DNA of 64,000 nucleotides. Source: Haloferula helveola. GTDB taxonomy: Bacteria; Verrucomicrobiota; Verrucomicrobiia; Verrucomicrobiales; Akkermansiaceae. The notes beneath the pieces were generated by a model, which made no database searches, had not been told where the DNA came from, and was given only the letters and a program-made list of their open reading frames with translations. The translations under genes were made by a program, and so were the position numbers. Location of the stretch: positions 3,410,001 to 3,474,000 of the forward strand of contig NZ_AP024702.1 of assembly GCF_037076345.1 (NCBI RefSeq). Direction: 5' to 3'. This document shows positions 1 through 64,000 of the stretch, piece after piece. The stretch's first letter is position 1. The number at the start of each line of letters is the position of its first letter.

Positions 1-37
1 AACAGTACCGAGGGTTCGAATCCCTCCCTGTCCGCCA
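1..37 (+). tRNA. 3' end of a tRNA, probably tRNA-Ser (5' part lies outside the window)
   Basis: The first 37 bases show a T arm (GAGGG-TTCGAAT-CCCTC), a seven-base acceptor strand CCTGTCC, discriminator G and an encoded CCA. The G discriminator, and a stretch before the T stem that looks like the 3' half of a long variable arm, point to tRNA-Ser. The anticodon is outside the window, so the isotype is an inference; Gln, Asp and Trp also carry G73. Confidence 0.75.
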
Positions 38-75
38 TCAGCCCCAGTCCAACTCGTTTGGACTGGGGCTGATGG
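35..75 (+). terminator. long hairpin directly after the tRNA
   Basis: An 18-bp perfect inverted repeat (35-52 against 58-75, 5-base loop) starts inside the encoded CCA. A hairpin this close to a tRNA 3' end is likely to act in transcription termination or as a 3'-processing guide. There is no long T tract after it, so Rho-independent termination is not certain. I saw no gene in the rest of the gap up to 325. Confidence 0.55.
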
Positions 76-325
76 CGTTTGGGATGGGCTGAGAAGCTTG
101 GTGAGCTCCAGCGAACCGGGTTTGAATTCGGAAAGTCGGCCATGCCGACGGCGTCCCTCCGGTGCGTGGCACGCACCCAAACTGGAATGGCCGGAGCGGA
201 GCGCAGGCAATCCCTCCGTGTCGGCCAGAGTGGATGGTTGAGCGGTCTGCCGATCCAGTAGTTGAGATCGATTTCAGAATCTGCACATCGATCCGGCCGG
301 GCGTGCCGCCTTTAGGACTGAAGGC

Positions 326-1114
326 ATGAAACTCACCAACCGCTCGCTGTCCAAAACGGGAACCATCACCGGAAGCCAACACTCCGGGAAAAGATTGGCT
401 CGAATCCTCGGGGCTACGGTCCTGCTATCGCTCCTGGTTCCGGGCCTCTCCGCGCGCACCTTCCATGACTCCAAGGGGCGCGCCATCGATGCCGAACTGG
501 TGTCACATGCCGGCGAAGCGTCCGACGAGGTGGTCATCCAGGTCAAAGGCCGCAAGCACACCGTCCCCGTGTCGAGGTTCTCCGAGAACGATCAGGCGTT
601 CATCCGCCGCTGGATGAAGGAAACGCCGGCCGCGGTGTCATTCCCTTATCACGACTACGAGATCTCCGCCAAGAAGGTGAAGGGAGACGGCGGGAACTAC
701 GTCTTCCAGATCGAGGTCGAGAACCAGGCGGACAATCCGGTCGAGGGCATCACGATCAAGTATCTGGTTTTCGCCCGCAACAGCATGGACAAGACCGTCT
801 CGCGGGAGGGGAGCGTCGAAGTTCCCCAGTCGCTCAAGTCCGGCGCGACCGCCAAGCTGAGCACGGAGGAGTTTGATCCCGACCAGATGGTGGTGAAGCA
901 AGACGGTGGAATCTCGGTTTCCTCGTCATCATCGAGCGGGCAGCGCAGGCGATCTGGCCGCTCGACCTTGCTCGGAGTGTTGGTGCGGGTCTGTGATTCG
1001 ACCGGCAGTGTCGTCGCCGATTGGCGATCTCCCGGAAACAACTTCACCGAGACCTGGCCGGGCGAGGATGCGGGTGGCGCTCCTGATAAAGAGCGGGTCA
1101 CGATCGAAGAGTAG
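326..1114 (+). CDS. exported SHD1-domain-like protein
   Basis: 262 residues. A basic N-terminus is followed by a hydrophobic stretch and a likely signal-peptidase site (about residues 26-43, ending LSARTF). Residues about 44-95 (FHDSKGRAIDAELV, then VPVSRFSENDQAFI) match the SHD1-like repeat common in exported Verrucomicrobia and Planctomycetes proteins, where the domain is thought to bind partners. The rest looks like a beta-rich domain (about 105-180) followed by a Ser-rich, then basic, tail. It stands alone upstream of a sigma-factor operon. The exact role is unknown. Confidence 0.7.
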   Translation: MKLTNRSLSKTGTITGSQHSGKRLARILGATVLLSLLVPGLSARTFHDSKGRAIDAELVSHAGEASDEVVIQVKGRKHTVPVSRFSENDQAFIRRWMKETPAAVSFPYHDYEISAKKVKGDGGNYVFQIEVENQADNPVEGITIKYLVFARNSMDKTVSREGSVEVPQSLKSGATAKLSTEEFDPDQMVVKQDGGISVSSSSSSGQRRRSGRSTLLGVLVRVCDSTGSVVADWRSPGNNFTETWPGEDAGGAPDKERVTIEE

Positions 1115-1193
1115 TCGGCCGGTTCAATGGTCCGCAGATCGATTCCGGTGGCCGCGCCGCTTCCCACTGAGAGACCGAAGTGATGAACCATTC

Positions 1194-1703
1194 GTGAACG
1201 TTCCTCCCGAGAAACCGCCGTCTGATCCTGATTGGCAGGCCTGGCTCGACCAACACGGCGCCGTGTTCTTTCTCTACGCCCGCCAGCAGACCCGCTCGGA
1301 ATCGGATGCCAAGGATGTGTTTCAGGACGTGCTCGTCGAAACCTGGGTCAAGGCCCGGGGCACGATTCCGGACAAGGCGGTGGTTCTGGCCACCATCCGG
1401 CGCCGCTCGATCGATCTGGGACGCAGCATCGACCGTCGGGTGCGCAGGGAGCAAACCGTGGCGACGCCCGAGGGCTCGTGGTTCGTGCCCGATTTCGATG
1501 CGAATGACACCCGCCGCCATTTGGTTGAATCGATCCAGCAACTGCCCGATGACCTGCGTGAGGTTTTGATCCTTCGAATGTGGGGTGATCTCAGTTTTCC
1601 AGCCATCGCAAGTCTCACGGATGTTCCCGTGCCCACCGCCACCTCCCGATACCGCTACGCCCTCGATCACCTGCGCAGAACCCTTGTAGAACTCCAGCCA
1701 TGA
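1194..1703 (+). CDS. ECF-type RNA polymerase sigma factor
   Basis: 169 residues from a GTG start. Region 2 (about residues 20-65, FLYARQQTRSESDAKDVFQD) binds core RNA polymerase and the -10 element. Region 4 is the helix-turn-helix near the C-terminus (LPDDLREVLILRMWGDLSF onward). The frame stays open further upstream to 906, but that part overlaps the preceding gene and lacks sigma similarity, so I chose the GTG just before the conserved part. It overlaps the next gene by four bases (ATGA), the usual arrangement with a cognate anti-sigma factor. The start is uncertain by a few codons. Confidence 0.85.
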   Translation: MNVPPEKPPSDPDWQAWLDQHGAVFFLYARQQTRSESDAKDVFQDVLVETWVKARGTIPDKAVVLATIRRRSIDLGRSIDRRVRREQTVATPEGSWFVPDFDANDTRRHLVESIQQLPDDLREVLILRMWGDLSFPAIASLTDVPVPTATSRYRYALDHLRRTLVELQP

Positions 1704-2137
1704 ACGACAGGCAACTTGAAGAACAGATCCGCAGCCTGGTCCCTGCTCCTTTGCCTTCCGACCTTGCCGCGCGGATGACCGAGCCGCCGCAACCCGTCAC
1801 GTCGGCGCGGTTGCGATTCCTTCGTCGCGGCGTGCCGGCCGTGCTTTCCACCCTCGCCGCCGCGGCCTGCGTCGTCCTGGTCTGGCGTCATGCCACCGGG
1901 CCCGCCGCAGCGCCGGACGATTCCGCCCCGCAGCCGGTCGTCACCGTGCACATGGAGGATTCAAGGCTGTTGGAGACCCGGACCCTGGAGGTTCTCGAAC
2001 ACGACGGCGGCATGTGGGAGATCGCCGAACAGGAATGGCAGGACAGCGACACCTTGCTCTGCTCGAATTCACCGATCCAGATGCGGATGGCCACCACCCG
2101 GCGCGAACTCGTCTGCCGGCCCGTTCATTTCGATTAA
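1700..2137 (+). CDS. membrane-anchored putative anti-sigma factor
   Basis: 145 residues. A short cytoplasmic N-terminus (MNDRQLEEQIRSLVPAPLP) is followed by one transmembrane segment (about residues 45-64) and a small periplasmic domain of roughly 75 residues. No zinc-binding motif is visible. The start overlaps the stop of the ECF sigma gene (ATGA), so translational coupling is likely. Size, topology and position fit an anti-sigma factor holding the upstream sigma factor at the membrane. The function is inferred from context only. Confidence 0.65.
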   Translation: MNDRQLEEQIRSLVPAPLPSDLAARMTEPPQPVTSARLRFLRRGVPAVLSTLAAAACVVLVWRHATGPAAAPDDSAPQPVVTVHMEDSRLLETRTLEVLEHDGGMWEIAEQEWQDSDTLLCSNSPIQMRMATTRRELVCRPVHFD

Positions 2138-2167
2138 TCCAACACCACACCTAACCTAACAAGAATC

Positions 2168-3043
2168 ATGAAACACACGATTTCCATCCTGGGCGTCCTC
2201 GCTTTCGGGCTGTTTGCGATTCCGTGCATGGCGGCGGAGAACGCCACTGCCGAAGCCACTGCCGAGGCAAACGCGGAAGCATCCGGCAATCAGTCGACGA
2301 GCGTGAAGAAGTCGGTGACCGTCACCTCGAACGGCAACCAAACGATTAAGAAGACCATCATCGAGCGCAACGGTCGCGAGGAGGTGATCACGGAAATCAC
2401 CGACGCCAATGGCAAGGTCACCACCCGCAGGGAGGGCGGTGATCCGGATGGTGACAAGGCGGACGAGGACGCCGGAGACGGGCCTGCTTACCTGGGTGTA
2501 CGCGTCACCGAGGCTTCCGGCGTGTTGCGCGACCAGATCGGATTGGCGGAGGACGAGGGCGTCGTGGTGGAACTGGTCGCCGCTGACAGCCCTGCCGAGA
2601 AGGGCGACATCCGCGCTAACGACATCCTGCTCGAACTTGATGGGGCAAGGCTCTCGGACGCGGAGGATCTGCGCGCCGAGTTGCGGCGTCACCAGCCTGG
2701 CCAGACCGTGACCGTGGAGTACCTGCGCCGCGGCGAACGCAAGACGACCGACGTGACGCTCGAAGCCCGCCCGGCGCAGGATGACCAAGGCGGCGCGCGA
2801 CAACTGCCGCCCGGTGCCGCGGAGATGTTGAGGGACGCCCGTGCGAGGATGAACGGAAATCAGGGGCCGGTCGACGTCCACGTCGAGGTCAACGGCAATG
2901 CGAATGGTGGCAATGGCGGCAATGGCGCCGCCGCCCTCGACGCGATCCTCAAGGACCCGAACCTGCCCGAGGAATTCAAGAAGACCGTGCGCGACATGCA
3001 GAAGCGCATGAACGGTGCCGGGCAAGACGGAGAGGCGGACTAG
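2168..3043 (+). CDS. exported PDZ-domain protein
   Basis: 291 residues. A clear signal peptide (cleavage after ...PCMAAEN) is followed by an Ala/Glu-rich linker and a charged segment. A single PDZ domain lies at about residues 107-200 (YLGVRV... VVVELVAADSPAEKGDIRANDILLELDG), and the tail is rich in Asn/Gly. No protease domain is present, so this is not an HtrA-type protease. It is likely a periplasmic ligand-binding or sensor partner. It follows the sigma/anti-sigma pair by 30 bases and is probably co-transcribed, so it may help sense the envelope signal for that system. Confidence 0.75.
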   Translation: MKHTISILGVLAFGLFAIPCMAAENATAEATAEANAEASGNQSTSVKKSVTVTSNGNQTIKKTIIERNGREEVITEITDANGKVTTRREGGDPDGDKADEDAGDGPAYLGVRVTEASGVLRDQIGLAEDEGVVVELVAADSPAEKGDIRANDILLELDGARLSDAEDLRAELRRHQPGQTVTVEYLRRGERKTTDVTLEARPAQDDQGGARQLPPGAAEMLRDARARMNGNQGPVDVHVEVNGNANGGNGGNGAAALDAILKDPNLPEEFKKTVRDMQKRMNGAGQDGEAD

Positions 3044-3146
3044 CGGGTGACTCCGCTTGCTGCGAAAGGCACTCACTGACCGGGAAACTTCAGGTGCAGG
3101 AGCCCTCTAACGGAGCAGCGTAAAGTCCATTCCTCCCTGTCCGGCA

Positions 3147-4214
3147 TCACCGCGGTGCCGGTCCCACGGTGCCGCCGTCGACGAACTTCGCTTGGGGCAG
3201 GATTTTCCGCTTGTCGGGTTTTCCTTGGGCGACGTTGTCGGCCCAGCGGATCGCGCGCCGGATGAGGGGTGCGATGTCCCAGCCGACATGGGCGACCGTG
3301 GGTTGGTTCCACTCGAAAAGCGGATCGGGATCGGCGCAGATGAGCGAGACGTCCTGCGGAGCGTGAATTCCGTGGCGACTCAGGTGCTGCTGGGCTGTCG
3401 CGAATGGAAGGACGCCGTCGATCAGCAAGGCCGTCGGCGGGGTCGCGGCAAAAAGGCGATCCAAAGTCTGCCTGACACCATCCGGTGAGCCATCCCAGCC
3501 GGGGACGTTGTAAGGCCCGGTCGCGATGCCGGCTTTGGCGAGTTCATCGAGAATGGCACCTGCGAGCAGTCCCGGCTCCTCATGGCTCGCGGGAGAGTCC
3601 GAGAGAAGCACGATGCGTTGGTGGCCCAACTCAAGCAGGCGGCGGGTGAGCTGGCGAAAGGCCAATGCCTTCGCGGGACCGCCTCCCGCCACCGGCAGCC
3701 GGAGCATGCCGCCGAAAATGGCGAACACGGGGATCGTCCGCTCCGCGAACCACGACAGGACTTCCCGAGATCCTGCCAGAACGATCCATGCGTCGGTCTC
3801 GCTTTTCTTTACGACAGGGGCCAGACGCTCCGGATCGAAGCTCAGCTCGCTGAGCGTCCGCTTGGCGAAATGGGGCGCATGCCCGGCTTCCAGCAGCCGG
3901 TGCCGGAGGTCGATCATGAAGGGCAGATCCTTGTCTTGGGGATCGTAGAGCATGATTCCCACCCGCAGTCGGATCTTGGCTCTCGAGTCTTCCGGAAGTC
4001 GGATCAGCCGGCGGCGGCCCACCCCCTGTGGAATCAGAAACCCCTGCTTCTCCAGCGCGCGAAGTGCGGCGTCAACGGTGGCCCGATGGACCCCCAGCTC
4101 GGCCGCCAGCGTGTGGACGCCCGGCATCGATCCGCTGAGCCGGCCCTCCGTGATTTCCCGACGCAGGTGACGCGCGACCTGGATCGGCACGGAAGAGGGT
4201 CGGAAGGGGAGCAC
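3147..4214 (-). CDS. GntR-type HTH regulator with a LacI/periplasmic-binding-protein-like sensor domain
   Basis: About 355 residues. The N-terminal winged helix (residues about 8-75, IQVARHLRREITEGRLSGSM, then HTLAAELGVHRATVDAALRAL) is GntR-like. Residues about 90-345 form a LacI-type sugar-binding sensor (VGIMLYDPQDKD, LSDSPASHEEPG, VSLICADPDPLF). This hybrid type regulates sugar catabolism in Verrucomicrobia and Bacteroidetes. It is divergent from the giant LamG gene and may control it. The start is uncertain: no in-frame ATG precedes the HTH except far upstream at 4460, inside the divergent gene. I chose the GTG at 4214; TTG at 4247 is the alternative. Confidence 0.8.
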   Translation of the reverse strand: MLPFRPSSVPIQVARHLRREITEGRLSGSMPGVHTLAAELGVHRATVDAALRALEKQGFLIPQGVGRRRLIRLPEDSRAKIRLRVGIMLYDPQDKDLPFMIDLRHRLLEAGHAPHFAKRTLSELSFDPERLAPVVKKSETDAWIVLAGSREVLSWFAERTIPVFAIFGGMLRLPVAGGGPAKALAFRQLTRRLLELGHQRIVLLSDSPASHEEPGLLAGAILDELAKAGIATGPYNVPGWDGSPDGVRQTLDRLFAATPPTALLIDGVLPFATAQQHLSRHGIHAPQDVSLICADPDPLFEWNQPTVAHVGWDIAPLIRRAIRWADNVAQGKPDKRKILPQAKFVDGGTVGPAPR

Positions 4215-4380
4215 GGCACAACCTGTCGGTAAACCGCCATGGTTCAAAGGAGAAAAGGAGTCGATCTCCGTTTGGAGATTTCGTGAATCTCGCCCTGATC
4301 TAGAGAAACGATTCTTGTCGTCGAAAACTGAGGTTTGAAGGCGTCGGGAGGAGCTTCGAAGGCATCCAAAAACCACCAAC

Positions 4381-7300
4381 ATGAAAAAATCCAAACCCGG
4401 CGCCGCACGAGTGGCGCGTCTGACCGGCCTGCGGGAGAGATCCGCGGGCGTTTCATCCAATCAACGGCTTCCCGGCCGATCCCTGCTTGCGGCGCTCGCC
4501 GTATGGGGCGGGCTCACGGCCGCGGGATCCGCCGACCTGATCGTCCACTACACCTTCGACGGAGACGCCGGCACGACCGCCACCGACTCCGAGGCGGTGC
4601 TGGGCGGCGACAACTTCGGCACGATCGGTGCCGGCAGCAGTTTCACGACCGACCTGCTCCGGGGAGACGTGCTTGCGACGGGTGGCGCGGACGGTCTCCT
4701 CATCGACTCCCTGAGTTCGGCCACCGGCTCCTACACCATCGCGGGCTGGTTCAGGGGAACCGGCAGCGGATATTTCTACGACCAAGGTACCAACCGTTTC
4801 ATCGCCTCGGTCGAAGCCAACACGACCAACAGCGGTGAAGGCACCGAGAACGGTCTGGGCTTCTGGGACGGCGCTTGGAAAAACAGCGCCGAAACGGGCG
4901 CGAACGATGGCGATTGGCACCACCTCGTCTGGGTGCTCGATGGAGGCACCGGCCAGTTCAGCACGTACGTTGATGGCGTCGCGATCGATGTCGATGTGGT
5001 CACCGCCGGCGTTCAAACCAGCCGGGCAGGCACGTGGTCGACTCTTGGAGACGGAGCCTCCCGATTCTTCGCTCACAATGCTTCCGCCGGAGCGGCTCTC
5101 TCGGGTTTGGCGGATGACATGCGGATCTACGACAACGCGCTCAGCAGTGTCGACGTGGCCACGCTTTACGCGGACACCCTGCACGTCGAGATCGGGTCTC
5201 TCACGCCCAGCGACGAGGCATCCGTCGATCCGGCGGCCGACTTGGTCGCCACATTCAACAAGGACATCGCTCTTGTTCCCGGAGGCACCATCACCCTGAC
5301 CGACCTTGACGACGGCTCGGGCACCACGGTGATCACGCTCCCCGACCCGCAAGTCTCGGTGGCCGGTCCGGTGCTGACCATTGATCCGACCTCGAATCTC
5401 GAGATCGCAAACTACGAAGTGGTGATCGACGGCAGCGCCATCGAAGACACCGCGACCACTCCGAACGCCTTTGCCGGAACGGAACCCGCGCAGTGGGTCT
5501 TCTCGACCGCGACCTTCTCGGTTGCGCCTGCAATCACGGAGGTGGCCGGAGACGGAGTGATCGGCGACGAAGTGCTGACCACCGGTGGCGGGGTCGCCTC
5601 GCTGATCACGCAGGTCGACACGAACTGGAAGGCCTATGGCGGAAACGGCGACGCGTTCTCAGGCATCGTCAGCCCGACCCTCAACGTCACCGCGACGGGG
5701 CCGGTCACGCTGACCTTTACCCACCGCTACAACTTCGAGCCTGACTACGACGGTGGTGCGGTCTTCGTCAGCGTCAACGGGGCGCCTGCGACCTATCTCG
5801 GCCCTTCGTCGTTCACCCAGAACGGCTACACGGGCACCGTCAACAACACCATCTGGGAAGGCGGCGAGGAAGTCTTCCACGGTGCTTCCACCGGCTTCGG
5901 ATGGCCGGCTTTGCTTACGAGCGTGGCCGACCTCGGGACCCTCAACGCGGGCGACACGGTCACGGTCGAATTCCGCAGCGGCTTTGACGCCAACACCTAT
6001 CCGGCCGGAGTGAACTGGGAGATCGGCACCGTGCTCGTCGAGGACGCGGCAAGCTCCGCGCTGATCGATGCCGACTTCACGGCCGACGGTCCGTCCGGTT
6101 TCACGATCTCGAATGATCTCACCAACGGCAGCTTCGGCGGCGGCTGGGAATATGCGAACATCCAGCACATCTTCGAGATCAACGCCGACACGCTGGCATC
6201 CGACCGCTACGCGCCGGACATCGCCGGATCCGTTATCGACCTCAACGGCGCCGACCTGGTCGTCGAGGTGGCGACGGGAACCCTGGATGCGGGCGACGCG
6301 TTCACGCTGTTCGACCTCTCGGGCGGAACCACGCTTTCGGGATCCGCCGGCAGCCTGACGCTTCCGGATGGTCTCTGGGACACGTCGACCTTCGAGATCG
6401 ACGGCAAGATCGTCCTGCTTCTGCCGCCGGGTGGCGGACCTACGGGTGGTGCCGACTTCGAAGTCGACGCGCGGCTCGACACGGACGGCGACGACATATG
6501 GGAAGACGTCAAGGGAACCGGATACAATTTCTACCTCGATACCGTCGGTGGCGTGAACCGCGTCTCGACCGGAAGCGCGACCCAGATGACCCGCGCCTAC
6601 GATATGCCCGGAGGTCAGTTGGGTTCGGGAGAGGGAACCGCTGGCGGCGCCAAGCTTATCTTGGGTTCGAACGGCAGCTTGGCCACGGAAGCCCAGTCCT
6701 TCTTCCAAGTGGGCTTCCACAGCAACGACGCGACCCTCGAGTTCTGGATCAAGCCGGACAACCTCGCTCCGACGACTACTGCCGGGCAGATCATCTGGGA
6801 AGATGGCGGCGGCTCCGGCTTCGGTCTGTTCCTGAGCCCTGCGGGTGAAATCTACACCAGTCAGGATGGCGGGACCGCTAGCGACGCGCAGATCTTCTAC
6901 GATGTGGCGAACGATCCCTCGGATCTCATTCCCGATCCGGCGACCGACGAGTTCTTCCAGGTCGTCCTCACGCGTCTCGCCTCCAACGGCACCGCCGAAA
7001 TGTTCATCAACGGACAATCCGTGGGAAGCGCGACCGCCGCCAATGGCGGCGGCTGGTCCGGCGGTGACGGCGTTGGCTTGGGCGGACGCGGCGAAGCCAA
7101 CACCGGCGGCCTCGGAGGAGGCGACGCCGGAACCGAGTCCTTCGACGGTCAGATCGGGCTGTTCCGGGTCTACGACCAGCAGATCCTCACCCAGCCGCAG
7201 ATCGAGGCGAACTATGACGCGGTCGCCGGAGCCGACGCGCTCCCGCCCGCCTACGTCAACCTCTCGCCAGCGAACCTGTCGACCGGTGTGTTCTTCGAGG

Positions 7301-9525
7301 ACAACCTGGTGGCGACCTTCACCGAGCTCATCGCCCTGACCGGCAACGGTTCGGTCACGCTGAGGAATCTCGACACGATGACCGACACGGTGATCTCGCT
7401 GCCGGACCCGCAGGTCACGGTGAACGAGAACCAACTGACCATCGATCCGTCGCCGGGTCTTGCCTACGACGCCCACTACGCGGTGCTCATCAGCTCCGAC
7501 GCGATTGTCGACCTGGCCTCCACGCCGAATGCGTTCGTGGGGATTTCGGATGACACGCGGTGGACCTTCACCACCGATCCACAGGATCTCGACGATCCCG
7601 CGGTGACCTCACTCACTCCTGCGGATGACTCGATCGACCTCGGGGCAGTGACCGAACTCGTCGTGACTTTTGATGAAACGATCGTGGCTGGTGCCGGCGA
7701 CATCACCCTCAAGAACCTGACGGAGAGCACGGAGTCGGTCATCGCGGTGACCGACAGCTCGCAGGTGACGGTCTCCGGAAACGTCCTGACCATCAGTCTC
7801 GCGGCGGTCAGTCCGACCGGAGGGCTCCGAAGCGGCACCGACTACGCCGTGCAGATCGATGATGGTGCGGTCACCGATATCAGCGGAAATACATTCGATG
7901 GTTTCGCCGATGACGTGAGTTGGAACTTCTCCACCGGCATCTTCGCCGAGGTGCTCTTCGCCGACACCTTCAACCGGCCGGACAGCACCGACCTGAATGC
8001 TTCGAGCGAAGGCAAGTCCGGCGTGTATGGCGCCGCCAACTGGGGAAGCGGCAACCTGCAGACGCTGATCGACATCAACGGCAACGCGATGCGGATCAAC
8101 ACCGATGACAGCGATGGCAACGATGGTGCATGGGCATGGGTCGAGCAGAACTTTACGGGCCTCAGCGAGTTCACGGTCACCTTGGACATTGCCTCCCAGA
8201 GCTCCGGTGGAAACGGCCGTTATGCCGGGTTCCGAGTCGGACAGACCCTGGCGGACATCAGCGGCGAGACGAGTGCGTCGACCGGTGGCAATCCTGCGGA
8301 CGTGCAGGTCTACCTCGACAACGTCGGCAGCACGCGCGGGATCCGGATCTATGAAGGAGCCTCGGATCTCGGATATGTCGTCACCTTCGCGAGCGGCATC
8401 GGCGAGCTGTCGGCCACCTTCACATGCGAAGACACCGTCGCCGGCGCCACCCTGAACTACGAGGTCTTCCTCAACGGAGTGTCGCAATACACCGGGTCCA
8501 CGGTGTGGAGCGGAACGGATGAGAACTACATCAGCGTCCAATCGAACTCGACCAATGATACCCGCTTCGACAGCTTTGCGGTCGAGGGTCTCGCCGCCGC
8601 ATCCGGCGACTACGATGCGTGGGCGGCCCTTTATCCGGGAGCCGACCTCGCTGATCCGAACGGTGACTTCGATGGTGACGGGAAGAGCAACGACTACGAA
8701 CGGCAGTTCGGACTCGATCCGACCGATCCGACGGATCTGGATCCGATCAAGGTGCCGTTCGATCCGGTCGCTGGCACCTTCACCTTCAGCCGTCGCGACG
8801 ACGCGCTCACCGGCTTGTTCACCGATATCGAGACCTCCTTCGATCTCGAGATGTGGACGGTCGATGGTGCCGCCGTGCTCGACGACTCGGCCGGGCCCGA
8901 CGCGAACGGTGTCGAACTCGTTCAGGTAACCGTCAGTCCCGGCCTGCTCGCGGCGCCGGCGCTCTTCGTCCGGATCAACCAGAACGACGGGACGGTGTTC
9001 TCCGCCAACTTCGAGAGCGACGACGGCGGCTTCACGCTCGTGGGTGCGCCTAACGATTGGGAATACGGAGCACCGAACTCGGACAACGGCGTCAACCTGA
9101 CCAACGTCACGACCGGCAACGGCGGTTCGGTGAATTGCTGGGGGACGAACCTCGGTGATGGCGCGGGCGATCTCGGGCTGATCACGGCGTCAGCGGATTC
9201 GATCCTGCGCTCGCCCGACATCAGCCTGACAGCGGCGGCCGGGGCCGAGCTTGAGTTCGCGGCTCTGCTGGATGCCGCGGGTGGCGACACGGTCGAGGTG
9301 CTCGTGCGTGAAGTCGGCACGGACAATCTGCTGGCGACCATCACGCCCTTCGGCGCCAGTCCGCTGGTGGCTCCCGTCGAGGCGGATTGGACCAGCTACG
9401 GTCCCTTCGACCTGGCGGCGGCGGTCGGCACCGACGTCTATCTCGAGTTCCGCTTCTTGGGCTCCGATGCGAACTACATCGGGCTCTACATCGACGACGT
9501 CACGGTTCGCAGGACGAATCCGTGA
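4381..9525 (+). CDS. giant exported LamG / SbsA-type Ig-like multidomain protein
   Basis: 1714 residues, with a hydrophobic export segment at about residues 33-51 after an unusually long basic N-terminus. Visible order: LamG-like (52-268); SbsA-type Ig-like (270-377, pattern 'VATFNKDI...GGTITLTDL'); a beta domain (about 385-560); LamG-like (690-952); two more SbsA-type Ig domains (961-1063 and 1077-1185); a beta-sandwich (1190-1400); an Asp-rich calcium-type hinge (about 1411-1450, DPNGDFDGDGKSND); a C-terminal module ending FVRIN; and a last jelly-roll-like domain. LamG and Ig domains of this kind bind glycans or form adhesive surface structures. No catalytic motif was recognised. It is followed by a strong terminator. 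Confidence 0.85.
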   Translation: MKKSKPGAARVARLTGLRERSAGVSSNQRLPGRSLLAALAVWGGLTAAGSADLIVHYTFDGDAGTTATDSEAVLGGDNFGTIGAGSSFTTDLLRGDVLATGGADGLLIDSLSSATGSYTIAGWFRGTGSGYFYDQGTNRFIASVEANTTNSGEGTENGLGFWDGAWKNSAETGANDGDWHHLVWVLDGGTGQFSTYVDGVAIDVDVVTAGVQTSRAGTWSTLGDGASRFFAHNASAGAALSGLADDMRIYDNALSSVDVATLYADTLHVEIGSLTPSDEASVDPAADLVATFNKDIALVPGGTITLTDLDDGSGTTVITLPDPQVSVAGPVLTIDPTSNLEIANYEVVIDGSAIEDTATTPNAFAGTEPAQWVFSTATFSVAPAITEVAGDGVIGDEVLTTGGGVASLITQVDTNWKAYGGNGDAFSGIVSPTLNVTATGPVTLTFTHRYNFEPDYDGGAVFVSVNGAPATYLGPSSFTQNGYTGTVNNTIWEGGEEVFHGASTGFGWPALLTSVADLGTLNAGDTVTVEFRSGFDANTYPAGVNWEIGTVLVEDAASSALIDADFTADGPSGFTISNDLTNGSFGGGWEYANIQHIFEINADTLASDRYAPDIAGSVIDLNGADLVVEVATGTLDAGDAFTLFDLSGGTTLSGSAGSLTLPDGLWDTSTFEIDGKIVLLLPPGGGPTGGADFEVDARLDTDGDDIWEDVKGTGYNFYLDTVGGVNRVSTGSATQMTRAYDMPGGQLGSGEGTAGGAKLILGSNGSLATEAQSFFQVGFHSNDATLEFWIKPDNLAPTTTAGQIIWEDGGGSGFGLFLSPAGEIYTSQDGGTASDAQIFYDVANDPSDLIPDPATDEFFQVVLTRLASNGTAEMFINGQSVGSATAANGGGWSGGDGVGLGGRGEANTGGLGGGDAGTESFDGQIGLFRVYDQQILTQPQIEANYDAVAGADALPPAYVNLSPANLSTGVFFEDNLVATFTELIALTGNGSVTLRNLDTMTDTVISLPDPQVTVNENQLTIDPSPGLAYDAHYAVLISSDAIVDLASTPNAFVGISDDTRWTFTTDPQDLDDPAVTSLTPADDSIDLGAVTELVVTFDETIVAGAGDITLKNLTESTESVIAVTDSSQVTVSGNVLTISLAAVSPTGGLRSGTDYAVQIDDGAVTDISGNTFDGFADDVSWNFSTGIFAEVLFADTFNRPDSTDLNASSEGKSGVYGAANWGSGNLQTLIDINGNAMRINTDDSDGNDGAWAWVEQNFTGLSEFTVTLDIASQSSGGNGRYAGFRVGQTLADISGETSASTGGNPADVQVYLDNVGSTRGIRIYEGASDLGYVVTFASGIGELSATFTCEDTVAGATLNYEVFLNGVSQYTGSTVWSGTDENYISVQSNSTNDTRFDSFAVEGLAAASGDYDAWAALYPGADLADPNGDFDGDGKSNDYERQFGLDPTDPTDLDPIKVPFDPVAGTFTFSRRDDALTGLFTDIETSFDLEMWTVDGAAVLDDSAGPDANGVELVQVTVSPGLLAAPALFVRINQNDGTVFSANFESDDGGFTLVGAPNDWEYGAPNSDNGVNLTNVTTGNGGSVNCWGTNLGDGAGDLGLITASADSILRSPDISLTAAAGAELEFAALLDAAGGDTVEVLVREVGTDNLLATITPFGASPLVAPVEADWTSYGPFDLAAAVGTDVYLEFRFLGSDANYIGLYIDDVTVRRTNP

Positions 9526-9556
9526 CCGGATCCCGGAAGGTATCCCTTCCACTTCG

Positions 9557-9584
9557 GCGGCCTCCTTCGGGAGGCCGCTTTTTT
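9557..9584 (+). terminator. Rho-independent terminator of the giant LamG gene
   Basis: A perfect 9-bp GC-rich stem (GCGGCCTCC / GGAGGCCGC) with a TTCG tetraloop is followed by six T residues, 30 bases after the stop codon. The T run lies on the plus side only, so it serves the giant gene and not the convergent gene ending at 9608. Confidence 0.92.
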
Positions 9585-9607
9585 CATCCGCTTGGAACGA
9601 GAACGGT

Positions 9608-10996
9608 CTAGCCGACCAATTCGCGGATGAGGTTTCCGCCGGTCTGGCTGAGTTGTTTGAAGCGGCCGCCGTGGAGGTAGGTGAGTTTGTTGTCGTCGAG
9701 CCCGAGCAGGTGGAGGAGGGTCACGTGGAGGTCGCGGATCGGATGGACGACCTCGACGGCTTCGCCGCCGATCTCGTCGGTCCGGCCGACGTAGGTTCCG
9801 GCCGGAACGCCGCCGCCGGCGAAGACCACGGACATCGCTTTCGGGTTGTGGTCGCGTCCGACCCGGCCGCGGCTGACCGCATTGTCGGGAGAGCGGCCGA
9901 ACTCGCCGAGGATCACGACCAGCGTTTCATCGAGGAGCCCGCGCTGTTTCAGGTCGCGGATCAGCGCGGCGATCGGGCGGTCGACCGCGGCCATCCTCGC
10001 GCCGTGGGCGGATTTGAGATCGTCATGGGAGTCCCACCCCGACGAGTAAGCCTGCACGAACCGGACGCCCTTTTCGACCAAACGGCGGGCAAGCAGGCAG
10101 CTGCGGCCGAACTCCTGCGTCTCCTTACGGTCCAAGCCGTACATCGAGCGGGTCTTCTCGTCCTCGCCGGTGAGGTCGAGCAATCCGGGAACCTCGGCCT
10201 GCATCCGGAACATCAGTTCGTAGGAATGCATGCGTGCCGCGAGATCGTCGTGCTCCGGATGGCGGGCGCGGTGGCTCTTCTCGAGTTCGGCGAGCAGATC
10301 GAGGTTCCGGCGCCCGACGCTTCGCGGGATGTTTCCGCGTGCTTCGAGATCGAGGATCGGAGCGCCGGTGGGCCGCAGCGGGGTGCCCTGGAAGTGGGCG
10401 GGAAGAAAGCCGTTCGTCCAGTTCGCCGCTCCGGACTGCGGGTAGTACGTGCCGGGCAGTACGACGAATCCCGGAAGATTGCGGTTCTCGCTGCCGAGGC
10501 CGTAGCCGACCCACGAGCCGATGGCGGGATCACCGCCGAGCCGGTTGCCGGTGTTCATGTGGAGGTTGGCGGTCGGGTGATTGACCGATTCTCCCTGGCA
10601 TCCCCGGTAGATGCACAGATCGTCCGCCACGCCGGCCAGCTCGCGGAAGTGCTCGCACATCCACAGTCCGCCTTTGCCGACCTGGCGGAACTTGAAGGGC
10701 GATCCGACGTAGCGCCGGTCGCCGCGGGCCATGCCCGAGGTCAGCTTGTCCTGGTTCTTGAAGCCCTTGCCGTCGATCCGGCTGAGTTCCGGCTTCGGGT
10801 CAAAGGTGTCGATGTGACTCGGCCCGCCCTCGAGGTAGAGGAGAATGCACGACTTCGCCTTAGCGGGCAGATGTCCCTTCTTCGGGTCCAGCGGTCCCGA
10901 CCTCTCCTCCTCGGCCATGGCGTTGAAGGCGGCCGTGCCGAGGGTCGCACCGAGGCCGTAGAGGAATTCGCGACGGGAATGGAAATCAATAGACAT
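9608..10996 (-). CDS. DUF1501 family protein
   Basis: About 462 residues. The N-terminus carries a Tat-type signal (FHSRREFLYGLGATLGTAAF), and the body is the sulfatase-like DUF1501 fold (LLYLEGGPSHIDTFDPKPE; GEFGRSPDNAVSRGRVGRDH; HLLGLDDNKLTYLHGG). DUF1501 genes in Planctomycetes and Verrucomicrobia are almost always paired with cytochrome/DUF1549/DUF1553 genes, as here; the biochemical function is unproven. The chosen ATG overlaps the end of the upstream gene by 11 bases; a GTG at 11008 is possible. Confidence 0.9.
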   Translation of the reverse strand: MSIDFHSRREFLYGLGATLGTAAFNAMAEEERSGPLDPKKGHLPAKAKSCILLYLEGGPSHIDTFDPKPELSRIDGKGFKNQDKLTSGMARGDRRYVGSPFKFRQVGKGGLWMCEHFRELAGVADDLCIYRGCQGESVNHPTANLHMNTGNRLGGDPAIGSWVGYGLGSENRNLPGFVVLPGTYYPQSGAANWTNGFLPAHFQGTPLRPTGAPILDLEARGNIPRSVGRRNLDLLAELEKSHRARHPEHDDLAARMHSYELMFRMQAEVPGLLDLTGEDEKTRSMYGLDRKETQEFGRSCLLARRLVEKGVRFVQAYSSGWDSHDDLKSAHGARMAAVDRPIAALIRDLKQRGLLDETLVVILGEFGRSPDNAVSRGRVGRDHNPKAMSVVFAGGGVPAGTYVGRTDEIGGEAVEVVHPIRDLHVTLLHLLGLDDNKLTYLHGGRFKQLSQTGGNLIRELVG

Positions 10997-13325
10997 GGAG
11001 AAACTCACTTGAGTTGAAGAGGACGAGGCAGAGTTCGGCGAGGGCGCGTGTTTCGGCGTCGACCTCCCACGCCTGGAGGTCGCGTTCGTATTTCGCCATG
11101 CCCTTCAGCGTGAAATGGGTGGTCTTGGCGCGACCGGTGCGTTCCTCGACATCGGGCAGGCCGACCTTGGTCGGCAGCTTGTCGCGTTCCGGGGGATGGG
11201 CGCGGTGGTGGGCGGACATCTCGTTGAGATGCTTCGCGCATGCCTTCAGTTCGGACGTCTCGGGGGAACGTCTGAGCACTTCGCGGAACGCGACCGTGAT
11301 CCGGTCGGCGGGCTCGGTGGATTTCGTGATGCGGTCGGCAAGCCGCAGTGCCCGGGCGCGGCTGAAATCGCTGTGGAAGAGCGTGAAGGCCTGGGTCACG
11401 ACCGTGGTGTCGTCGCGTCGCCCGCAGGACATCTCGGTGTTCGGCCGGTTGAAGACCTCCATCAGCGGGTGCCCGAGATTGCGGATCCTCATCGCGTAGA
11501 GCGAGCGCCGGTGGCGGTCGGCGCGCTTCGGTTCCGGCTCCCACGGCGGGGTAAGTTTTCCCATCGCGAGCCGCGGCTGGAACGCGACCTCCCAGTTGAT
11601 CTCCGCCTTGAAGCCGGGGCCTCCGACCTTGCGGTTGAGTTCACCGGAAACGACCAGCATCGAGTCGCGGATCTCCTCCGCGCCAAGGCGGCGGGGACGG
11701 AAGGTGGCAAGCCACTTGCCGTCGGGGTCTTCGCTCGCGAGTCGCCCGGGGTCCGGGTGGGTGGCGGCGCGGCGGTAGGCGTCGCTCGAGAGGATGAGCC
11801 GTTGCATCTTCTTGACCGACCATCCGTCCTCGATGAAGCGGACGGCGAGCCAGTCGAGCAATTCCGGATGGCTCGGCCGCGAACCGGCGACGCCGAAGAC
11901 ATTCGGGGAGTCGACGAGGCCGCGGCCGAAGTGCCACTGCCAGATGCGGTTGGCCATCACGCGGGCGGTGAGCGGGTGGGCGGGGTCGGCGATCCAGTTC
12001 GCCAGCGCGGCACGGCGTCCCTTCGCCGCGTCCGGAACGGGATGCTCCGACGACATCGCGAAGGCGCTCAGAACGCCCGGCCGCACTTCGTCGCCCGGTG
12101 ACTCCAGCGCGCCGCCCTTCAGGATGCGGATCGGATCTGGCTTGGCCGACCGGATCTCGAAACTGCCCGCCTTGCGGTGGTGGAGGGTCGAGGCGAATAC
12201 CGCCTGCATCGAGTAGTAGTCGCGGATCGGAATCGGGTCGAACTTGTGATCGTGGCATTTGGCGCAGCGGAGTTCCTGGCCGAGGAAGGTGACGCCCACG
12301 GTGTTGACCGCGTCGTCGAGCCAGTTCTGCCGCGCCACGGCGTCGGAGGTCATGTTGGTCATTTCCCACGGGCCCATCCACAGGAAGGCCAGCGCCTCCT
12401 GTCCGGCGAGACCGAGTTCGTCGCCCGCGATCTGCTCGCGAACGAAGCGGTCGTAGGGTTTGTCCTCGTTGAAACTACGGATGACGTAGCTGCGGTAGAG
12501 ATGGGCGTCGTGCCGGATTTCGTCTTTCGAGAAGCCGTTGCTGTCGGCATAACGCGTGACGTCGAGCCAGTGCTGGGCCATGCGCTCGCCGTAGTGGGGA
12601 CTGGCCAGCAGCTTCCCGACCAGCTCGTCGGGTGAGAGTGCCTGGTCTTCGGGCGCCGGTGGCAATCCGGTCAGATCATAGGCGATCCGGCGGCGCAGCA
12701 CCGCGTCGTCCGCTTTCGGGGCCGGCTCCAGGCCAGCGGTCTTGAGCGCGGCATTGAGAAAGGCATCGATCGGGTGTCCGGAAGCGGGCGGTTCCTGCCT
12801 TTCCGGAGTTCGGAACGCCCAAACGGACGCCGATTCATAGCCGCGCCGGCTCCAGTCGCCGGTTTCGGCCTCACGGGTCCCGATGCGGACGCGCCCGGAG
12901 GCATCGGCCGACGTCCACTCTCCGGCGGCCAGTTCCGCTTGATCGGCCCGGGGCTCCGGCATCGGCGCGCCTGCCTCGATCCACTTCTTTACCGCGTCGA
13001 CCTCTGCCGCGGTGAGCCGGTCGTTCTCCTTGGGCGGCATCTCGAGGTCGGGATCCGTCCAGGTGATCGCCCGCAACAGCGTGCTTCGCTCGGGGTGACC
13101 GGGCACGACCGCCGGATCCCCTGATTCGCCGCCCGCGAGCACGCCGTCCCGGGTTCGCATGTCGAAGTCGCCCTTGATCTTCTCCGGCTTGTCGCCGTGA
13201 CAGGACAGGCACTTCTGCGCGAAGAGCGGGCGGATGGTCTGAGTGTAGAGCGATTCGCCGTCGGCCCGCGCCGGAAGCGTGATGGCAAGAAGAGCGAGGC
13301 AAAGGCGTGGAAGAGACTGGGGCAT
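10986..13325 (-). CDS. exported cytochrome c-type protein with DUF1549 and DUF1553 domains
   Basis: 779 residues with a signal peptide (cleavage near LPARADG). The PSCyt1 domain (about 25-120) carries the haem motif CLSCHG. DUF1549 (about 185-390) has a second CxxCH motif (CAKCHDHKFDPI). DUF1553 fills about 430-760 (ANRIWQWHFGRGLVDSPNVFG and SSDAYRRAATH are typical). The family is highly expanded in Planctomycetes and Verrucomicrobia and is thought to be redox-linked. It forms a two-gene unit with the downstream DUF1501 gene, with overlapping ends. Confidence 0.92.
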   Translation of the reverse strand: MPQSLPRLCLALLAITLPARADGESLYTQTIRPLFAQKCLSCHGDKPEKIKGDFDMRTRDGVLAGGESGDPAVVPGHPERSTLLRAITWTDPDLEMPPKENDRLTAAEVDAVKKWIEAGAPMPEPRADQAELAAGEWTSADASGRVRIGTREAETGDWSRRGYESASVWAFRTPERQEPPASGHPIDAFLNAALKTAGLEPAPKADDAVLRRRIAYDLTGLPPAPEDQALSPDELVGKLLASPHYGERMAQHWLDVTRYADSNGFSKDEIRHDAHLYRSYVIRSFNEDKPYDRFVREQIAGDELGLAGQEALAFLWMGPWEMTNMTSDAVARQNWLDDAVNTVGVTFLGQELRCAKCHDHKFDPIPIRDYYSMQAVFASTLHHRKAGSFEIRSAKPDPIRILKGGALESPGDEVRPGVLSAFAMSSEHPVPDAAKGRRAALANWIADPAHPLTARVMANRIWQWHFGRGLVDSPNVFGVAGSRPSHPELLDWLAVRFIEDGWSVKKMQRLILSSDAYRRAATHPDPGRLASEDPDGKWLATFRPRRLGAEEIRDSMLVVSGELNRKVGGPGFKAEINWEVAFQPRLAMGKLTPPWEPEPKRADRHRRSLYAMRIRNLGHPLMEVFNRPNTEMSCGRRDDTTVVTQAFTLFHSDFSRARALRLADRITKSTEPADRITVAFREVLRRSPETSELKACAKHLNEMSAHHRAHPPERDKLPTKVGLPDVEERTGRAKTTHFTLKGMAKYERDLQAWEVDAETRALAELCLVLFNSSEFLHVY

Positions 13326-13477
13326 TCGGGCTTCCGAAGAGAACGGGTCCCGGCCGGACCGGCTTTCTTCGGAATGCCCCGTTGGGTTCCGCGATGCCCC
13401 GTGTCGCAGCTCCCATGTCGATCCTAGGGATGAAAAAACTGTAACGTTTCCGCGATTCGCGGGTGATTGGTGTATCC

Positions 13478-14020
13478 ATGCGCCGCCCGGGAGGAGATGA
13501 AGATGCGGGATTCCTGCAGGAATATGTGAAGCTGATGACCGATCATCAGTGGCCCTTGCGCGGGTTCATCCTGTCACTGATGCCCGGCAGCCCGGATGTC
13601 GGGGACGTTTTGCAGGAGACCAATCTGGTGCTTTGGCAGAAGCGGAAGCAGTTCAAACTCGGCACCAATTTCCTCGCCTGGGCCTGCCGGATCGCGCGCT
13701 ATGAGGTGATGCATCACCGGGACCGGGTAAGAAAGCACGCCAAGCTGCCGTTTTCGGACGAGATGATCAACGTCCTCGCCGCGCCGAAGGGGATCGATGC
13801 GTCGCACGAGAGGCTGCTGACGGCCCTGGAGGGGTGCTTGGCCAAGCTCGGCGACAAGCAGAGGGCGCTGATCGAGCACCGCTACACGCCCGGCAAGTCG
13901 CTTGAGGCTCATGCCCAGACGCTTGGCACCACGGCGGGCAGCCTGCGGGTCACGCTGCACCGCGTCCGCCAGGCGCTGCGCCGCTGCGTGAAGGAAACCC
14001 TTGCCGGAGGAGCCGCATGA
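13478..14020 (+). CDS. ECF-type sigma factor (Rhodopirellula/Verrucomicrobium family)
   Basis: 180 residues. Region 2 covers about 10-75 (GFILSLMPGSPDVGDVLQETNLVLW). Region 4 lies at about 115-170 (CLAKLGDKQRALIEHRY, then AQTLGTTAGSLRVTLHRVRQAL). The pattern matches the sigma subfamily expanded in Verrucomicrobia and Planctomycetes. The next gene encodes a FecR-type protein and overlaps the stop by four bases (ATGA). An alternative GTG start exists at 13463. It probably reads out a surface signal and drives the downstream LamG genes; that regulon is inference. Confidence 0.87.
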   Translation: MRRPGGDEDAGFLQEYVKLMTDHQWPLRGFILSLMPGSPDVGDVLQETNLVLWQKRKQFKLGTNFLAWACRIARYEVMHHRDRVRKHAKLPFSDEMINVLAAPKGIDASHERLLTALEGCLAKLGDKQRALIEHRYTPGKSLEAHAQTLGTTAGSLRVTLHRVRQALRRCVKETLAGGAA

Positions 14021-15441
14021 ACCCGCCGGAGCTCGAACCCCAGATCCTTGCGCTGCTCGATGGCGGATTGTCGCCGGACGAGACGGCCGCGCTGGAGGAG
14101 CGCCTGCTGGCGGACGAGTCGGCGATGGAGATCTACTTGGAGATGGTGGCGCTTCACAACGCGCTCGAATCGCGCTTCGCGGCCACGGCTTCGCAAAAGG
14201 CTTCGATCGTCCCGATGAAGCGCTTGATGGCGGCGCAGCAACGCCGGGTGATTCGTGGTTCGTTGATCGCCGCGGCGGCGGTCGTGGTGCTGGCGGGGGT
14301 CGCGATGTGGATGGTCCTCGCTCCGCGCAAGCCGGTCGAGCTGGGCTCCATCGAGACCTCGTCGGATGCGGTGTTTTCGCTCACTTACGAGGGGAAGGGT
14401 GAGGCACCTGAGGGGAGGCGTTTCGTCGAGGGCTCCCGGGTCCGGGTTTCCGACGGAATGATCGAAGGCGTGTTCGACGGCGGCGTCCACTTCGTCGCCG
14501 AGGCGCCGTGTGATCTCTATGTTGCCGCCGCCGACAAGGTCGAGCTCCGCGAGGGCAAGGCGTGGTTCCATGTGCCGCCTTCGTCAGTCGGATTCACGGT
14601 GGAGGCTGCCGGGCTTGAAATCGTCGATCTCGGCACCGAGTTCGGGGTGGTCACGGGTGGCGGTAAGGACGACGAGGTCCACGTGCTCAAGGGGTCGGTG
14701 CGCGCGACACCGCTCACCGAAGGTGCGGCCGGCGTGGTCATGATTGCCGGCGAGGCGTTCCGTCTCGGTGCCGGCGGAGTACTCGAACCGGTGGACCTGA
14801 AGGCGGGGGCTTTCCCGAAGGAACTGGCCCGCACCCGGGAGGTTCTGATCGCGAATGCCAGTTTCGAGGACGACGTGATTGCCCGCGATGGAAGTGTGGC
14901 GACGAAGGACCACACCAAGGACGACTACGACAAAGACATGGTTCCGTCGGGTTGGCGCCGGTTCAGCGATGGGGAGGGGAATCCCGACCTCGCCGGCGGG
15001 ATCATCTCGTTGGCCCCCGACAGTTTCTTCAGCCAGGTCCTCGCTCCGACTCCGGACAGCGATGCCAACGACCAGACTTTCTATTCGGCGGAGCGCGACA
15101 TCTACCAGGTGCTCGGGGAGCCGTTGAAGGCGAACAGCACGTATGTGCTTTCGGTCGACATCGGGGACTGGCGGGCCGCGGCAGGCTACGCCGGAGAACC
15201 CGGCAACCCGGGGTTCGGGTTGGGCGTGGGCGAGAAGCCGGGAGAGGCGTTGCTGAATCCCGAAACGACCGACTTTCCGCCGCAGATCGACGGCCGCTGG
15301 GTCCGCTGGAGCGCGACTTTCTTGACCGGTGATGACCCGCAGGGCGAAGGTCTGCCGCTGCGGATCGAGCTTACGAGCGGCAGACGCATGGCGTGGTTCG
15401 ACCGGGTCCGCCTGACCGTGACTTCGGCGGAAGGCCGCTGA
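14017..15441 (+). CDS. FecR-domain transmembrane anti-sigma/signal protein
   Basis: 474 residues. The cytoplasmic N-terminus (about 1-85) resembles the anti-sigma region that pairs with ECF factors (LLDGGLSPDETAALEERL). One transmembrane helix is at about 86-107. A FecR domain follows (about 130-245: EGKAWFHVPP, IVDLGTEFGVV, HVLKGSVRA). The C-terminal part (about 280-474) looks like a carbohydrate-binding beta-sandwich (IANASFEDDVI... WVRWSATFLTGD... WFDRVRLTV). FecR relays an envelope signal to its sigma factor, and the appended domain suggests that a glycan is the ligand (inference). Confidence 0.85.
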   Translation: MNPPELEPQILALLDGGLSPDETAALEERLLADESAMEIYLEMVALHNALESRFAATASQKASIVPMKRLMAAQQRRVIRGSLIAAAAVVVLAGVAMWMVLAPRKPVELGSIETSSDAVFSLTYEGKGEAPEGRRFVEGSRVRVSDGMIEGVFDGGVHFVAEAPCDLYVAAADKVELREGKAWFHVPPSSVGFTVEAAGLEIVDLGTEFGVVTGGGKDDEVHVLKGSVRATPLTEGAAGVVMIAGEAFRLGAGGVLEPVDLKAGAFPKELARTREVLIANASFEDDVIARDGSVATKDHTKDDYDKDMVPSGWRRFSDGEGNPDLAGGIISLAPDSFFSQVLAPTPDSDANDQTFYSAERDIYQVLGEPLKANSTYVLSVDIGDWRAAAGYAGEPGNPGFGLGVGEKPGEALLNPETTDFPPQIDGRWVRWSATFLTGDDPQGEGLPLRIELTSGRRMAWFDRVRLTVTSAEGR

Positions 15442-15562
15442 TCGGATTTCGGAGGAGAAAAAACCTTCGAGAAAGCCTGTTAACGTTTTCGGAGAGCGCC
15501 GGGTGGTATTGCGGAGTTCAGGTTCCACCGATAGGTGGTCCGCTCCGTGACCTCTTCGATTC

Positions 15563-16342
15563 ATGCGCCAGATTCAAAAACCCTCCGCCTTCGCCGCTCT
15601 CGTCGGATCGGCTCTCGCACTTCTCGCGGCTCCGGCTTCCGCCGCACTGCTTGCCCACTACTCGTTCGACAGCAATTTCACGGACGACTCGGGCAATTCC
15701 AACGACCTGACGACAGGCGGGGGAACGCCGAACATCACCACAACCTCCGGCGAACATGTCTTCGGGGGCGGCGCGCTGAACCTCGACAAGGCGAGCAACG
15801 AGTTTCTCGAACCGACGGTGGATTTCGGTTTTTCGACCACCGATGAATGGTCGGTGAGTTTCTGGGCGCGACGTCGCCCGGGGGCGGGAGCCCCGACCGG
15901 GATGGTGGTTGGAGACAACACCACGACTGATAGCTTCATCTGGCTTCCCGACAACAGTAACGTGGTCCAGGGGTTGAGGTTCCGTCCCGCAGGCGTCGGT
16001 ACCAGCGACAACAACGACTACGCGACCGGGCATGATACCGCTTTCCACCACTGGGCCGTGGTTGCGAATGGTAGCGGTGAGTTGCGGGTCTACCGCGACG
16101 GCGTTGACCTCGGACCCAGCACGCCGAGCGGAGGCACCGACTTCGACATCAAGGCGGTCGGCAGCGGCTACACCGGGACCAACCAGATCTTCGACGGCCA
16201 GATCGACGAACTCTACATCTTCGACGAGGCCCTGACCTCCACACAGGTCTCCTCGCTCTTCTCTTCGAACGCCGTGCCCGAGCCTAGCGCGCTGGTGCTG
16301 CTCGCTTTCGGCGGACTTCTGATCGTCCGCCGGCGCCGCTGA
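15563..16342 (+). CDS. LamG-domain exported protein with PEP-CTERM sorting signal
   Basis: 259 residues: signal peptide (cleavage near APASAALLAHY), one LamG/concanavalin-like domain (about 28-230) and a C-terminal PEP-CTERM tag (VPEPSALVLLAFGGLLIV followed by RRRR). This tag is the substrate signal for exosortase, so the protein is probably processed at the membrane and released to the surface or matrix. Its LamG domain is very close to the first LamG of the next gene, indicating tandem duplication. It lies 121 bases after the FecR gene. Confidence 0.88.
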   Translation: MRQIQKPSAFAALVGSALALLAAPASAALLAHYSFDSNFTDDSGNSNDLTTGGGTPNITTTSGEHVFGGGALNLDKASNEFLEPTVDFGFSTTDEWSVSFWARRRPGAGAPTGMVVGDNTTTDSFIWLPDNSNVVQGLRFRPAGVGTSDNNDYATGHDTAFHHWAVVANGSGELRVYRDGVDLGPSTPSGGTDFDIKAVGSGYTGTNQIFDGQIDELYIFDEALTSTQVSSLFSSNAVPEPSALVLLAFGGLLIVRRRR

Positions 16343-16394
16343 GTCGTGCCTCCTTTCGCGGAGTCCGACTACGAAGTTCTCCGTACTTCCATTC

Positions 16395-19300
16395 ATGAAA
16401 AAACTCCACGTCCTGTCGTCGGGGCTCGCCGCCCTTTGCGTATCGACCGCCTCCGCGGGTCTGCTTGCCCACTACCCGTTCGACTCCGATTTCACCGATT
16501 CGACCGGTGCATCGAATGATCTCACGGCGGGCAATGGCACCCCCGTGATCACGAACACTGTCGGTGAGTATGTCTTCGGCGGTGGAGCCTTGGATCTGAG
16601 CAGGGCGGAGAGCGAGTGGCTCGCGCCAACCACCGACTTCAGTTTCAGCACCAGTGACTCCTGGACGGTCAGCTTCTGGGCGAAGCGACGGGCAGGCGCG
16701 GCCGCACCGACCGGAATGGTGGTCGGCGACAATACAACCACCGACAGCTTCATCTGGCTTCCCGACAACAGCAGCGTGGTCCAGGGACTCCGCTTCCGCC
16801 CGGTGGGCGTGGGCACGAGCAACAACAACGACTACTCGACCGGTCACGACACTGACTTCCACCACTGGGTCGTGATCGCTGATGGGACCGGGACGATCCG
16901 GGTGTATCGAGACAATGCCGACCTCGGCACCCGCACGCCGAGCGGTGGCAGCGACTTCGACATCAAGGCGGTTGGCAGCGGCTACACCGGGAGCAACCAG
17001 ATCTTCGACGGCCAGATCGACGAACTCTACATCTTCGACGAGGCCCTCGATGTCGCCACGGTGGGTGAGTTGTTCTCGGGAAGCTATGGGGCGACGGATT
17101 CGACGCCTCCGACGCTGGTCGGCAGTGATATTGTGGATGGCGGCGGCGGTGCTGCCGTAATCGAAAACGGTCTGGTGACCTACACGGTTACCTTCAGCGA
17201 GGAGATGACGGCTCCGACGGTGGACACGACGGACTTCGGCGATGCCGGTACATCGGGTGTCAACATTCTCAGTGTGACCCAGGTTTCGCCGGCGGTTTTC
17301 GAAGTCTTGGTCTCGCCAACTTCCACTGGCACTCTCCAACTCCAGGTGAATCCGGGAGCGGTGCTGACCGACGGTGCCGGCAACGCGCTCGACACGGCTT
17401 CGGCCATCATCGACGACACGTCGATCCAGGTCGATCCAGGTGCGGTTCTTCCGGGAGTGATTGGCTACTATTCCTTCGACAGCGGTTTCGGCGATGATTC
17501 GGGCAACGGCAACCACCTCGTGGTGGGGGACGGTACCCCGACGATCACCACCACGGCTGGCGAGCACGTCTTCGGCGGAGGAGCGCTGGACCTCGATAGT
17601 GCGACTTCCAACCAAGAGTTTCTCGATCTGATCTCGCCTCTTTCGTTCGGAGCTTCGGACCCTTGGTCGGTTTCCTTCTGGGTGCGTCGGCGTGCCGGAT
17701 CGGACGATCGCCAGGGGATGGTTCTGGGTGACACCACCAACACGACCGACTTCATCTGGGCCACCAACAGCACCAGCCAGGTGCAGGGATTGAGATTCCG
17801 CGATGACCTAGGGGGAAATGCCGACTTTGGAGACTATCCCGACGACGGCAGCTACCATCACTGGGTCGTGATTTCGGACGGTGCGGGCACGATCACCGCC
17901 TACCGGGACAACGTGGCACAGACCGACGTGTTCCAAGGCGGCGCTTTCGCAATCACTTCGGTGGGTCACGCCTACAGTGCCACGACGTTCTCGATGAACG
18001 GGCAGATCGACGAGCTTTACATCTTCGACAACGCGATCGACTCGGCCAAGGTGAACGAACTCTTCACCGGCGTTCCCGATACCGATCCTCCGACGCTTTC
18101 GGCGGGCGGATTTGTGGATGACCAGAGCGGCGGGCCGGTGCTCGTCGGCGACCTCGTGACGTACACCGTGACCTTCAGTGAGGACATGGATGATTCGACC
18201 GTGACCGCTGCGGACTTCGGCAATGCCGGATCCTCGACACTCAGCATCGGAGCCGTGATCGAGACCTCTCCCGGCGTGTTTACCGTGGAGGTGACCCCGA
18301 CTTCCGCCGGAACGCTCCAGCTCCAGGTGAATGTCGGGGCCGTGCTCGCCGATCCCTCCGGCAACGAACTCGATACGCTGGCCGCGATTGCCGACGCCAC
18401 TGTGATCACGGTGGACTCGCCGGACACGACACCGCCGACCTTGGGGGCAGGTGATTTCTCCGACGACCAGGGTGGTGGACCGGTGACGGTCGGAACAACC
18501 GTCACCTTTACGATCAGTTTCAGCGAGGACATGGACGAGTCGACCGTCGATGCCGCCGACTTCGGCAACGCCGGAACGGCGACCATCAGCATTGGCGCGA
18601 TCAGCGAGGTGTCGCCGGGTGTCTTCACGGTGGAAGTCACGCCGACCACCGCCGGAACCCTTCAGCTCGAAGTCGTGGCTTCGGCGACTCTCGATGACGC
18701 GGCAGGCAACCCTCTGGACACGGGTTCCGCGATCACCTCCGCTACCAGCATCACGGTCGAGGATCTCCCGGGGCCTGCCGACATCCGGCGCATCCATGTG
18801 TTCCTGCTGGGTGGTCAATCGAATGCGGACGGCCGCGCGGATCCGTCGGGCCTACCAACCTCACCGGTCGATCTCCAGCAACCGCAGGCCGACGTCGATT
18901 TCTACGAGAACGAGGCCGGCGGGCTGACGACCCTGCGCCCCCTGTCGCAGTTCGGTCCCGAGGTCACCTTGGGTCGCAAGCTCGCGGACAATCTCGGCGG
19001 TGATCCGGACACTCGCGTCGCGATCATCAAGTACGCCAGCGGCGGCACCGATCTCTACAGCGATTGGGTGGCCGGCGGTGACGCCACAACGACCGGCGAC
19101 GGCCCGCTTTACGTCGGCTTCCAGAATGTGGTGACTGCCGGACTGTCGGCGCTGGCGTCGGCCTATCCGAATGCCGTGATCGAGGTTTCCGGCATGCTTT
19201 GGGTCCAGGGCGAGCGCGATGCAGGATCGTCGGAAGCGGCGAACTACGAGACCAACCTGACCAACTTCATTGCCGACATTCGCCTGACCTATGGCAGCGG

Positions 19301-19760
19301 ATTGTGGTTCGTGGTCAGCCGGCTTTCCTCCGGACAAACGGCGGTCAATGCGGGCGGTCTCGCGACGGTTCGTGCGGCGCAGGACGCGGTCGCGGCGGCG
19401 GATTCGCTGACCGCGCTGCTGGATACCGACGGCTTCGGCATGAAGACGGACAACCTGCACTTCGATGCGACCGGCCAGCAACAGATCGGCAACGGGGCCG
19501 CCATGTGGCTGCTTGATTTCTGGCCGTTCCTTGAGCCGCTCGAATTCACCCCGCAACCGGGTGGAGGCTTCGAGATCGTCGTCAATCAGGCCTTTGACGG
19601 ATTCGTCTATACGCTCGAGGGAAATCCCGATCTGCAACCGGTGAACTGGGCCGAGATCGAGACCCTTCCGCCCACGGGATCCTCGGTCACCTTCAGCCAC
19701 ACGCCAGCTCCCGGCGCGGATCGCGAGTTCTACCGGGTGACGCGGGCGATGGCACCGTGA
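16395..19760 (+). CDS. exported LamG / Ig-like protein fused to a sialate O-acetylesterase (SGNH) domain
   Basis: 1121 residues. Order: signal peptide; LamG (about 22-230); Ig-like (235-340); LamG (345-560); two Ig-like repeats (565-665 and 670-780, with repeated 'TYTVTFSEDMDDSTV'-type strands); an SGNH/SASA esterase (about 795-1050) with the nucleophile motif GGQSNADGR and the acid-base motif DNLHFDATG; and a short C-terminal module ending EFYRVTRAMAP. SASA enzymes remove acetyl groups from sialic acid or plant glycans. It lacks a PEP-CTERM tag, unlike its neighbour. It may act on acetylated pectin or another glycan (inference). Confidence 0.85.
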   Translation: MKKLHVLSSGLAALCVSTASAGLLAHYPFDSDFTDSTGASNDLTAGNGTPVITNTVGEYVFGGGALDLSRAESEWLAPTTDFSFSTSDSWTVSFWAKRRAGAAAPTGMVVGDNTTTDSFIWLPDNSSVVQGLRFRPVGVGTSNNNDYSTGHDTDFHHWVVIADGTGTIRVYRDNADLGTRTPSGGSDFDIKAVGSGYTGSNQIFDGQIDELYIFDEALDVATVGELFSGSYGATDSTPPTLVGSDIVDGGGGAAVIENGLVTYTVTFSEEMTAPTVDTTDFGDAGTSGVNILSVTQVSPAVFEVLVSPTSTGTLQLQVNPGAVLTDGAGNALDTASAIIDDTSIQVDPGAVLPGVIGYYSFDSGFGDDSGNGNHLVVGDGTPTITTTAGEHVFGGGALDLDSATSNQEFLDLISPLSFGASDPWSVSFWVRRRAGSDDRQGMVLGDTTNTTDFIWATNSTSQVQGLRFRDDLGGNADFGDYPDDGSYHHWVVISDGAGTITAYRDNVAQTDVFQGGAFAITSVGHAYSATTFSMNGQIDELYIFDNAIDSAKVNELFTGVPDTDPPTLSAGGFVDDQSGGPVLVGDLVTYTVTFSEDMDDSTVTAADFGNAGSSTLSIGAVIETSPGVFTVEVTPTSAGTLQLQVNVGAVLADPSGNELDTLAAIADATVITVDSPDTTPPTLGAGDFSDDQGGGPVTVGTTVTFTISFSEDMDESTVDAADFGNAGTATISIGAISEVSPGVFTVEVTPTTAGTLQLEVVASATLDDAAGNPLDTGSAITSATSITVEDLPGPADIRRIHVFLLGGQSNADGRADPSGLPTSPVDLQQPQADVDFYENEAGGLTTLRPLSQFGPEVTLGRKLADNLGGDPDTRVAIIKYASGGTDLYSDWVAGGDATTTGDGPLYVGFQNVVTAGLSALASAYPNAVIEVSGMLWVQGERDAGSSEAANYETNLTNFIADIRLTYGSGLWFVVSRLSSGQTAVNAGGLATVRAAQDAVAAADSLTALLDTDGFGMKTDNLHFDATGQQQIGNGAAMWLLDFWPFLEPLEFTPQPGGGFEIVVNQAFDGFVYTLEGNPDLQPVNWAEIETLPPTGSSVTFSHTPAPGADREFYRVTRAMAP

Positions 19761-19869
19761 GTCAGGGTTCAAGGGACTGAACGGCTACCGGATTCGGGGA
19801 AAGCGGGCGTTCCGCCTCGGGCAGGGTGACTTGATCCGCGCTGCGGGACGTCGTATGGAGGACCAACCC

Positions 19870-22800
19870 ATGAGAACCTTCGTCCATCGCCGCCGCCGAC
19901 TGCCCAGGGCGGGTCGTGCCGCTCTGCTGACTCTGCTGGTCGGGAGCGCATCCGCCCAGAGTCTGATCCATCATTGGAGGCTCGATGGCGACGCGACCGA
20001 TGCGGTGGGGTCGGCGGACGGAACCGAAAACGGAGGAATGACTTACGCCGTCGGGCAGTTCGGACAGGCGGCAAGCTTGGACGGGGCCGACGACTTCATC
20101 ACGACAGCGGCGGGTGCGCTGGTTCCGATCACCGACTGCACGCTGACCGCGTGGGTTTTCTGGGACGATGGCGACGATCGCGGACGGATCGCCGGTGGGC
20201 AGAGCGGAGGGAGTGAAGGTGAGGTGTTCAGCCTGAGCCGAAGCACCGCGGTTCAGGGCGGAACGGACCGGAAGCTGTTTCTGAATCTTCTGCCGAACGG
20301 AGGGCAGGGAGGCTCGATCACCGAGTCGGCGGACAGCACGATCTCCATCGGGACATGGATGCACGTCGCCTACACGGTCGACAGCACCAACGGCACCACG
20401 ATCTACCTCAACGGTGCACCGGTCGGAACCAACCCGACCCGCACGACCCACACCCCGGCCACCAATTTCGCGATCGGGGGACGGGCCGACGCGGCTCAGG
20501 ATTTCTTTGATGGCCTGATGGATGAGGTCGCGATCTTTTCCGGCGTGCTCGATGCCGCGCAGCTCTCGAACGTGATGTCGTTCGGCGCGGAGAATTTTGA
20601 CGCTCCACCCCAAGTCCTGTTGAGCCATTGGAAGCTCGACGAGACCAGCGGCCAGACCGCGGCGGACTCCGCGGGCGCCAGTCCGGGAACCCTCGGCATC
20701 TCCGCTTCGGCGGAGACCGAGGATCCGACGGTCAACCAGCCGGGGGTATTCGGCACCGCCTACCGTTTCGACACTGTGGATCTCGACCGGGTCGATGTCC
20801 CGAACTTCGCGCCCTTCGGAGGCTTCAATACAGGTTCGATCTGCGGGTGGTTCAAGAAGAGCAGCGCCACGCGTGGAGCGGTTCTCAGCTACGGCGAAGG
20901 TACGAGTTCGTCGGATCGCCTGGTCGTCGAACTTCAGGACACCGGAGTTCTCCGGTTGGTCATACGTGAGAACAACAGCAACCTGATTGAGCTCCAGACG
21001 ACCGCCACCTACCTCGACGACGTGTGGCATCACTTCGCGTGGGTGCAGGATGGCTCGGGCGTCACGCTCTACCTCGACGGGGCGGAGGTGACTTCGTTCG
21101 GGATCGAAACCAACGGCAGCGCGTGGTTCGACAGCGTCACGAACGTCGGGCAGATGACCCTCGGCTACGAGGCGCGCACGGGAGGCGTGCAGTTGCCGTT
21201 CGGCGGCTCGGTCGACGACATCGCGATTTTCTCCCGCCCCATCACGACGCAGGAACTGGCGAACATCATCAGCAGTGGTGCGGAGAGCTACGACACCGAT
21301 GCCACGGCTCCGACGATCACCGCTCTCAGCCCGGATGGCGATACGGGTGTCTATCCCGCGTCGTCTTTGGTGGCGACTTTCAGCGAGAACATCGTGCTGA
21401 CCGGGCTTGGCACGATCACGATCACCGACACCGATGATGGAAGCGGCACCCAGGTCATCAGCCTGCCGGACGCGGGACAGGTTACGGTCGCGGGAAACAC
21501 CCTGACCGTGAATCCGTCCACCAATCTCGAGTTCGGCGCCAATTTCGAAGTGGTGATCAGCGCCGATGCGATCGAGGACGGCGCCTCGCCACCGAATTCC
21601 TTTGCCGGCACCAGCGGCGGACAGTGGACCTTCAGCGTCGCTGCGGAGGATCTCAGCGCTCCGGTGATCACGCTCAAGAGTCCGCTAGACGACGCGATCG
21701 ATGTCTCCCGCGCGTCGGACATCGTGGCGACTTTCGACGACCCGATTCTCGTCGGCAGCGGCAACATCGTGATCAAGGACCTGTTCGATGACTCGACGAC
21801 CCAGACGATCGCGGTCACCGATCCTTCGCAGGTCAGCGTTTCGGGCAACGTCCTCACGATCGATCCGTCGACCCTCCTCAGCGCCGACCGGGCCTATGCG
21901 GTGCAGATCGATGCGGGCGCGGTGAAGAACTATACGGACGTCGGCTTCGGCGGTATCTCAAATGCGGACGTCACGACATGGAACTTCCAAACGCGCGAGC
22001 TCAGCCCGAATGTCGTCTTCATCCTCGGCGACGACCAGGCGTGGTACGACTACAGCTTCATGCGTCGGCCATCGGTCGAGCAGACGGCGATCAACATGAA
22101 CCCGTCGATCTATCAGGTCGCCGAGACGCCGGCCATCGACAGTCTGGCCGATCAGGGCATTGTCTTCACCCACGGTTACACGCCGCCGATCTGCCGGCCC
22201 TCGCTGGCCTCGATGGTGACCGGAGCCTATCCGCACCAGACCCTGATCACCGGCAACGATCCGGCGAGCGGGCCGGATACGGCGGTCGAGGACCGGATGC
22301 AGGTGATGAATCCGCTTCCACGGACGCTTGCCGACGAGCTGGGCTACACGAGTTTCCAGACGGGAAAATGGTGGGAAGGCGACTTCGCCAACGGCGGCTT
22401 CACCCACGGCGACACCGTCAACAGCACCGCGGGTGGGACCGAGCCACCGCAGTGGAGCGGCGGCAAGCCGGGCTACGTCACCGCGAGACACGGCGATTGG
22501 GGCCTGATGGCCGGCCGGGTTGATTACGTGAACGACGTGGCCGCTCCCGCCAGCCCGATCCCATACGCCAACACGATCCAGACGGCGACCGACTTCATCG
22601 ATGCCCAGGTCACCGGCGAGCAGCCGTTCTTCCTCTGGTACGCGCCGTTTCTTCCGCACACGCCCCACGACCCGCCGACCGGATTGATCAGCAAGTACGA
22701 TGCGCTCATCAGCGAGCCGAACGAGACGGGCGACTACTTCGCGAAGTACTATGCCAACATCGAACGCTTCGACGGCGGGGTGGGCGCGCTTCTCGATCAC

Positions 22801-23778
22801 CTCGACACCGCGGGGATCGCGGACAACACGATCGTGGTGCTGATCTGCGACAACGGCTGGATCAACCGCGACAATGCCAGCGCCTATGATGCGAGGTCGA
22901 AGCAGACGCCTTACCAAGGCGGCATCCGCACCCCGATCATCGTTCGCTGGCCCGATCAGATCAAGGCGGGCGGCGCGATCGAGCCGCAGATCGTTACCAC
23001 GCCGGTGAGTGTGGTTGATCTGGCCCCGACGGTCCTTGGCGCGCTCGATCTTGTTCCGACTCCGGAAATGACCGGCCTCGATCTGCTCGACCTCGGTGCG
23101 GTCGGCGCGCGCGACACGGTGTTCACCGAAGACAGCTCGCATGACATCGCCGACCTCAATGACCCTAGCCAATCGCTCGAGTCGCGGGTGGCGATCCGCG
23201 ACGGCTGGAAGCTGATCCTGTTCACCACCGGTGTGGCCGAGCTGTATCATCTGTTCGATGCCTCGACCGGCAATGCGATCGATCCGTTCGAGACCAACGA
23301 CCTTTCGGCATCGAATCCGGGGCTCGTCAACGAGCTGACGGCGGCGATCGTCAATTGGTACTCGGTCGGGACGAAGACATTCGCCACGTGGATCGGTGAT
23401 CCCGGGTTTGGTCTGGCCGGTGGAGACCAAGGCTTCGATCTCGATCCGGACGGCGACAACCTCGCCAACGGTCTCGAGTCGTGGTTCGGCACCCATCCGG
23501 GCGAGTTCAACCCGGGTCTGGCGAGCGTCGAGGTCACGGCCGGCAATCTGAGCTTCACGCACCCGATCAGCCCGAATCCTCCGACCGATCTGGTCGGCTA
23601 CTACGAATGGTCTCCGAACCTGACCGATTGGTATGCCGGTGACGGCATCGATGGTCCGGGCGGCGGCCTGACCGTTACGATCTCGTCAGTGATCGACAAT
23701 TCGACTGCCACGGTGACGGCCGCGCCGAGCCAGCCGGTGCCGAGCATCTTCGTGAGGGCCGGGGTGGTCCAACCCTAG
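19870..23778 (+). CDS. exported LamG / Ig-like protein fused to a sulfatase
   Basis: 1302 residues. The chosen ATG has a GGAGG ribosome-binding site eight bases upstream. Order: signal peptide; two LamG domains (about 25-240 and 249-475); two SbsA-type Ig domains (482-595 and 597-705); a type I sulfatase (about 711-1165, NVVFILGDDQAWYDY; LICDNGWINRDNA); an Asp-rich hinge (DLDPDGDNLANG); and a C-terminal module ending SIFVRAGVVQP. The formylglycine site reads ICRPSLASMVTG: the Cys (near residue 775) and Pro are kept, but the canonical Arg at +4 is Leu. It probably removes sulfate from a polysaccharide. Confidence 0.85.
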   Translation: MRTFVHRRRRLPRAGRAALLTLLVGSASAQSLIHHWRLDGDATDAVGSADGTENGGMTYAVGQFGQAASLDGADDFITTAAGALVPITDCTLTAWVFWDDGDDRGRIAGGQSGGSEGEVFSLSRSTAVQGGTDRKLFLNLLPNGGQGGSITESADSTISIGTWMHVAYTVDSTNGTTIYLNGAPVGTNPTRTTHTPATNFAIGGRADAAQDFFDGLMDEVAIFSGVLDAAQLSNVMSFGAENFDAPPQVLLSHWKLDETSGQTAADSAGASPGTLGISASAETEDPTVNQPGVFGTAYRFDTVDLDRVDVPNFAPFGGFNTGSICGWFKKSSATRGAVLSYGEGTSSSDRLVVELQDTGVLRLVIRENNSNLIELQTTATYLDDVWHHFAWVQDGSGVTLYLDGAEVTSFGIETNGSAWFDSVTNVGQMTLGYEARTGGVQLPFGGSVDDIAIFSRPITTQELANIISSGAESYDTDATAPTITALSPDGDTGVYPASSLVATFSENIVLTGLGTITITDTDDGSGTQVISLPDAGQVTVAGNTLTVNPSTNLEFGANFEVVISADAIEDGASPPNSFAGTSGGQWTFSVAAEDLSAPVITLKSPLDDAIDVSRASDIVATFDDPILVGSGNIVIKDLFDDSTTQTIAVTDPSQVSVSGNVLTIDPSTLLSADRAYAVQIDAGAVKNYTDVGFGGISNADVTTWNFQTRELSPNVVFILGDDQAWYDYSFMRRPSVEQTAINMNPSIYQVAETPAIDSLADQGIVFTHGYTPPICRPSLASMVTGAYPHQTLITGNDPASGPDTAVEDRMQVMNPLPRTLADELGYTSFQTGKWWEGDFANGGFTHGDTVNSTAGGTEPPQWSGGKPGYVTARHGDWGLMAGRVDYVNDVAAPASPIPYANTIQTATDFIDAQVTGEQPFFLWYAPFLPHTPHDPPTGLISKYDALISEPNETGDYFAKYYANIERFDGGVGALLDHLDTAGIADNTIVVLICDNGWINRDNASAYDARSKQTPYQGGIRTPIIVRWPDQIKAGGAIEPQIVTTPVSVVDLAPTVLGALDLVPTPEMTGLDLLDLGAVGARDTVFTEDSSHDIADLNDPSQSLESRVAIRDGWKLILFTTGVAELYHLFDASTGNAIDPFETNDLSASNPGLVNELTAAIVNWYSVGTKTFATWIGDPGFGLAGGDQGFDLDPDGDNLANGLESWFGTHPGEFNPGLASVEVTAGNLSFTHPISPNPPTDLVGYYEWSPNLTDWYAGDGIDGPGGGLTVTISSVIDNSTATVTAAPSQPVPSIFVRAGVVQP

Positions 23779-23863
23779 GATACTACTGCCCTCAGGCGCG
23801 CTTTTGGGTGGCGCCATCGCGGTCGGGTGCTACCCCTGAGGAGGGTTGTATCCTGACCACGTG

Positions 23864-24256
23864 ATGAAATCGAAATTCCTGACCACCTTTGCCGTTCTCG
23901 GATGCCTGCCGCTTTGTCAGTGCGTCGTCGAGGAACCCGAAACGACCACCGGAAACAACAGCCTGACGCCTGTCGAACGGCCGAGCTACGGCGAGCCTCT
24001 GACTGCTCAGACCGGCCCCGGAAGCGTCACCATCCGCGAAGGTGGCCGCTTCGTTGCCACCATTCCCACCGCCCGTCCGAACGTCGAAGAAACCCGCTGG
24101 TATGCCGAGCAGGAGCAGATCGTGGTGAAGTCCCGCGGCAATCACGGACCCGCAACCGTGCAGCTCTTCAACAGCCGCACCGGCCAGCAGCTCGGCAGTG
24201 TGATGGCGTACGAGGCCGCCAACGGTCCGGCATGGGCGCAGAGCATGGCCGAATAA
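23864..24256 (+). CDS. small predicted lipoprotein
   Basis: 130 residues. A short signal peptide ends in a lipobox-like LPLCQC. The mature part is a small beta-rich domain (about 45-130; VTIREGGRFVATIPTARP... QLFNSRTGQQLGSVMAYE) with no recognised family. An upstream in-frame start at 23846 is possible, but the chosen ATG gives the better signal peptide. It is followed after 20 bases by another exported protein gene and may be co-transcribed with it. Function unknown. Confidence 0.6.
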   Translation: MKSKFLTTFAVLGCLPLCQCVVEEPETTTGNNSLTPVERPSYGEPLTAQTGPGSVTIREGGRFVATIPTARPNVEETRWYAEQEQIVVKSRGNHGPATVQLFNSRTGQQLGSVMAYEAANGPAWAQSMAE

Positions 24257-24276
24257 CCCGAAACCCCCGACCTACC

Positions 24277-24915
24277 ATGAACCTCCGATTTGCCACCCTT
24301 TCCGTTTCCGCCGCTCTGGTCGCATCCGCGATTGCCGAAGATGCCACCACGCGGATCCAGTTCGAGGCCGGCACCTCCCAAGCTGTCGTCACCGGCAAGG
24401 TGACCGGCCGCGACGGCACGATCTACAAGCTCAATGCCAAGGAAGGCCAGTTCCTCCTGGTCCAGGTGCTGCCGGAGGGCAAGGGCGCCGATTTCAATAT
24501 CTTCATCCCCGGCAAGGGACCGGGCGATGAGGCGCTCTTCAATTCATCGACCGGCGGGCGGACCTACATCGGCCAGCTTTACAAGACCGGTGACCATTCG
24601 ATCCTCGTCTATCAGAACCGTGCCGCCGCACGTCGCGGCGAAACGGCCGACTACAAGATGCTCGTTCGCGTCACGGACAAGAAGCCGGAGCCGGAGGAAG
24701 TGCCAGCGACCGGACCGGTGCCGCAGAAGGTCATCGATGACTGCCTCGCCGAGCTTCGCAAGATGGTGGGCGAGAAAGAGATGAAGGTGAAGAAAGCCGA
24801 GCGCGGCGAGAACTCGTTCATCATCGACGTCGATGTCGAGGGTGTGCCGGAACCGTGGCGCTGCTTCCACGACGGCACCAAATGCACCGGCACTGAGTAT
24901 CAGGGTGAGGGCTGA
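24277..24915 (+). CDS. exported protein resembling a g-type lysozyme inhibitor (PliG-like) domain
   Basis: 212 residues with a signal peptide (cleavage near ASAIAED). Residues about 25-135 follow the pattern of the PliG-like beta-sandwich family (FEAGTSQAVVTGKVTGRDG ... GDHSILVYQNRAAARRGE ... YKMLVRV). The C-terminal 70 residues (PQKVIDDCLAELRKMVGEKE...) form a second small domain containing two cysteines. Proteins of this type bind lysozyme or other ligands in the periplasm. The family call is a pattern match from memory and is moderate at best. Confidence 0.55.
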   Translation: MNLRFATLSVSAALVASAIAEDATTRIQFEAGTSQAVVTGKVTGRDGTIYKLNAKEGQFLLVQVLPEGKGADFNIFIPGKGPGDEALFNSSTGGRTYIGQLYKTGDHSILVYQNRAAARRGETADYKMLVRVTDKKPEPEEVPATGPVPQKVIDDCLAELRKMVGEKEMKVKKAERGENSFIIDVDVEGVPEPWRCFHDGTKCTGTEYQGEG

Positions 24916-24997
24916 GGGGTGAGTGCATGGGAGTCGTCCGGCCGTGTGGAAAGCGGTCGCCCACCCGATCGAGTCCACTTCTCTTTTCCCGAAACCC

Positions 24998-26569
24998 ATG
25001 AAACTCCTTCTTCCGCTGCTTCTGACGCTCGGCCTCGTCCGCGCTGCCGAGAATCCGCCGAACGTCGTCTTCATCCTCGCGGATGACCTCGGTATCACCG
25101 ATATCGGAGCCTACGCACGTCACTTCAACGAGGTCGGTGAGGGCCAGCTCTACTTTGAGACGCCCCACCTCGATCGGCTTGTTTCGGACGGGATCGCGTT
25201 CTCGCAGTCGTATGCGAACCAGCTCTGCTCGCCGACGCGTGCCGCGATCCTGACCGGCCGCATCGCCTCGCGCCTCGGTGTCACCACCGCCACGCCGAAC
25301 ACCCAAACCTACTACAACCAAAGTAGGAAGGTTCCCGACGGCTACGATCCCCACGACGCGTTCGCCCACAAGGACCCGATCCCCGGTCCGCTACCGTGGC
25401 GCAATGCCCACAGCAACACGGCTCTGGATCCTTCGGTCCCGACGTGGCCGAAGGTGCTCGGCAGCCATGACTGTGCCTTTCTCGGCAAGTGGCACCTCGG
25501 TGGTCACGGCGCACCCGAACGTCAACCGGCCGCCCACGGTTTCCGCGAACTCGCGTTCTTCGATGCCGGCGGATCGAAATACTTCAACTGGCAGGGCGAC
25601 TGGAACCGCACCAAGCCCTTCTTCCCCACCATGCCCGGGAAGTTCAGAGCCGGGCAGGCCGGTCCGCCGACCGACCACGACTACCTGACCGATGACCTGA
25701 GCTTGAGGGCGGTGCGCTTCATCGAGAGCCGCAAAGGAAAGGAGCGGCCGTTTGTCCTCTACTACTGTCCCTTCGCGGTGCACACGCCTTTCCAGGCTCC
25801 GAAGCCGGGTGTCGATCACTTCAACGCGAAGAAGCAGCGTGGGAACCTCGGCAGGACGAACGCGACCTACGCGGAAATGGTGAAGCGGCTCGACGCGTCG
25901 GTCGGGGAGATCCGGGAGACGCTCGTACGGACCGGGCTGGCGAAGAACACCATCCTGATTTTCACCTCGGACAATGGCGGCGTCGAATACACCGATCCTC
26001 CTGCGACCGACAACCAACCCTTCAAGGGCGGCAAGGCCTGCCTCTACGAAGGCGGCGTGAGGGTGCCGACCGTTGTCTGGCAGCCGAGCCGCTTCGAAGG
26101 CGGGAAGTGGTGCGACGCGGTCGTCGACTGCACCGACTTCCTGCCGACGGTCGCGGAGCTGACCGGCAACCCGCTCCCGGACGATCTCGACGGCCGGAGC
26201 ATGCTCCCGCTTCTCGCCGATCCGTCCTCACCGGGAGCCGAGCGGACCTTGATCTGGCACTACCCCTTCAATGTGAAAGTCATGCATCCCGACGACGGGA
26301 TTCCGCTCCCGCCGCACTCGGCGATCCGCGTCGGCGACCACAAGCTGATCTGGAATTGGCACGGTCGGCTCGAGCTCTATGACATTCCGAAAGACCCGGG
26401 CGAGTCGCGGGACCTTTCGAAGGAAATGCCGGAGCTGACGGCACGCCTGCATGAACGGCTCAAGGGCTGGCTCAAGTCGAACGTCGCCCCGCGCTACATG
26501 CCGGTCCGGGACGAGTCGGTGAGCCCGGATGCCGCGGGTGGAGCCTTCCCGTTTCGCGACCTCCGCTAG
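24998..26569 (+). CDS. exported type I sulfatase
   Basis: 523 residues with a signal peptide (LLPLLLTLGLVRAAEN). The N-terminal metal-binding motif is VVFILADDLGITDIG. The formylglycine site is the canonical CSPTRAAILTGR. Later motifs are LGKWHLGGHG and FTSDNGGVEYTDPPATDN. The C-terminal part (LELYDIPKDPGESRDLSKE) is typical of Bacteroidetes/Verrucomicrobia polysaccharide sulfatases. It needs an anaerobic sulfatase-maturating enzyme or equivalent, which is not in this window. Substrate unknown; the neighbouring pectin enzymes suggest an acidic glycan. Confidence 0.92.
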   Translation: MKLLLPLLLTLGLVRAAENPPNVVFILADDLGITDIGAYARHFNEVGEGQLYFETPHLDRLVSDGIAFSQSYANQLCSPTRAAILTGRIASRLGVTTATPNTQTYYNQSRKVPDGYDPHDAFAHKDPIPGPLPWRNAHSNTALDPSVPTWPKVLGSHDCAFLGKWHLGGHGAPERQPAAHGFRELAFFDAGGSKYFNWQGDWNRTKPFFPTMPGKFRAGQAGPPTDHDYLTDDLSLRAVRFIESRKGKERPFVLYYCPFAVHTPFQAPKPGVDHFNAKKQRGNLGRTNATYAEMVKRLDASVGEIRETLVRTGLAKNTILIFTSDNGGVEYTDPPATDNQPFKGGKACLYEGGVRVPTVVWQPSRFEGGKWCDAVVDCTDFLPTVAELTGNPLPDDLDGRSMLPLLADPSSPGAERTLIWHYPFNVKVMHPDDGIPLPPHSAIRVGDHKLIWNWHGRLELYDIPKDPGESRDLSKEMPELTARLHERLKGWLKSNVAPRYMPVRDESVSPDAAGGAFPFRDLR

Positions 26570-26630
26570 ACTGCATGTTTCGCGGAGTGATGTGACATTT
26601 GAAGAGTCAGCTGACTTTTTCTGGCACGGA

Positions 26631-26703
26631 TGGACCGCGAGCTTCAGCTCGCCCCGGAACCCGAGCTGCCGACATGACGGGGCGAGCTGAAGCTCGCGGT
26701 CCA
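26631..26703. repeat. long perfect inverted repeat, member of a dispersed palindrome family
   Basis: A 25-bp perfect inverted repeat (26631-26655 against 26679-26703) begins TGGACCGCGAGCTTCAGCTC. A second copy with the same arm lies at 51347-51409. It sits in a 293-base gap between the sulfatase and the oxygenase gene. Otherwise I see only AT-poor spacer there. Confidence 0.85.
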
Positions 26704-26862
26704 TTCCAACCCAACCCTTCTCCGCCCGGATCTCCGGACGGCATTTCATGAAGGCGGACCAGGCCCGGCCCGGCCACCGTACGAATTGGATCGACAAGAT
26801 TCTTCGCCGGGTGTTTTTGAGCGCCGTCCGCCGACCCGACCCAACCGTCGGGTGGCCGTTGA

Positions 26863-27489
26863 TTGAGCCCGACAGCAATCGATTCCAGTCCCGCGGTGGT
26901 GGAGGGCCTGCAAGCCCGGGGATGGGTGCGCCTTGATGGCTTCCTTTCGGAAACGGACGCCCGCGAACTATCCGCCGAAAGCGTGGAAGCATGGGAGTCG
27001 GGCGAGTTTCGCAAGGCCGGTGTCGGCCGCGGCGAGCAACGCGTGATCCGTGAGGACATCCGCCGCGACCACGTGCTGTGGCTGGAGCCGGGGACGGCCG
27101 GTCCCGCCGCGCAACGCTATCTCGCGAAACTCGAGGAACTGCGCAGTGCGATCAACCGCAGTCTGTTTCTCGGGCTGTTCGATTTCGAAGGGCACTTCGC
27201 GGTCTATCCGCCGGGTGCGTTTTACAAGGCCCACCTCGACCGCCACCGGGGCACCGCCGACCGCGTGGTGACGGCGATCCTTTACCTCAACGACGGCTGG
27301 GTGCCCGCGGACGGCGGACGCCTCAAGCTCTGGACCGAACCCGGCTCGCAGGAGGGGCCGGCGGAGTGGGTCGAGCCGAAGCTCGGAACACTGGTCGTCT
27401 TTCTTGCCGGCGACCACTGGCACGAAGTCGAGATGGCTTCGCGCACCCGCATGAGCGTGACCGGCTGGTTCCGGGTTCGTGGAGCCTGA
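26863..27489 (+). CDS. 2-oxoglutarate/Fe(II)-dependent oxygenase (prolyl 4-hydroxylase-like)
   Basis: 208 residues from a TTG start. The jelly-roll catalytic core is at about 95-208. Iron ligands are visible as H-x-D in FYKAHLDRHRG and a distal His in DHWHEVEM, and the 2-oxoglutarate-binding Arg probably lies in SRTRMSVTGWFR. The N-terminal part (VEGLQARGWVRLDGFLSE) is also typical. The family hydroxylates proline or other side chains on proteins or small molecules. No operon partner is evident. An internal GTG at about residue 12 is an alternative start. Confidence 0.8.
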   Translation: MSPTAIDSSPAVVEGLQARGWVRLDGFLSETDARELSAESVEAWESGEFRKAGVGRGEQRVIREDIRRDHVLWLEPGTAGPAAQRYLAKLEELRSAINRSLFLGLFDFEGHFAVYPPGAFYKAHLDRHRGTADRVVTAILYLNDGWVPADGGRLKLWTEPGSQEGPAEWVEPKLGTLVVFLAGDHWHEVEMASRTRMSVTGWFRVRGA

Positions 27490-27661
27490 ACGCCACGTCG
27501 CGCTGCGTGTCGCAGTTCATGGAGCGCTGGCTTCAGCCGGCCCCGGAGCCCCGGCGAGCAAAGTGCTCGCACCCCTCAGGTGCTCCGCCTTCGGGATCAG
27601 CCGTCCCGCTAACCCGTTTGGGTCTGTAGGATCGCGAAATCGGCCCCCGTAGCTTGGCTCC

Positions 27662-29674
27662 ATGGTCTGCCGATTCGCCTGTTCCCTTGCTCTCGCCATC
27701 TGCGCCGTTGATGCCTCTGACACATGGACGGTGAGTGCCGACGGCCTTGGCGACTTCAAAACCCTTCAGGCTGCCATCGACAAAGTCCCCGAAGGCAAGA
27801 GCACCGCGATACGGATCCGCCTGATGCCCGGCCTCTATGTGGAACGGGTGATGATCCCGCGAAGCAAGGGACCGATCCATCTCTTCGGCGATGATGCGGA
27901 AACCACCGTGATCACTTTCAACAACTCCGCGGAGACACTGGATGACCGGGGACGCAAGATCGGGACTTCGCGTAGCGCGAGCGTGTTCATCGAGTCGGAT
28001 GGCTTCCGGGCGAGGAACGTGACCTTCGAAAACAGCCACGGTCGCGGCAGCCAGGCGCTGGCGGTGAATGTCAGCGGCGACCGCGCCGCATTCGATGGCT
28101 GCCGTTTCGTCGGTTACCAGGACACCCTGCTTCTCAATCGCGGACGGCAGTACTTCGAGAACTGCCTCATCACAGGCGACGTCGACTTCATCTTCGGGGA
28201 AGCAACCGCGTTCTTCGAGAACTGCACGATTCACTGCCGGGGGAGCGGCTACATCACGGCCGCATCGACGCAGGAGAAGGACGAGTATGGCTTCGTCTTC
28301 CGCCGATGTCGGATCACCGCGGACGAAGGGGACTGGCAGTTCTTCCTCGGGCGTCCTTGGCGGCCCCACGGCGCGGTGATGTGGCTGGACTGCGAGATGT
28401 CGGACCGCGTCCGACCGGAAGGCTGGGACAACTGGAGGAACCCGGAGAACGAGAAGACCGCCCGCTACGTCGAATGGCGTACTCGCGGTACGGACACCGG
28501 GCAGCGCGTCAAGTGGGCGGGCACCCTCACCGATCGCGAGGCCCGTTCGGTCACGCCCTACCGCGTGCTGCGGAAATGGGACGCGCCGCACACGCTCGAG
28601 CCGGCAAGGGTGGCGGCATTGCGGGACGATCTGCGCCCGGCATGGGAGAGCTACATTTCCGAATCAGCCCGCCGGATGGAGGCCGACCGGGCCGCACTTG
28701 CCGCCGAATTGAAGCGTGAGGGGCGAAAGATCCCGTTGCTTCCTCCGGATGGCCCGGATTTCAAGCTGCGGTCGCGGGCGGATGCGAAGTGGTTTGCTGG
28801 CGACGAGGCCCGCCGGTTGGCCGAGGCGGCGATCTCCTTCCAGACACCCGCCGGCGGATGGTCGAAGCACGTGCGGCTCGATCAGGGGCCACGCAAGCCG
28901 GGGATGCACTGGACGGCACAAGGCGGCGAGTCCGGCTGGCACTACGTCGGGACGATCGATAACCGCTCGACCACCGAACAGCTGAAATTGTTGCGCGGCG
29001 TGGCCGAGCACTTGCCCGCGGCGAAGGAGTCTTTTCTCAAAGGCATCGACTACCTGCTGGTCGCGCAGTTTCCCAATGGCGGCTGGCCCCAGGTGTATCC
29101 GCTTGAAGGCGGATATCATGACCACGTGACCTTCAACGACAACGCCATGCTGCATGTGCTCGAGCTGTTTCGCGATCTGCTTGCGGATCCGCCTGAGTTC
29201 ATTGAGCCCAAACGGCTGGCTGCGGTCAGGTCGGCCTTCGAGAAGGGGATTGAGTGTGTGCTCGATGCGCAGGTCAGGACCGATGGGGAGCGGACCGTCT
29301 GGTGCGCGCAGCACGACCCGCTCACGCTTGAGCCGGTCGAGGCGCGGCTGATGGAACCGGCCTCGCTCAGTGGCGGAGAGAGCGCCGCGCTGGTTGCTTT
29401 TCTGATGGGATTGGAGAACCCGTCGCCCGAGGTCCGGCAGGCGGTCGAAGCGGCACTCGACTGGTTCGAGAGCCACGAACTGGAAACGACGGACAACGAT
29501 CGCCGATGGGCGAGGTTCTACGACCCGGTCACCGGGCAACCGATTTTCCCCGGCGCCGACGGGATCATCTACGGGAGCTTCGACGAGATGGCGAAGCACC
29601 ACCCGGTCGGCTACGACTACTTCTCCGGCAAGCCGGCCGACCTGCTCAAGCGCCGCGGGAAGTGGAGCCGGTAG
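27662..29674 (+). CDS. bifunctional pectin methylesterase (CE8)-pectate lyase (PL10)
   Basis: 670 residues with a signal peptide. The CE8 domain is at about 20-315, with motifs YQDTLL (residue ~155), GDVDFIFGEATAFFE (~178) and FLGRPWRPHG (~230) that carry the catalytic Asp pair and the substrate Arg. After a charged linker, the PL10 pectate lyase domain covers about 375-665 (WFAGDEARRLAEAAISFQTP, NGGWPQVYPLEGGYHDHVTF). The first domain removes methyl esters from pectin, and the second cleaves the resulting polygalacturonate by beta-elimination. Putting both in one polypeptide couples consecutive steps. It lies among sulfatase and esterase genes. Confidence 0.93.
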   Translation: MVCRFACSLALAICAVDASDTWTVSADGLGDFKTLQAAIDKVPEGKSTAIRIRLMPGLYVERVMIPRSKGPIHLFGDDAETTVITFNNSAETLDDRGRKIGTSRSASVFIESDGFRARNVTFENSHGRGSQALAVNVSGDRAAFDGCRFVGYQDTLLLNRGRQYFENCLITGDVDFIFGEATAFFENCTIHCRGSGYITAASTQEKDEYGFVFRRCRITADEGDWQFFLGRPWRPHGAVMWLDCEMSDRVRPEGWDNWRNPENEKTARYVEWRTRGTDTGQRVKWAGTLTDREARSVTPYRVLRKWDAPHTLEPARVAALRDDLRPAWESYISESARRMEADRAALAAELKREGRKIPLLPPDGPDFKLRSRADAKWFAGDEARRLAEAAISFQTPAGGWSKHVRLDQGPRKPGMHWTAQGGESGWHYVGTIDNRSTTEQLKLLRGVAEHLPAAKESFLKGIDYLLVAQFPNGGWPQVYPLEGGYHDHVTFNDNAMLHVLELFRDLLADPPEFIEPKRLAAVRSAFEKGIECVLDAQVRTDGERTVWCAQHDPLTLEPVEARLMEPASLSGGESAALVAFLMGLENPSPEVRQAVEAALDWFESHELETTDNDRRWARFYDPVTGQPIFPGADGIIYGSFDEMAKHHPVGYDYFSGKPADLLKRRGKWSR

Positions 29675-29678
29675 GGGA

Positions 29679-31739
29679 TCAGGGGGCGGCGGTCTGGATG
29701 ATCCGGTAGAACGCGCTCGACCCCGTCGCCGACCCGTCATCCCAAATCATCTCCGGATCGGTGGCCTGAACCGGACCCTCGACCGTCTGCCAGGTGGAGA
29801 AGTCGCTGGTCTTCTCGACTCGGTACCAAAGCCCGGGAGCAGCCTGCCAGCGGATCCGGGCGACGCTTGGAGAGAGCCGCGCGATGTCGGGGACCATCGC
29901 TTCATCGGTAATACTGCCATCCCAGTACTTCCGGGCGATCTCCCACGCGCTCTTGCCACATTCCGAGCCGATCACGCGCGCGGGCAGGTCATCGACCGGC
30001 GGGTGGATGCCGCCCCATCGCCTGGAAATCCCGGCTTCGTCGGCCGCATCGAAGTAGGTCGCCCACTGGAGTTCCACGGTGGCCGACGGTCCATACTCGA
30101 ACTCGAGGAATGATCCCGCCCCTGCAGTGAATCCTCCGAGTCCGCCGGGGAAGTAGTCGCTGCCGGTCAGGGCGGCGAGAACCTCGGCGGCCGCCCGGCT
30201 GAAGGTGCTGTGGCCCGAGACGTATCCCGGAAAAGCGGGGGACACGAAAGTTCGGTCCTGAAAGGGGAACCAATCGATCCCCCGGATCCAGCGGGGAAGG
30301 CTCCGCTGGACGGTCGGGTCCACCGGCCTGCCCGGCCAGGTGAACACCACCACCTCGCCCACGGAGAAGCCGCTGCCCTCGTGGTTGCCACCCGGCGCCA
30401 GCGAGTCGCTGGTGACCACCTCGACCAAGTCGGAAACGAGCGGCATTCCCTCGGGATGGTAGCCCGGCAGAACCGGGTCCGACGACTGGCCCTGCAGCGA
30501 CATGAACCGGATCATCGAGATCGGGCGAGGCGAGTCGTAGTAGCGCTTCAGCGACCATGCGGCACAGGCGGCGTCGTGGGTCGATGCGGCGAGCGCGAAG
30601 TAGAGTTTCACGTCCCACTCGAGGTCGCTGACGATCGCCCCGGCGCCACCGATACGTTTTTCGGTCAGAACCTCGGTCACTTCGTTTGCGATCGAGTGCC
30701 AGTGCCCCGGAGGCGTTTCGGAGTCAGGACCGTCGGCCCAGAATTCCGCCAGCACCCTGCCGTAGTCGCCCCGCGGCACCATGACCGGATCGTAGGGCAG
30801 ACCGGTGGCAGGATTGACGGGGTGACCGGTGCCGTCATCGGTGCCGAGCGGATGGTTGCCGATCGCCGAGGGCGAGATGTCGATCAACTCCATGTCGCCG
30901 AGCTGGCGGCTCTTCATCAGCAAATCCAACGCTTCGCTTCGGTACTCCGCCGCCTGCCCGCCCCGGAGCTTCGGCGGTGGGCCGGGATCGAACCACGGTT
31001 CGGCCGTGTCGTCGCGGCGCAGTGCGAACGGCCGGGCTTGCAGCCAGGTGACGCCAACGAACGGCTGAAGGAAAATCGGACCGATCCCGTTCTGGGTGAA
31101 GCCCTCGTCGAAAGTCAGCGGATGCCAGCGGTCCGGATCCGCGCCCGCCGGATAGCCACCGAGCGGCACGCCGTTTTCGATCACCCGGAACTCCGGTTGG
31201 TCGTTGGTGTAGCTCGCGTCGGTGTAGCCCCCGGCCTCGTTGGAGCCGTCGTCGAGCCCCCAAGCAATGATCGAGGCCGCGATGCGGTTTCCCAGCGCCG
31301 CGGGGGACGGACCTGCGGTTCCCGTGACCGCGGTGTCGTAACCCAGCGCCGCCATTTTGGCATCGAACGAGGCCTGCGTCACCGGCGCGCTGGCGGAGCT
31401 GGCGTAGCGGTGGCTCAGGACGCGGTAGGCGGCGTAGCTCAGCGCTTCGCGGCGGGCGCTCTCGATGTCGGCCGCCGTCGCCGACTCGTGGTGCAGGTAG
31501 CCGACCGCCCCACCGGTGTCGTAGGCCGCCCAAGCGTCATACATCGCCACCGCGACATGGAACAGGTTGCGCGCGTGAACCGGCGGATTCGGGACATCGA
31601 CCCGAATCGCCGCCAGGTTTTCCTCGTTCCACTGCCGCGCCACCGAGGGGTCGGCCATGGCCGGTCCGGCAGTGACCAGGCAGGCGAGAATCCCTCCCCA
31701 TCGCGGTCGCTTACCGGGTGCCCGGCGACGGGCTGGCAT
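29679..31739 (-). CDS. exported vanadium haloperoxidase-like / PAP2-type protein
   Basis: About 686 residues with a signal peptide (GILACLVTAGPAMADP). The C-terminal half carries the vanadate/phosphate-binding PAP2 motifs: RYYDSPRPISMIRF, then PAFPGYVSGHSTFSRAAAEV (catalytic His) and RRWGGIHPPVDD. Residues about 620-686 form an extra C-terminal module (LWYRVEKTSDFSTWQTVEG ... SAFYRIIQTAAP) shared with other exported proteins here. Vanadium haloperoxidases oxidise halides with peroxide; others of the fold are phosphatases, so the activity is not settled. I preferred the ATG at 31739 over the GTG at 31784. It is convergent with the pectinase gene, four bases apart. Confidence 0.82.
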   Translation of the reverse strand: MPARRRAPGKRPRWGGILACLVTAGPAMADPSVARQWNEENLAAIRVDVPNPPVHARNLFHVAVAMYDAWAAYDTGGAVGYLHHESATAADIESARREALSYAAYRVLSHRYASSASAPVTQASFDAKMAALGYDTAVTGTAGPSPAALGNRIAASIIAWGLDDGSNEAGGYTDASYTNDQPEFRVIENGVPLGGYPAGADPDRWHPLTFDEGFTQNGIGPIFLQPFVGVTWLQARPFALRRDDTAEPWFDPGPPPKLRGGQAAEYRSEALDLLMKSRQLGDMELIDISPSAIGNHPLGTDDGTGHPVNPATGLPYDPVMVPRGDYGRVLAEFWADGPDSETPPGHWHSIANEVTEVLTEKRIGGAGAIVSDLEWDVKLYFALAASTHDAACAAWSLKRYYDSPRPISMIRFMSLQGQSSDPVLPGYHPEGMPLVSDLVEVVTSDSLAPGGNHEGSGFSVGEVVVFTWPGRPVDPTVQRSLPRWIRGIDWFPFQDRTFVSPAFPGYVSGHSTFSRAAAEVLAALTGSDYFPGGLGGFTAGAGSFLEFEYGPSATVELQWATYFDAADEAGISRRWGGIHPPVDDLPARVIGSECGKSAWEIARKYWDGSITDEAMVPDIARLSPSVARIRWQAAPGLWYRVEKTSDFSTWQTVEGPVQATDPEMIWDDGSATGSSAFYRIIQTAAP

Positions 31740-31806
31740 TTTCTTTCGATTCACTCGTCCAGATTCCGTCCGTCTCCGTATCACCCATTAGTAACGCCTC
31801 CGCCAA

Positions 31807-32604
31807 ATGAATCAGATGCTCCGATTTGCCGTTTTTCTCGCTTTTCCCGCAGCGTCCACGGCCGAAATCGTGATCAGCGAGATCGATGTTCTGGGAGACA
31901 AGGTCGAGCTTGTGAATGTCGGAGCCGCCAACTTTGACCTGACCGGCTACTACCTGTGCAACCGCAAGAACGGGAGCCCGTTTTATCAACAGATCAGCAC
32001 CGGCCAGATCGATGCCGCGAACTCGGATACCGCGACCCTGACGGTGGGTCCGGGGCAGGTCCTGACGCTCCAGTTGACGGCCGGCTTCATCCCCGACGGA
32101 CTCGGCGAGTTTGGGCTCTACTCGGTCGCAAGCTATGGCAGTTCGACCGCGATGACCGACTACATCGCCTGGGGCGCCGATGGGGCCCGCGACAACGTCG
32201 CCGCCGCCAAGGGAATCTGGGGCGACACCACCTTTGTCGCGGTGACCGGGATGACGGTCGGACAGACGATCCAGTTGAAGCCAGGCATGCCGGGTGACGC
32301 GCAAAGCGAATACGAAATCGCCGCTTCAACCATCGGAGCCGTCCAGGTCGCGGCTCCCGTCGAGCTCTCGGTGACTTCCGTCTCCCGCGTCGGCAATTCG
32401 CTCTCCGTCGCTTTTTCAGGACCTCCGGGAGTGGCGGCGCCGATGTGGTCGGTGGAGGGTGGAGCTACGCTTGACGCTTTCCCCGACGATAAGACCTCCG
32501 ACTCGGTGATCACTGAAACGCCAGCGAGTTCGGGCAACTACGAGGCAATGATCGATGTCTCGACGGAAGGCCCCGTCTACTTCGTGCGGATCGTGTCGCC
32601 TTAG
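31807..32604 (+). CDS. exported lamin-tail-domain-like protein
   Basis: 265 residues with a signal peptide (cleavage near AASTAEIV). Residues about 20-110 look like a lamin-tail domain (IVISEIDVLGDKVELVNVGAANFDLTGYYL). Residues about 180-265 match the C-terminal module seen in other exported proteins of the window, ending PVYFVRIVSP. Such domains usually act in surface adhesion or are appended to nucleases; no catalytic domain is present. It is divergent from the haloperoxidase-like gene. Confidence 0.7.
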   Translation: MNQMLRFAVFLAFPAASTAEIVISEIDVLGDKVELVNVGAANFDLTGYYLCNRKNGSPFYQQISTGQIDAANSDTATLTVGPGQVLTLQLTAGFIPDGLGEFGLYSVASYGSSTAMTDYIAWGADGARDNVAAAKGIWGDTTFVAVTGMTVGQTIQLKPGMPGDAQSEYEIAASTIGAVQVAAPVELSVTSVSRVGNSLSVAFSGPPGVAAPMWSVEGGATLDAFPDDKTSDSVITETPASSGNYEAMIDVSTEGPVYFVRIVSP

Positions 32605-32640
32605 CGCTGGGGTCTCCCGCGACACCGCTCGCAAGCCGCG

Positions 32641-33405
32641 TCAGTCATCTTGTCCGGCTGTCCAGCGGACCGCCAGCGGGATCAGATGGTCCAAGCCTTC
32701 CGTCAGCTCCGGATGGGGGCTGAAGCAGAAAACGCGGCCTCGCTCGAAATTGCAGCGGACCGCCGCCGATGTCCCCGCCATGACTCCTTCCGGAGCACCG
32801 TTCTTCGCGATCTCCGACGAGAATACCGCCAGCGACTCGTAGTTCGGAACTTCCGGGTCGTCCCACTCGCGACGTGAGAGCAGCGGGCCTTGCGCGTAGA
32901 AGATCTTCAGCACATCGCCATCGTTTTCGAAGAACGACGCGCCTTCCGGAGACAAACGGAGCGTGACCTCGCCTTTCCCCCGCGCCCAATGCCGGCGGTC
33001 GACCACCTTCGCATCGATGAGGTGCAGCGACCAATCGTAGTCATTGGTTGCCAGATACGCTCCGGCACAGATGCCGAGGAACCCGCCACCCTCGCGGACA
33101 AACGCCCGGACCGACTCACGCCCGGACTTGCCCAGGGACTTCGCCTGCTTTCCGCCGCTTCCCCCGGGGTGGATCAGCACATCGACCTCTCCCAGCTTGC
33201 CCTCCCGGATCTCCTTCGCAGTGATCCGGGAGACTTGAAACCCGCCATCCTTGGCGTTTCGCATGGTGGCGACCACTTTTGCCGAACTCTGTCCCACGCC
33301 TTCTCCCTGCAGCACTGCGACCCGGATCGCCGGTGCGTCGGCACCAAACCCGGAGCAGGCGATGAACAGCAGGGCCGCGCTGATGGTGACACAGGAGCGC
33401 ATCAT
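32641..33405 (-). CDS. exported BPL_N (glutamine amidotransferase-like) domain protein
   Basis: 254 residues with a signal peptide (LLFIACSGFGADAP). The body matches the N-terminal domain of eukaryotic biotin protein ligase, a class I glutamine amidotransferase-like fold: VAVLQGEGVG, VLIHPGGSGGKQAKSLG, and the nucleophile elbow FLGICAGAYLA with a candidate catalytic Cys. A histidine near the C-terminus (CFSPHPELTEG) may complete the site. The substrate is unknown. It lies just beyond the distal end of the integron array, with no attC of its own. Confidence 0.75.
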   Translation of the reverse strand: MMRSCVTISAALLFIACSGFGADAPAIRVAVLQGEGVGQSSAKVVATMRNAKDGGFQVSRITAKEIREGKLGEVDVLIHPGGSGGKQAKSLGKSGRESVRAFVREGGGFLGICAGAYLATNDYDWSLHLIDAKVVDRRHWARGKGEVTLRLSPEGASFFENDGDVLKIFYAQGPLLSRREWDDPEVPNYESLAVFSSEIAKNGAPEGVMAGTSAAVRCNFERGRVFCFSPHPELTEGLDHLIPLAVRWTAGQDD

Positions 33406-33480
33406 CCGTTTACAGCTCCTGAGCCCCGCGCCTTTCTCAAGCAATGCCAGGAGAATGGAATCTGGATCCGCGATGTCGGA

Positions 33481-34011
33481 TCACCAGAGAGCCGGCTCGT
33501 TCAGGGGAGCGGCGCATTCGATCCTGAGGGCACTCGCGGGCGGCGTCCAATCTCCCAGCGGCCTCGCCTGCCAGCCAAAGGGGTAGGTGAGGGGATATGG
33601 AGGAATGTAGGACTCGGCGGAGCTGGTATCGAAACCGAACCTCCCGTAGTAACCGGGGTCTCCATACACCAACAGGATGTCGGGTCCGGCTTCTGACAAT
33701 CGATCGATACCCCGGCGGATTAGCTCGGATCCGATCCCGCGCTTCTGGTGGGAGGGCCTGACGGCAAGCGGCGCCAGAATGAAACCGATGCGCTCCGCGC
33801 TCCCCTTGACCGTTACCGGACTGAACGCGATGTGGCCGACCGCGATACCGTCGGCTTCCGCAATCCACGAGAGAGCCGGCGCGGCGGTGTCTTGTGTGAG
33901 GAGGTCGACCGCAAGTTGTGAAATAGACTCCCGCTCGCCCGCATCGAGAGCGGACAAGTAGATATCACGCACGGACTCCATGTCCTGCCTCGTAGCCGTT
34001 CGGATCAGCAT
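33481..34011 (-). CDS. GNAT family N-acetyltransferase (possibly the terminal cassette)
   Basis: 176 residues. The GNAT fold is clear: an N-terminal start MLIRTATRQDMESVRDIYL and the acetyl-CoA-binding motif RPSHQKRGIGSELI, followed by YGDPGYYGRFGFD, a pattern typical of YhbS-type acetyltransferases. The start lies 17 bases from a degenerate attC-like sequence (34028-34113), as expected for a cassette gene, and acetyltransferases are common cassette cargo. No attC follows the stop, so it may be the ancient last cassette or the chromosomal boundary. Substrate unknown. Confidence 0.8.
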   Translation of the reverse strand: MLIRTATRQDMESVRDIYLSALDAGERESISQLAVDLLTQDTAAPALSWIAEADGIAVGHIAFSPVTVKGSAERIGFILAPLAVRPSHQKRGIGSELIRRGIDRLSEAGPDILLVYGDPGYYGRFGFDTSSAESYIPPYPLTYPFGWQARPLGDWTPPASALRIECAAPLNEPALW

Positions 34012-34027
34012 CTTTCTTGCAGGGGTG

Positions 34028-34113
34028 TCGCAGGTTGAAGGTGCTCGCGCCCAGAGGCGCGGTCCCGCAGATGATCGGGAAAATCGCGGGTGCTGCGAGG
34101 GTGATGGTTCGGT
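34028..34113 (-). other. degenerate attC-like site (distal end of array)
   Basis: The left end (CGCAGGTTGAAGGTGCTCGC) resembles the left ends of attC sites at 36786 and 40584, and the right end holds a GTTCGGT core next to the stop of the adjacent gene. The left core is decayed. It is weak on its own; its position between two leftward genes is the main support. Confidence 0.4.
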
Positions 34114-34779
34114 TCAGTCCGACAGTTCGAACGGGTCCACATCGTCGTTTTCGTCCGGTGGTTCGTCGGCTCGGGAGATCTTCTTCAGCAACTCGCCCTC
34201 GGGTTCGAAAACTCCCGTTTCGTATTCAAAGGCCATCCATTTCCCACTGTTCCGGCTCTTTCCATACCAAATCCTCCGGGGGTTCTCCGGATCTCCGGAC
34301 TCAAGAAAATCTTCCCAGTAGATTCGGGACCCGTCCCGCGGATCACGGGTCTCTTCGGTCGGATACTTCTGTGGATAAGGATTGTCTCTCTCCAACTCCC
34401 TCAACTCCTTCAGGAACGCGGCCATGACGTCTGTCTGCTCTTCGAGGATGAACAACGGGTTGTTCCGGATCCATCGCGAGCTCCACTCGTGTCCCATCTC
34501 GCGGCCCAGATAGTAGTCGCCAGCCGCCTGGCTCGAATACCAGATCTGCATGATCATGTGCTTCCGGGTGATCGGATCCATCGACTCGAGCTTTTCCCAA
34601 CTCATGCCGTTGTGGCTCTCGAACTGCTCGCGGAGCACTTGGTGCCGGTCCTTGAGTGATTCCAGCCCGGATTCCAGTTCCCGGATTTCTTCGTTCCTCG
34701 AATACCTCCCGAGGAAGTAGGCACCGACCGAAATGGTTGTGAGGAGCAGGGCGGAGAGGGTGACTGAGCGGAGGTTCAT
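34114..34779 (-). CDS. membrane-anchored hypothetical protein (distal cassette candidate)
   Basis: 221 residues. One N-terminal transmembrane segment (about 5-22, SALLLTTISVGAYFLG) is followed by a charged coiled-coil-like stretch (RNEEIRELESGLESLKDRHQ) and a domain of unknown type (WEDFLESGDPENPRRIWYGK). The acidic tail is Asp/Glu-rich. The start lies next to the left half of the IS-interrupted attC, so it is probably the 17th cassette. No family recognised. Confidence 0.65.
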   Translation of the reverse strand: MNLRSVTLSALLLTTISVGAYFLGRYSRNEEIRELESGLESLKDRHQVLREQFESHNGMSWEKLESMDPITRKHMIMQIWYSSQAAGDYYLGREMGHEWSSRWIRNNPLFILEEQTDVMAAFLKELRELERDNPYPQKYPTEETRDPRDGSRIYWEDFLESGDPENPRRIWYGKSRNSGKWMAFEYETGVFEPEGELLKKISRADEPPDENDDVDPFELSD

Positions 34780-34785
34780 CGTTGC

Positions 34786-34864
34786 GCTGGCATTCAAGTG
34801 TTAGAGCGTACGTGCGACTCCGGATTCGGTCTTCACGTAGCCGCGAACACGTTGTTCAACAAGA
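34786..34864 (-). other. left half of an attC site interrupted by the insertion sequence
   Basis: The stretch ending TTCAACAAGA at 34864 matches the internal part of intact attC sites at 41282 and 42471 (TTCAACAAG). Joining it to 36446-36482 rebuilds a site of about 116 bp. Its outer core is decayed, so the left limit is approximate. Confidence 0.65.
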
Positions 34865-34919
34865 TTAGATGAGAAGGCAGCAGGGCGCGGAAGCGCCAGA
34901 AGGGTAAGCTCTTGCTGCC

Positions 34920-35987
34920 ATGAATACCACATCATCGACCACCATCATCGGAATCGACCTCGGAGACCGGAAGCACTCGATCTGCGCGCTCGACGCCTCA
35001 GCCACGATCCTCGACGAGCGCACGATCACCAACCATCGCGAGTCACTGCGCAGGCTCTCCGAAAAACACCCCGGTGCCACCATCGCCATGGAGGTCGGAA
35101 CCCACAGTCCGTGGACGAGCCGCTTCCTCGCCTCGCGTGGTCACGAGGTCATCGTCGCCAACCCGCGCAAGCTTCGCGCCATCTACGCCAACACCCGCAA
35201 GTCCGACCGCCACGACGCCCGCATGCTCGCCCGCCTCGCACGCGCCGACCGCGAGCTGCTCCACCCCATCGAGCATGGTAGCGAGCAGGCGCAGCGCGAC
35301 CTCCTTCAGGTCAAGTTGCGTGACAATCTCGTTGCCCGCCGAGTCGACATCCTCAACTCGGTGCGCATGACCCTCAAGAGTCTCGGCATCCGCGTTCCGA
35401 AATCCAGCACACCCGCCGTGGCGAGACGCTGCCGCGAGTTCCTGGCCGGAGAACACGCGGAGATCCTCGCCATGATCGAACCCTCACTGGAGGTCCTTGA
35501 TTCGCTAAACGCCGGCATCAATCGCCTCGACAAGTCCATCGAGGAGACCTGCGCACGCTATCCCGCCACGGCCCGGCTCATGAAGATTCGTGGAGTCGGC
35601 CCCATCACCGCCCTGACCTTCGTCCTCGTCGTCGGTGATCCGGAACGCTTCACCTCCAACCGCAACGTCGCCGCCTACCTCGGACTTGTGCCGCGGCGCG
35701 AGCAGTCCGGAGACATCGACAAGCAACTGCGCATCTCCAAAGCCGGCAACGCCTACCTCAGACGCCTGCTCATCGGTTGCGCACAATACTTGCTCGGTCA
35801 CTTCGGCATCGACTGCGAGCTCAGACGCCACGGGGAGAAACTTGCCGCCATGGGTGGCCCCAGGGCGAAGAAGAAAGCCGTCGTCGCTGTCGCCCGCAAG
35901 CTGGCGGTCCTGATGCTCACCCTCTGGCGCGGAGAACTCGACTACGATCCCTTCCACCATTCCGGACAACCCGCCGAAGCGGCCTGA
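34920..35987 (+). CDS. IS110-family transposase (DEDD recombinase)
   Basis: 355 residues, a normal length for the family. The RuvC-like N-terminal domain has the acidic residues in GIDLGDRKHS, AMEVGTHSPW and KSDRHDARMLARL (DEDD motif). The C-terminal Transposase_20 domain (about 215-310: KIRGVGPITALTFVLVVGD, then DIDKQLRISKAGNAYLRRLL) carries the conserved serine. These enzymes use an RNA encoded in the element's non-coding end to pair donor and target. The gene is intact. It is transcribed opposite to the cassette genes. Confidence 0.95.
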   Translation: MNTTSSTTIIGIDLGDRKHSICALDASATILDERTITNHRESLRRLSEKHPGATIAMEVGTHSPWTSRFLASRGHEVIVANPRKLRAIYANTRKSDRHDARMLARLARADRELLHPIEHGSEQAQRDLLQVKLRDNLVARRVDILNSVRMTLKSLGIRVPKSSTPAVARRCREFLAGEHAEILAMIEPSLEVLDSLNAGINRLDKSIEETCARYPATARLMKIRGVGPITALTFVLVVGDPERFTSNRNVAAYLGLVPRREQSGDIDKQLRISKAGNAYLRRLLIGCAQYLLGHFGIDCELRRHGEKLAAMGGPRAKKKAVVAVARKLAVLMLTLWRGELDYDPFHHSGQPAEAA

Positions 35988-36427
35988 CCCGCCGCGCACG
36001 GCGACCCTTTTCCCACGATGAAACGACTTCCCAACAGATTCGGGACGACTGCGGCACCGCGGCAGCACCAGGCCGAGAGGCCCCGAGTGCGCTAACAAGA
36101 TGGCAGCGTCCCACCCCTCTCCATGAGAACAACGAAGCAAGGATCGAATCATGCACCCGGCCCCAAACGGAAGCGGGCCGGACAAATGCGAATGGAAGCC
36201 CGGAGCCTTGTTTCATTCCGTGACCGCCGCAGCAGCACTCGCTCGGTAACGACACGGGGCTGCCGCCCCGCACCCCGCCGAGCTGGGGTCAGCTCGACCA
36301 CACTCGGTTCCCCCCCAAACCCCCATCCGGGGGCTTCGCCCCTCCCGTCCCCCCGGGGAGCGGGGGGACATCTTCCAATCCTAACACTCCAGAACGAATG
36401 TTGAGGCAAACCTCAATTCCCAGTTGA
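35988..36427 (+). ncRNA. candidate bridge RNA region of the IS (3' non-coding end)
   Basis: About 440 GC-rich bases follow the transposase with no convincing gene and several strong hairpins (for example around 36261-36275 and 36318-36372). In the IS1111 subgroup the bridge RNA is expected on this side. Three short matches support it: GACTGCGG (36047-36054) and AACAAGA (36094-36100) repeat the two halves of the target junction, and CCATGAGAA (36121-36129) is complementary to the right end of the element. The RNA limits are unknown and the assignment is inference. Confidence 0.45.
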
Positions 36428-36445
36428 CTGCCTTCTCATGGAAGA

Positions 36446-36482
36446 CTGCGGTTAAGCGTCGATCTTCCATGGCTTGCTCGCC
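36446..36482 (-). other. right half of the IS-interrupted attC
   Basis: CTGCGGTTAAGCGTCGATCT and the following bases to GGCTTGCTCGCC closely match the right part of the attC at 42471-42597. The core reads GCTCGCC rather than the GTTCGCC expected from the cassette's own 5' core at 36786, so one base has mutated. Confidence 0.75.
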
Positions 36483-36498
36483 TTTCATGATTCCGGTG

Positions 36499-36780
36499 TC
36501 AGTCGTCCGTGGCATTTGTTCCAGGCCTATCTCGCCCCACGAAGGCCTTGATCAGCACGATCACGATGCCAACAACAATCCCCGCCGCGAAGCCTTGCGT
36601 CACCCCCTGTCCGATTCCGACTGCAACTGCGTTGAAGTCAGGATCCGATCCCGAGGAGAAGACGGTCCGGTAATAGTCGGGGAGAAACTTCCCAAGGAGA
36701 AATCCGACGACGAATCCAAAAGCACCGAACATAAGGCCGCTGCCAAAAACCGCCGTGATCGCATCGCGATAGCTCTTCAT
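36499..36780 (-). CDS. small membrane protein (cassette 16)
   Basis: 93 residues with two predicted membrane segments: about 10-32 (AVFGSGLMFGAFGFVVGFLL) and about 58-80 (GVTQGFAAGIVVGIVIVLI), joined by a polar loop. The gene starts seven bases from the cassette core. Its attC is the site split by the insertion sequence, so this cassette is probably no longer excisable. No family recognised. Confidence 0.7.
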   Translation of the reverse strand: MKSYRDAITAVFGSGLMFGAFGFVVGFLLGKFLPDYYRTVFSSGSDPDFNAVAVGIGQGVTQGFAAGIVVGIVIVLIKAFVGRDRPGTNATDD

Positions 36781-36785
36781 TTTCT

Positions 36786-36910
36786 GGCGAACGTTGAAGG
36801 TGAGACGCGCAAGCCGCGCCCGGTAGGAATCAATCAGATCCGGCCGCGTCTGGCGACTCCGATTCAACACGGGCGCTGATCGGCGTCGATCCTCCACCGC
36901 CTTGTTCTGC
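36786..36910 (-). other. attC of cassette 15
   Basis: 125 bp bounded by GGCGAAC (36786-36792) and GTTCTGC (36904-36910). The right core matches the 5' core of its own cassette at 37416 (GCAGAAC, read on the plus strand). Interior GTTGAAGGTGAGACGCGC is shared with other sites of the array. Confidence 0.85.
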
Positions 36911-36915
36911 TTTGA

Positions 36916-37407
36916 CTATTCGGCTGCGGACTCCGCCAAGCGGATACGCTCCAAGAGCGCCGTGAAGGTAGCATCGTAGTCACTGCGATCGAAGACGAAC
37001 GTGGTCGGATCATAGACAGGTTTAAATCCCTCTCCAGCGCCGGAGAAGCCTAGCCCGGACCAGAACACCCTCTTCGGTCCAACGAATATTCGTGTCCAGA
37101 TCCCGCCGCAGCCCTCCCAACCGCAGTCGCTGCACGCCAAGAGCGGTAGTAGGCCAGCCCAGCGCCCTCGGTATCCGGGATGGTGGCCAGTGCGATAGGC
37201 ATCCTCACGCCCACGGACAATCCAGGCGGAAACACCAACAAATGTTCCATCAGGGTTGCTCGCTTGTGGACTCGCCATCAGCTGGGGCTCCAGCCGCCTC
37301 ATACGCTGCCAAACGGACTCGGAATCGATCTCGAAGTCCACGATGGCGTCTGGCTCACCCTCGCAAATCGGTGACGAGCGCACCACAAATGACAGCTGGT
37401 TGCTCAT
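36916..37407 (-). CDS. hypothetical protein (cassette 15)
   Basis: 163 residues, predicted soluble, no signal peptide. It contains a cysteine cluster (LLACSDCGWEGCGGIWTRIF) that might bind a metal, and ends in an Ala/Glu-rich helix (FTALLERIRLAESAAE). The first ATG after the core is used as the start; longer in-frame reading would run into the neighbouring attC. No family recognised. Confidence 0.7.
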   Translation of the reverse strand: MSNQLSFVVRSSPICEGEPDAIVDFEIDSESVWQRMRRLEPQLMASPQASNPDGTFVGVSAWIVRGREDAYRTGHHPGYRGRWAGLLPLLACSDCGWEGCGGIWTRIFVGPKRVFWSGLGFSGAGEGFKPVYDPTTFVFDRSDYDATFTALLERIRLAESAAE

Positions 37408-37415
37408 CCATTTCA

Positions 37416-37548
37416 GCAGAACGTCAAAACTGAGGCGACCCCGGTAACCGCACCGGGAGCGCTGCGAGCAATCAATCAGCACCCAAAGGTGGCGGCAAGC
37501 GCGCAACACGGCCGCTGATAGGGGTCGCCCTCCAGTAGCTTGTTCGCT
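37416..37548 (-). other. attC of cassette 14
   Basis: 133 bp, bounded by GCAGAAC (37416-37422) and GTTCGCT (37542-37548). The right core matches the 5' core of cassette 14 at 37916 (AGCGAAC). The motif CGCTGATAGGGGTCG near the right end recurs in several sites. Confidence 0.87.
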
Positions 37549-37567
37549 TCGTCTATTGTCCGACACC

Positions 37568-37909
37568 TCAACGGCCCGCCGTCCAATAGAACGCCCCAGC
37601 GGTTGCTGCCGTCCACCAATAGAATGCAATCAACGCGACCACGACAATCGAGGCGATGATTGCAGCACGAAGGCCATCTAGATCGGCCCCCCGCCAAAGT
37701 AGAACGCCTAGCCAGATGGGCGGAATCAGGATCGCCCACCAACCCCAGCTCCTGATGAACACTGAAACCGGATTCCAGATGTAATGAGGGGCATCCGGGT
37801 AGCCATGAACTTTGAGCATGGCCATGGTGATCAGCGTCCCTCCGCAGATCACCGCAAACTGCAGAAGTAAAGCGACGGTCAAAGGGTTACGAAAGCCGTT
37901 CCAGAACAT
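37568..37909 (-). CDS. small integral membrane protein (cassette 14)
   Basis: 113 residues with three predicted transmembrane segments: about 10-30 (VALLLQFAVICGGTLITMAM), about 50-70 (SWGWWAILIPPIWLGVLLW) and about 80-100 (AAIIASIVVVALIAFYWW). It is short, Trp-rich and has no recognised family. The start is the first ATG after the core, seven bases inside the cassette. Confidence 0.72.
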   Translation of the reverse strand: MFWNGFRNPLTVALLLQFAVICGGTLITMAMLKVHGYPDAPHYIWNPVSVFIRSWGWWAILIPPIWLGVLLWRGADLDGLRAAIIASIVVVALIAFYWWTAATAGAFYWTAGR

Positions 37910-37915
37910 CTCTTC

Positions 37916-38030
37916 AGCGAACGTTCAAGGTGACTCACGACTGCCCGACGGCGCGACGCATGCCGGGAGCGCAGCGACCAAGCATGCGGCGTGACGGCGG
38001 GTGGTCGTTGAGTCCACCGCCTTGTTCGCC
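37916..38030 (-). other. attC of cassette 13
   Basis: 115 bp bounded by AGCGAAC (37916-37922) and GTTCGCC (38024-38030). From 37921 the sequence is identical to the attC of cassette 1 (45406-45520). It has long pairing arms (GACTCACGACTGCC / GGCGGGTGGTCGTTGAGTC region). Confidence 0.88.
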
Positions 38031-38036
38031 TTGATT

Positions 38037-38597
38037 TTATTGCGGTGGCAATTGGCTCCAAATGTGTTTGATCGCTGCATCAATCTCGGCTCGCTCATGC
38101 GTGTAATCTGGATCGTCCCGCATGAACTCAAGGAAATCCCGGACAACGGATCGCTGTTCCGGTGAAAGCAACGAGAACTGCTGCTCATTGTGCGGAGAGA
38201 TACGACAAAGCGACCCAATCAGTCCAGCGATTCCGTCATCACGCAATTCGGCAAACATCCAGGCCGGAAGATGGAAACGCATGCCCTCGGCATCTGTGAA
38301 GCTGATGCTACTCTGGTAGGAGAGCAGAGTTTCGGAGGAAAAGCGATGCCAGTCTATGCGCTCATCTTGGGCATGCAGCTGGGCTAGAACATCGGCGTCT
38401 TCGTAATCATCGAGTCCTCGCCCCTCCATGAGTCCTATTCCATCCCCTAGTGTGACCCCTGCAAACGCAGATTCGATCTTCTCTCTTAATCCGTTTACTG
38501 CCTCCCAGCGTTCGCTATCCGCGCGTGCTTCAAGAAGGACGGGATCGTAGCCACTCTCTTTCAAGCCTCGGATCTCATCTGGGCTGAGATACTTCAT
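38037..38597 (-). CDS. DUF6714-like protein (cassette 13, copy of cassette 1)
   Basis: 186 residues, predicted soluble. The pattern SAFAGVTLGDGIGLMEGRG ... RIDWHRFSSETLLSYQSSIS ... FLEFMRDDPDYTHERAE resembles DUF6714 family proteins (my recollection of the family, moderate). The gene, its start region and its attC are identical to 45527-46087 over 690 bp. An in-frame ATG at 38615 lies across the core site, so the inner ATG at 38597 is preferred. Function unknown. Confidence 0.8.
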   Translation of the reverse strand: MKYLSPDEIRGLKESGYDPVLLEARADSERWEAVNGLREKIESAFAGVTLGDGIGLMEGRGLDDYEDADVLAQLHAQDERIDWHRFSSETLLSYQSSISFTDAEGMRFHLPAWMFAELRDDGIAGLIGSLCRISPHNEQQFSLLSPEQRSVVRDFLEFMRDDPDYTHERAEIDAAIKHIWSQLPPQ

Positions 38598-38603
38598 TTT
38601 ATT

Positions 38604-38730
38604 GGCGAACGTCATAGCACACCAACCGCCTGACGGCAGCCGCGCGTTGACTGTGGGTTGAGGGTTCTAATCACGGTGAGAATCCGACTCGGAGCGGGTC
38701 AGGCGGTTGTGGTGCTGCGGCTTGTTCGCC
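38604..38730 (-). other. attC of cassette 12
   Basis: 127 bp, bounded by GGCGAAC (38604-38610) and GTTCGCC (38724-38730). The arms pair well: AGCACACCAACCGCCTGAC near the left end against GTCAGGCGGTTGTGGTGCT near the right, which gives the hairpin expected of attC. Confidence 0.9.
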
Positions 38731-38739
38731 TTGTTTGGA

Positions 38740-39282
38740 TTACGGTGCGCGGTCGTAGTCACCCGGTAGAAATGGAACAAAATCTCGTTCGATCCGCTCG
38801 ACGACGGGGTCGTAAAGAGAACGCTTCGAAGATGGGTAGAGAATGTCGAACCTCACCCAGTTGCCCCCTCGGGTGAAGACTTTGCGATAATACTCTCGGC
38901 CAGCGTCCGATCCGGAAATGACGAAAAAGGTCGGGCGCTTCAGTGAGTAGTTCACTGAGGATCCTGCATCGCGGCGGGCGTCATTCCAGAGCGAGTCCAA
39001 ATCGTCGCCGTTCTGGAGGAAATGGGCCTGCGCAGAGACGCTAAAATCGCCATCGCTCGAAGTGAATGTCCTCCCAGCACCATTCGTAGGTTCGGGGCTC
39101 GCGTGTAGTGAGGCAGGATACGAGAGTCTGAATCCGAATCGCGGGTTTACATAGGTCGTGTATTGATGGCTTCTGTCGCCACTACTTCCCTCGGTCGGTG
39201 CTTCCTCTGATGTCTGCTCGGAGACAGTGCTGCAGCTTGCGAGAACGACACAGGCAGCGATAAGCAGTCGTTGCGGAGGCAT
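38740..39282 (-). CDS. predicted lipoprotein (cassette 12)
   Basis: 180 residues. The signal peptide ends in a lipobox (LLIAACVVLASCSTV), followed by a Ser/Thr/Glu-rich linker and a domain of about 135 residues (YVNPRFGFRLSYPASLHASP ... FFVISGSDAGREYYRKVF) that resembles small PsbP- or DUF-type domains found in lipoproteins. The start is the first ATG inside the core. Cell-envelope location is inferred. Function unknown. Confidence 0.75.
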   Translation of the reverse strand: MPPQRLLIAACVVLASCSTVSEQTSEEAPTEGSSGDRSHQYTTYVNPRFGFRLSYPASLHASPEPTNGAGRTFTSSDGDFSVSAQAHFLQNGDDLDSLWNDARRDAGSSVNYSLKRPTFFVISGSDAGREYYRKVFTRGGNWVRFDILYPSSKRSLYDPVVERIERDFVPFLPGDYDRAP

Positions 39283-39292
39283 TTTGTTTTAG

Positions 39293-39419
39293 GGCGAACG
39301 TCAAAGGCCTGCCACCCGCTACGGGCAGCGCCCCTCCGACTCGTGTTTAAGGGATGTAGCGTTCATTCAGCTTTCGACTCCACGGCGGTAGCGGGTTGGT
39401 CAGCGCCGCCTTGTTAGCT
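39293..39419 (-). other. attC of cassette 11
   Basis: 127 bp, bounded by GGCGAAC (39293-39299) and GTTAGCT (39413-39419). The right core matches the 5' core of cassette 11 at 40041 (AGCTAAC). Arms around GCCTGCCACCCGCTACGGGC and GGCGGTAGCGGGTTGGTCAG pair. Confidence 0.88.
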
Positions 39420-39424
39420 CATTG

Positions 39425-40033
39425 TTACGTTCTCGATTTGGCGATCTCAAGACGCTTGCGAGATGGCGGATTCAGCAGATCTCGATGGGGTTCCAGCTCT
39501 TCAATTACGCGTTGGTAATCGCCACTCCGAAAAGCCTCCTGCGATCGAACCTCCGCGCGGCGAAACTGCCGAACTCGCTCAGCAGCCTCTCCTTCCTTTC
39601 GTGCTTTCGCGATGGCATCCCGGACTTGGGGGAGGATAGACAAATCTCCGCGGAGCAGATCGTCAGCAACTGCCCGTAGCTCGTTCGCCAGTCTAGGTAG
39701 TTGGAGGAGTTGACCTCGCTTGTCGGGAAACTGCCACTCCTGCAAATCCGGGCGTCTGATCGTGGTAATCCACGAAACACAGAAATCATCTTGTGGCGGC
39801 TGGCTGAGATCCTCCCTGATCCGAAACATGATCGACGTGCCGCTCCCGTAGCTAATTCCCTCGACGAGAACCTCTACAGGCGATTTGCGATATAGAACCG
39901 AATAGGGGTTGATGTAGCGTTCCGGGCGCTCAACAAGTTCAGTGTAACCATATTCAGATTCGAGGAACGCGAACTCTTCACGCATGGCAGCGAGAAGCTG
40001 TTCTTTGTTCGCGTATTGGTACTCGACCGCCAT
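39425..40033 (-). CDS. hypothetical protein (cassette 11)
   Basis: 202 residues, predicted soluble. The first half has mixed alpha/beta character (EEFAFLESEYGYTELVERPE ... CVSWITTIRRPDLQEWQ). The second half is mostly charged helix (RDAIAKARKEGEAAERVRQF ... YQRVIEELEPHRDLLNPPSR), which looks like a helical repeat or coiled coil. The opening part resembles small DUF-type proteins often found in cassettes and immunity-gene loci. No firm family. Confidence 0.72.
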   Translation of the reverse strand: MAVEYQYANKEQLLAAMREEFAFLESEYGYTELVERPERYINPYSVLYRKSPVEVLVEGISYGSGTSIMFRIREDLSQPPQDDFCVSWITTIRRPDLQEWQFPDKRGQLLQLPRLANELRAVADDLLRGDLSILPQVRDAIAKARKEGEAAERVRQFRRAEVRSQEAFRSGDYQRVIEELEPHRDLLNPPSRKRLEIAKSRT

Positions 40034-40040
40034 TTTCTTG

Positions 40041-40168
40041 AGCTAACGTTGAAGCGCTGCCGACCCGACCCTCATGGCGGCCAGCGTGATTCATTGGCCA
40101 GTTTCTAGCCCCCTAAACGGTCTGCGACAAGGCCGCTGATTAGGGTCGGCAGCCGTGCCTTGTTAGCC
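40041..40168 (-). other. attC of cassette 10
   Basis: 128 bp, bounded by AGCTAAC (40041-40047) and GTTAGCC (40162-40168). The right core matches the 5' core of cassette 10 at 40584 (GGCTAAC). The stop codon of cassette 10 lies in the core. Confidence 0.88.
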
Positions 40169-40576
40169 TTGGGATTTGCTGCCTTGCCTGAACTCGCACG
40201 ACTCAGCGGCAACCCAGCCATCCAGCCCGTAGGAGGACGAAATCTCGAACATCTTGCAGCCTGCCGAAGCAATCGCATCCACCATCGCGTCGACGGTATC
40301 CCGCCAGAATGACGGCCATCCGCCGATCTTGTGTCCGCTGTCGATCAAGCACTTGTCGCGCTCGATGATCACGCGCGGATCAATCTCGATCACATCAAAG
40401 ATGATCGCGGGCATTCGAGGATTCCGGAAATGATGGTCGAGCACGCCGCCAAAGATCACTTCGGTCGACTCAAACGGCTCCTCCCCGTAGGCATACTCAG
40501 TCCGAAGAATGATCCTCCTCGCCTGGCTATCCACTTCGTATGCGACGAGGTGGTTGTCATGGATCGAGCCCCCCAT
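40163..40576 (-). CDS. hypothetical protein (cassette 10)
   Basis: 137 residues, soluble. Alternating beta strands at the start (MGGSIHDNHLVAYEVDSQAR, then EVIFGGVLDHHFRN) are followed by an acidic middle part. The opening 'HDN-x(4)-YEVD' and 'F-x-G-V-x-x-H' pattern recalls small immunity-like cassette proteins, but I cannot name a family. The stop codon overlaps the attC core. Confidence 0.7.
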   Translation of the reverse strand: MGGSIHDNHLVAYEVDSQARRIILRTEYAYGEEPFESTEVIFGGVLDHHFRNPRMPAIIFDVIEIDPRVIIERDKCLIDSGHKIGGWPSFWRDTVDAMVDAIASAGCKMFEISSSYGLDGWVAAESCEFRQGSKSQG

Positions 40577-40583
40577 TCTCTAT

Positions 40584-40713
40584 GGCTAACGTTGAAGGCT
40601 AGGCGACCCGGGTAGTCGTGGCGGCCAGCCTTGGTTTCTGGGAGGAAGCTAACCGCCAATTCGCTGCGCAACAAGGCCGCTGATCAGGGTCGACCTACGC
40701 CGCCTTGTTCGAT
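40584..40713 (-). other. attC of cassette 9
   Basis: 130 bp, bounded by GGCTAAC (40584-40590) and GTTCGAT (40707-40713). The right core matches the 5' core of cassette 9 at 41282 (ATCGAAC). Confidence 0.88.
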
Positions 40714-40724
40714 TATTGGGTTTC

Positions 40725-41276
40725 TTATTCGGGTTGGGGCTGGAATTCGTGGTCGAGCAAGGCGAAGGGCCAAAATGGCTTCATGTCTGCCGAAGTAACC
40801 GCTCCGGTTCGCCCGCCGAATATGAATCCTGTCTCACCATCAACCCGATGAAGATAGCAGGTATCGCCGAGGCGCTCGAATCGCATCAGAGGCCAGGTCG
40901 CGGGATAGCCTTGGAGATCGAGCGCTATTCCGCCATCTGCCCGAACCACCAGCTTCCCCGAGTATGGTAATGATCCGATGCCGGACTCCCTGAGAACTAC
41001 CGTCCCATCCGACCTAAGAGTGAGCGCCGTGTCCGAGTCCATGTTGGCGAGTTCACCTTGCCGGGATAGAAAGGTCACCGATTCATTGGATTCAAGGAGT
41101 TCTCCGAGCGAATCGGCAGGCGCGACATACACAGCATCACCTGAAGCAAACAGGGGACCGAGTGGGTGGTCGTCTCCCCAAGGGGCCTCCTGGGCCTCAG
41201 CAGGCTGCTGCAGCCCTTCGCTTTGCTTCTCGCATGCAGTGAATGCCAAGGCACCTATTGCAGCGATGAATCTCAT
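40725..41276 (-). CDS. predicted lipoprotein (cassette 9), paralogue of cassette 2
   Basis: 183 residues. The signal peptide ends in a lipobox-like FTACEK. The mature protein is clearly homologous along its length to the cassette 2 product (shared LDHEF, SRQGELANMDSDTA / SRQGQLAGMDSDTA, MRFERLGDTCYLHRVDGETG). Two short cysteine-containing strands and a beta-rich pattern suggest a small extracytoplasmic binding domain. Function unknown. It carries the same 5' core sequence as cassette 2, so the two probably share a cassette ancestor. Confidence 0.75.
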   Translation of the reverse strand: MRFIAAIGALAFTACEKQSEGLQQPAEAQEAPWGDDHPLGPLFASGDAVYVAPADSLGELLESNESVTFLSRQGELANMDSDTALTLRSDGTVVLRESGIGSLPYSGKLVVRADGGIALDLQGYPATWPLMRFERLGDTCYLHRVDGETGFIFGGRTGAVTSADMKPFWPFALLDHEFQPQPE

Positions 41277-41281
41277 TCTGA

Positions 41282-41409
41282 ATCGAACGTCTCAGTGAAG
41301 ACGCGCGAGCACAAGGCCGCGCGTCGAGGAGATGGGAGCGATGCGAGCCGCCGGTGGGGCGTTCAACAAGACGGCGGTTGAGCGTCGATCTTCCATGCCT
41401 TGTTGGGCC
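41282..41409 (-). other. attC of cassette 8
   Basis: 128 bp, bounded by ATCGAAC (41282-41288) and GTTGGGC (41403-41409). The right core matches the 5' core of cassette 8 at 41805 (GCCCAAC). It belongs to the same subtype as the sites at 42471 and the IS-split site (CGTCTCAGTGAAGACGCGCG; TTCAACAAG). Confidence 0.88.
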
Positions 41410-41428
41410 TTTTTGTTCGGGCGCGCGA

Positions 41429-41782
41429 TCAAATCAGGTTTGCAGTCCAAAGTACGATGACGACGAGAACGAGCAAAGCCGGCACTGACAAAAGCAGGGT
41501 GGCACGTGCGAGCCGTTCCCGCCGAGCCAAAGCAATGGCCGAAAACAGGATGCAGACGAGGGCCCATACCGGCAAAGCGATCAGCGCATACCCGTAGCCA
41601 TCAGGCAGGAGCTGAAAGCCAGATTGGTCTGGGAAGCAGGCGATTGTGAACGCCGCGGTAGCAATCCAAGCAAGTGGAGTGGCCAGCACCCAAACACCCC
41701 AGAAAGGGCGCCGGGTCCAAGTATTACGTCGTGCTTCACCAGCGCAGCCGGGAATGTCCCATTCTTGCTTCTCACCATCCAT
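41429..41782 (-). CDS. small integral membrane protein (cassette 8)
   Basis: 117 residues with three predicted transmembrane segments at about 28-48, 65-85 and 95-115 (VWVLATPLAWIATAAFTIAC; ALIALPVWALVCILFSAIAL; LLLSVPALLVLVVIVLW). The N-terminus is hydrophilic. It lacks a recognised family. A second ATG candidate lies two codons in. Confidence 0.72.
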   Translation of the reverse strand: MDGEKQEWDIPGCAGEARRNTWTRRPFWGVWVLATPLAWIATAAFTIACFPDQSGFQLLPDGYGYALIALPVWALVCILFSAIALARRERLARATLLLSVPALLVLVVIVLWTANLI

Positions 41783-41804
41783 CGCCGGTATTCACGCAAT
41801 TCTA

Positions 41805-41932
41805 GCCCAACGTCGAAGTGGTGGCACCCGCTACCGGGAGCGCCGGTCCGACTCAGGGTAAAGGGTTCTAGTCACGGCTCAATCTCCGACTCGCTGCGGG
41901 GTAGCGGGTTGCCCACCCACGCCTTGTTGTGC
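41805..41932 (-). other. attC of cassette 7
   Basis: 128 bp, bounded by GCCCAAC (41805-41811) and GTTGTGC (41926-41932). The right core matches the 5' core of cassette 7 at 42471 (GCACAAC). The cassette 7 gene stops inside this site. Confidence 0.88.
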
Positions 41933-42462
41933 CTTGTTGATTCTCCGGTGGCGTAATCGAAGAAGTATGACCGGTGGTTGAAATCCACGGCCTCGATACA
42001 GTCGTCATGTAACAAAACCCCTTCGCTGAATATGTCCGCGCCACCCTCAGACCAAAGAACTTCTCCACTACGGCTGAATCTCGCAATATCAAGCTCTCCG
42101 TGGGAGATCAGCGCGTCGTGCTCTGGTGCGTAGTATAGCCCGAAGCATGTGGCGTCATCGATCTCAAGCGTCCAATCTGGCTCCTGGTTCCCGAGGGTAA
42201 GACAGACGATATGCGCCCCGACCGCAATGTAGACGCGTGATTCGAGTAGAAGCAGCGAATGCTCATGGACTCCAGACGCACCGCCAGAATCTCCGATTAC
42301 CAATGTAGGCCGATCATCGATGATCAAACCGTGAATAGACGACGGCTGACATCCATCAGTGAGGTCGACCTCCGTATCGTAGCGCCGCGAATTATCGGTG
42401 GATCCAAATGAGTAGGTCGGCTCATTGACGAGCTTTACTCGATCTGCGAGATCACGCGTCAT
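41872..42462 (-). CDS. hypothetical beta-propeller-like protein (cassette 7)
   Basis: 196 residues, soluble, no signal peptide. Repeated short strands with paired hydrophobics (GLIIDDRPTLVIGDSGGASG, HSLLLLESRVYIAVGAHIVC, ISHGELDIARFSRSGEVLWS) suggest a small beta-propeller or beta-sandwich. About the last 20 residues (STRHNKAWVGNPLPRSESE) are encoded by the attC itself because no stop precedes it. A GTG at 42474 is an alternative start but overlaps the core. Confidence 0.7.
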   Translation of the reverse strand: MTRDLADRVKLVNEPTYSFGSTDNSRRYDTEVDLTDGCQPSSIHGLIIDDRPTLVIGDSGGASGVHEHSLLLLESRVYIAVGAHIVCLTLGNQEPDWTLEIDDATCFGLYYAPEHDALISHGELDIARFSRSGEVLWSEGGADIFSEGVLLHDDCIEAVDFNHRSYFFDYATGESTRHNKAWVGNPLPRSESEIEP

Positions 42463-42470
42463 ATTCTTTG

Positions 42471-42597
42471 GCACAACGTCTCAGTGAAGACGCGCGAACG
42501 CAGGGCCGCGGGTCGAGGAGAAGGACAGGTTGGGAGCCGCCAGCTCGGTTTTCAACAAGGCGGCGGTTAAGCGTCGATCTTCCATGGCTTGTTCGGC
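42471..42597 (-). other. attC of cassette 6
   Basis: 127 bp, bounded by GCACAAC (42471-42477) and GTTCGGC (42591-42597). The right core matches the 5' core of cassette 6 at 42938 (GCCGAAC). Its interior is almost the same as the IS-interrupted site. Confidence 0.9.
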
Positions 42598-42620
42598 GTT
42601 TGCGGGTACTGCGGCCTGCT

Positions 42621-42920
42621 TCATCGGTTCTCCTGGTATGCTTCAGCCAGCGCACCATCCACTGTCTGAGCTGGGAAATCTCGGAACTGGCTGCGAATGA
42701 TCTCCTCTGCCTTCTCGTATTGCATAGAGCCTGCCCAAACCTTCCGAGCAAGATCTATGGCCTCGCTACGGAGTCGCATTCCGCGCCGTGATGCTTGATG
42801 GATGGCATCGAACTCTTCCGATGGGAACGCGGCATCCAGCGACTTGAACGTGGCCAACTCTGCCGCCTTGAGATTCTCTCGGGCAGTTCGATACGCGCTC
42901 GACATCAAATCGTCACTCAT
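42621..42920 (-). CDS. small helical hypothetical protein (cassette 6)
   Basis: 99 residues, predicted all-helical and soluble (SAYRTARENLKAAELATFKS ... LRSEAIDLARKVWAGSMQY). It is rich in Ala, Arg and Glu and has no cysteine or catalytic motif. Longer in-frame reading runs through the neighbouring attC, so the ATG just inside the core is chosen. No family recognised. Confidence 0.68.
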   Translation of the reverse strand: MSDDLMSSAYRTARENLKAAELATFKSLDAAFPSEEFDAIHQASRRGMRLRSEAIDLARKVWAGSMQYEKAEEIIRSQFRDFPAQTVDGALAEAYQENR

Positions 42921-42937
42921 CGGGTCTGCAATTCTCT

Positions 42938-43066
42938 GCCGAACGTCAGAGAAATGGCGATCCCGACCCTCATGGCGGGGCTCCGATTCTCGATGGGGTA
43001 GGTAACCACCAGAACGGAAACGTAACAAGGCCGCTGTGAGGGGTCGCCATCTTCGGCTTGTTCGCT
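42938..43066 (-). other. attC of cassette 5
   Basis: 129 bp, bounded by GCCGAAC (42938-42944) and GTTCGCT (43060-43066). The right core matches the 5' core of cassette 5 at 43562 (AGCGAAC). The motif CGACCCTCATGGCGG is shared with sites at 44707 and 40041. Confidence 0.88.
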
Positions 43067-43075
43067 TTGTTTTTG

Positions 43076-43555
43076 TTAGGTGCTGAACTGATGGATAAAG
43101 ATTCTCCACCGTGCGGTGTCGATCAGAACCTGCACTCCGTTCGAGCCGTCGAATGACGAATAAAAGCGGCCCTTGGCTACGGCGTCGACATCCCAGTAAC
43201 CACGGTTCAAGCGTTCTGCGCGGGCGGGTCGGTTGAGGCTGTGAGCCCGCTGAGGGTCCCACGGTGCCCAATCCTCCATTCTCGTTCGGGTGAGAGCCTC
43301 ACTGGCTCTCTCGATCGTCGCTCGATCTGCTGTGTAAGCGGTCCATGTGGCGGAATCCGTGAACCCGGTGGTGTATCGCATGATCCTTGTGGCTGAATGC
43401 GGCAAACCCCCACGGGCGGCATCATCGAAGGTCGATTCCGAAAGACCTGCGACCTCGTCCAGCGGGCGATTCGGGAGGATCAGCCCGAAGATCACTGCCG
43501 CGACCAAACCCAAGACGCTACATACCAGAATCGCTGCCCGAAGTGGTCGGCTCAT
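43076..43555 (-). CDS. membrane-anchored hypothetical protein (cassette 5)
   Basis: 159 residues with one N-terminal transmembrane segment (about 5-26, AILVCSVLGLVAAVIFGLIL) and a presumably extracytoplasmic domain (MRYTTGFTDSATWTAYTADR ... RGYWDVDAVAKGRFYSSFDG). The ATG after the core is used as the start. No family recognised. Confidence 0.7.
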   Translation of the reverse strand: MSRPLRAAILVCSVLGLVAAVIFGLILPNRPLDEVAGLSESTFDDAARGGLPHSATRIMRYTTGFTDSATWTAYTADRATIERASEALTRTRMEDWAPWDPQRAHSLNRPARAERLNRGYWDVDAVAKGRFYSSFDGSNGVQVLIDTARWRIFIHQFST

Positions 43556-43561
43556 TTTGAT

Positions 43562-43693
43562 AGCGAACGTAAAAGCTGTGGCGACCCGGTAACCTCGCCA
43601 GTGCAGCCACGGACAATCAATCAGGTTCCGATGCTGGCGGCAAGAACGCAACAAAACCGCTGATAGGGGTCGTCCACCAGCGCCTTGTTCGCT
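43562..43693 (-). other. attC of cassette 4
   Basis: 132 bp, bounded by AGCGAAC (43562-43568) and GTTCGCT (43687-43693). The right core matches the 5' core of cassette 4 at 44111 (AGCGAAC). Confidence 0.88.
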
Positions 43694-43705
43694 TTGTCGT
43701 TTGCC

Positions 43706-44104
43706 CTAGGGAGAGTGCTCAGAGGGATCTGTCCTCGAGACGTGGATCGACGTCCGCCTCCGGGCGCCGAAAGCATACCCGATCAGTGCAAAGCCGAAAG
43801 CAGGAATCAGGCTCCCGAGGCCTGCGACCAGTCCCGCAATCGGGATAGACAGGATGATGTCCGAAGTCCTCCGGAAGTCGGCCAATACCAAATAGACACA
43901 AACCCAGCCACAAAGCAGCGATGCACCCCATGCTTCCGTGCAAGTCCTCCCGAGACCTCGGCCCGCCAACCCTCCTCGCCATGAGATCCAGATGGAGACC
44001 GCGAGGGACGGAAGGAGGATGCTCGCAACGATAGCGGGCAGATCACCAAGTTTCGATGATCGGGCGATGCTCGCAAATATGCCCGTTGGAACACCTGGTA
44101 ACAT
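43706..44104 (-). CDS. integral membrane protein (cassette 4)
   Basis: 132 residues with three to four predicted membrane segments (LPAIVASILLPSLAVSIWIS; GASLLCGWVCVYLVLAD; LSIPIAGLVAGLGSLIPAFG). The basic C-terminal tail (ARRRTSIHVSRTD) suggests a cytoplasmic end. The chosen ATG is the first after the core; reading further upstream would run through the adjacent attC. No family recognised. Confidence 0.7.
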   Translation of the reverse strand: MLPGVPTGIFASIARSSKLGDLPAIVASILLPSLAVSIWISWRGGLAGRGLGRTCTEAWGASLLCGWVCVYLVLADFRRTSDIILSIPIAGLVAGLGSLIPAFGFALIGYAFGARRRTSIHVSRTDPSEHSP

Positions 44105-44110
44105 TTCTTT

Positions 44111-44241
44111 AGCGAACGTCAGAGGAATGGCGGCACCGGTGAACTGAAATCGGCACCCCTTCCTGATTAAGGCTAACGAACCATCAAATCGGATTTTCGA
44201 CAAGGCCGCTGTAAGGTGTCGCCATCTCCGACTTGTTCTGC
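44111..44241 (-). other. attC of cassette 3
   Basis: 131 bp, bounded by AGCGAAC (44111-44117) and GTTCTGC (44235-44241). The right core matches the 5' core of cassette 3 at 44707 (GCAGAAC). Confidence 0.88.
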
Positions 44242-44243
44242 AT

Positions 44244-44693
44244 TCATTTGTCCCGATCCTTAGGTTCACCTTCTCGAAAATCACGCTTCAGAAGATCCTT
44301 AACGTTCGGGAGCTTCCCGAGTAATCTCGCCCCAGCAATGGGTCGTTCAATGCCTCCTTCAGACTCCTTGGCAGGGAAAACCGTAAAGCCCCGATGCTCC
44401 ATCTCGACGACAAACAGGAGCTCTCCATCAATACGAACTGCAAAGTAGTCGACAAGCACATCGAGTAGCTCAGGCGGCTCGAGCTCCTTGGCATCAAATG
44501 CTCGGCGGATACGATCAGAATTGGTGGGATTGAGCTCCTTCGTTCCTTTGATCTTGTAGATGCGGATAGCTTCTCGCTTCTCTTGAAACTCAAGCTCGAA
44601 AAAAGTAACGCCCTTCTTCTCAGCCTTCGGCTTCGCATCCACCATTGCAAGTAGCGCCAAGACAGCGAAGAAAATAGCTAGAGCATGCTTCAT
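44244..44693 (-). CDS. exported hypothetical protein (cassette 3)
   Basis: 149 residues with a signal peptide (LAIFFAVLALLAMVDAKPK, cleavage near VDA). The mature part is highly charged and Lys/Glu-rich (KPKAEKKGVTFFELEFQEKR ... LLKRDFREGEPKDRDK), with one beta-hairpin-like middle (YFAVRIDGELLFVVEMEHRG). The start is 14 bases from the core. No family recognised. Confidence 0.7.
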   Translation of the reverse strand: MKHALAIFFAVLALLAMVDAKPKAEKKGVTFFELEFQEKREAIRIYKIKGTKELNPTNSDRIRRAFDAKELEPPELLDVLVDYFAVRIDGELLFVVEMEHRGFTVFPAKESEGGIERPIAGARLLGKLPNVKDLLKRDFREGEPKDRDK

Positions 44694-44706
44694 TCTGAAA
44701 TATTCA

Positions 44707-44837
44707 GCAGAACGTCAGAGAACAGGCGGCCCCGACCCTCATGGCGGCGGCCCCGATTCTCCTTAGCTGATGGAACCACCTGAGCGGAAATTCGACAAGG
44801 CCGCTGTGAGGGGTCGCCCTGCTTCGGCTTGTTCGAT
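44707..44837 (-). other. attC of cassette 2
   Basis: 131 bp, bounded by GCAGAAC (44707-44713) and GTTCGAT (44831-44837). The right core matches the 5' core of cassette 2 at 45406 (ATCGAAC). The stop codon of cassette 2 touches the core. Confidence 0.88.
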
Positions 44838-45400
44838 TATTGATCTTTGGGTTGCAGCCGGCGCGGGAACTCGTGGTCAAGCAGTGCGAAAGGCCAGAAT
44901 GGATTCATGTCCCCCGAAGTGACTGCTCCAGATCGCCCGCCAAAAACGAACCCCGTCTTGCCGTCTACGCGGTGGAGAAAACAGGAGTCGCCAACCCGCT
45001 CAAATCTCATTGACGGCCACTTACCTGGGTATCGGGGCAGATGGAGATCAATGATGCCGTCAGGCTGTATGACCACCTTTCCCGAATAGTCGTTCGAGCC
45101 CATTCCCATCTCGGACAGCGTTACGGTTCCGTCAGATCGAAATATGATCGCTGTATCGGAATCCATACCGGCGAGTTGTCCCTGCCGAGAGACAAACGTG
45201 AAAAGATCGTTCGCCTCAAGAAGCTCGGCAATCGAATCAGCCGGCGCAATGTAGATGGCCTCGCCTGACGAAAACAGCGACGCTAACGGGTGGGATTCAT
45301 CCCAAGGAGCCTCCTGATGCTCCGGCGATTGCTTGATAGCGTCGCTGTGCTTGTCGCAGGAAGCTAACGTCAAGGCCCCAATCGCAATGAGGAATCTCAT
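44837..45400 (-). CDS. predicted lipoprotein (cassette 2), paralogue of cassette 9
   Basis: 187 residues. The signal peptide ends in a lipobox (AIGALTLASCDKH). It is homologous to the cassette 9 product over the whole length, with conserved HRVDGKTGFVFGGRSGAVTS and PFWPFALLDHEF. The two are clearly diverged, so this is an older relationship than that of cassettes 1 and 13. Function unknown; the envelope location is inferred from the lipobox. Confidence 0.76.
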   Translation of the reverse strand: MRFLIAIGALTLASCDKHSDAIKQSPEHQEAPWDESHPLASLFSSGEAIYIAPADSIAELLEANDLFTFVSRQGQLAGMDSDTAIIFRSDGTVTLSEMGMGSNDYSGKVVIQPDGIIDLHLPRYPGKWPSMRFERVGDSCFLHRVDGKTGFVFGGRSGAVTSGDMNPFWPFALLDHEFPRRLQPKDQ

Positions 45401-45405
45401 TCTGA

Positions 45406-45520
45406 ATCGAACGTTCAAGGTGACTCACGACTGCCCGACGGCGCGACGCATGCCGGGAGCGCAGCGACCAAGCATGCGGCGTGACGGCGGGTGGTCGTTG
45501 AGTCCACCGCCTTGTTCGCC
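45406..45520 (-). other. attC of cassette 1
   Basis: 115 bp, bounded by ATCGAAC (45406-45412) and GTTCGCC (45514-45520). The right core matches the cassette's own 5' core at 46094 (GGCGAAC). From 45411 it is identical to the cassette 13 site. Confidence 0.9.
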
Positions 45521-45526
45521 TTGATT

Positions 45527-46087
45527 TTATTGCGGTGGCAATTGGCTCCAAATGTGTTTGATCGCTGCATCAATCTCGGCTCGCTCATGCGTGTAATCTG
45601 GATCGTCCCGCATGAACTCAAGGAAATCCCGGACAACGGATCGCTGTTCCGGTGAAAGCAACGAGAACTGCTGCTCATTGTGCGGAGAGATACGACAAAG
45701 CGACCCAATCAGTCCAGCGATTCCGTCATCACGCAATTCGGCAAACATCCAGGCCGGAAGATGGAAACGCATGCCCTCGGCATCTGTGAAGCTGATGCTA
45801 CTCTGGTAGGAGAGCAGAGTTTCGGAGGAAAAGCGATGCCAGTCTATGCGCTCATCTTGGGCATGCAGCTGGGCTAGAACATCGGCGTCTTCGTAATCAT
45901 CGAGTCCTCGCCCCTCCATGAGTCCTATTCCATCCCCTAGTGTGACCCCTGCAAACGCAGATTCGATCTTCTCTCTTAATCCGTTTACTGCCTCCCAGCG
46001 TTCGCTATCCGCGCGTGCTTCAAGAAGGACGGGATCGTAGCCACTCTCTTTCAAGCCTCGGATCTCATCTGGGCTGAGATACTTCAT
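45527..46087 (-). CDS. DUF6714-like protein (cassette 1, attI-proximal)
   Basis: 186 residues, identical to the protein at 38037-38597, as are the DNA and attC. This is the cassette next to the recombination site, so it is the latest arrival in the array and likely the best expressed if a Pc-type promoter lies in the attI region. The ATG is seven bases from the core. DUF6714 assignment is from memory of the family pattern; function unknown. Confidence 0.82.
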   Translation of the reverse strand: MKYLSPDEIRGLKESGYDPVLLEARADSERWEAVNGLREKIESAFAGVTLGDGIGLMEGRGLDDYEDADVLAQLHAQDERIDWHRFSSETLLSYQSSISFTDAEGMRFHLPAWMFAELRDDGIAGLIGSLCRISPHNEQQFSLLSPEQRSVVRDFLEFMRDDPDYTHERAEIDAAIKHIWSQLPPQ

Positions 46088-46093
46088 TTTATT

Positions 46094-46318
46094 GGCGAAC
46101 AGTATTTATTCATACCCTCCCGAGGGTTGATATCCGGGAGGCGTTAGTTGGGAGGGTGAAGCTGGATGTCCTGTAGTTGCAAGGAATTCCTGAATGGGAA
46201 GGGTGATATCCGATTGATTCAGAGGGTGAGGATCGTGAGTTTCGGTCTGGCTGGATATCACTCGGCCCGGGCAGGGGGGAATCTGACCCTTGGGGTGGGG
46301 CTGACGGGTGGGGATACG
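46094..46318. other. attI junction and presumed attI region
   Basis: GGCGAAC at 46094-46100 is the point where cassette 1 joins the non-cassette DNA; the next cassette would enter here. The adjoining sequence (AGTATTTATTCATACC) is AT-rich in an otherwise GC-rich region, and reading leftward it offers a possible -10 (TATGAAT) for a cassette promoter. I could not identify the integrase-binding half-sites of attI. Confidence 0.55.
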
Positions 46319-46442
46319 AATCAAGGCTGCGCCTTGATCTGAGAAGTGCGGCGGTGCCGGAAGATGGATGACCCGGGGTGCGCTACGCTTACCCCGGGCT
46401 ATAGGATGAAGCCCCGATGGGGCTTTTTGAACAGGTGTGCCT
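46319..46442. repeat. direct repeat, left copy (flanks intI)
   Basis: About 122 bases, matching 48200-48324 with a few differences. It is made of three small palindromes: TCAAGGCTGCGCCTTGA, a hairpin around CCCGGGG...CCCCGGG, and AGCCCCGATGGGGCTTTTT. The last also looks like a terminator. Confidence 0.82.
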
Positions 46443-46460
46443 TGCGATCTCGGTGGCGCC

Positions 46461-46790
46461 GCCTCCCAGAACATGCCGGTTTCATAACCGGCGTTCCATT
46501 TCTGACCACTGATCACCGGCTCGGCCTCCCAGAACATGCCGGTTTCATAACCGGCGTTCCATTTCTGACCACTGGCCACCGACCACTGATCACCGGCTCG
46601 GCCTCCCAGAACATGCCGGTTTCATAGCCGGCGCTCCATTTCTGACCACTGGCCACCGACCACTGATGACCGGCTCGGCCTCCCAGAACATGCCGGTTTC
46701 AAAACCGGTGCTCCACTTCCAGCCCCTGGCCCCTCGGCCCTGACCCCTGGCTTTGCCTCACGGAAGGTGTCGGTTTCATAACGGCGCTCC
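46461..46790. repeat. tandem repeat array, period 77 bp (first unit 63 bp)
   Basis: Units start at 46461, 46524, 46601, 46678 and, degenerate, near 46755. Each begins GCCTCCCAGAACATGCCGG, includes the palindrome GCCGGTTTCATAACCGGC, and then CCATTTCTGACCACTG. The first unit lacks a 14-base internal duplication. It lies between the attI region and intI. No convincing gene is present in 46101-46901. Confidence 0.88.
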
Positions 46791-46842
46791 AAGTGGCGAC
46801 TGCCGGGAACGGAAGGAGGACGGTCACATGAGCAAGGGAAAG

Positions 46843-46856
46843 TGTTCACAAGAACA
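46843..46856 (+). promoter_or_regulatory. LexA (SOS) box upstream of intI
   Basis: TGTTC-ACAA-GAACA is a perfect match to the Verrucomicrobia LexA consensus TGTTC-N4-GAACA. The palindrome extends to 11-bp arms (46837-46862). It lies 46 bases before the intI ATG and directly upstream of a possible -35 (TTGACT, 46865-46870). LexA bound here would block intI transcription until DNA damage. Confidence 0.85.
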
Positions 46857-46901
46857 CTTTCCGGTTGACTCGGTAACCGGTGTGGCCGTAGGCATGGTGG
46901 T

Positions 46902-48224
46902 ATGAGCGCGTTGCAGGTTCGCTGGTGTTGGAGGAAGGATCTTTCGGAGTTCCGCGGGCTTTCGGAGCGGGAGCGTGACGGTTTTCTACTGGTGCTCGAA
47001 TGGTTCGAGAATTTCCGACTGAGGAACGAGCTCGATGCCGGTCGGGATGCGGCGAAGGCGTTCTGGCGGACGGAGGTGCTGCGCGAGGGTCGCCCGCGTG
47101 AGCAGTGGCAGCTCGAACAGTGGGAATCGGCCCTGCATTGGTATCTGAAGTGGCTGGCGGCGTGCGAGGAGGCGAATGCGGACCATCGGAGTTTGGCCGA
47201 GCGGGTCCGGGCGGCGGTGCGCTCGGCCGGGGCGCGGCGGGGGTTGGCGCTGACCACGAAGCGTTGCTACGGGGCGTGGGCGGCGCGTTATGCCCGGTTT
47301 GCGGGGGATGAGCGGGAAGTGCTGCAGGTGGCGACGGCCAGCCGGTTCCTAGCGTCGGTGGTGGATGACGAAGACTGTGCCTACTCGACCCAGAAGCAGG
47401 CGCTGAATGCGATCGCGTTTTTCTTCAAACACGTGTGCGGGGTGGAGAATCCGATTTTCGCGGTGAAGTTACGCAAGTCGGGGACGCGCGTGCCGGTGGT
47501 TCTTTCCAAACGCGAGACTCACCGGGTGTTCGAGCAGCTCGAAGCGCCTTGGAAGTCGGACGGGCGCTACGGATTGCCGGCGCGGTTGCAGTATGGGGCG
47601 GGACTCCGGCGGTCGGAATTGGTGCGCTTGCGGATCAAGGATGTGGATCTGGAACGTGGGACGCTGACGGTGCGCCAGGGGAAGGGCGACAAGGACCGGT
47701 GTACGATTTTGCCGAAGAGTCTGCTGAAAGCGGTGGCCGCGCAAATTGAGGCAGCGCGGGAGATCTGGCGCCGGGATCGCGAGGCGGGGTTGGCGGGAGT
47801 CCATATCCCGGGTGCGCTTGGGCGGAAGTTCCGCCGGGCGGCGGAGAGCTTCGAGTGGTTTTGGTTGTTTCCGGCGAAGCAGACATCGATGGATCCGAAC
47901 GCGGGTGTGCGGCGGCGGCATCACCTTCTCGCCAAGGTGTATGGCGATGCGGTCCGGCGGGCGGCGGTCGATGCGGGAATCGAGAAACGGGTGACGAGCC
48001 ATGCGTTGCGCCATTCGTTCGCGACGCACCTGTTGGAAGGCGGTGCCGACCTGCGAACGATTCAGGAACTGCTCGGGCATGAGGACATCACCACGACCGA
48101 GATCTACCTGCACGTGGCTGCGGGTTCGAACGGGTTCGGAGTGACGAGTCCGCTTGATGAGAGCGGAGAGCTTGGAGCAGGGAGCGAGGAGTCTGGAGCG
48201 AATCAAGGCTGCGCCTTGATCTGA
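46902..48224 (+). CDS. intI: integron integrase
   Basis: 440 residues. The tyrosine-recombinase catalytic set is complete: R236 in [10 protein letters not shown]367/R370 in SHALRHSF, H393 in LLGHED and Y402 in TTTEIYLHV. The region of about 315-352 ([19 protein letters not shown], then VRRRHHL) is the extra patch found only in integron integrases and absent from XerC/XerD. The protein is about 100 residues longer than class 1 IntI, mostly at the N-terminus. It recombines attC x attI and attC x attC as folded single strands. It is transcribed away from the array. The last eight or so codons and the stop come from a dispersed repeat. Confidence 0.95.
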
Positions 48225-48324
48225 GAAGTGGGGCTGCGCCGGGAAGGTGGATGACCCAGGGTGCGCTTCGCTTACCCTGGGCTATGAGATGAAGCCCCGA
48301 TGGGGCTTTTTGAGGCGGTGTGCC
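48200..48324. repeat. direct repeat, right copy (overlaps the intI 3' end)
   Basis: It matches 46319-46442 over about 122 bases. Its first bases encode the C-terminus and stop of IntI. A third, partial copy (AATCAAGGCTGCGCCTTGAT) starts at 48427. Confidence 0.82.
48292..48311 (+). terminator. probable terminator of intI
   Basis: AAGCCCC-GAT-GGGGCTT hairpin with five T residues at the end, 68 bases after the intI stop. It is part of the direct repeat and also occurs in the left copy. Confidence 0.65.
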
Positions 48325-48371
48325 TCTCGTTCTCGTTCTCGTTCTCGTTCTCGTTCTCGTTCTCGTTCTCG
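48325..48371. repeat. hexamer microsatellite (TCTCGT)7
   Basis: Seven perfect TCTCGT units (48325-48366) plus a partial eighth. Both sides are repeat-derived spacer. The 48225-48878 gap holds this, the heptamer array and several dispersed hairpins (for example CCACGGGGTGAACCCCGTGG near 48558), and no gene that I can support. Confidence 0.9.
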
Positions 48372-48606
48372 GTTCCGGGAACGGCTCAGTTGTTGAAGTC
48401 GCACTCGAAGTGCGAAGCGTTTGGAATGAATCAAGGCTGCGCCTTGATCTGAGAAGTCTTGGAGGTCCGGGAGATCCGGCATGAGACGAGGTTTCTGGGA
48501 TGAAGCCATGTCCGCCTGCGCCCCTCCGGGGCTCCGAATCAGCAACCACTCCGAATCCACGGGGTGAACCCCGTGGCTAAATGCCGTCGCCCCTTCGGGG
48601 CTATTG

Positions 48607-48764
<158 letters not shown>

Positions 48765-48878
48765 ACCGACTTGACCTCACCAAAGATGCCGGTTTCATAA
48801 CCGGCGCTCCATTCTGACCCCTGGCTCCTGCCTCCTGACCCCCGGCCCCGAGCTCTCCGCTCTCCGCTCTCCGCTGGT

Positions 48879-51095
48879 TCAGCCTCCGAGTTGTTGGAGG
48901 AGTTGGGCGGCTTGGGGGTGATTGGGATTGCGGCGCAGGGCTTCGGCGGCGGCGGCGCGGGCTTCGTCGATCTGGCCGAGGCGGAGGTGGATGGTGGCTC
49001 GGGCGTAGGGTGCGTCGGAGCCGCTGGGGTCGGCGTTCTCGGCTCGGAGCAGGGCCTTGATGGCGTCTTCGGTGCGGTTCTGGCCGGCGTAGAGGAGTCC
49101 GAGGTTGTACCAGGCACGGGCGTAGTTGGGATCGATACGCACGGCGTCGCCGAGCCGGGCTTCGGCCTTCAGGGTGTCACCGATTTCGGCGTAGCCGAGG
49201 GCGGCGAGGTAGGGGATCTCGGCGTTGCCGGGGGCGAGTTTGGCGGCGTCTTCGAGCCACTTCACGGACTCCGCGGTGCGGCCGATACCTCCGAGGAAGA
49301 CGGCGAGGTCGCGACGCGGTGCGGGTGAGGTGCGGTCCCAATCGGCGGCGCGCATGAACCACTTTTCGGCTTCGGCGATGTCGTTGCGGACCATCGCGAG
49401 ACGCGCCATCCGCATGGCTCCTCCCGGTTGGTCGGCCTGGTGCCTGGCGATCTCGGTGATCTCCTTCACCGCCGGGTGGTCGGAAGGCAACTGCTCGAGC
49501 GCGGTCCAGGCGGCTTCGGCGCGGACCGACTTCAGCGGATCGTTGAGCAGCTTTTCGAGCAGTGCTCCGGGCTCGCCGCGGCGGGCGATGAGCATCGCGG
49601 CGGCGGAGCGGGCGAGCGGGCCACCGTCGTCGGCCGCCTTGTTGGTCAGGCGCACGACACGGCTGTCATTCGCCCATGGTTCCATCAGGCGCAGCATGGT
49701 CGCGCGCCAGGCATCGATCTCTTCCTTCTCGCAGGCGTCGATGAGCAGGTCGAGGGAGCCGGTCTTGCCGTTCTGGGCGGCGTGGATCGCGCGGGTGCGC
49801 TGGCGCGAGACGGCGTTCATGTCCTCGCCGTACCACTTGTGCGTCCACTCGATCTGCCAATCGAGTCCCTTGTCTTCATGGCAGTTGTTGCAGGCGTTCG
49901 GCGTGCCGAGTTCCTTCGTCAGGAGCGGGTCGGGTCGCGGGAAACGGTGGTCGCTGCGGGGGTCGCGCTGCATGTAGTTGCGCTTCGGCATGTGGCAGTC
50001 GACGCAACTCGCTCCGGGTGTTCCGAGGTCATGGAAGGTGTGCTTGGCGGGATCGATGACCGTCGCTTCGTTCGCACCGGCGGCGTGGCAGGTCATGCAG
50101 AGCGCATTCGAGCGGACCGCGACGTCACCGCCGAGCGGGTCGGCGGCGTGCGGGTCGTGGCAGTCGGTGCAGCCGATGCCTTTGTGACCCATGCGCGACA
50201 TGAGCAGGGAGTTGTATTTGTAGACCTCGTCGATCTGCTGGCCGTCGGGATGCCAGAGGCCGGGCTGGCTCGGCAGGGCGAGCGAGTAGTGGTCGAAGAA
50301 CGAGCGGCCGGTGATGAACTTCTCATCGAACTCCTCGCGTCGCGCGTGGCAGGTGGCGCACGAGTCGGTCCACTGCTGCTTGGTGAACTTCTGCTGCGGG
50401 TCGACCATGCACTCGCCGCTCTTGTGGTCCGGCCGTGTGGGGCCGTGGCACTGGGCGCAGCCGACGCCCTGCTCGACCCAGTTCGTCTTGTAGGTGTCGG
50501 CTTCGGTGTCGTGGTTCTTGCGCAGACCGGTGAAGTGGCACCATGCGCACTGCGAGTTCCAGTTCATGCCGCGCTGGGTCCAGTGACCCCATTCGTCGGG
50601 CCGCCGGTTCTGGTCGTCGTACACGCTGAACCATTCCTTCTTTTCCGGATCCCATGCCATGTCCGGCACCTGGTAGCGGCCGTCGCCGCGGGCGAGGAGG
50701 TACTGGACCAGCGGGGTCAGGCCGATGGCCATCGGCGGTTCGCCTTCGATCACTTCAGCGCCTTCGGCCTTCTTATCTTCCCAGCGGATGATCGGATCCG
50801 CTTCGCCGCCGGTGAAATCCCACTCGGCATCGCCTTCGGTGACCTTGCGGTCGGCGAAGGCTTCGGCATCGACCGGCGCGCCGATGTTCCGGTGGGCGAG
50901 CGCGTGGTGGGAGTTCTTCCAACCTTCGTGGGCGTCCTTGTGGCATTCGATGCACTCCGAGGACTTGGCGAGCGTGTGGGGATCTTCCAGAGGCGGGACC
51001 GAGGGGGCGGATCCGCCTGAGGCGGCAGGCGCCTTCTTTTCGCCACAGGAGGCGGCAAGGAGCGCGCAGGGGAGAATCCACAGAAGATTTCGCAT
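48879..51095 (-). CDS. multihaem cytochrome c / TPR lipoprotein (eight CxxCH)
   Basis: 738 residues. The signal peptide ends in a lipobox (LLAASCGEK). Eight haem-binding motifs are visible: CIECH, CAWCH, CAQCH, CATCH, CTDCH, CMTCH, CVDCH and CNNCH, all within about residues 45-400. The central part (about 440-560) is HEAT-like, and the C-terminal 180 residues are TPR repeats (ARAWYNLGLLYAGQNRTEDA; APYARATIHLRLGQIDEARA). It is probably an outer-membrane or periplasmic electron-transfer protein. The redox partner is unknown, and the fold is close to the octahaem/NrfA-like cytochrome group (inference). Confidence 0.87.
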   Translation of the reverse strand: MRNLLWILPCALLAASCGEKKAPAASGGSAPSVPPLEDPHTLAKSSECIECHKDAHEGWKNSHHALAHRNIGAPVDAEAFADRKVTEGDAEWDFTGGEADPIIRWEDKKAEGAEVIEGEPPMAIGLTPLVQYLLARGDGRYQVPDMAWDPEKKEWFSVYDDQNRRPDEWGHWTQRGMNWNSQCAWCHFTGLRKNHDTEADTYKTNWVEQGVGCAQCHGPTRPDHKSGECMVDPQQKFTKQQWTDSCATCHARREEFDEKFITGRSFFDHYSLALPSQPGLWHPDGQQIDEVYKYNSLLMSRMGHKGIGCTDCHDPHAADPLGGDVAVRSNALCMTCHAAGANEATVIDPAKHTFHDLGTPGASCVDCHMPKRNYMQRDPRSDHRFPRPDPLLTKELGTPNACNNCHEDKGLDWQIEWTHKWYGEDMNAVSRQRTRAIHAAQNGKTGSLDLLIDACEKEEIDAWRATMLRLMEPWANDSRVVRLTNKAADDGGPLARSAAAMLIARRGEPGALLEKLLNDPLKSVRAEAAWTALEQLPSDHPAVKEITEIARHQADQPGGAMRMARLAMVRNDIAEAEKWFMRAADWDRTSPAPRRDLAVFLGGIGRTAESVKWLEDAAKLAPGNAEIPYLAALGYAEIGDTLKAEARLGDAVRIDPNYARAWYNLGLLYAGQNRTEDAIKALLRAENADPSGSDAPYARATIHLRLGQIDEARAAAAEALRRNPNHPQAAQLLQQLGG

Positions 51096-51414
51096 GGGTG
51101 AGGTTTAGGGCAGGAGGGGGATTACGGAACGGCGAAAATGGAAAAATCCGGGGGTGATGAAAGGAGGTAGAACCGCAAAGGCGCGAAGTCGCAAAGGGGT
51201 GAGGAAGGGGATGGCTGTTGTCCTCTACAATGTTCCGGAACGGCAGGGTGTTGTTGGGAAACCGCGGAAGGCACCGAACGCAAGGAAGTTGTGGTGCGAT
51301 GGAGGGGAGGAGGAAATCAGGTTGGCTCCGGGGGGGCGGGTCGGGGATGGACCGCGAGCTTCAGCTCGCTTCGCCGGACCGGACCAGCGAGCTAAAGCTC
51401 GCGGTCCATGGGGG
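51096..51414. repeat. intergenic region with a dispersed palindrome (51347-51409)
   Basis: No gene is supported in this 319-base gap. It contains an inverted repeat (51347-51370 against 51386-51409, one mismatch) of the same family as 26631-26703, and an AACCGCAAAGGCGCGAAGTC motif near 51173 that resembles other dispersed elements. Confidence 0.75.
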
Positions 51415-52452
51415 TCACCGGGAACTCGGGGCGGGCTCGCGGAAGCCGGGTCGGTCGGCTCGGACGGCGGCGGAATACTCCGGGCCGCCGGGCGACTTCT
51501 GGGCGACTTCGTTGATGAAGCAGAGCGGACGGAGTTCTTCGAACGACATGCCTTCGTCGACGATGGCGCCCTTTTCGTGGACGTATTCGTCGAGCCTGCC
51601 GTTGACCAGCATCCGCCAGTCGAACTTCTCACGCTCCTCGGCGGGTGTCTGGGCGCGGAGGCTGGTGGTGCAGTTCGAAGTGATGACGTTGTAGAAGCGC
51701 GGCTTTTCGACGAGCTCGTTCTGCACGCCGATCGACTCGAGGAGCACCTCGGCCGCCTTCGCCTGGGTGGCGCGGGTGCGGTAAAGGTAGACCGGTTCGT
51801 TGCGGACGTTGGTGCGGACGCGGATGAAGTCCTCCTCGGTGCCGAAGATGTACTGGAGTTCGAACATCTTGAAGAGCCCGCCAAAGGTGGAGAACTCTTC
51901 GGTGGTTTCACGCCGTGTCTCGATGGAAAGGCAGAGGTGGCCTTCGTCGCCAAAGTCGAACGAGAGAATCGGGTGTGCGAGCAGGTCGCCGCCAAAGGCA
52001 TCGTGGAAGTAGTCGAGACCCTCGAGTTTCGAAAGGTGGTGGGTGCGCGTTTCCCAGCGTTCGATTTCCGATCCGTCCTCCGCGTAGTCGAAGTTACGGA
52101 TGTTGTGGAAGACGATCTCGTCACCCTTTACCTCAACCCATCCGGTTTGCCGGAACTCCGGACGCCAGTCGCGGTCGTTCGACGGCTTCTTGAAACTCCA
52201 TGGAACCAGCACCAGCGCCGAGGCGAAGGCGAACACCAGCAGCCGGCGTTTGAGGCCCCGGAACAGAACGAGGGCCGCCAGCAGCAACACCGCCCAAAGG
52301 ATGGCCAATACGATGTTGCCGGCGGACGCCGGGGTGCCGAGCGGTCCGTCGAAGTAGATGGCGCCGAAGACATAGGCGCCGCTGACGAGCATCAGGAGCC
52401 CGAGCAGCGCGACACCGAGCCGGCCGAGGAAGGGTCGCTTCTTTTCACGCAT
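51415..52452 (-). CDS. DUF4105 family membrane protein
   Basis: 345 residues. Three N-terminal hydrophobic segments (about 10-35, 43-62 and 68-85) lead to a periplasmic domain. DUF4105 (about 110-300) shows the patterns VEVKGDEIVFHNIRNFDYAE, SFDFGDEGHLCLSIETRRE and the conserved FYNVITSNCTTSLR. The family is bacterial and often lies near envelope genes. The conserved Asn-Cys-Thr could be catalytic, but its activity is unknown. Confidence 0.83.
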   Translation of the reverse strand: MREKKRPFLGRLGVALLGLLMLVSGAYVFGAIYFDGPLGTPASAGNIVLAILWAVLLLAALVLFRGLKRRLLVFAFASALVLVPWSFKKPSNDRDWRPEFRQTGWVEVKGDEIVFHNIRNFDYAEDGSEIERWETRTHHLSKLEGLDYFHDAFGGDLLAHPILSFDFGDEGHLCLSIETRRETTEEFSTFGGLFKMFELQYIFGTEEDFIRVRTNVRNEPVYLYRTRATQAKAAEVLLESIGVQNELVEKPRFYNVITSNCTTSLRAQTPAEEREKFDWRMLVNGRLDEYVHEKGAIVDEGMSFEELRPLCFINEVAQKSPGGPEYSAAVRADRPGFREPAPSSR

Positions 52453-52511
52453 GGCGTCCCTTGCCTAACGCAGGGGGCGCCGTTGGCAAGCGAGCATCAC
52501 GAGAGAGGTGA

Positions 52512-52667
52512 AGAACCGCGAATGCACACGAATGGACGCGAATTCCAATGGGGTTGGGCAGAAATGCCTCGGGTCGACCGGTGTGCTGGTATTCGACGCA
52601 AGTCGGCGAGCGGGATCGGGCTTCTTACCTCTTCCCATTCGCGTGCATCGCCGTCCATTCGCGGTTT
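52512..52667. repeat. imperfect inverted repeat between DUF4105 and ecotin genes
   Basis: Arms near 52512-52542 and 52637-52667 share the motif AACCGCGAATG and ATTCGCG...CATTCGCGGTT. The same theme occurs at 59965-60111. Nothing else is seen in this gap. Confidence 0.6.
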
Positions 52668-52689
52668 CAGATTGGCAACGCAGGGGCTG

Positions 52690-53160
52690 TTAGCCTTCCG
52701 GCACCGGTTCGGCATCGGCGGGTGCGCTCCAGATCCTGTAGCGGACCTCGCAGCCGTCGGGCACGTAAACGACCACCGGCAGCTTGCTGTTGTAGCGGAT
52801 CAGGTAAGGCTCGCCTCCGACCGGGACGAACTTCTCGACCTTGGGCGCGCCGGGAGGGGCGGCCATGCGGGTGCTCGCCATGGGGCCGAGGACCGGCAGG
52901 ATGTGGTAGTTGTAGCCCCAGCCTTTGATGGTCCGCTGCTCCAGCGCACCGCCGAAGAAGTTGCGGTTGACGCCGTCGGTTTCGACCGTCTTGCCGACGA
53001 TGATCTGGACCTTGGCATCGTCCTCGTTCTCCCGCGCCGGAAGGTCGATGACATGGCGGGACATGCCGTCTTCGGGCGCGGGGTAGGCTTTGAGTTTGTC
53101 GGTGTCGGCGGCCATCACGGGGAGGGTCAGGCCGACGATGAGGCAAAGTAACGCTTTCAT
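52690..53160 (-). CDS. eco: ecotin-type serine protease inhibitor
   Basis: 156 residues with a signal peptide (LTLPVMAAD). The mature part follows E. coli ecotin closely: YPAPEDGMSRHVIDLP, VQIIVGKTVETDGVNRNFFG, IKGWGYNYHILP, then RYNSKLPVVVYVPDGCEVRY. The reactive loop (PMASTRMAAPPGA) holds the inhibitory Met in the usual place. Ecotin dimers protect bacteria from host or predator serine proteases. One of the two disulfide cysteines is absent (the N-terminal Cys is replaced by Gly or Asn), so the bridge may be missing. Confidence 0.9.
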   Translation of the reverse strand: MKALLCLIVGLTLPVMAADTDKLKAYPAPEDGMSRHVIDLPARENEDDAKVQIIVGKTVETDGVNRNFFGGALEQRTIKGWGYNYHILPVLGPMASTRMAAPPGAPKVEKFVPVGGEPYLIRYNSKLPVVVYVPDGCEVRYRIWSAPADAEPVPEG

Positions 53161-53462
53161 GGAAAAGCATTGTGGCCCGGATTGGAGATTGTGACAGGGA
53201 TTTTCCGGAGCGGGAGGGCGTGGGCGATTTCCGTTTGCTGTGGATGGAGCCGCCAAGGTGCCAAGGTCGCGAAGGAGGGGGTTTTGGATGGCGGCGTCGA
53301 GTCTTGGCGAACGTTGCAACGTGGCGGGGCGCGAGTGGGCTCGCGCGGTCCGTGCTTGGCTCCCTGCTCTTAGCTCCGTGCTCCGTGCTCCGCGGACCCC
53401 GTAAACGGGGAACTACGAACCAGTGGAAAGCGCCTTGTGACGAGCGCGTGCGGTACCCGAGA

Positions 53463-54020
53463 TCAGTGGGTGATGTGGACCGGGGTGCCGACGTCGACGG
53501 CTTCGAAAAGCATCGGGGCAAAAGGCTTGGGCAGGCGGATGCAGCCGTGGGAGGCAGGCTCGCCGGGCTCGGGGATCAGGCCGGCGTGCATGCCGATGCC
53601 CCAGTCGGTGAGGCGCATCCAGTAGGGCATCGGGGCCGCGACGTAGGTGCAGCCCGGCGGGACGCGGGTGCCGGGAGTCGCATCGCCGTTCACGACATTG
53701 CCGAACTCGTCCTCGATCCAGCCGTAGCGGTTCGAGTACTTGTCCACGATCTTCTCGGAAATGCGGAAGGTGCCGGACGGAGTCCTGCGGCCTTCAATGC
53801 CGGTCGCCACATAGGACCAGCCGATCGGTCGTCCGCCGCGGGTGTAGGTCGCCCGCTGTTCGCCGAGGTCGATGTTCACCTTCACTTTCCCCGGGCCGTA
53901 GTCGTCGTGCCATTCGTACATGACCCGCTCCGCACGCATCGCCGGCTGGTCGCTCAGAGGCGTGCAGGACGGGAGCAGTGCAGCCAATACCGGGAGGGAG
54001 ACAAGGATGGCGAGCTTCAT
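53463..54020 (-). CDS. L,D-transpeptidase (YkuD) lipoprotein
   Basis: 185 residues. The signal peptide ends in a lipobox (ALLPSCTPL). The YkuD domain spans about 45-185, with the catalytic motif HAGLIPEPGEPASHGCIRLP (His and Cys). The enzyme cross-links peptidoglycan or attaches proteins to it. It is the only gene of its kind in this window and is followed by a peroxiredoxin gene on the same strand. Confidence 0.9.
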   Translation of the reverse strand: MKLAILVSLPVLAALLPSCTPLSDQPAMRAERVMYEWHDDYGPGKVKVNIDLGEQRATYTRGGRPIGWSYVATGIEGRRTPSGTFRISEKIVDKYSNRYGWIEDEFGNVVNGDATPGTRVPPGCTYVAAPMPYWMRLTDWGIGMHAGLIPEPGEPASHGCIRLPKPFAPMLFEAVDVGTPVHITH

Positions 54021-54095
54021 GACTGGACCTTCACAGACAATGCCCAGATCCGGGCCGGCGCAAGACTTTCGGGCCGGCTTCTCGCCCCCGACGGG

Positions 54096-54800
54096 TCATT
54101 CCTGCAGTTTCCGTGCCGCGGCGACGATGTCGTCGGGCTCGGCGCGCTTGCGATAGTCGGCGTCGAGAAAGGCCCAGCGGACGGTGCCGTCGGTGTCGAT
54201 CACGTAAGTCGCCGCGAGTGGCAGGGTGCCGTCGCCCGCATCCGCACCGTTGAATTCGGTGAGGTCGAAGAACTGCTTGTAGAGCTCACGGACTTTCGGG
54301 GTGAGTTCGAAGGCGATGCCGTACTCCTTCGCAACCTTGTGGTTGAGGTCGGTCAGCACCTCGAACTCGAGCTTGTTCTTCTCGGCCGTGCTGAGCGTTT
54401 TGTCCGGGAGTTCCGGGCTCAGCGCCACCAGCTGGGCGCCGGCTTTCTTGAACTCCGGGAGCTTCTCCTGCATCGCGACCAGCGCGATGTTGCAGTACGG
54501 GCACCAGCCGCCGCGATACCAGGTCAGGACCACCGGTCCTTCCTTGAGCAGGTGGGAAAGGGTGACCGCGTCGCCTTTTGCATTCTTCAGGGTGAAGTCG
54601 GGCGCCTTGTCACCAACATCGACGGCCTTGTCGAGGATCCCGGACTCAGCAACGGCCTCGATACCCTTCGCGAATTCCTTGCGGACCTCCGGGTTGCCGT
54701 TCTTGGCGGCTTCCGCAGAGCGGGCGTCGAGCTGGTCCTGGAGTGTCTGGGCGAATAGGCAGGAGGTGCCGGCGAGCAGGCAGGTGATGATGGCTTTCAT
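54096..54800 (-). CDS. exported peroxiredoxin-like (AhpC/TSA) protein
   Basis: 234 residues with a signal peptide (LLAGTSCLFAQ). After a helical N-terminal part, the thioredoxin-like domain starts at about residue 63 (VGDKAPDFTLKNAKGDAVTL), with the active site TWYRGGWCPYCNIALVA. The CxxC arrangement (WCPYC) suggests the PrxQ/AhpC-related type that reduces peroxides or acts as a disulfide reductase in the periplasm. The reductant is unknown. Confidence 0.85.
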   Translation of the reverse strand: MKAIITCLLAGTSCLFAQTLQDQLDARSAEAAKNGNPEVRKEFAKGIEAVAESGILDKAVDVGDKAPDFTLKNAKGDAVTLSHLLKEGPVVLTWYRGGWCPYCNIALVAMQEKLPEFKKAGAQLVALSPELPDKTLSTAEKNKLEFEVLTDLNHKVAKEYGIAFELTPKVRELYKQFFDLTEFNGADAGDGTLPLAATYVIDTDGTVRWAFLDADYRKRAEPDDIVAAARKLQE

Positions 54801-54850
54801 GCCCGGTTCGACGCCCGTTACGCGGTGCGCATTCCCGAAATCTCCCGCCG

Positions 54851-55492
54851 TCAGTCGAGCAGCCGCTGGCTCGGCATCGAGTCGGGGTAGCGTTTCGCCT
54901 CGATGCGGTAGTAGGCCTTCAGCAGATCGACCTCGAGGCCGACCGCCTCCCGCACCTCGTGCAGCGGCAGGTCGAGGAGCGGTTTGAAATCGACCGCTTC
55001 GAGCGCGGCGCAGTCGGACACGTAGGCGAGTGCGATCGCGTCGTTGAACACCTTCATGCCCTCCTCGGTGAAGCGGTACGGCTTCGGGTAAAGGTACTTG
55101 TTGATCAGCCCGAAGAGGTTGCGTTCTCCGGTGCTCACTCGGTCGGTGGTTCCCATCGTGAAGCCGATCACGAAGGCCTCGTCGATCAGTGTCAGCCCGC
55201 GGCCGAGCAGGATGTGCACGTAGTCGTGCTGCTCGAGCGTGACGCGGCCTTTGAAATACCCGAGGCCGCCGAGGTGGAACTTCGGGTTTTCGGTGAGCCG
55301 TACGATGAACGGCACCTCGTCCTGCGAGTTGCCGATCTCCATCAGGCTCGAGTAGGCCTCGCGGAGTGTGACTTCATCGTCACTCAGCTTGGTGATCCAG
55401 GTTTTGAGGAACTCGCTGAACTTCTTGTCATCGGTCGCGCCCGGGCGTTCGGCCGGTTCATCGACTTCGTGATGCTCGGGATCGGAACTCAT
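54851..55492 (-). CDS. conserved hypothetical protein with HDxxH motif (Coq4-like)
   Basis: 213 residues, soluble. The central motif EQHDYVHILLGRGLTLIDEA, followed by FVIGFTMGTTDRVS, resembles the HDxxH region of Coq4-type proteins (ubiquinone synthesis), but the flanking parts are different. A mostly helical fold is predicted. It has a five-residue C-terminal SQRLL end and an acidic N-terminus. Metal binding by the His/Asp set is likely; the substrate is unknown. Confidence 0.6.
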   Translation of the reverse strand: MSSDPEHHEVDEPAERPGATDDKKFSEFLKTWITKLSDDEVTLREAYSSLMEIGNSQDEVPFIVRLTENPKFHLGGLGYFKGRVTLEQHDYVHILLGRGLTLIDEAFVIGFTMGTTDRVSTGERNLFGLINKYLYPKPYRFTEEGMKVFNDAIALAYVSDCAALEAVDFKPLLDLPLHEVREAVGLEVDLLKAYYRIEAKRYPDSMPSQRLLD

Positions 55493-55513
55493 GGTCGGGG
55501 AGGTTGGCGGGTT

Positions 55514-56152
55514 TCAGACCGTCCGGATGACCTCGCTGATGTCGAAGCGGGCCTTGGGTCGCTCGATCGAGTGATCGTCTGGAGACCGGTAGCCCGCGGC
55601 GCAGCCGACGCTGGTGGCGTAGCCGGTGCCTTCGAGGCCGAGGATGCGGTCATAGCTTTTCGGATCGAGTCCCTCGAGCGGACAGGTGTCAACGCCGAGC
55701 ACGGCGGCGGAGGTCATGAACTGGCCGAGCGCGATGTACGTCTGTCGCGTGTTCCATGCGTGACGTTGTTCGGGGGTCATGTTGTTGGCGAAGCCGTCGA
55801 TGACTTTGCCGAAACCCTCGAGGTCGGCCGGGTCTTGCCCCTGGACTTCGGCGAGACGCGTCACCCAGCGTTTGGTGTCGTCAGGGGTGACGTCGGTGCG
55901 GGTGGTGAATACGACCAGCTTGTCGGCATCGCTGACTTGCGATTGTCCCCACGAAACTTCGCGCAGTTGAGCGCGGGTGTTGGCGTCCTCGACGACGATG
56001 AACTGCCATGGTTGCAGGCCGAAGGATGACGGAGCGAGCAACAGCGACTGGAGCAGTGCGTCCCACGTTTCGGTCGGGATCGACTTCGAGGCGTCGAAGG
56101 CTTTGGTGGCGTAGCGCCACTGGAGGGCGGTGGTGAGATCGGATGGGGACAT
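55514..56152 (-). CDS. nitroreductase family oxidoreductase (NfsB-like)
   Basis: 212 residues. The FMN-binding N-terminus is LQWRYATKAFDASKSIPTET, followed by APSSFGLQPWQFIVVED, and the C-terminal region holds GTGYATSVGCAAGYRSPDD. The pattern is close to NfsB-type NAD(P)H-dependent nitroreductases, which reduce nitroaromatics and quinones with FMN. The ATG at 56152 gives the family's usual length; upstream in-frame codons lie in repeat sequence. Confidence 0.9.
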   Translation of the reverse strand: MSPSDLTTALQWRYATKAFDASKSIPTETWDALLQSLLLAPSSFGLQPWQFIVVEDANTRAQLREVSWGQSQVSDADKLVVFTTRTDVTPDDTKRWVTRLAEVQGQDPADLEGFGKVIDGFANNMTPEQRHAWNTRQTYIALGQFMTSAAVLGVDTCPLEGLDPKSYDRILGLEGTGYATSVGCAAGYRSPDDHSIERPKARFDISEVIRTV

Positions 56153-56426
56153 CGAGCGTGGAGGTGGGAGCGAGGAGCTTGGAGTTTGATAAGGGAAGAG
56201 GGCTGAGCCTTGGACTGACAAGTGCGATACCATCGGGATTCGTCAAGAACCGGAGTGGGTATCCGCGCCCGGGAAGGAAATCTCCGTCGTCCAGCGATCG
56301 AATTTCTACCCGAACGGGTGCCGGTTTCAGAACCGGCGCTCCATCGCCGGGGTTCCGGGGCGCGATCGGAGTCGCGCGGTCCGTCGGATCTCCGACTCCT
56401 TGCTCCGAGCTCCCTGCTCCCCGCTG

Positions 56427-58946
56427 TTACTGGGCGTCGAGGCTGAGGGGCAGGGAGGCGGACGGGAAGTCCTTGAGGGTGAAGGCGAGCACGACGCCGT
56501 ATTCCTCATCCACGCGGTTGTCGCGGGCGGTGAAGCCGAGCGAGGCGACCCAGTGGTTGAAGTCGCGGTGGACGGTGTACTGTTGGACTTCGAGCGTGCC
56601 GTCGTCGAGCTCCCAGATCTGCGTGGCGCCAAGGCCCCACTTGTCGTTGAGGCGGACGTAGCCGCGCAGATCGATGCGGTTGGAGTCGACGAGGATCGGG
56701 TGGTTGTTGAGGTTGCGGCTGGCGATCGAGAACTCGACGTTCTCGTTCGGCATGAAGCGGAGCCGTGCGCTGACTTCCGAGAAACCGGAGCCGTCATCGA
56801 AAATCGGGAACTGGGTTTCGAGGCGCAGGCCGAGCCACGGCAGCGGGTTCCAGTTGAGGTCGTTGTAGAGGTTCGAGAAGCTGCGGTTCAGCTCGGGGTC
56901 CTCGAAGAATCCGTCCATGTAGGTGTCGAGATACAGCCACTCGTAGCTCTGGCCGTCGCGACGCGTGATCAGTCGGTTGCGCATGCCGAAGCGGATGATC
57001 GACCAGTCGCGCAGCGAATCGATCGCGGTGAAGCGGTTCGGTGCCAGCGTCCGCGGCCGGGTGGTGAAGTTCTCGCGGTCGATGACCGGGAACAGGGCGT
57101 CGAGGTCGTCGGTGTTGACGTAGGAAAAGCGGACGTAGGGCTGGAAGACGTGGAGCAGTCCGTCGAGACCCCAGTCGCGGTCGCGGTAGTCGCCGAAGTC
57201 GCGGCTGAATTTCACCGACGCTTCGGCGCCGGCGTAGAGGTGCGTGCGGCTGATCGAGGTCGCGGGTCCGCTGACAGCGCCGTAGCGGCTGAAGCCGGCG
57301 CCGACTTCCGGGGTGAAGTTCAGCCACCCGCCGAGCTTCATCGGCAAGGAGAACTCTTGGTAGGTGTGGAAGCGGTTGTACGACGGAGCCAGTAGCTGGG
57401 TGGTCAGTGACGGAATCGCCGGGCTGCCGGGAGGCAGCGCGCGGATCAGGCGCACGAGCTGGCGTTCGTAGGTGGGAAGGCGGTCGTAAAGGGTGGGGAT
57501 CAGCGGGCTGGCCGCGGGCAGTGCGAGGAGGGCGCGGGCGGTCGATTGGGCGTCGCTGCCGATTTCCTCCTGGACGATGCCGAGGGTCGTCTGGCCTTCG
57601 TGAAGGATCGGGCTGCCGAAGATCGGGCGCCGCGCCTGGTCGAAGGAGATCTCGGCCCGCGAATCGGAGCGGTAGAAGTCGTTCGGGCGGACGCGGCCGA
57701 GGACGCCGAAGAGCGAGGTGTCGCTGTGGCGGAACAAGCCGATCGTGTTATCCGGCGCCGGGTCGGTGCGGAACAGGCGCGGGTCGAAGTCCTCGAGGTA
57801 GTATTTGTCGCTGAGCGCGTTGAGGTTGGTGTCGACGCGCCACGTTTCGCCATCCTCGAAAGGCAGCGGCACGCGGTACTGCAGCCGGGCGTGCCAGCGG
57901 TCCTCGTTGACGTCGGTCCGTGGCAGGCCGGTGCGGCTGAGGGTCGGGTCGAGATCGTTGGCGTAGTATAGTGAGAATCCGGTGAGGTTCGGATTGCCGT
58001 CCTGGCGGCGGTCGATCAGGTCGACGCCGGCGCCGATGCCGCGCTTCGAGCGAAGGTCGAAGTTCCACCGCGAGAGCAGCCATGCGTCTTCGCCGCTGAC
58101 GCTGTCACTTTCGCCCAGCATGATGCCGTAGCTGTTGAGCAGGTAGACGCCCCAGTTCGAACGGGCACCGGGGGTGAAATGGTAGCCGAGGTCGCCGTCG
58201 AGCGGTTGCGACAGGTAGGGCAGCCAGAAGATCGGCGTCTCTCCGGCATACAGCTTCATGTTGCGGAAGGTGATCCGGTCGTCGGGGTAGACGGTCGTCT
58301 CGTCGGCCCGGACCCAGAAGCCGGGGTCCTCGACATCGTGCGTCGTGATGCCGGCGTCGCGGCCGACGAAGACCTGCTCACCGTCGCGTTCCTCGACCGT
58401 GAAGCCGCCGGCTTCGAGCAGCAGCGGATCGACGCCGGTCCGGAGATTCGAGGCGTCGATCTTCTTCTGGTCCATCAGGTAGACGACCCGCTCGCCGCGC
58501 TGGAGCGTGGCACCTTGGTAAATGCTGACGTTGCCGGTGAGCGTGACGGTGCGCTTGGCGTCGTCGAGCACCCCGTGATCGGCGAAGATCTCGACTCCGG
58601 TCTCGGTCTTCAGCTTCACGTTGCCGTCAACCTTGAGCAGCTTGTTCTTGCCGTCGTAGGCGCCCTTGTTGGCGCGCAGGCTCATGCCCGTGTCGGCGAC
58701 CGCGCTGACCGCGCCGCGCGAGGTCAGGGTCTCGGTGTCCTTCTTGTAATCGGCACCGCCGGAGAACTCGAGGGCGACCGATTCGGGCTTGGCGGGTGCG
58801 AGTTCCTCGGCGTCGAGCAGGTCGGCATCGGTCGGCAGCGGCACCGGCGCCACCGGGGCGATCGGAGCGGGCTCGTTTTCGTCGGGGAGAAGGTCCTGGG
58901 CGGCGACCGGGAGCAGGGAGGAAAGCAGGAAGGTGGCGAGCCTCAT
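56427..58946 (-). CDS. lptD: LPS-assembly protein LptD (OstA)
   Basis: 839 residues with a signal peptide (LLSSLLPVAAQDL). The periplasmic OstA/LptA-like domain is at about 55-190 (ANKGAYDGKNKLLKVDGNVK; RTVTLTGNVSIYQGATL). The rest is the LptD beta-barrel, beginning near PIFWLPYLSQPL and ending in the strand pattern EEYGVVLAFTLKDFP. It inserts lipopolysaccharide into the outer membrane together with LptE, so it shows that the cell has a true LPS outer membrane. The partner genes are not in this window. Confidence 0.9.
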   Translation of the reverse strand: MRLATFLLSSLLPVAAQDLLPDENEPAPIAPVAPVPLPTDADLLDAEELAPAKPESVALEFSGGADYKKDTETLTSRGAVSAVADTGMSLRANKGAYDGKNKLLKVDGNVKLKTETGVEIFADHGVLDDAKRTVTLTGNVSIYQGATLQRGERVVYLMDQKKIDASNLRTGVDPLLLEAGGFTVEERDGEQVFVGRDAGITTHDVEDPGFWVRADETTVYPDDRITFRNMKLYAGETPIFWLPYLSQPLDGDLGYHFTPGARSNWGVYLLNSYGIMLGESDSVSGEDAWLLSRWNFDLRSKRGIGAGVDLIDRRQDGNPNLTGFSLYYANDLDPTLSRTGLPRTDVNEDRWHARLQYRVPLPFEDGETWRVDTNLNALSDKYYLEDFDPRLFRTDPAPDNTIGLFRHSDTSLFGVLGRVRPNDFYRSDSRAEISFDQARRPIFGSPILHEGQTTLGIVQEEIGSDAQSTARALLALPAASPLIPTLYDRLPTYERQLVRLIRALPPGSPAIPSLTTQLLAPSYNRFHTYQEFSLPMKLGGWLNFTPEVGAGFSRYGAVSGPATSISRTHLYAGAEASVKFSRDFGDYRDRDWGLDGLLHVFQPYVRFSYVNTDDLDALFPVIDRENFTTRPRTLAPNRFTAIDSLRDWSIIRFGMRNRLITRRDGQSYEWLYLDTYMDGFFEDPELNRSFSNLYNDLNWNPLPWLGLRLETQFPIFDDGSGFSEVSARLRFMPNENVEFSIASRNLNNHPILVDSNRIDLRGYVRLNDKWGLGATQIWELDDGTLEVQQYTVHRDFNHWVASLGFTARDNRVDEEYGVVLAFTLKDFPSASLPLSLDAQ

Positions 58947-59064
58947 CGGGTGAGGATCAGACGGTCAGACCGGCCTCAAGTAAAGGTGGAAAGCGGCGGA
59001 GCGCTCCATGTTCGGACTCAGGTTCGCGTTGCGCGCGGCCCGATGCGGGGGATCATGGGGGCGT

Positions 59065-59946
59065 ATGGCAGACGAGAAGCGAACGGTCGGCATCGTCGGG
59101 GCGTCGGGGTTCATCGGCGGCGAGGTCGCGCGCCAGGCGTCGGCCCTCGGATGGCGAGTGGTCGGATTCAGCCGCAGTCCGCAGGAGCCGGGCGACGGCA
59201 TCAATGAATGGAGGAAATGGTCGGAGGTCCCGGACCTCTCGGGCTTGCGGGTGGTGGTGAACCTAGCCGGCGAGCCGGTCGACCAGCGCTGGACGGAGTC
59301 GGCGAAGCGGCGATTCCACGAAAGCCGGGTCGGGGTGACCGAGATCCTGACCCGCGCCATGCTGACCTCGCCGGTGCCGGTTCTGATCAATGGCTCTGCC
59401 GTCGGCTTTTACGGTGATCGCGGCGACGAGGTGCTCGATGAGTCGGCCGCGGCCGGCGACGGCTACCTGGCCGACCTCTGCCGCGAGTGGGAGTCCGCTG
59501 CCGACGCGGCCCCGGACGCGACCCGCGTGGTCAAGCTGAGGACCGGAGTGGTGCTCGGCAGCGGTGGCGCGGCTTGGAAGAAGATGCGCACGGTTTTCGG
59601 CTTCGGGCTCGGCGGCCGGTTCGGTGACGGGCGGCAGTGGATGCCGTGGATCCACGTCGCCGATCTCGCGGGAGGGATCGTCCATCTGCTTGATGCGGAT
59701 CTCGACGGGTCAGTCAATGGCTCCGCCCCCGAACCCGAGCGGAATGCCGAATTCACCCGCAAACTCGCCTCCGCCCTGAACCGCCCGGCGTTCTTCCATG
59801 CGCCCGCGTGGGGTCTGAAACTCGGACTGGGGGATTTCGCCAGCGCCTTGCTCGCCAGTCAGCGGGCCGTCCCGAATGCCCTGCTCCGCAGTGGCTTCCG
59901 GTTCCGCTACCCGACCCTCGAGTCGGCGTTGGCGGAGCTGGTTTGA
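59065..59946 (+). CDS. TIGR01777 family epimerase (YfcH-like)
   Basis: 293 residues. The NAD(P)-binding Rossmann fold starts VGIVGASGFIGGEVARQASA. Family signatures include VVNLAGEPVDQRWTESAKRR, PVLINGSAVGFYGDRGDEVL and GRQWMPWIHVADLAGGIVHL, and the C-terminal part FFHAPAWGLKLGLGDFA. Members are short-chain dehydrogenase relatives whose substrate is not established; some are linked to cell division. It is divergent from lptD. Confidence 0.9.
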   Translation: MADEKRTVGIVGASGFIGGEVARQASALGWRVVGFSRSPQEPGDGINEWRKWSEVPDLSGLRVVVNLAGEPVDQRWTESAKRRFHESRVGVTEILTRAMLTSPVPVLINGSAVGFYGDRGDEVLDESAAAGDGYLADLCREWESAADAAPDATRVVKLRTGVVLGSGGAAWKKMRTVFGFGLGGRFGDGRQWMPWIHVADLAGGIVHLLDADLDGSVNGSAPEPERNAEFTRKLASALNRPAFFHAPAWGLKLGLGDFASALLASQRAVPNALLRSGFRFRYPTLESALAELV

Positions 59947-59964
59947 CCCTTCGGTAGCTTGGAT

Positions 59965-60111
59965 GGAACCGCGAAAAACGCGAAAATCCGCGAAAACGGG
60001 ATTGGGAAGGAGATAGGGTCGGCGGAACGCGTCGGCGGTGTTCGGGTTTCCGGGATGAAGCCCACGTCTTTGGATTCATTCATTCGTGGGTTTCGCGTTT
60101 TTCGCGGTTCC
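59965..60111. repeat. perfect 21-bp inverted repeat between the epimerase and HAD genes
   Basis: GGAACCGCGAAAAACGCGAA at the left arm (59965-59985) is repeated in reverse at 60091-60111. It shares the AACCGCGAA theme with the repeats at 52512 and 51173. It could form a large hairpin or be a remnant of a small non-autonomous element. Confidence 0.8.
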
Positions 60112-60202
60112 TTCACCTCGCCGGGCGAATCGATGACGAGGCGTTGCCCGCCGATTGCGCTTGCGGGACGTGCGGCGGGGGGATTGGGTTTTTCCCGCTA
60201 CC

Positions 60203-61084
60203 ATGGCCGCTCCGCAGAACAAAATCGCGCTGGTCTTCGACTACGACCAGACCCTGAGTCCGCGCTACATGCAGGACGACGTGATGTTCCCGGAATTCGG
60301 GATCGATCCGGCGCAGTTCTGGCAGAAGTGCAACAACCTCGTGAAGGAGTCGCAGTGGGACGGCGAACTGGCCTACCTGAAGTGCCTGCTCGACTACCTC
60401 GAGATGGATCAGGTGACGAACGCCAAGCTTCGCGAGCTCGGCGCGGGCCTGAATTTCTTCCCCGGCATCCCGGAGATCTTCGACGAGCTGCCGGCGCGGA
60501 TCCTCACGCCCGACCACGAGGCGGCGGGCATCGAGATCGAGTTCTACATCATCTCCTCAGGACTGAAGGAACTGCTCGAAGGATCGAAGCTGCGCAACAA
60601 GGTGAAGGCGATCTTCGGCTGCGAGTTCGGTGAGAACGATGCCGGGCACATCTCGTTCCCGAAGCGCGCGATTTCACACACCACCAAGACACAGTTCCTG
60701 TTCCGCATCAACAAGGGGATGCTCGAGTATTCGCAGGACGTGAACGACCACATGCCGCAGGACCTCCGGCCGGTGCCGTTCGAGAACATGGTGTATGTCG
60801 GCGACGGTCCGACCGATGTGCCGTGCTTCACGGTGATCACCCGCAATGGTGGCCATGGCATCGCGGTCTACAATCCGGAGGACGAGTCCGGCCGCAGCTT
60901 CCGCAAGTGCTTCCAGCTCTGCGCCCATGCCAACCGCGTGAAGCACATCGCACCCGCCGACTACCGGCAGGGCAGCCACCTGTGGCTGCTGTTGAGCGAG
61001 ATGGTCCGCGAGATCGCCGACCGGATCCTGCGCAACCGCCGCGAGGAGACCGACCGAGGCACCGTGGCCGCTCCGACTTTCTGA
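60203..61084 (+). CDS. HAD family hydrolase
   Basis: 293 residues. HAD motif I is [13 protein letters not shown] (Asp nucleophile), motif II is the Ser in [12 protein letters not shown], and the C-terminal motif III/IV is in [17 protein letters not shown]. The cap region (about 60-130) is helical. It is likely a small-molecule phosphatase; the substrate is unknown. Upstream ATG-like codons lie in the repeat spacer, so the internal ATG was chosen. The gene ends three bases before mpl and may be co-transcribed with it. Confidence 0.85.
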
Positions 61085-61087
61085 TCC

Positions 61088-62470
61088 ATGCCCGAAAAGA
61101 AGCACTTTCACTTCGTCGGGGTCTGCGGCACGGCCATGGGGTCGGTGGCCGCGGCCATGAAACGCAAGGGATTCACCGTCACCGGTTCGGATGCCAACGT
61201 CTATCCGCCGATGTCCGATTTCCTGCGGAACGAAGGCGTCGAGGTGACCGAAGGTTACCGCGCGGAGAACATCCCGGCCGACGCCGACGCGATCGTGATC
61301 GGCAACGCGATCAGCCGCGGCAACGAGGAGGCGGAAGCGACGCTCGACCGTCGCCTGCTCTACGTTTCCCTACCCGAGGTGATGAAGGAGCACTTCCTAC
61401 GCGGGAAGCGGAACTTCGTGGTCAGCGGAACGCACGGCAAGACCACCACCAGCTCGATGCTGGCATGGCTGTTCCTCTCCGCCGGTCGCGATCCCGGATG
61501 GATGATCGGCGGCCTGCCGCGCAACCTCGGCTGCGGCGCGAAGTTCACCGACTCCGACTTCAACGTGCTCGAGGGCGACGAATATGACACCGCCTTCTTC
61601 GACAAGCGCTCGAAGTTCCTCCACTACCTCCCCGAAGTCGCGGTGGTGAACAACATCGAGTTCGACCACGCCGACATCTACAACAACCTCGACGAGATCA
61701 AGCTGACCTTCAGCCGCCTGCTACGGGTGGTGCCGAGGAACGGCAGGGCGGTGGTCAATGGCGATGATCCGAACTGCCTCGACGTCGTCGCGGACGCGCC
61801 CTGTCCGGTGACCAAAGTTGGCTTTGGCGAAGACTGCGACCTTCGCATCCAAGACCCGGTGTATGATCGGGAAGGAAGTTCGTTCACGCTTGAAGGCGAG
61901 CGCTACACGGTGCGGATGCCGGGCGAGTTCAATGTGCGCAACGCGGCGATGGCCGCGGTGGCGGCGACCCTCGGCGGGTTGACCGCGGAGGAGATCCGGG
62001 AAGGGCTCGCATCCTTCGACGGCATCGCCCGCCGTCAGGAAGTCCGCGGCGAGGTCCGCGGGGTGAAGGTGGTCGATGATTTCGCCCATCACCCGACGGC
62101 GATCCGGCAAGCGGTCGAGGCGCTGCGCCAGCAGCACCCGGACGGCCGCCTGTGGGTGATCTTCGAGCCACGCTCGAACACGACCAAGCGGAAGGTCTTC
62201 CAAGGCGAGCTCGCCGAATGCCTGGCCGGTGCCGATCTCGCGATCATCTCGGCGCTTCCCGATCCCGAGAAGGTGCCGATCGAGGATCGCCTTGATCCCG
62301 CGGTGGTGGCCGAGTCGGTTCCCGGAGGACGTGGGCGCTACGTCGCGGAAGTCGACGACATCGTCGAGACGGTCGGCAAAGAAGCCGTGGAAGGCGATGT
62401 CGTCGCCGTGTTGAGCAACGGAGGCTTCGGCGGGATCCACCGCAAGCTGCTCGAGCGACTCGCGCTCTGA
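61088..62470 (+). CDS. mpl: UDP-N-acetylmuramate:L-Ala-gamma-D-Glu-meso-DAP ligase Mpl
   Basis: 460 residues, the usual Mpl length. The Mur-ligase ATP site is VSGTHGKTTTSSMLAWL. The N-terminal Rossmann-like domain is HFVGVCGTAMGSVAAAM, and the C-terminal domain holds DDFAHHPTAIRQAV and FEPRSNTTKRKVFQ. The LEGDEYDTAFFDKRSKFLHY stretch is typical of Mpl rather than MurC. The enzyme reuses tripeptides released from peptidoglycan turnover, so recycling of wall peptides is active here. Confidence 0.93.
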   Translation: MPEKKHFHFVGVCGTAMGSVAAAMKRKGFTVTGSDANVYPPMSDFLRNEGVEVTEGYRAENIPADADAIVIGNAISRGNEEAEATLDRRLLYVSLPEVMKEHFLRGKRNFVVSGTHGKTTTSSMLAWLFLSAGRDPGWMIGGLPRNLGCGAKFTDSDFNVLEGDEYDTAFFDKRSKFLHYLPEVAVVNNIEFDHADIYNNLDEIKLTFSRLLRVVPRNGRAVVNGDDPNCLDVVADAPCPVTKVGFGEDCDLRIQDPVYDREGSSFTLEGERYTVRMPGEFNVRNAAMAAVAATLGGLTAEEIREGLASFDGIARRQEVRGEVRGVKVVDDFAHHPTAIRQAVEALRQQHPDGRLWVIFEPRSNTTKRKVFQGELAECLAGADLAIISALPDPEKVPIEDRLDPAVVAESVPGGRGRYVAEVDDIVETVGKEAVEGDVVAVLSNGGFGGIHRKLLERLAL

Positions 62471-62476
62471 GCGGTC

Positions 62477-63346
62477 TTAGGCGCCGGTCAGCCTGTGGTT
62501 CAGGTTGATCGATTTGCGCAGCGCGCTCATGACTTCGACCATCGATTGGAAATCGGTGGTGGCGGCGCGGCAGACCGGGTTGGCCTTGGCGTTGCGGCTG
62601 ACGTGGCGGCCGATCTCGCCGAAGAGCTGCTGCATCTCTTGTTCGATCAAGCCGATCTCGGCCTTGAATGAGGAGATCTTGCGGTTGGCATCGCCGATCA
62701 TCTGGAACGCCTCGGCGGCTTCGCTGCGGTGCTTTTTCCGCTCGGCATCGATGCGCTCGTCGATGGCGTCGAGCTTCTCGTTGCGCTTGGCGATCTTGGT
62801 GGCGATCTCCGTCCGCTCGTGCTTCAACGACTCGAACTGCAAGCGAAGCTCTTCCATCCGGGTCTTGGCGGTACTGACCGTCTGGGTGTCGTCCCGGCTT
62901 TCGGCGCGGAGCACCTCCAGCTTCGTCTTGATGCCGTCGTAGAGCCGGCGGATGTCGCGCGCGCGGCGGACGATGTCGTCCCGGTGCCGGGCGAGCTCGT
63001 CCATTTCCTCAAGCAGGTCAGCCCGTTGCTCGTCGAGTTCGTCGGTGACGTCCGACTTCGCGCTGAGTAGGGCGGCCCGCTGGTCGTGGGCGCTTTGCAG
63101 GACCTCCTCGGCCTCGCTGTGCTTGTCGAGCAGCTCTGACTTCTCGGCGATCAGTCGCCGCAACGTCCAGTACTCGATGCCCAGCTCCTCCACCGTTTCG
63201 ACCCGCTCCCAGACCCGCTCGCCGAGAATCTGCTCCGCTTCGCGCAGCAGGTGCGTCTCGCTCGCCGCCTCCGCCATACGTCGCTGCCGTCGGCTGATGC
63301 CGAAGGCAAGCGCGATGCGGGCGAGGAGATAGCGGGTCGTGGTCAT
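62477..63346 (-). CDS. coiled-coil protein of unknown function
   Basis: 289 residues. A short hydrophobic N-terminus (TRYLLARIALAFGISRRQ) is followed by a long coiled coil (about 40-250; RREAE-like heptads in ELDEQRADLLEEMDELARHR and AKTRMEELRLQFESLKHERT). The C-terminal tail (about 255-289, PVCRAATTDFQSMVEVMSAL) is less regular. It is convergent with mpl, the two stops being a few bases apart. It may be a structural or cell-shape protein; no family recognised. Confidence 0.7.
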   Translation of the reverse strand: MTTTRYLLARIALAFGISRRQRRMAEAASETHLLREAEQILGERVWERVETVEELGIEYWTLRRLIAEKSELLDKHSEAEEVLQSAHDQRAALLSAKSDVTDELDEQRADLLEEMDELARHRDDIVRRARDIRRLYDGIKTKLEVLRAESRDDTQTVSTAKTRMEELRLQFESLKHERTEIATKIAKRNEKLDAIDERIDAERKKHRSEAAEAFQMIGDANRKISSFKAEIGLIEQEMQQLFGEIGRHVSRNAKANPVCRAATTDFQSMVEVMSALRKSINLNHRLTGA

Positions 63347-63353
63347 GGGTGGC

Positions 63354-64000
63354 CTACTTTTTGCGGCCGATGCTTTTCTTCAAATTGGCGAGGACTCCGA
63401 AATCTTCAAGCGTTGTGGTGTTACCGGTCACATTTCCGGTTCCGACCAGTTCCTTGAGGAGGCGACGCATGATCTTGCCGGATCGTGTCTTCGGCAAGGC
63501 GGGGGCGAAGTGGATGTCGTCCGGCTTGGCGATCGCTCCGATCACGGTTCCGACGTGGTTGCGGAGCTCTCCAAGTAGCTCCGGGGAGCCCTCGATCCCG
63601 CCTTTCAGCGTGACGAAAGCGACAACCGCCTGGCCTTTCAGGTCGTCGGGTCGCCCGACCACCGCGGCCTCGGCCACGGCCTTGTGGCCGACCAGCGCGC
63701 TTTCGACCTCCGCCGTTCCGAGCCGGTGGCCGGAAACGTTGAGGACGTCGTCGAGGCGGCCGACGATCCAGAAGTTGCCCTGCTTGTCGCGTCGAGCACC
63801 GTCGCCGGCGGTGTACATCCCGTCGTAATCGGACCAGTAGGTCTTCTTGAAGCGGGCCTTGTCGCGGTAGATCGTGCGGGTCATCGACGGCCACGGCTGG
63901 CGGATCACGAGGCGTCCGCCTTCGTTGGCTTTGCACTCGCGGCCGGTCTCATCGAGGATCGCGGCGTCGACGCCAAAGAATGGCAGGGTGGCCGTGCCCG
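63354..64000 (-). CDS. acs: acetyl-CoA synthetase, C-terminal part (gene continues beyond the window)
   Basis: The visible 215 residues cover the C-terminal domain of the AMP-forming ligase: WSDYDGMYTAGDGARRDKQG, then FWIVGRLDDVLNVSGHRLGT (A8 hinge motif), EAAVVGRPDDLKGQAVVAFV, and PKTRSGKIMRRLLKELV with the catalytic Lys in the A10 motif. The enzyme makes acetyl-CoA from acetate, ATP and CoA, and the Lys is the usual acetylation-control site. The 5' part lies to the right of the window. Confidence 0.9.
   Translation of the reverse strand, partial: GTATLPFFGVDAAILDETGRECKANEGGRLVIRQPWPSMTRTIYRDKARFKKTYWSDYDGMYTAGDGARRDKQGNFWIVGRLDDVLNVSGHRLGTAEVESALVGHKAVAEAAVVGRPDDLKGQAVVAFVTLKGGIEGSPELLGELRNHVGTVIGAIAKPDDIHFAPALPKTRSGKIMRRLLKELVGTGNVTGNTTTLEDFGVLANLKKSIGRKK

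Follow-up and report, generated by a model that had tools for sequence, protein, structure and literature searches.

A rare CE8-PL10 fusion gene in Haloferula helveola encodes a probable secreted bifunctional pectinase

Domain structure of the fusion protein

A single open reading frame of the verrucomicrobium Haloferula helveola joins a CE8 pectin methylesterase domain to a PL10 pectate lyase domain, and we consider it likely, with a probability of roughly 0.8, that its product acts as a secreted bifunctional pectinase. The frame lies in a stretch of 64,000 nucleotides (contig NZ_AP024702.1, positions 3,410,001 to 3,474,000), referred to here as the window and analysed as a whole, within a genome that consists of a single contig of 5,677,198 bases (5.68 Mb) and is estimated to be 98% complete. 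CE8 enzymes hydrolyse the methyl esters of homogalacturonan, while PL10 enzymes cut runs of galacturonate with the help of calcium. As the fusion is genuine, probably carries a signal peptide and keeps the catalytic residues checked in both halves, demethylation followed by cleavage would be its natural reading. The N-terminal CE8 beta-helix would strip the methyl esters from homogalacturonan, yielding methanol and free galacturonate runs, and the C-terminal, mostly alpha-helical PL10 domain would process the freed runs by calcium-dependent beta-elimination to unsaturated oligogalacturonides; encoded by one gene, both activities would be made, exported and held together. Catalytic activity, the need for calcium, the order of action and any kinetic benefit are properties that we infer for this protein.

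The plus-strand frame comprises 670 codons from an ATG start and contains no internal stop; upstream of the ATG it remains open for three more codons only (673 in total). Residues 5-16 form a hydrophobic stretch with a mean Kyte-Doolittle hydropathy of 2.5, and homology to solved pectinesterases starts at residue 22-23, a combination that makes export by way of an N-terminal signal peptide likely. In Pfam, the first domain is recognised as Pectinesterase (PF01095, residues 23-301; 215.2 bits against a cut-off of 27, E 1.1e-63) and the second as Pec_lyase (PF09492, residues 394-661; 232.5 bits against a cut-off of 22, E 8.5e-69), E-values which exclude chance matches, and the NCBIfam pectate lyase equivalog TIGR02474 scores 230.3 bits against a cut-off of 189.8. 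Alignment to solved structures matches residues 23-299 to carrot pectin methylesterase (1gq8) and residues 307-669 to the PL10 lyase of Azospirillum irakense (1r76). Because the homology to 1r76 begins already at residue 307, hardly any sequence separates the CE8 part from the PL10 part; judged from the alignment, in which the segment of residues 307-393 is common to unfused PL10 relatives, this segment outside the Pfam PL10 model is the N-terminal part of a long-form PL10 domain and not a linker. An earlier note on this DNA had described CE8 followed by PL10 in one exported protein of 670 residues, and the Pfam matches, the likely signal peptide and the catalytic residues bear this out.

Table 1. 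Features of the fusion gene and its neighbours (positions in the window)
Feature	Positions	Strand	Basis or remark
SASA (PF03629) esterase with laminin-G domains	16395-19757		upstream of fusion; Pfam
Sulfatase	19831-23775		upstream of fusion; PF00884
Sulfatase	24923-26566		upstream of fusion; PF00884
2OG-Fe(II) oxygenase	26863-27486		upstream of fusion; Pfam
CE8-PL10 fusion gene, 670 aa	27662-29674	+	open frame without stop
Likely Sec signal peptide, residues 1-19	27662-27718	+	inferred from hydropathy and homology start
CE8 pectin methylesterase domain, residues 23-301	27728-28564	+	PF01095; 1gq8 alignment; fold match
Junction, residues 302-311	28565-28594	+	practically no linker, no signal-peptide-like stretch
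Long-form PL10 pectate lyase domain, residues 307-669	28580-29668	+	1r76 alignment; PF09492; fold match
PL10 Pfam core, residues 394-661	28841-29644	+	PF09492
Vanadium-chloroperoxidase-like domain protein	29682-31784	-	downstream, converging on fusion gene

Genomic setting and fate of the products

The earlier note also placed sulfatases and an acetylesterase near the fusion, where they would clear other substituents. Two PF00884 sulfatases and a PF03629 esterase are indeed present, but their association with the fusion is not supported, given some 129 sulfatase genes in the genome (135 matches at E 1e-10, with six split genes joined by eye). From this count about 1.5 sulfatases are expected per 64 kb and two are seen in the window, which is therefore unremarkable, and a functional system with the nearby sulfatases was ruled out, their proximity carrying no information about pectin. 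Thirty window proteins were scanned with Pfam, including the larger frames on both sides of the fusion gene; several had no match at all, no other pectin enzyme or sugar transporter was named among them, and they revealed no PUL-like pectin utilisation locus around the fusion. The window contains 95 frames of at least 180 aa, many of which are certainly not genes.

At E 0.001 the fusion is the sole PF01095 match and the sole PF09492 match in the genome; a second stretch, G000:C1:1083355-1083810, resembles the PL10 half weakly (E 7.4e-5) but gives no PF09492 match at this threshold. Four families of canonical pectin catabolism were searched for at the same threshold, namely GH28 (PF00295), GH88/105 (PF07470), KduI (PF04962) and PL22 (PF14583), and none has a match in the genome, while 4, 3, 6 and 1 of 14 control genomes, respectively, do match. 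The expected downstream route is thus not visible with these families. Both the solitary state of the gene and the four unmatched families speak for an enzyme that opens plant or algal walls or loosens a gel, instead of feeding a host that cannot process the products by the usual routes. We regard such a role as possible but unlikely, as the argument draws on four families, as other uronate routes, remote family members or transport of intact oligomers could take their place, and as a gene may be missed in a genome of 98% estimated completeness. A probable secreted bifunctional pectinase encoded by a lone gene, in a genome without a match to four usual galacturonate-processing families, poses the small puzzle of what use a sulfatase-rich verrucomicrobium makes of pectin. 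The more elaborate proposal of a practically linker-free, stand-alone pectinase that formed independently of the other known fusions and serves as a wall-opening tool or public good for a host unable to catabolise its products by known routes appears to us quite doubtful.

Occurrence of CE8/PL10 fusions

Fusions of CE8 and PL10 are rare yet recurrent. Within the genus, CE8 or PL10 is matched in 13 of 18 genomes (E 1e-20), and a match across both halves occurs in one, the window's own; likewise, 31 of 57 relatives show a match (E 0.001), with both halves spanned only in the own genome. A sample of 387 genomes of the phylum, in which the best three candidates per genome were scored so that fusions could be missed, contains 43 with a match at E 1e-30 and two in which a single frame was seen to encode both domains, namely the own genome and G315. 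The same fusion had been suggested as something to look for in related genomes; within the genus it was seen in the own genome alone, and in the phylum sample G315 showed a fusion of the reverse order. By hand count, 19 genomes of the phylum sample carry both domains: fused in 2, adjacent in 8, on one strand with some 5-8 kb between them in 3, and elsewhere in 6. In the adjacent pairs both genes share a strand and a gap of less than 1 kb separates them, with PL10 first in 7 of the 8; these counts agree with the earlier suggestion that the two genes frequently lie side by side.

Outside this sample, the 80 best of 411 confirmed named PL10 loci include one fused in the window's order, that of Abditibacterium sp. 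MAG YX2bin22 (L093, JAUJNG010000020.1), and four, L093 included, whose retrieved locus DNA, to which this count is limited, contains a CE8 domain at any position. In the phylum of this MAG, 20 of 201 genomes have a match (E 1e-20) and both halves occur in one frame only in the MAG itself, with the best five candidates per genome scored, so that here, too, fusions could be missed. Among plasmids, 64 records match, but in none of them does a single place reach 80% coverage of the query; the top match, in Hymenobacter volaticus, covers 75%. Six records of a phage collection match, again none covering 80% of the query, and the five rows listed all concern the CE8 half alone. A scan of genome contigs with the window protein alone returned 42 stretches that fit the pattern, none of which was confirmed.

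The three other proteins with both domains differ from the window protein in distinct ways. The Abditibacterium protein has CE8 followed by a long-form PL10, as in the window, and is 46-50% identical to it in each half, but its domains are separated by a segment of about 42 residues in which Ala, Thr and Pro abound, compared to about 10 between the two profile matches in the window protein. In G315, which belongs to the same class but another family, a protein of 879 aa (L057, 4428-7067, minus strand) likewise holds CE8 and PL10 in one frame; its order is PL10, GDSL-like esterase, CE8, the reverse of the window with an extra esterase in between. The Hymenobacter plasmid gene pelA (NZ_CP095063.1, L056), annotated as pectate lyase, encodes 680 aa with a CE8-like half followed by PL10; its PL10 match begins at profile position 72 (short form), whereas the window protein has the long form, and the gene adjoins GH28 and SusC/SusD genes.

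Other partners of PL10 were encountered among the loci as well. It stands behind a glucuronyl-esterase-like domain (PF22244) in L123 (3600-6104), while in L113 (4083-6008) the preceding domain is a polysaccharide deacetylase (PF01522), so PL10 seems to pair with several types of esterase or deacetylase. In Lentisphaerae GWF2_50_93 (G284), locus L061 (8104-13029) carries in tandem CE8, PL10 and a protein that by eye is esterase-like and ends in CE8; the tails of its CE8 and PL10 genes are similar and look, by eye, like a shared carbohydrate-binding module.

Catalytic residues and structure model

Catalytic positions were mapped via alignments to carrot pectin methylesterase, whose catalytic set we take to be Gln, Gln, Asp, Asp, Arg and Trp, and to Cellvibrio Pel10A, for which we presume a catalytic Arg and Asp residues of the substrate or calcium site. 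All six putative catalytic positions checked in the CE8 half (Q131, Q153, D154, D175, R231, W233) and all four putative catalytic or calcium-site positions checked in the PL10 half (D433, D493, R562, R618) are present. The six CE8 columns are conserved in 30-31 of 32 CE8 rows, and the PL10 columns in 123 of 123 rows for D433, D493 and R562 and in 121 for R618, a row count that omits L145 and L042 as partial copies of the proteins complete in L056 and L057. A protein of which one half only is active, the other serving as a binding or structural module, would be in keeping with the decay seen in the Hymenobacter protein, where three of the six catalytic positions of the CE8-like half (both glutamines and the tryptophan) are changed; with every position checked intact in both halves of the window protein, we deem this improbable here.

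The AlphaFold model of the fusion protein (mean pLDDT 82.8, pTM 0.64) is weakest at residues 1-18, 232-235 and 253-309; confidence is thus low where the CE8 domain ends, and the alignment behind the model had five other CE8 rows. Foldseek searches with the model returned 1r76 as the top match (TMt 0.88) and 1gq8 as the best pectinesterase (TMt 0.76). The loop that precedes the WARFYD motif is short and looked unique among the 10 rows inspected initially; that it is a peculiarity of the window protein was considered and ruled out, as spacings of 14-17 residues also occur in the ordinary PL10 rows L098, L012, L013, L113, L116 and L119.

The domain junction

Between residues 280 and 330 the mean hydropathy reaches a maximum of 0.17 (Kyte-Doolittle). 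By comparison, 69 of 85 PL10 ORFs have a 12-residue hydrophobic stretch (hydropathy at least 1.6) at most 45 residues before the domain, and 16, the window's among them, have none; these ORFs, which include those of the window and L093, were read from stop to stop, and a few of the stretches may precede the true start. In L093, a weaker hydrophobic stretch (1.77) persists between the domains. Since most unfused PL10 relatives possess a signal-peptide-like stretch that is absent at the junction, a join by frameshift appears unlikely. What the earlier note had named as fatal to the fusion, a sequencing frameshift or stop between the domains, is unlikely in a frame that has neither an internal stop nor a signal-peptide-like stretch at the junction. 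That an assembly or sequencing artefact joined two adjacent genes, a concern in a phylum where 8 of 19 genomes with both genes have them side by side, can be dismissed almost entirely: such an artefact should retain the PL10 signal peptide and an intergenic stretch, neither of which is present (a strong argument, though not an absolute one because 16 of the 85 PL10 ORFs also lack the hydrophobic stretch), third-position G+C stays high throughout the junction, and 7 of the 8 adjacent pairs have the opposite order.

The fusion gene has a G+C content of 0.644 and a third-position G+C of 0.807, the latter ranging from 0.764 to 0.899 in 14 other window genes. Recent import, considered on grounds of composition, was ruled out, as both values fit these compared genes.

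Origin of the fusion

The gene is probably the product of a join between a CE8 and a PL10 gene in which the stop of the former and the signal peptide of the latter disappeared. A PL10 tree was built from a choice of 32 of the 123 rows. In it, L093 is not the sister of the window domain but groups (99/97) with a Lentisphaerae PL10 that is unfused and directly preceded by a CE8 gene, and the sister of the window domain is, with weak support (64/85), an unfused domain of Chthoniobacter. Forcing L093 and the window protein together in this tree costs 16.1 log units and is rejected (p-AU 0.0125). In the CE8 tree, built from 28 of 32 rows after four long, uncertain or partial rows had been dropped, two CE8 domains from the genus of the window share a group with the window domain (89/88); L093 adjoins the group containing the window in the best tree (65/75), and one clade with L093 is not rejected (p-AU 0.128). 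Each of the two clade tests was run after an earlier tree had been seen, the earlier PL10 tree being poorly resolved. On balance, these trees lean towards a fusion in the window that arose independently of that in Abditibacterium: two separate joins are the better reading for the PL10 half, short of proof, and the CE8 half is compatible with one origin.

Comparison with known systems

Pectin methylesterase and lyase in one chain are already known, and the window protein is a further case, distinctive in that CE8 comes first, hardly any linker is present and no pectin locus surrounds the gene. The terms 'CE8-PL10' and 'CE8_PL10' were not found in the open-licence literature, which does not imply their absence from print. 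A study that covers Ruminococcus albus names PL10-CE8-Doc and PL10-CE8-CBM37 proteins (PMC4081043), which unite the two catalytic families of the window protein in one polypeptide; unlike the window protein, these proteins of a rumen bacterium have PL10 first and an added dockerin or CBM37. The same study lists a CE8-PL1-Doc protein for Ruminococcus flavefaciens, in which an esterase precedes a pectate lyase as in the window, but the lyase belongs to PL1 instead of PL10 and a dockerin is attached (PMC4081043). For CE8-PL1, PMC6223089 is a further listing. For Maribacter lineage 3, another study describes a PL10 pectate lyase that includes a methylesterase domain of family CE8 (PMC8072126), again uniting the two families, in an order taken from the name PL10-CE8 only. 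There the gene is part of a PUL, and the genomes carry raised numbers of GH28 and GH105 (PMC8072126), whereas the window gene stands alone in a genome that matches neither family. The window fusion is one more, possibly independent, joining of CE8 and PL10, nearly linker-free and with the domains in the rarer order, and presents itself as a compact candidate for a one-protein pectinase.

Other features of the window

A probable chromosomal integron occupies positions 36000-46800 and 46902-48221 of the window. A tyrosine recombinase (PF00589, PF13495; 46902-48221, plus strand) adjoins a cassette-like array in which some twelve frames on the minus strand, each of 180-240 aa, are separated by repeats of about 60 bases. 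The repeats have ends like GCCTTGTT and GAACGTC and resemble attC sites. One of seven array proteins scanned has a Pfam match, DUF6714. Within the array, two 300-base stretches 7.5 kb apart (37911-38210 and 45401-45700) are 99% identical and perhaps represent the whole or a part of a cassette that was duplicated. Four to five imperfect repeat copies with a spacing of 77 bases (first step 63) fill positions 46441-46794, where the array gives way to the integrase, and next to the integrase (48610-48785) 7-base repeats follow one another, beginning as TCCCGCA and changing to ACCCGCG and ACCTGCG. An IS110-family transposase (PF02371, PF01548; 34920-35984) marks the edge of the cassette array.
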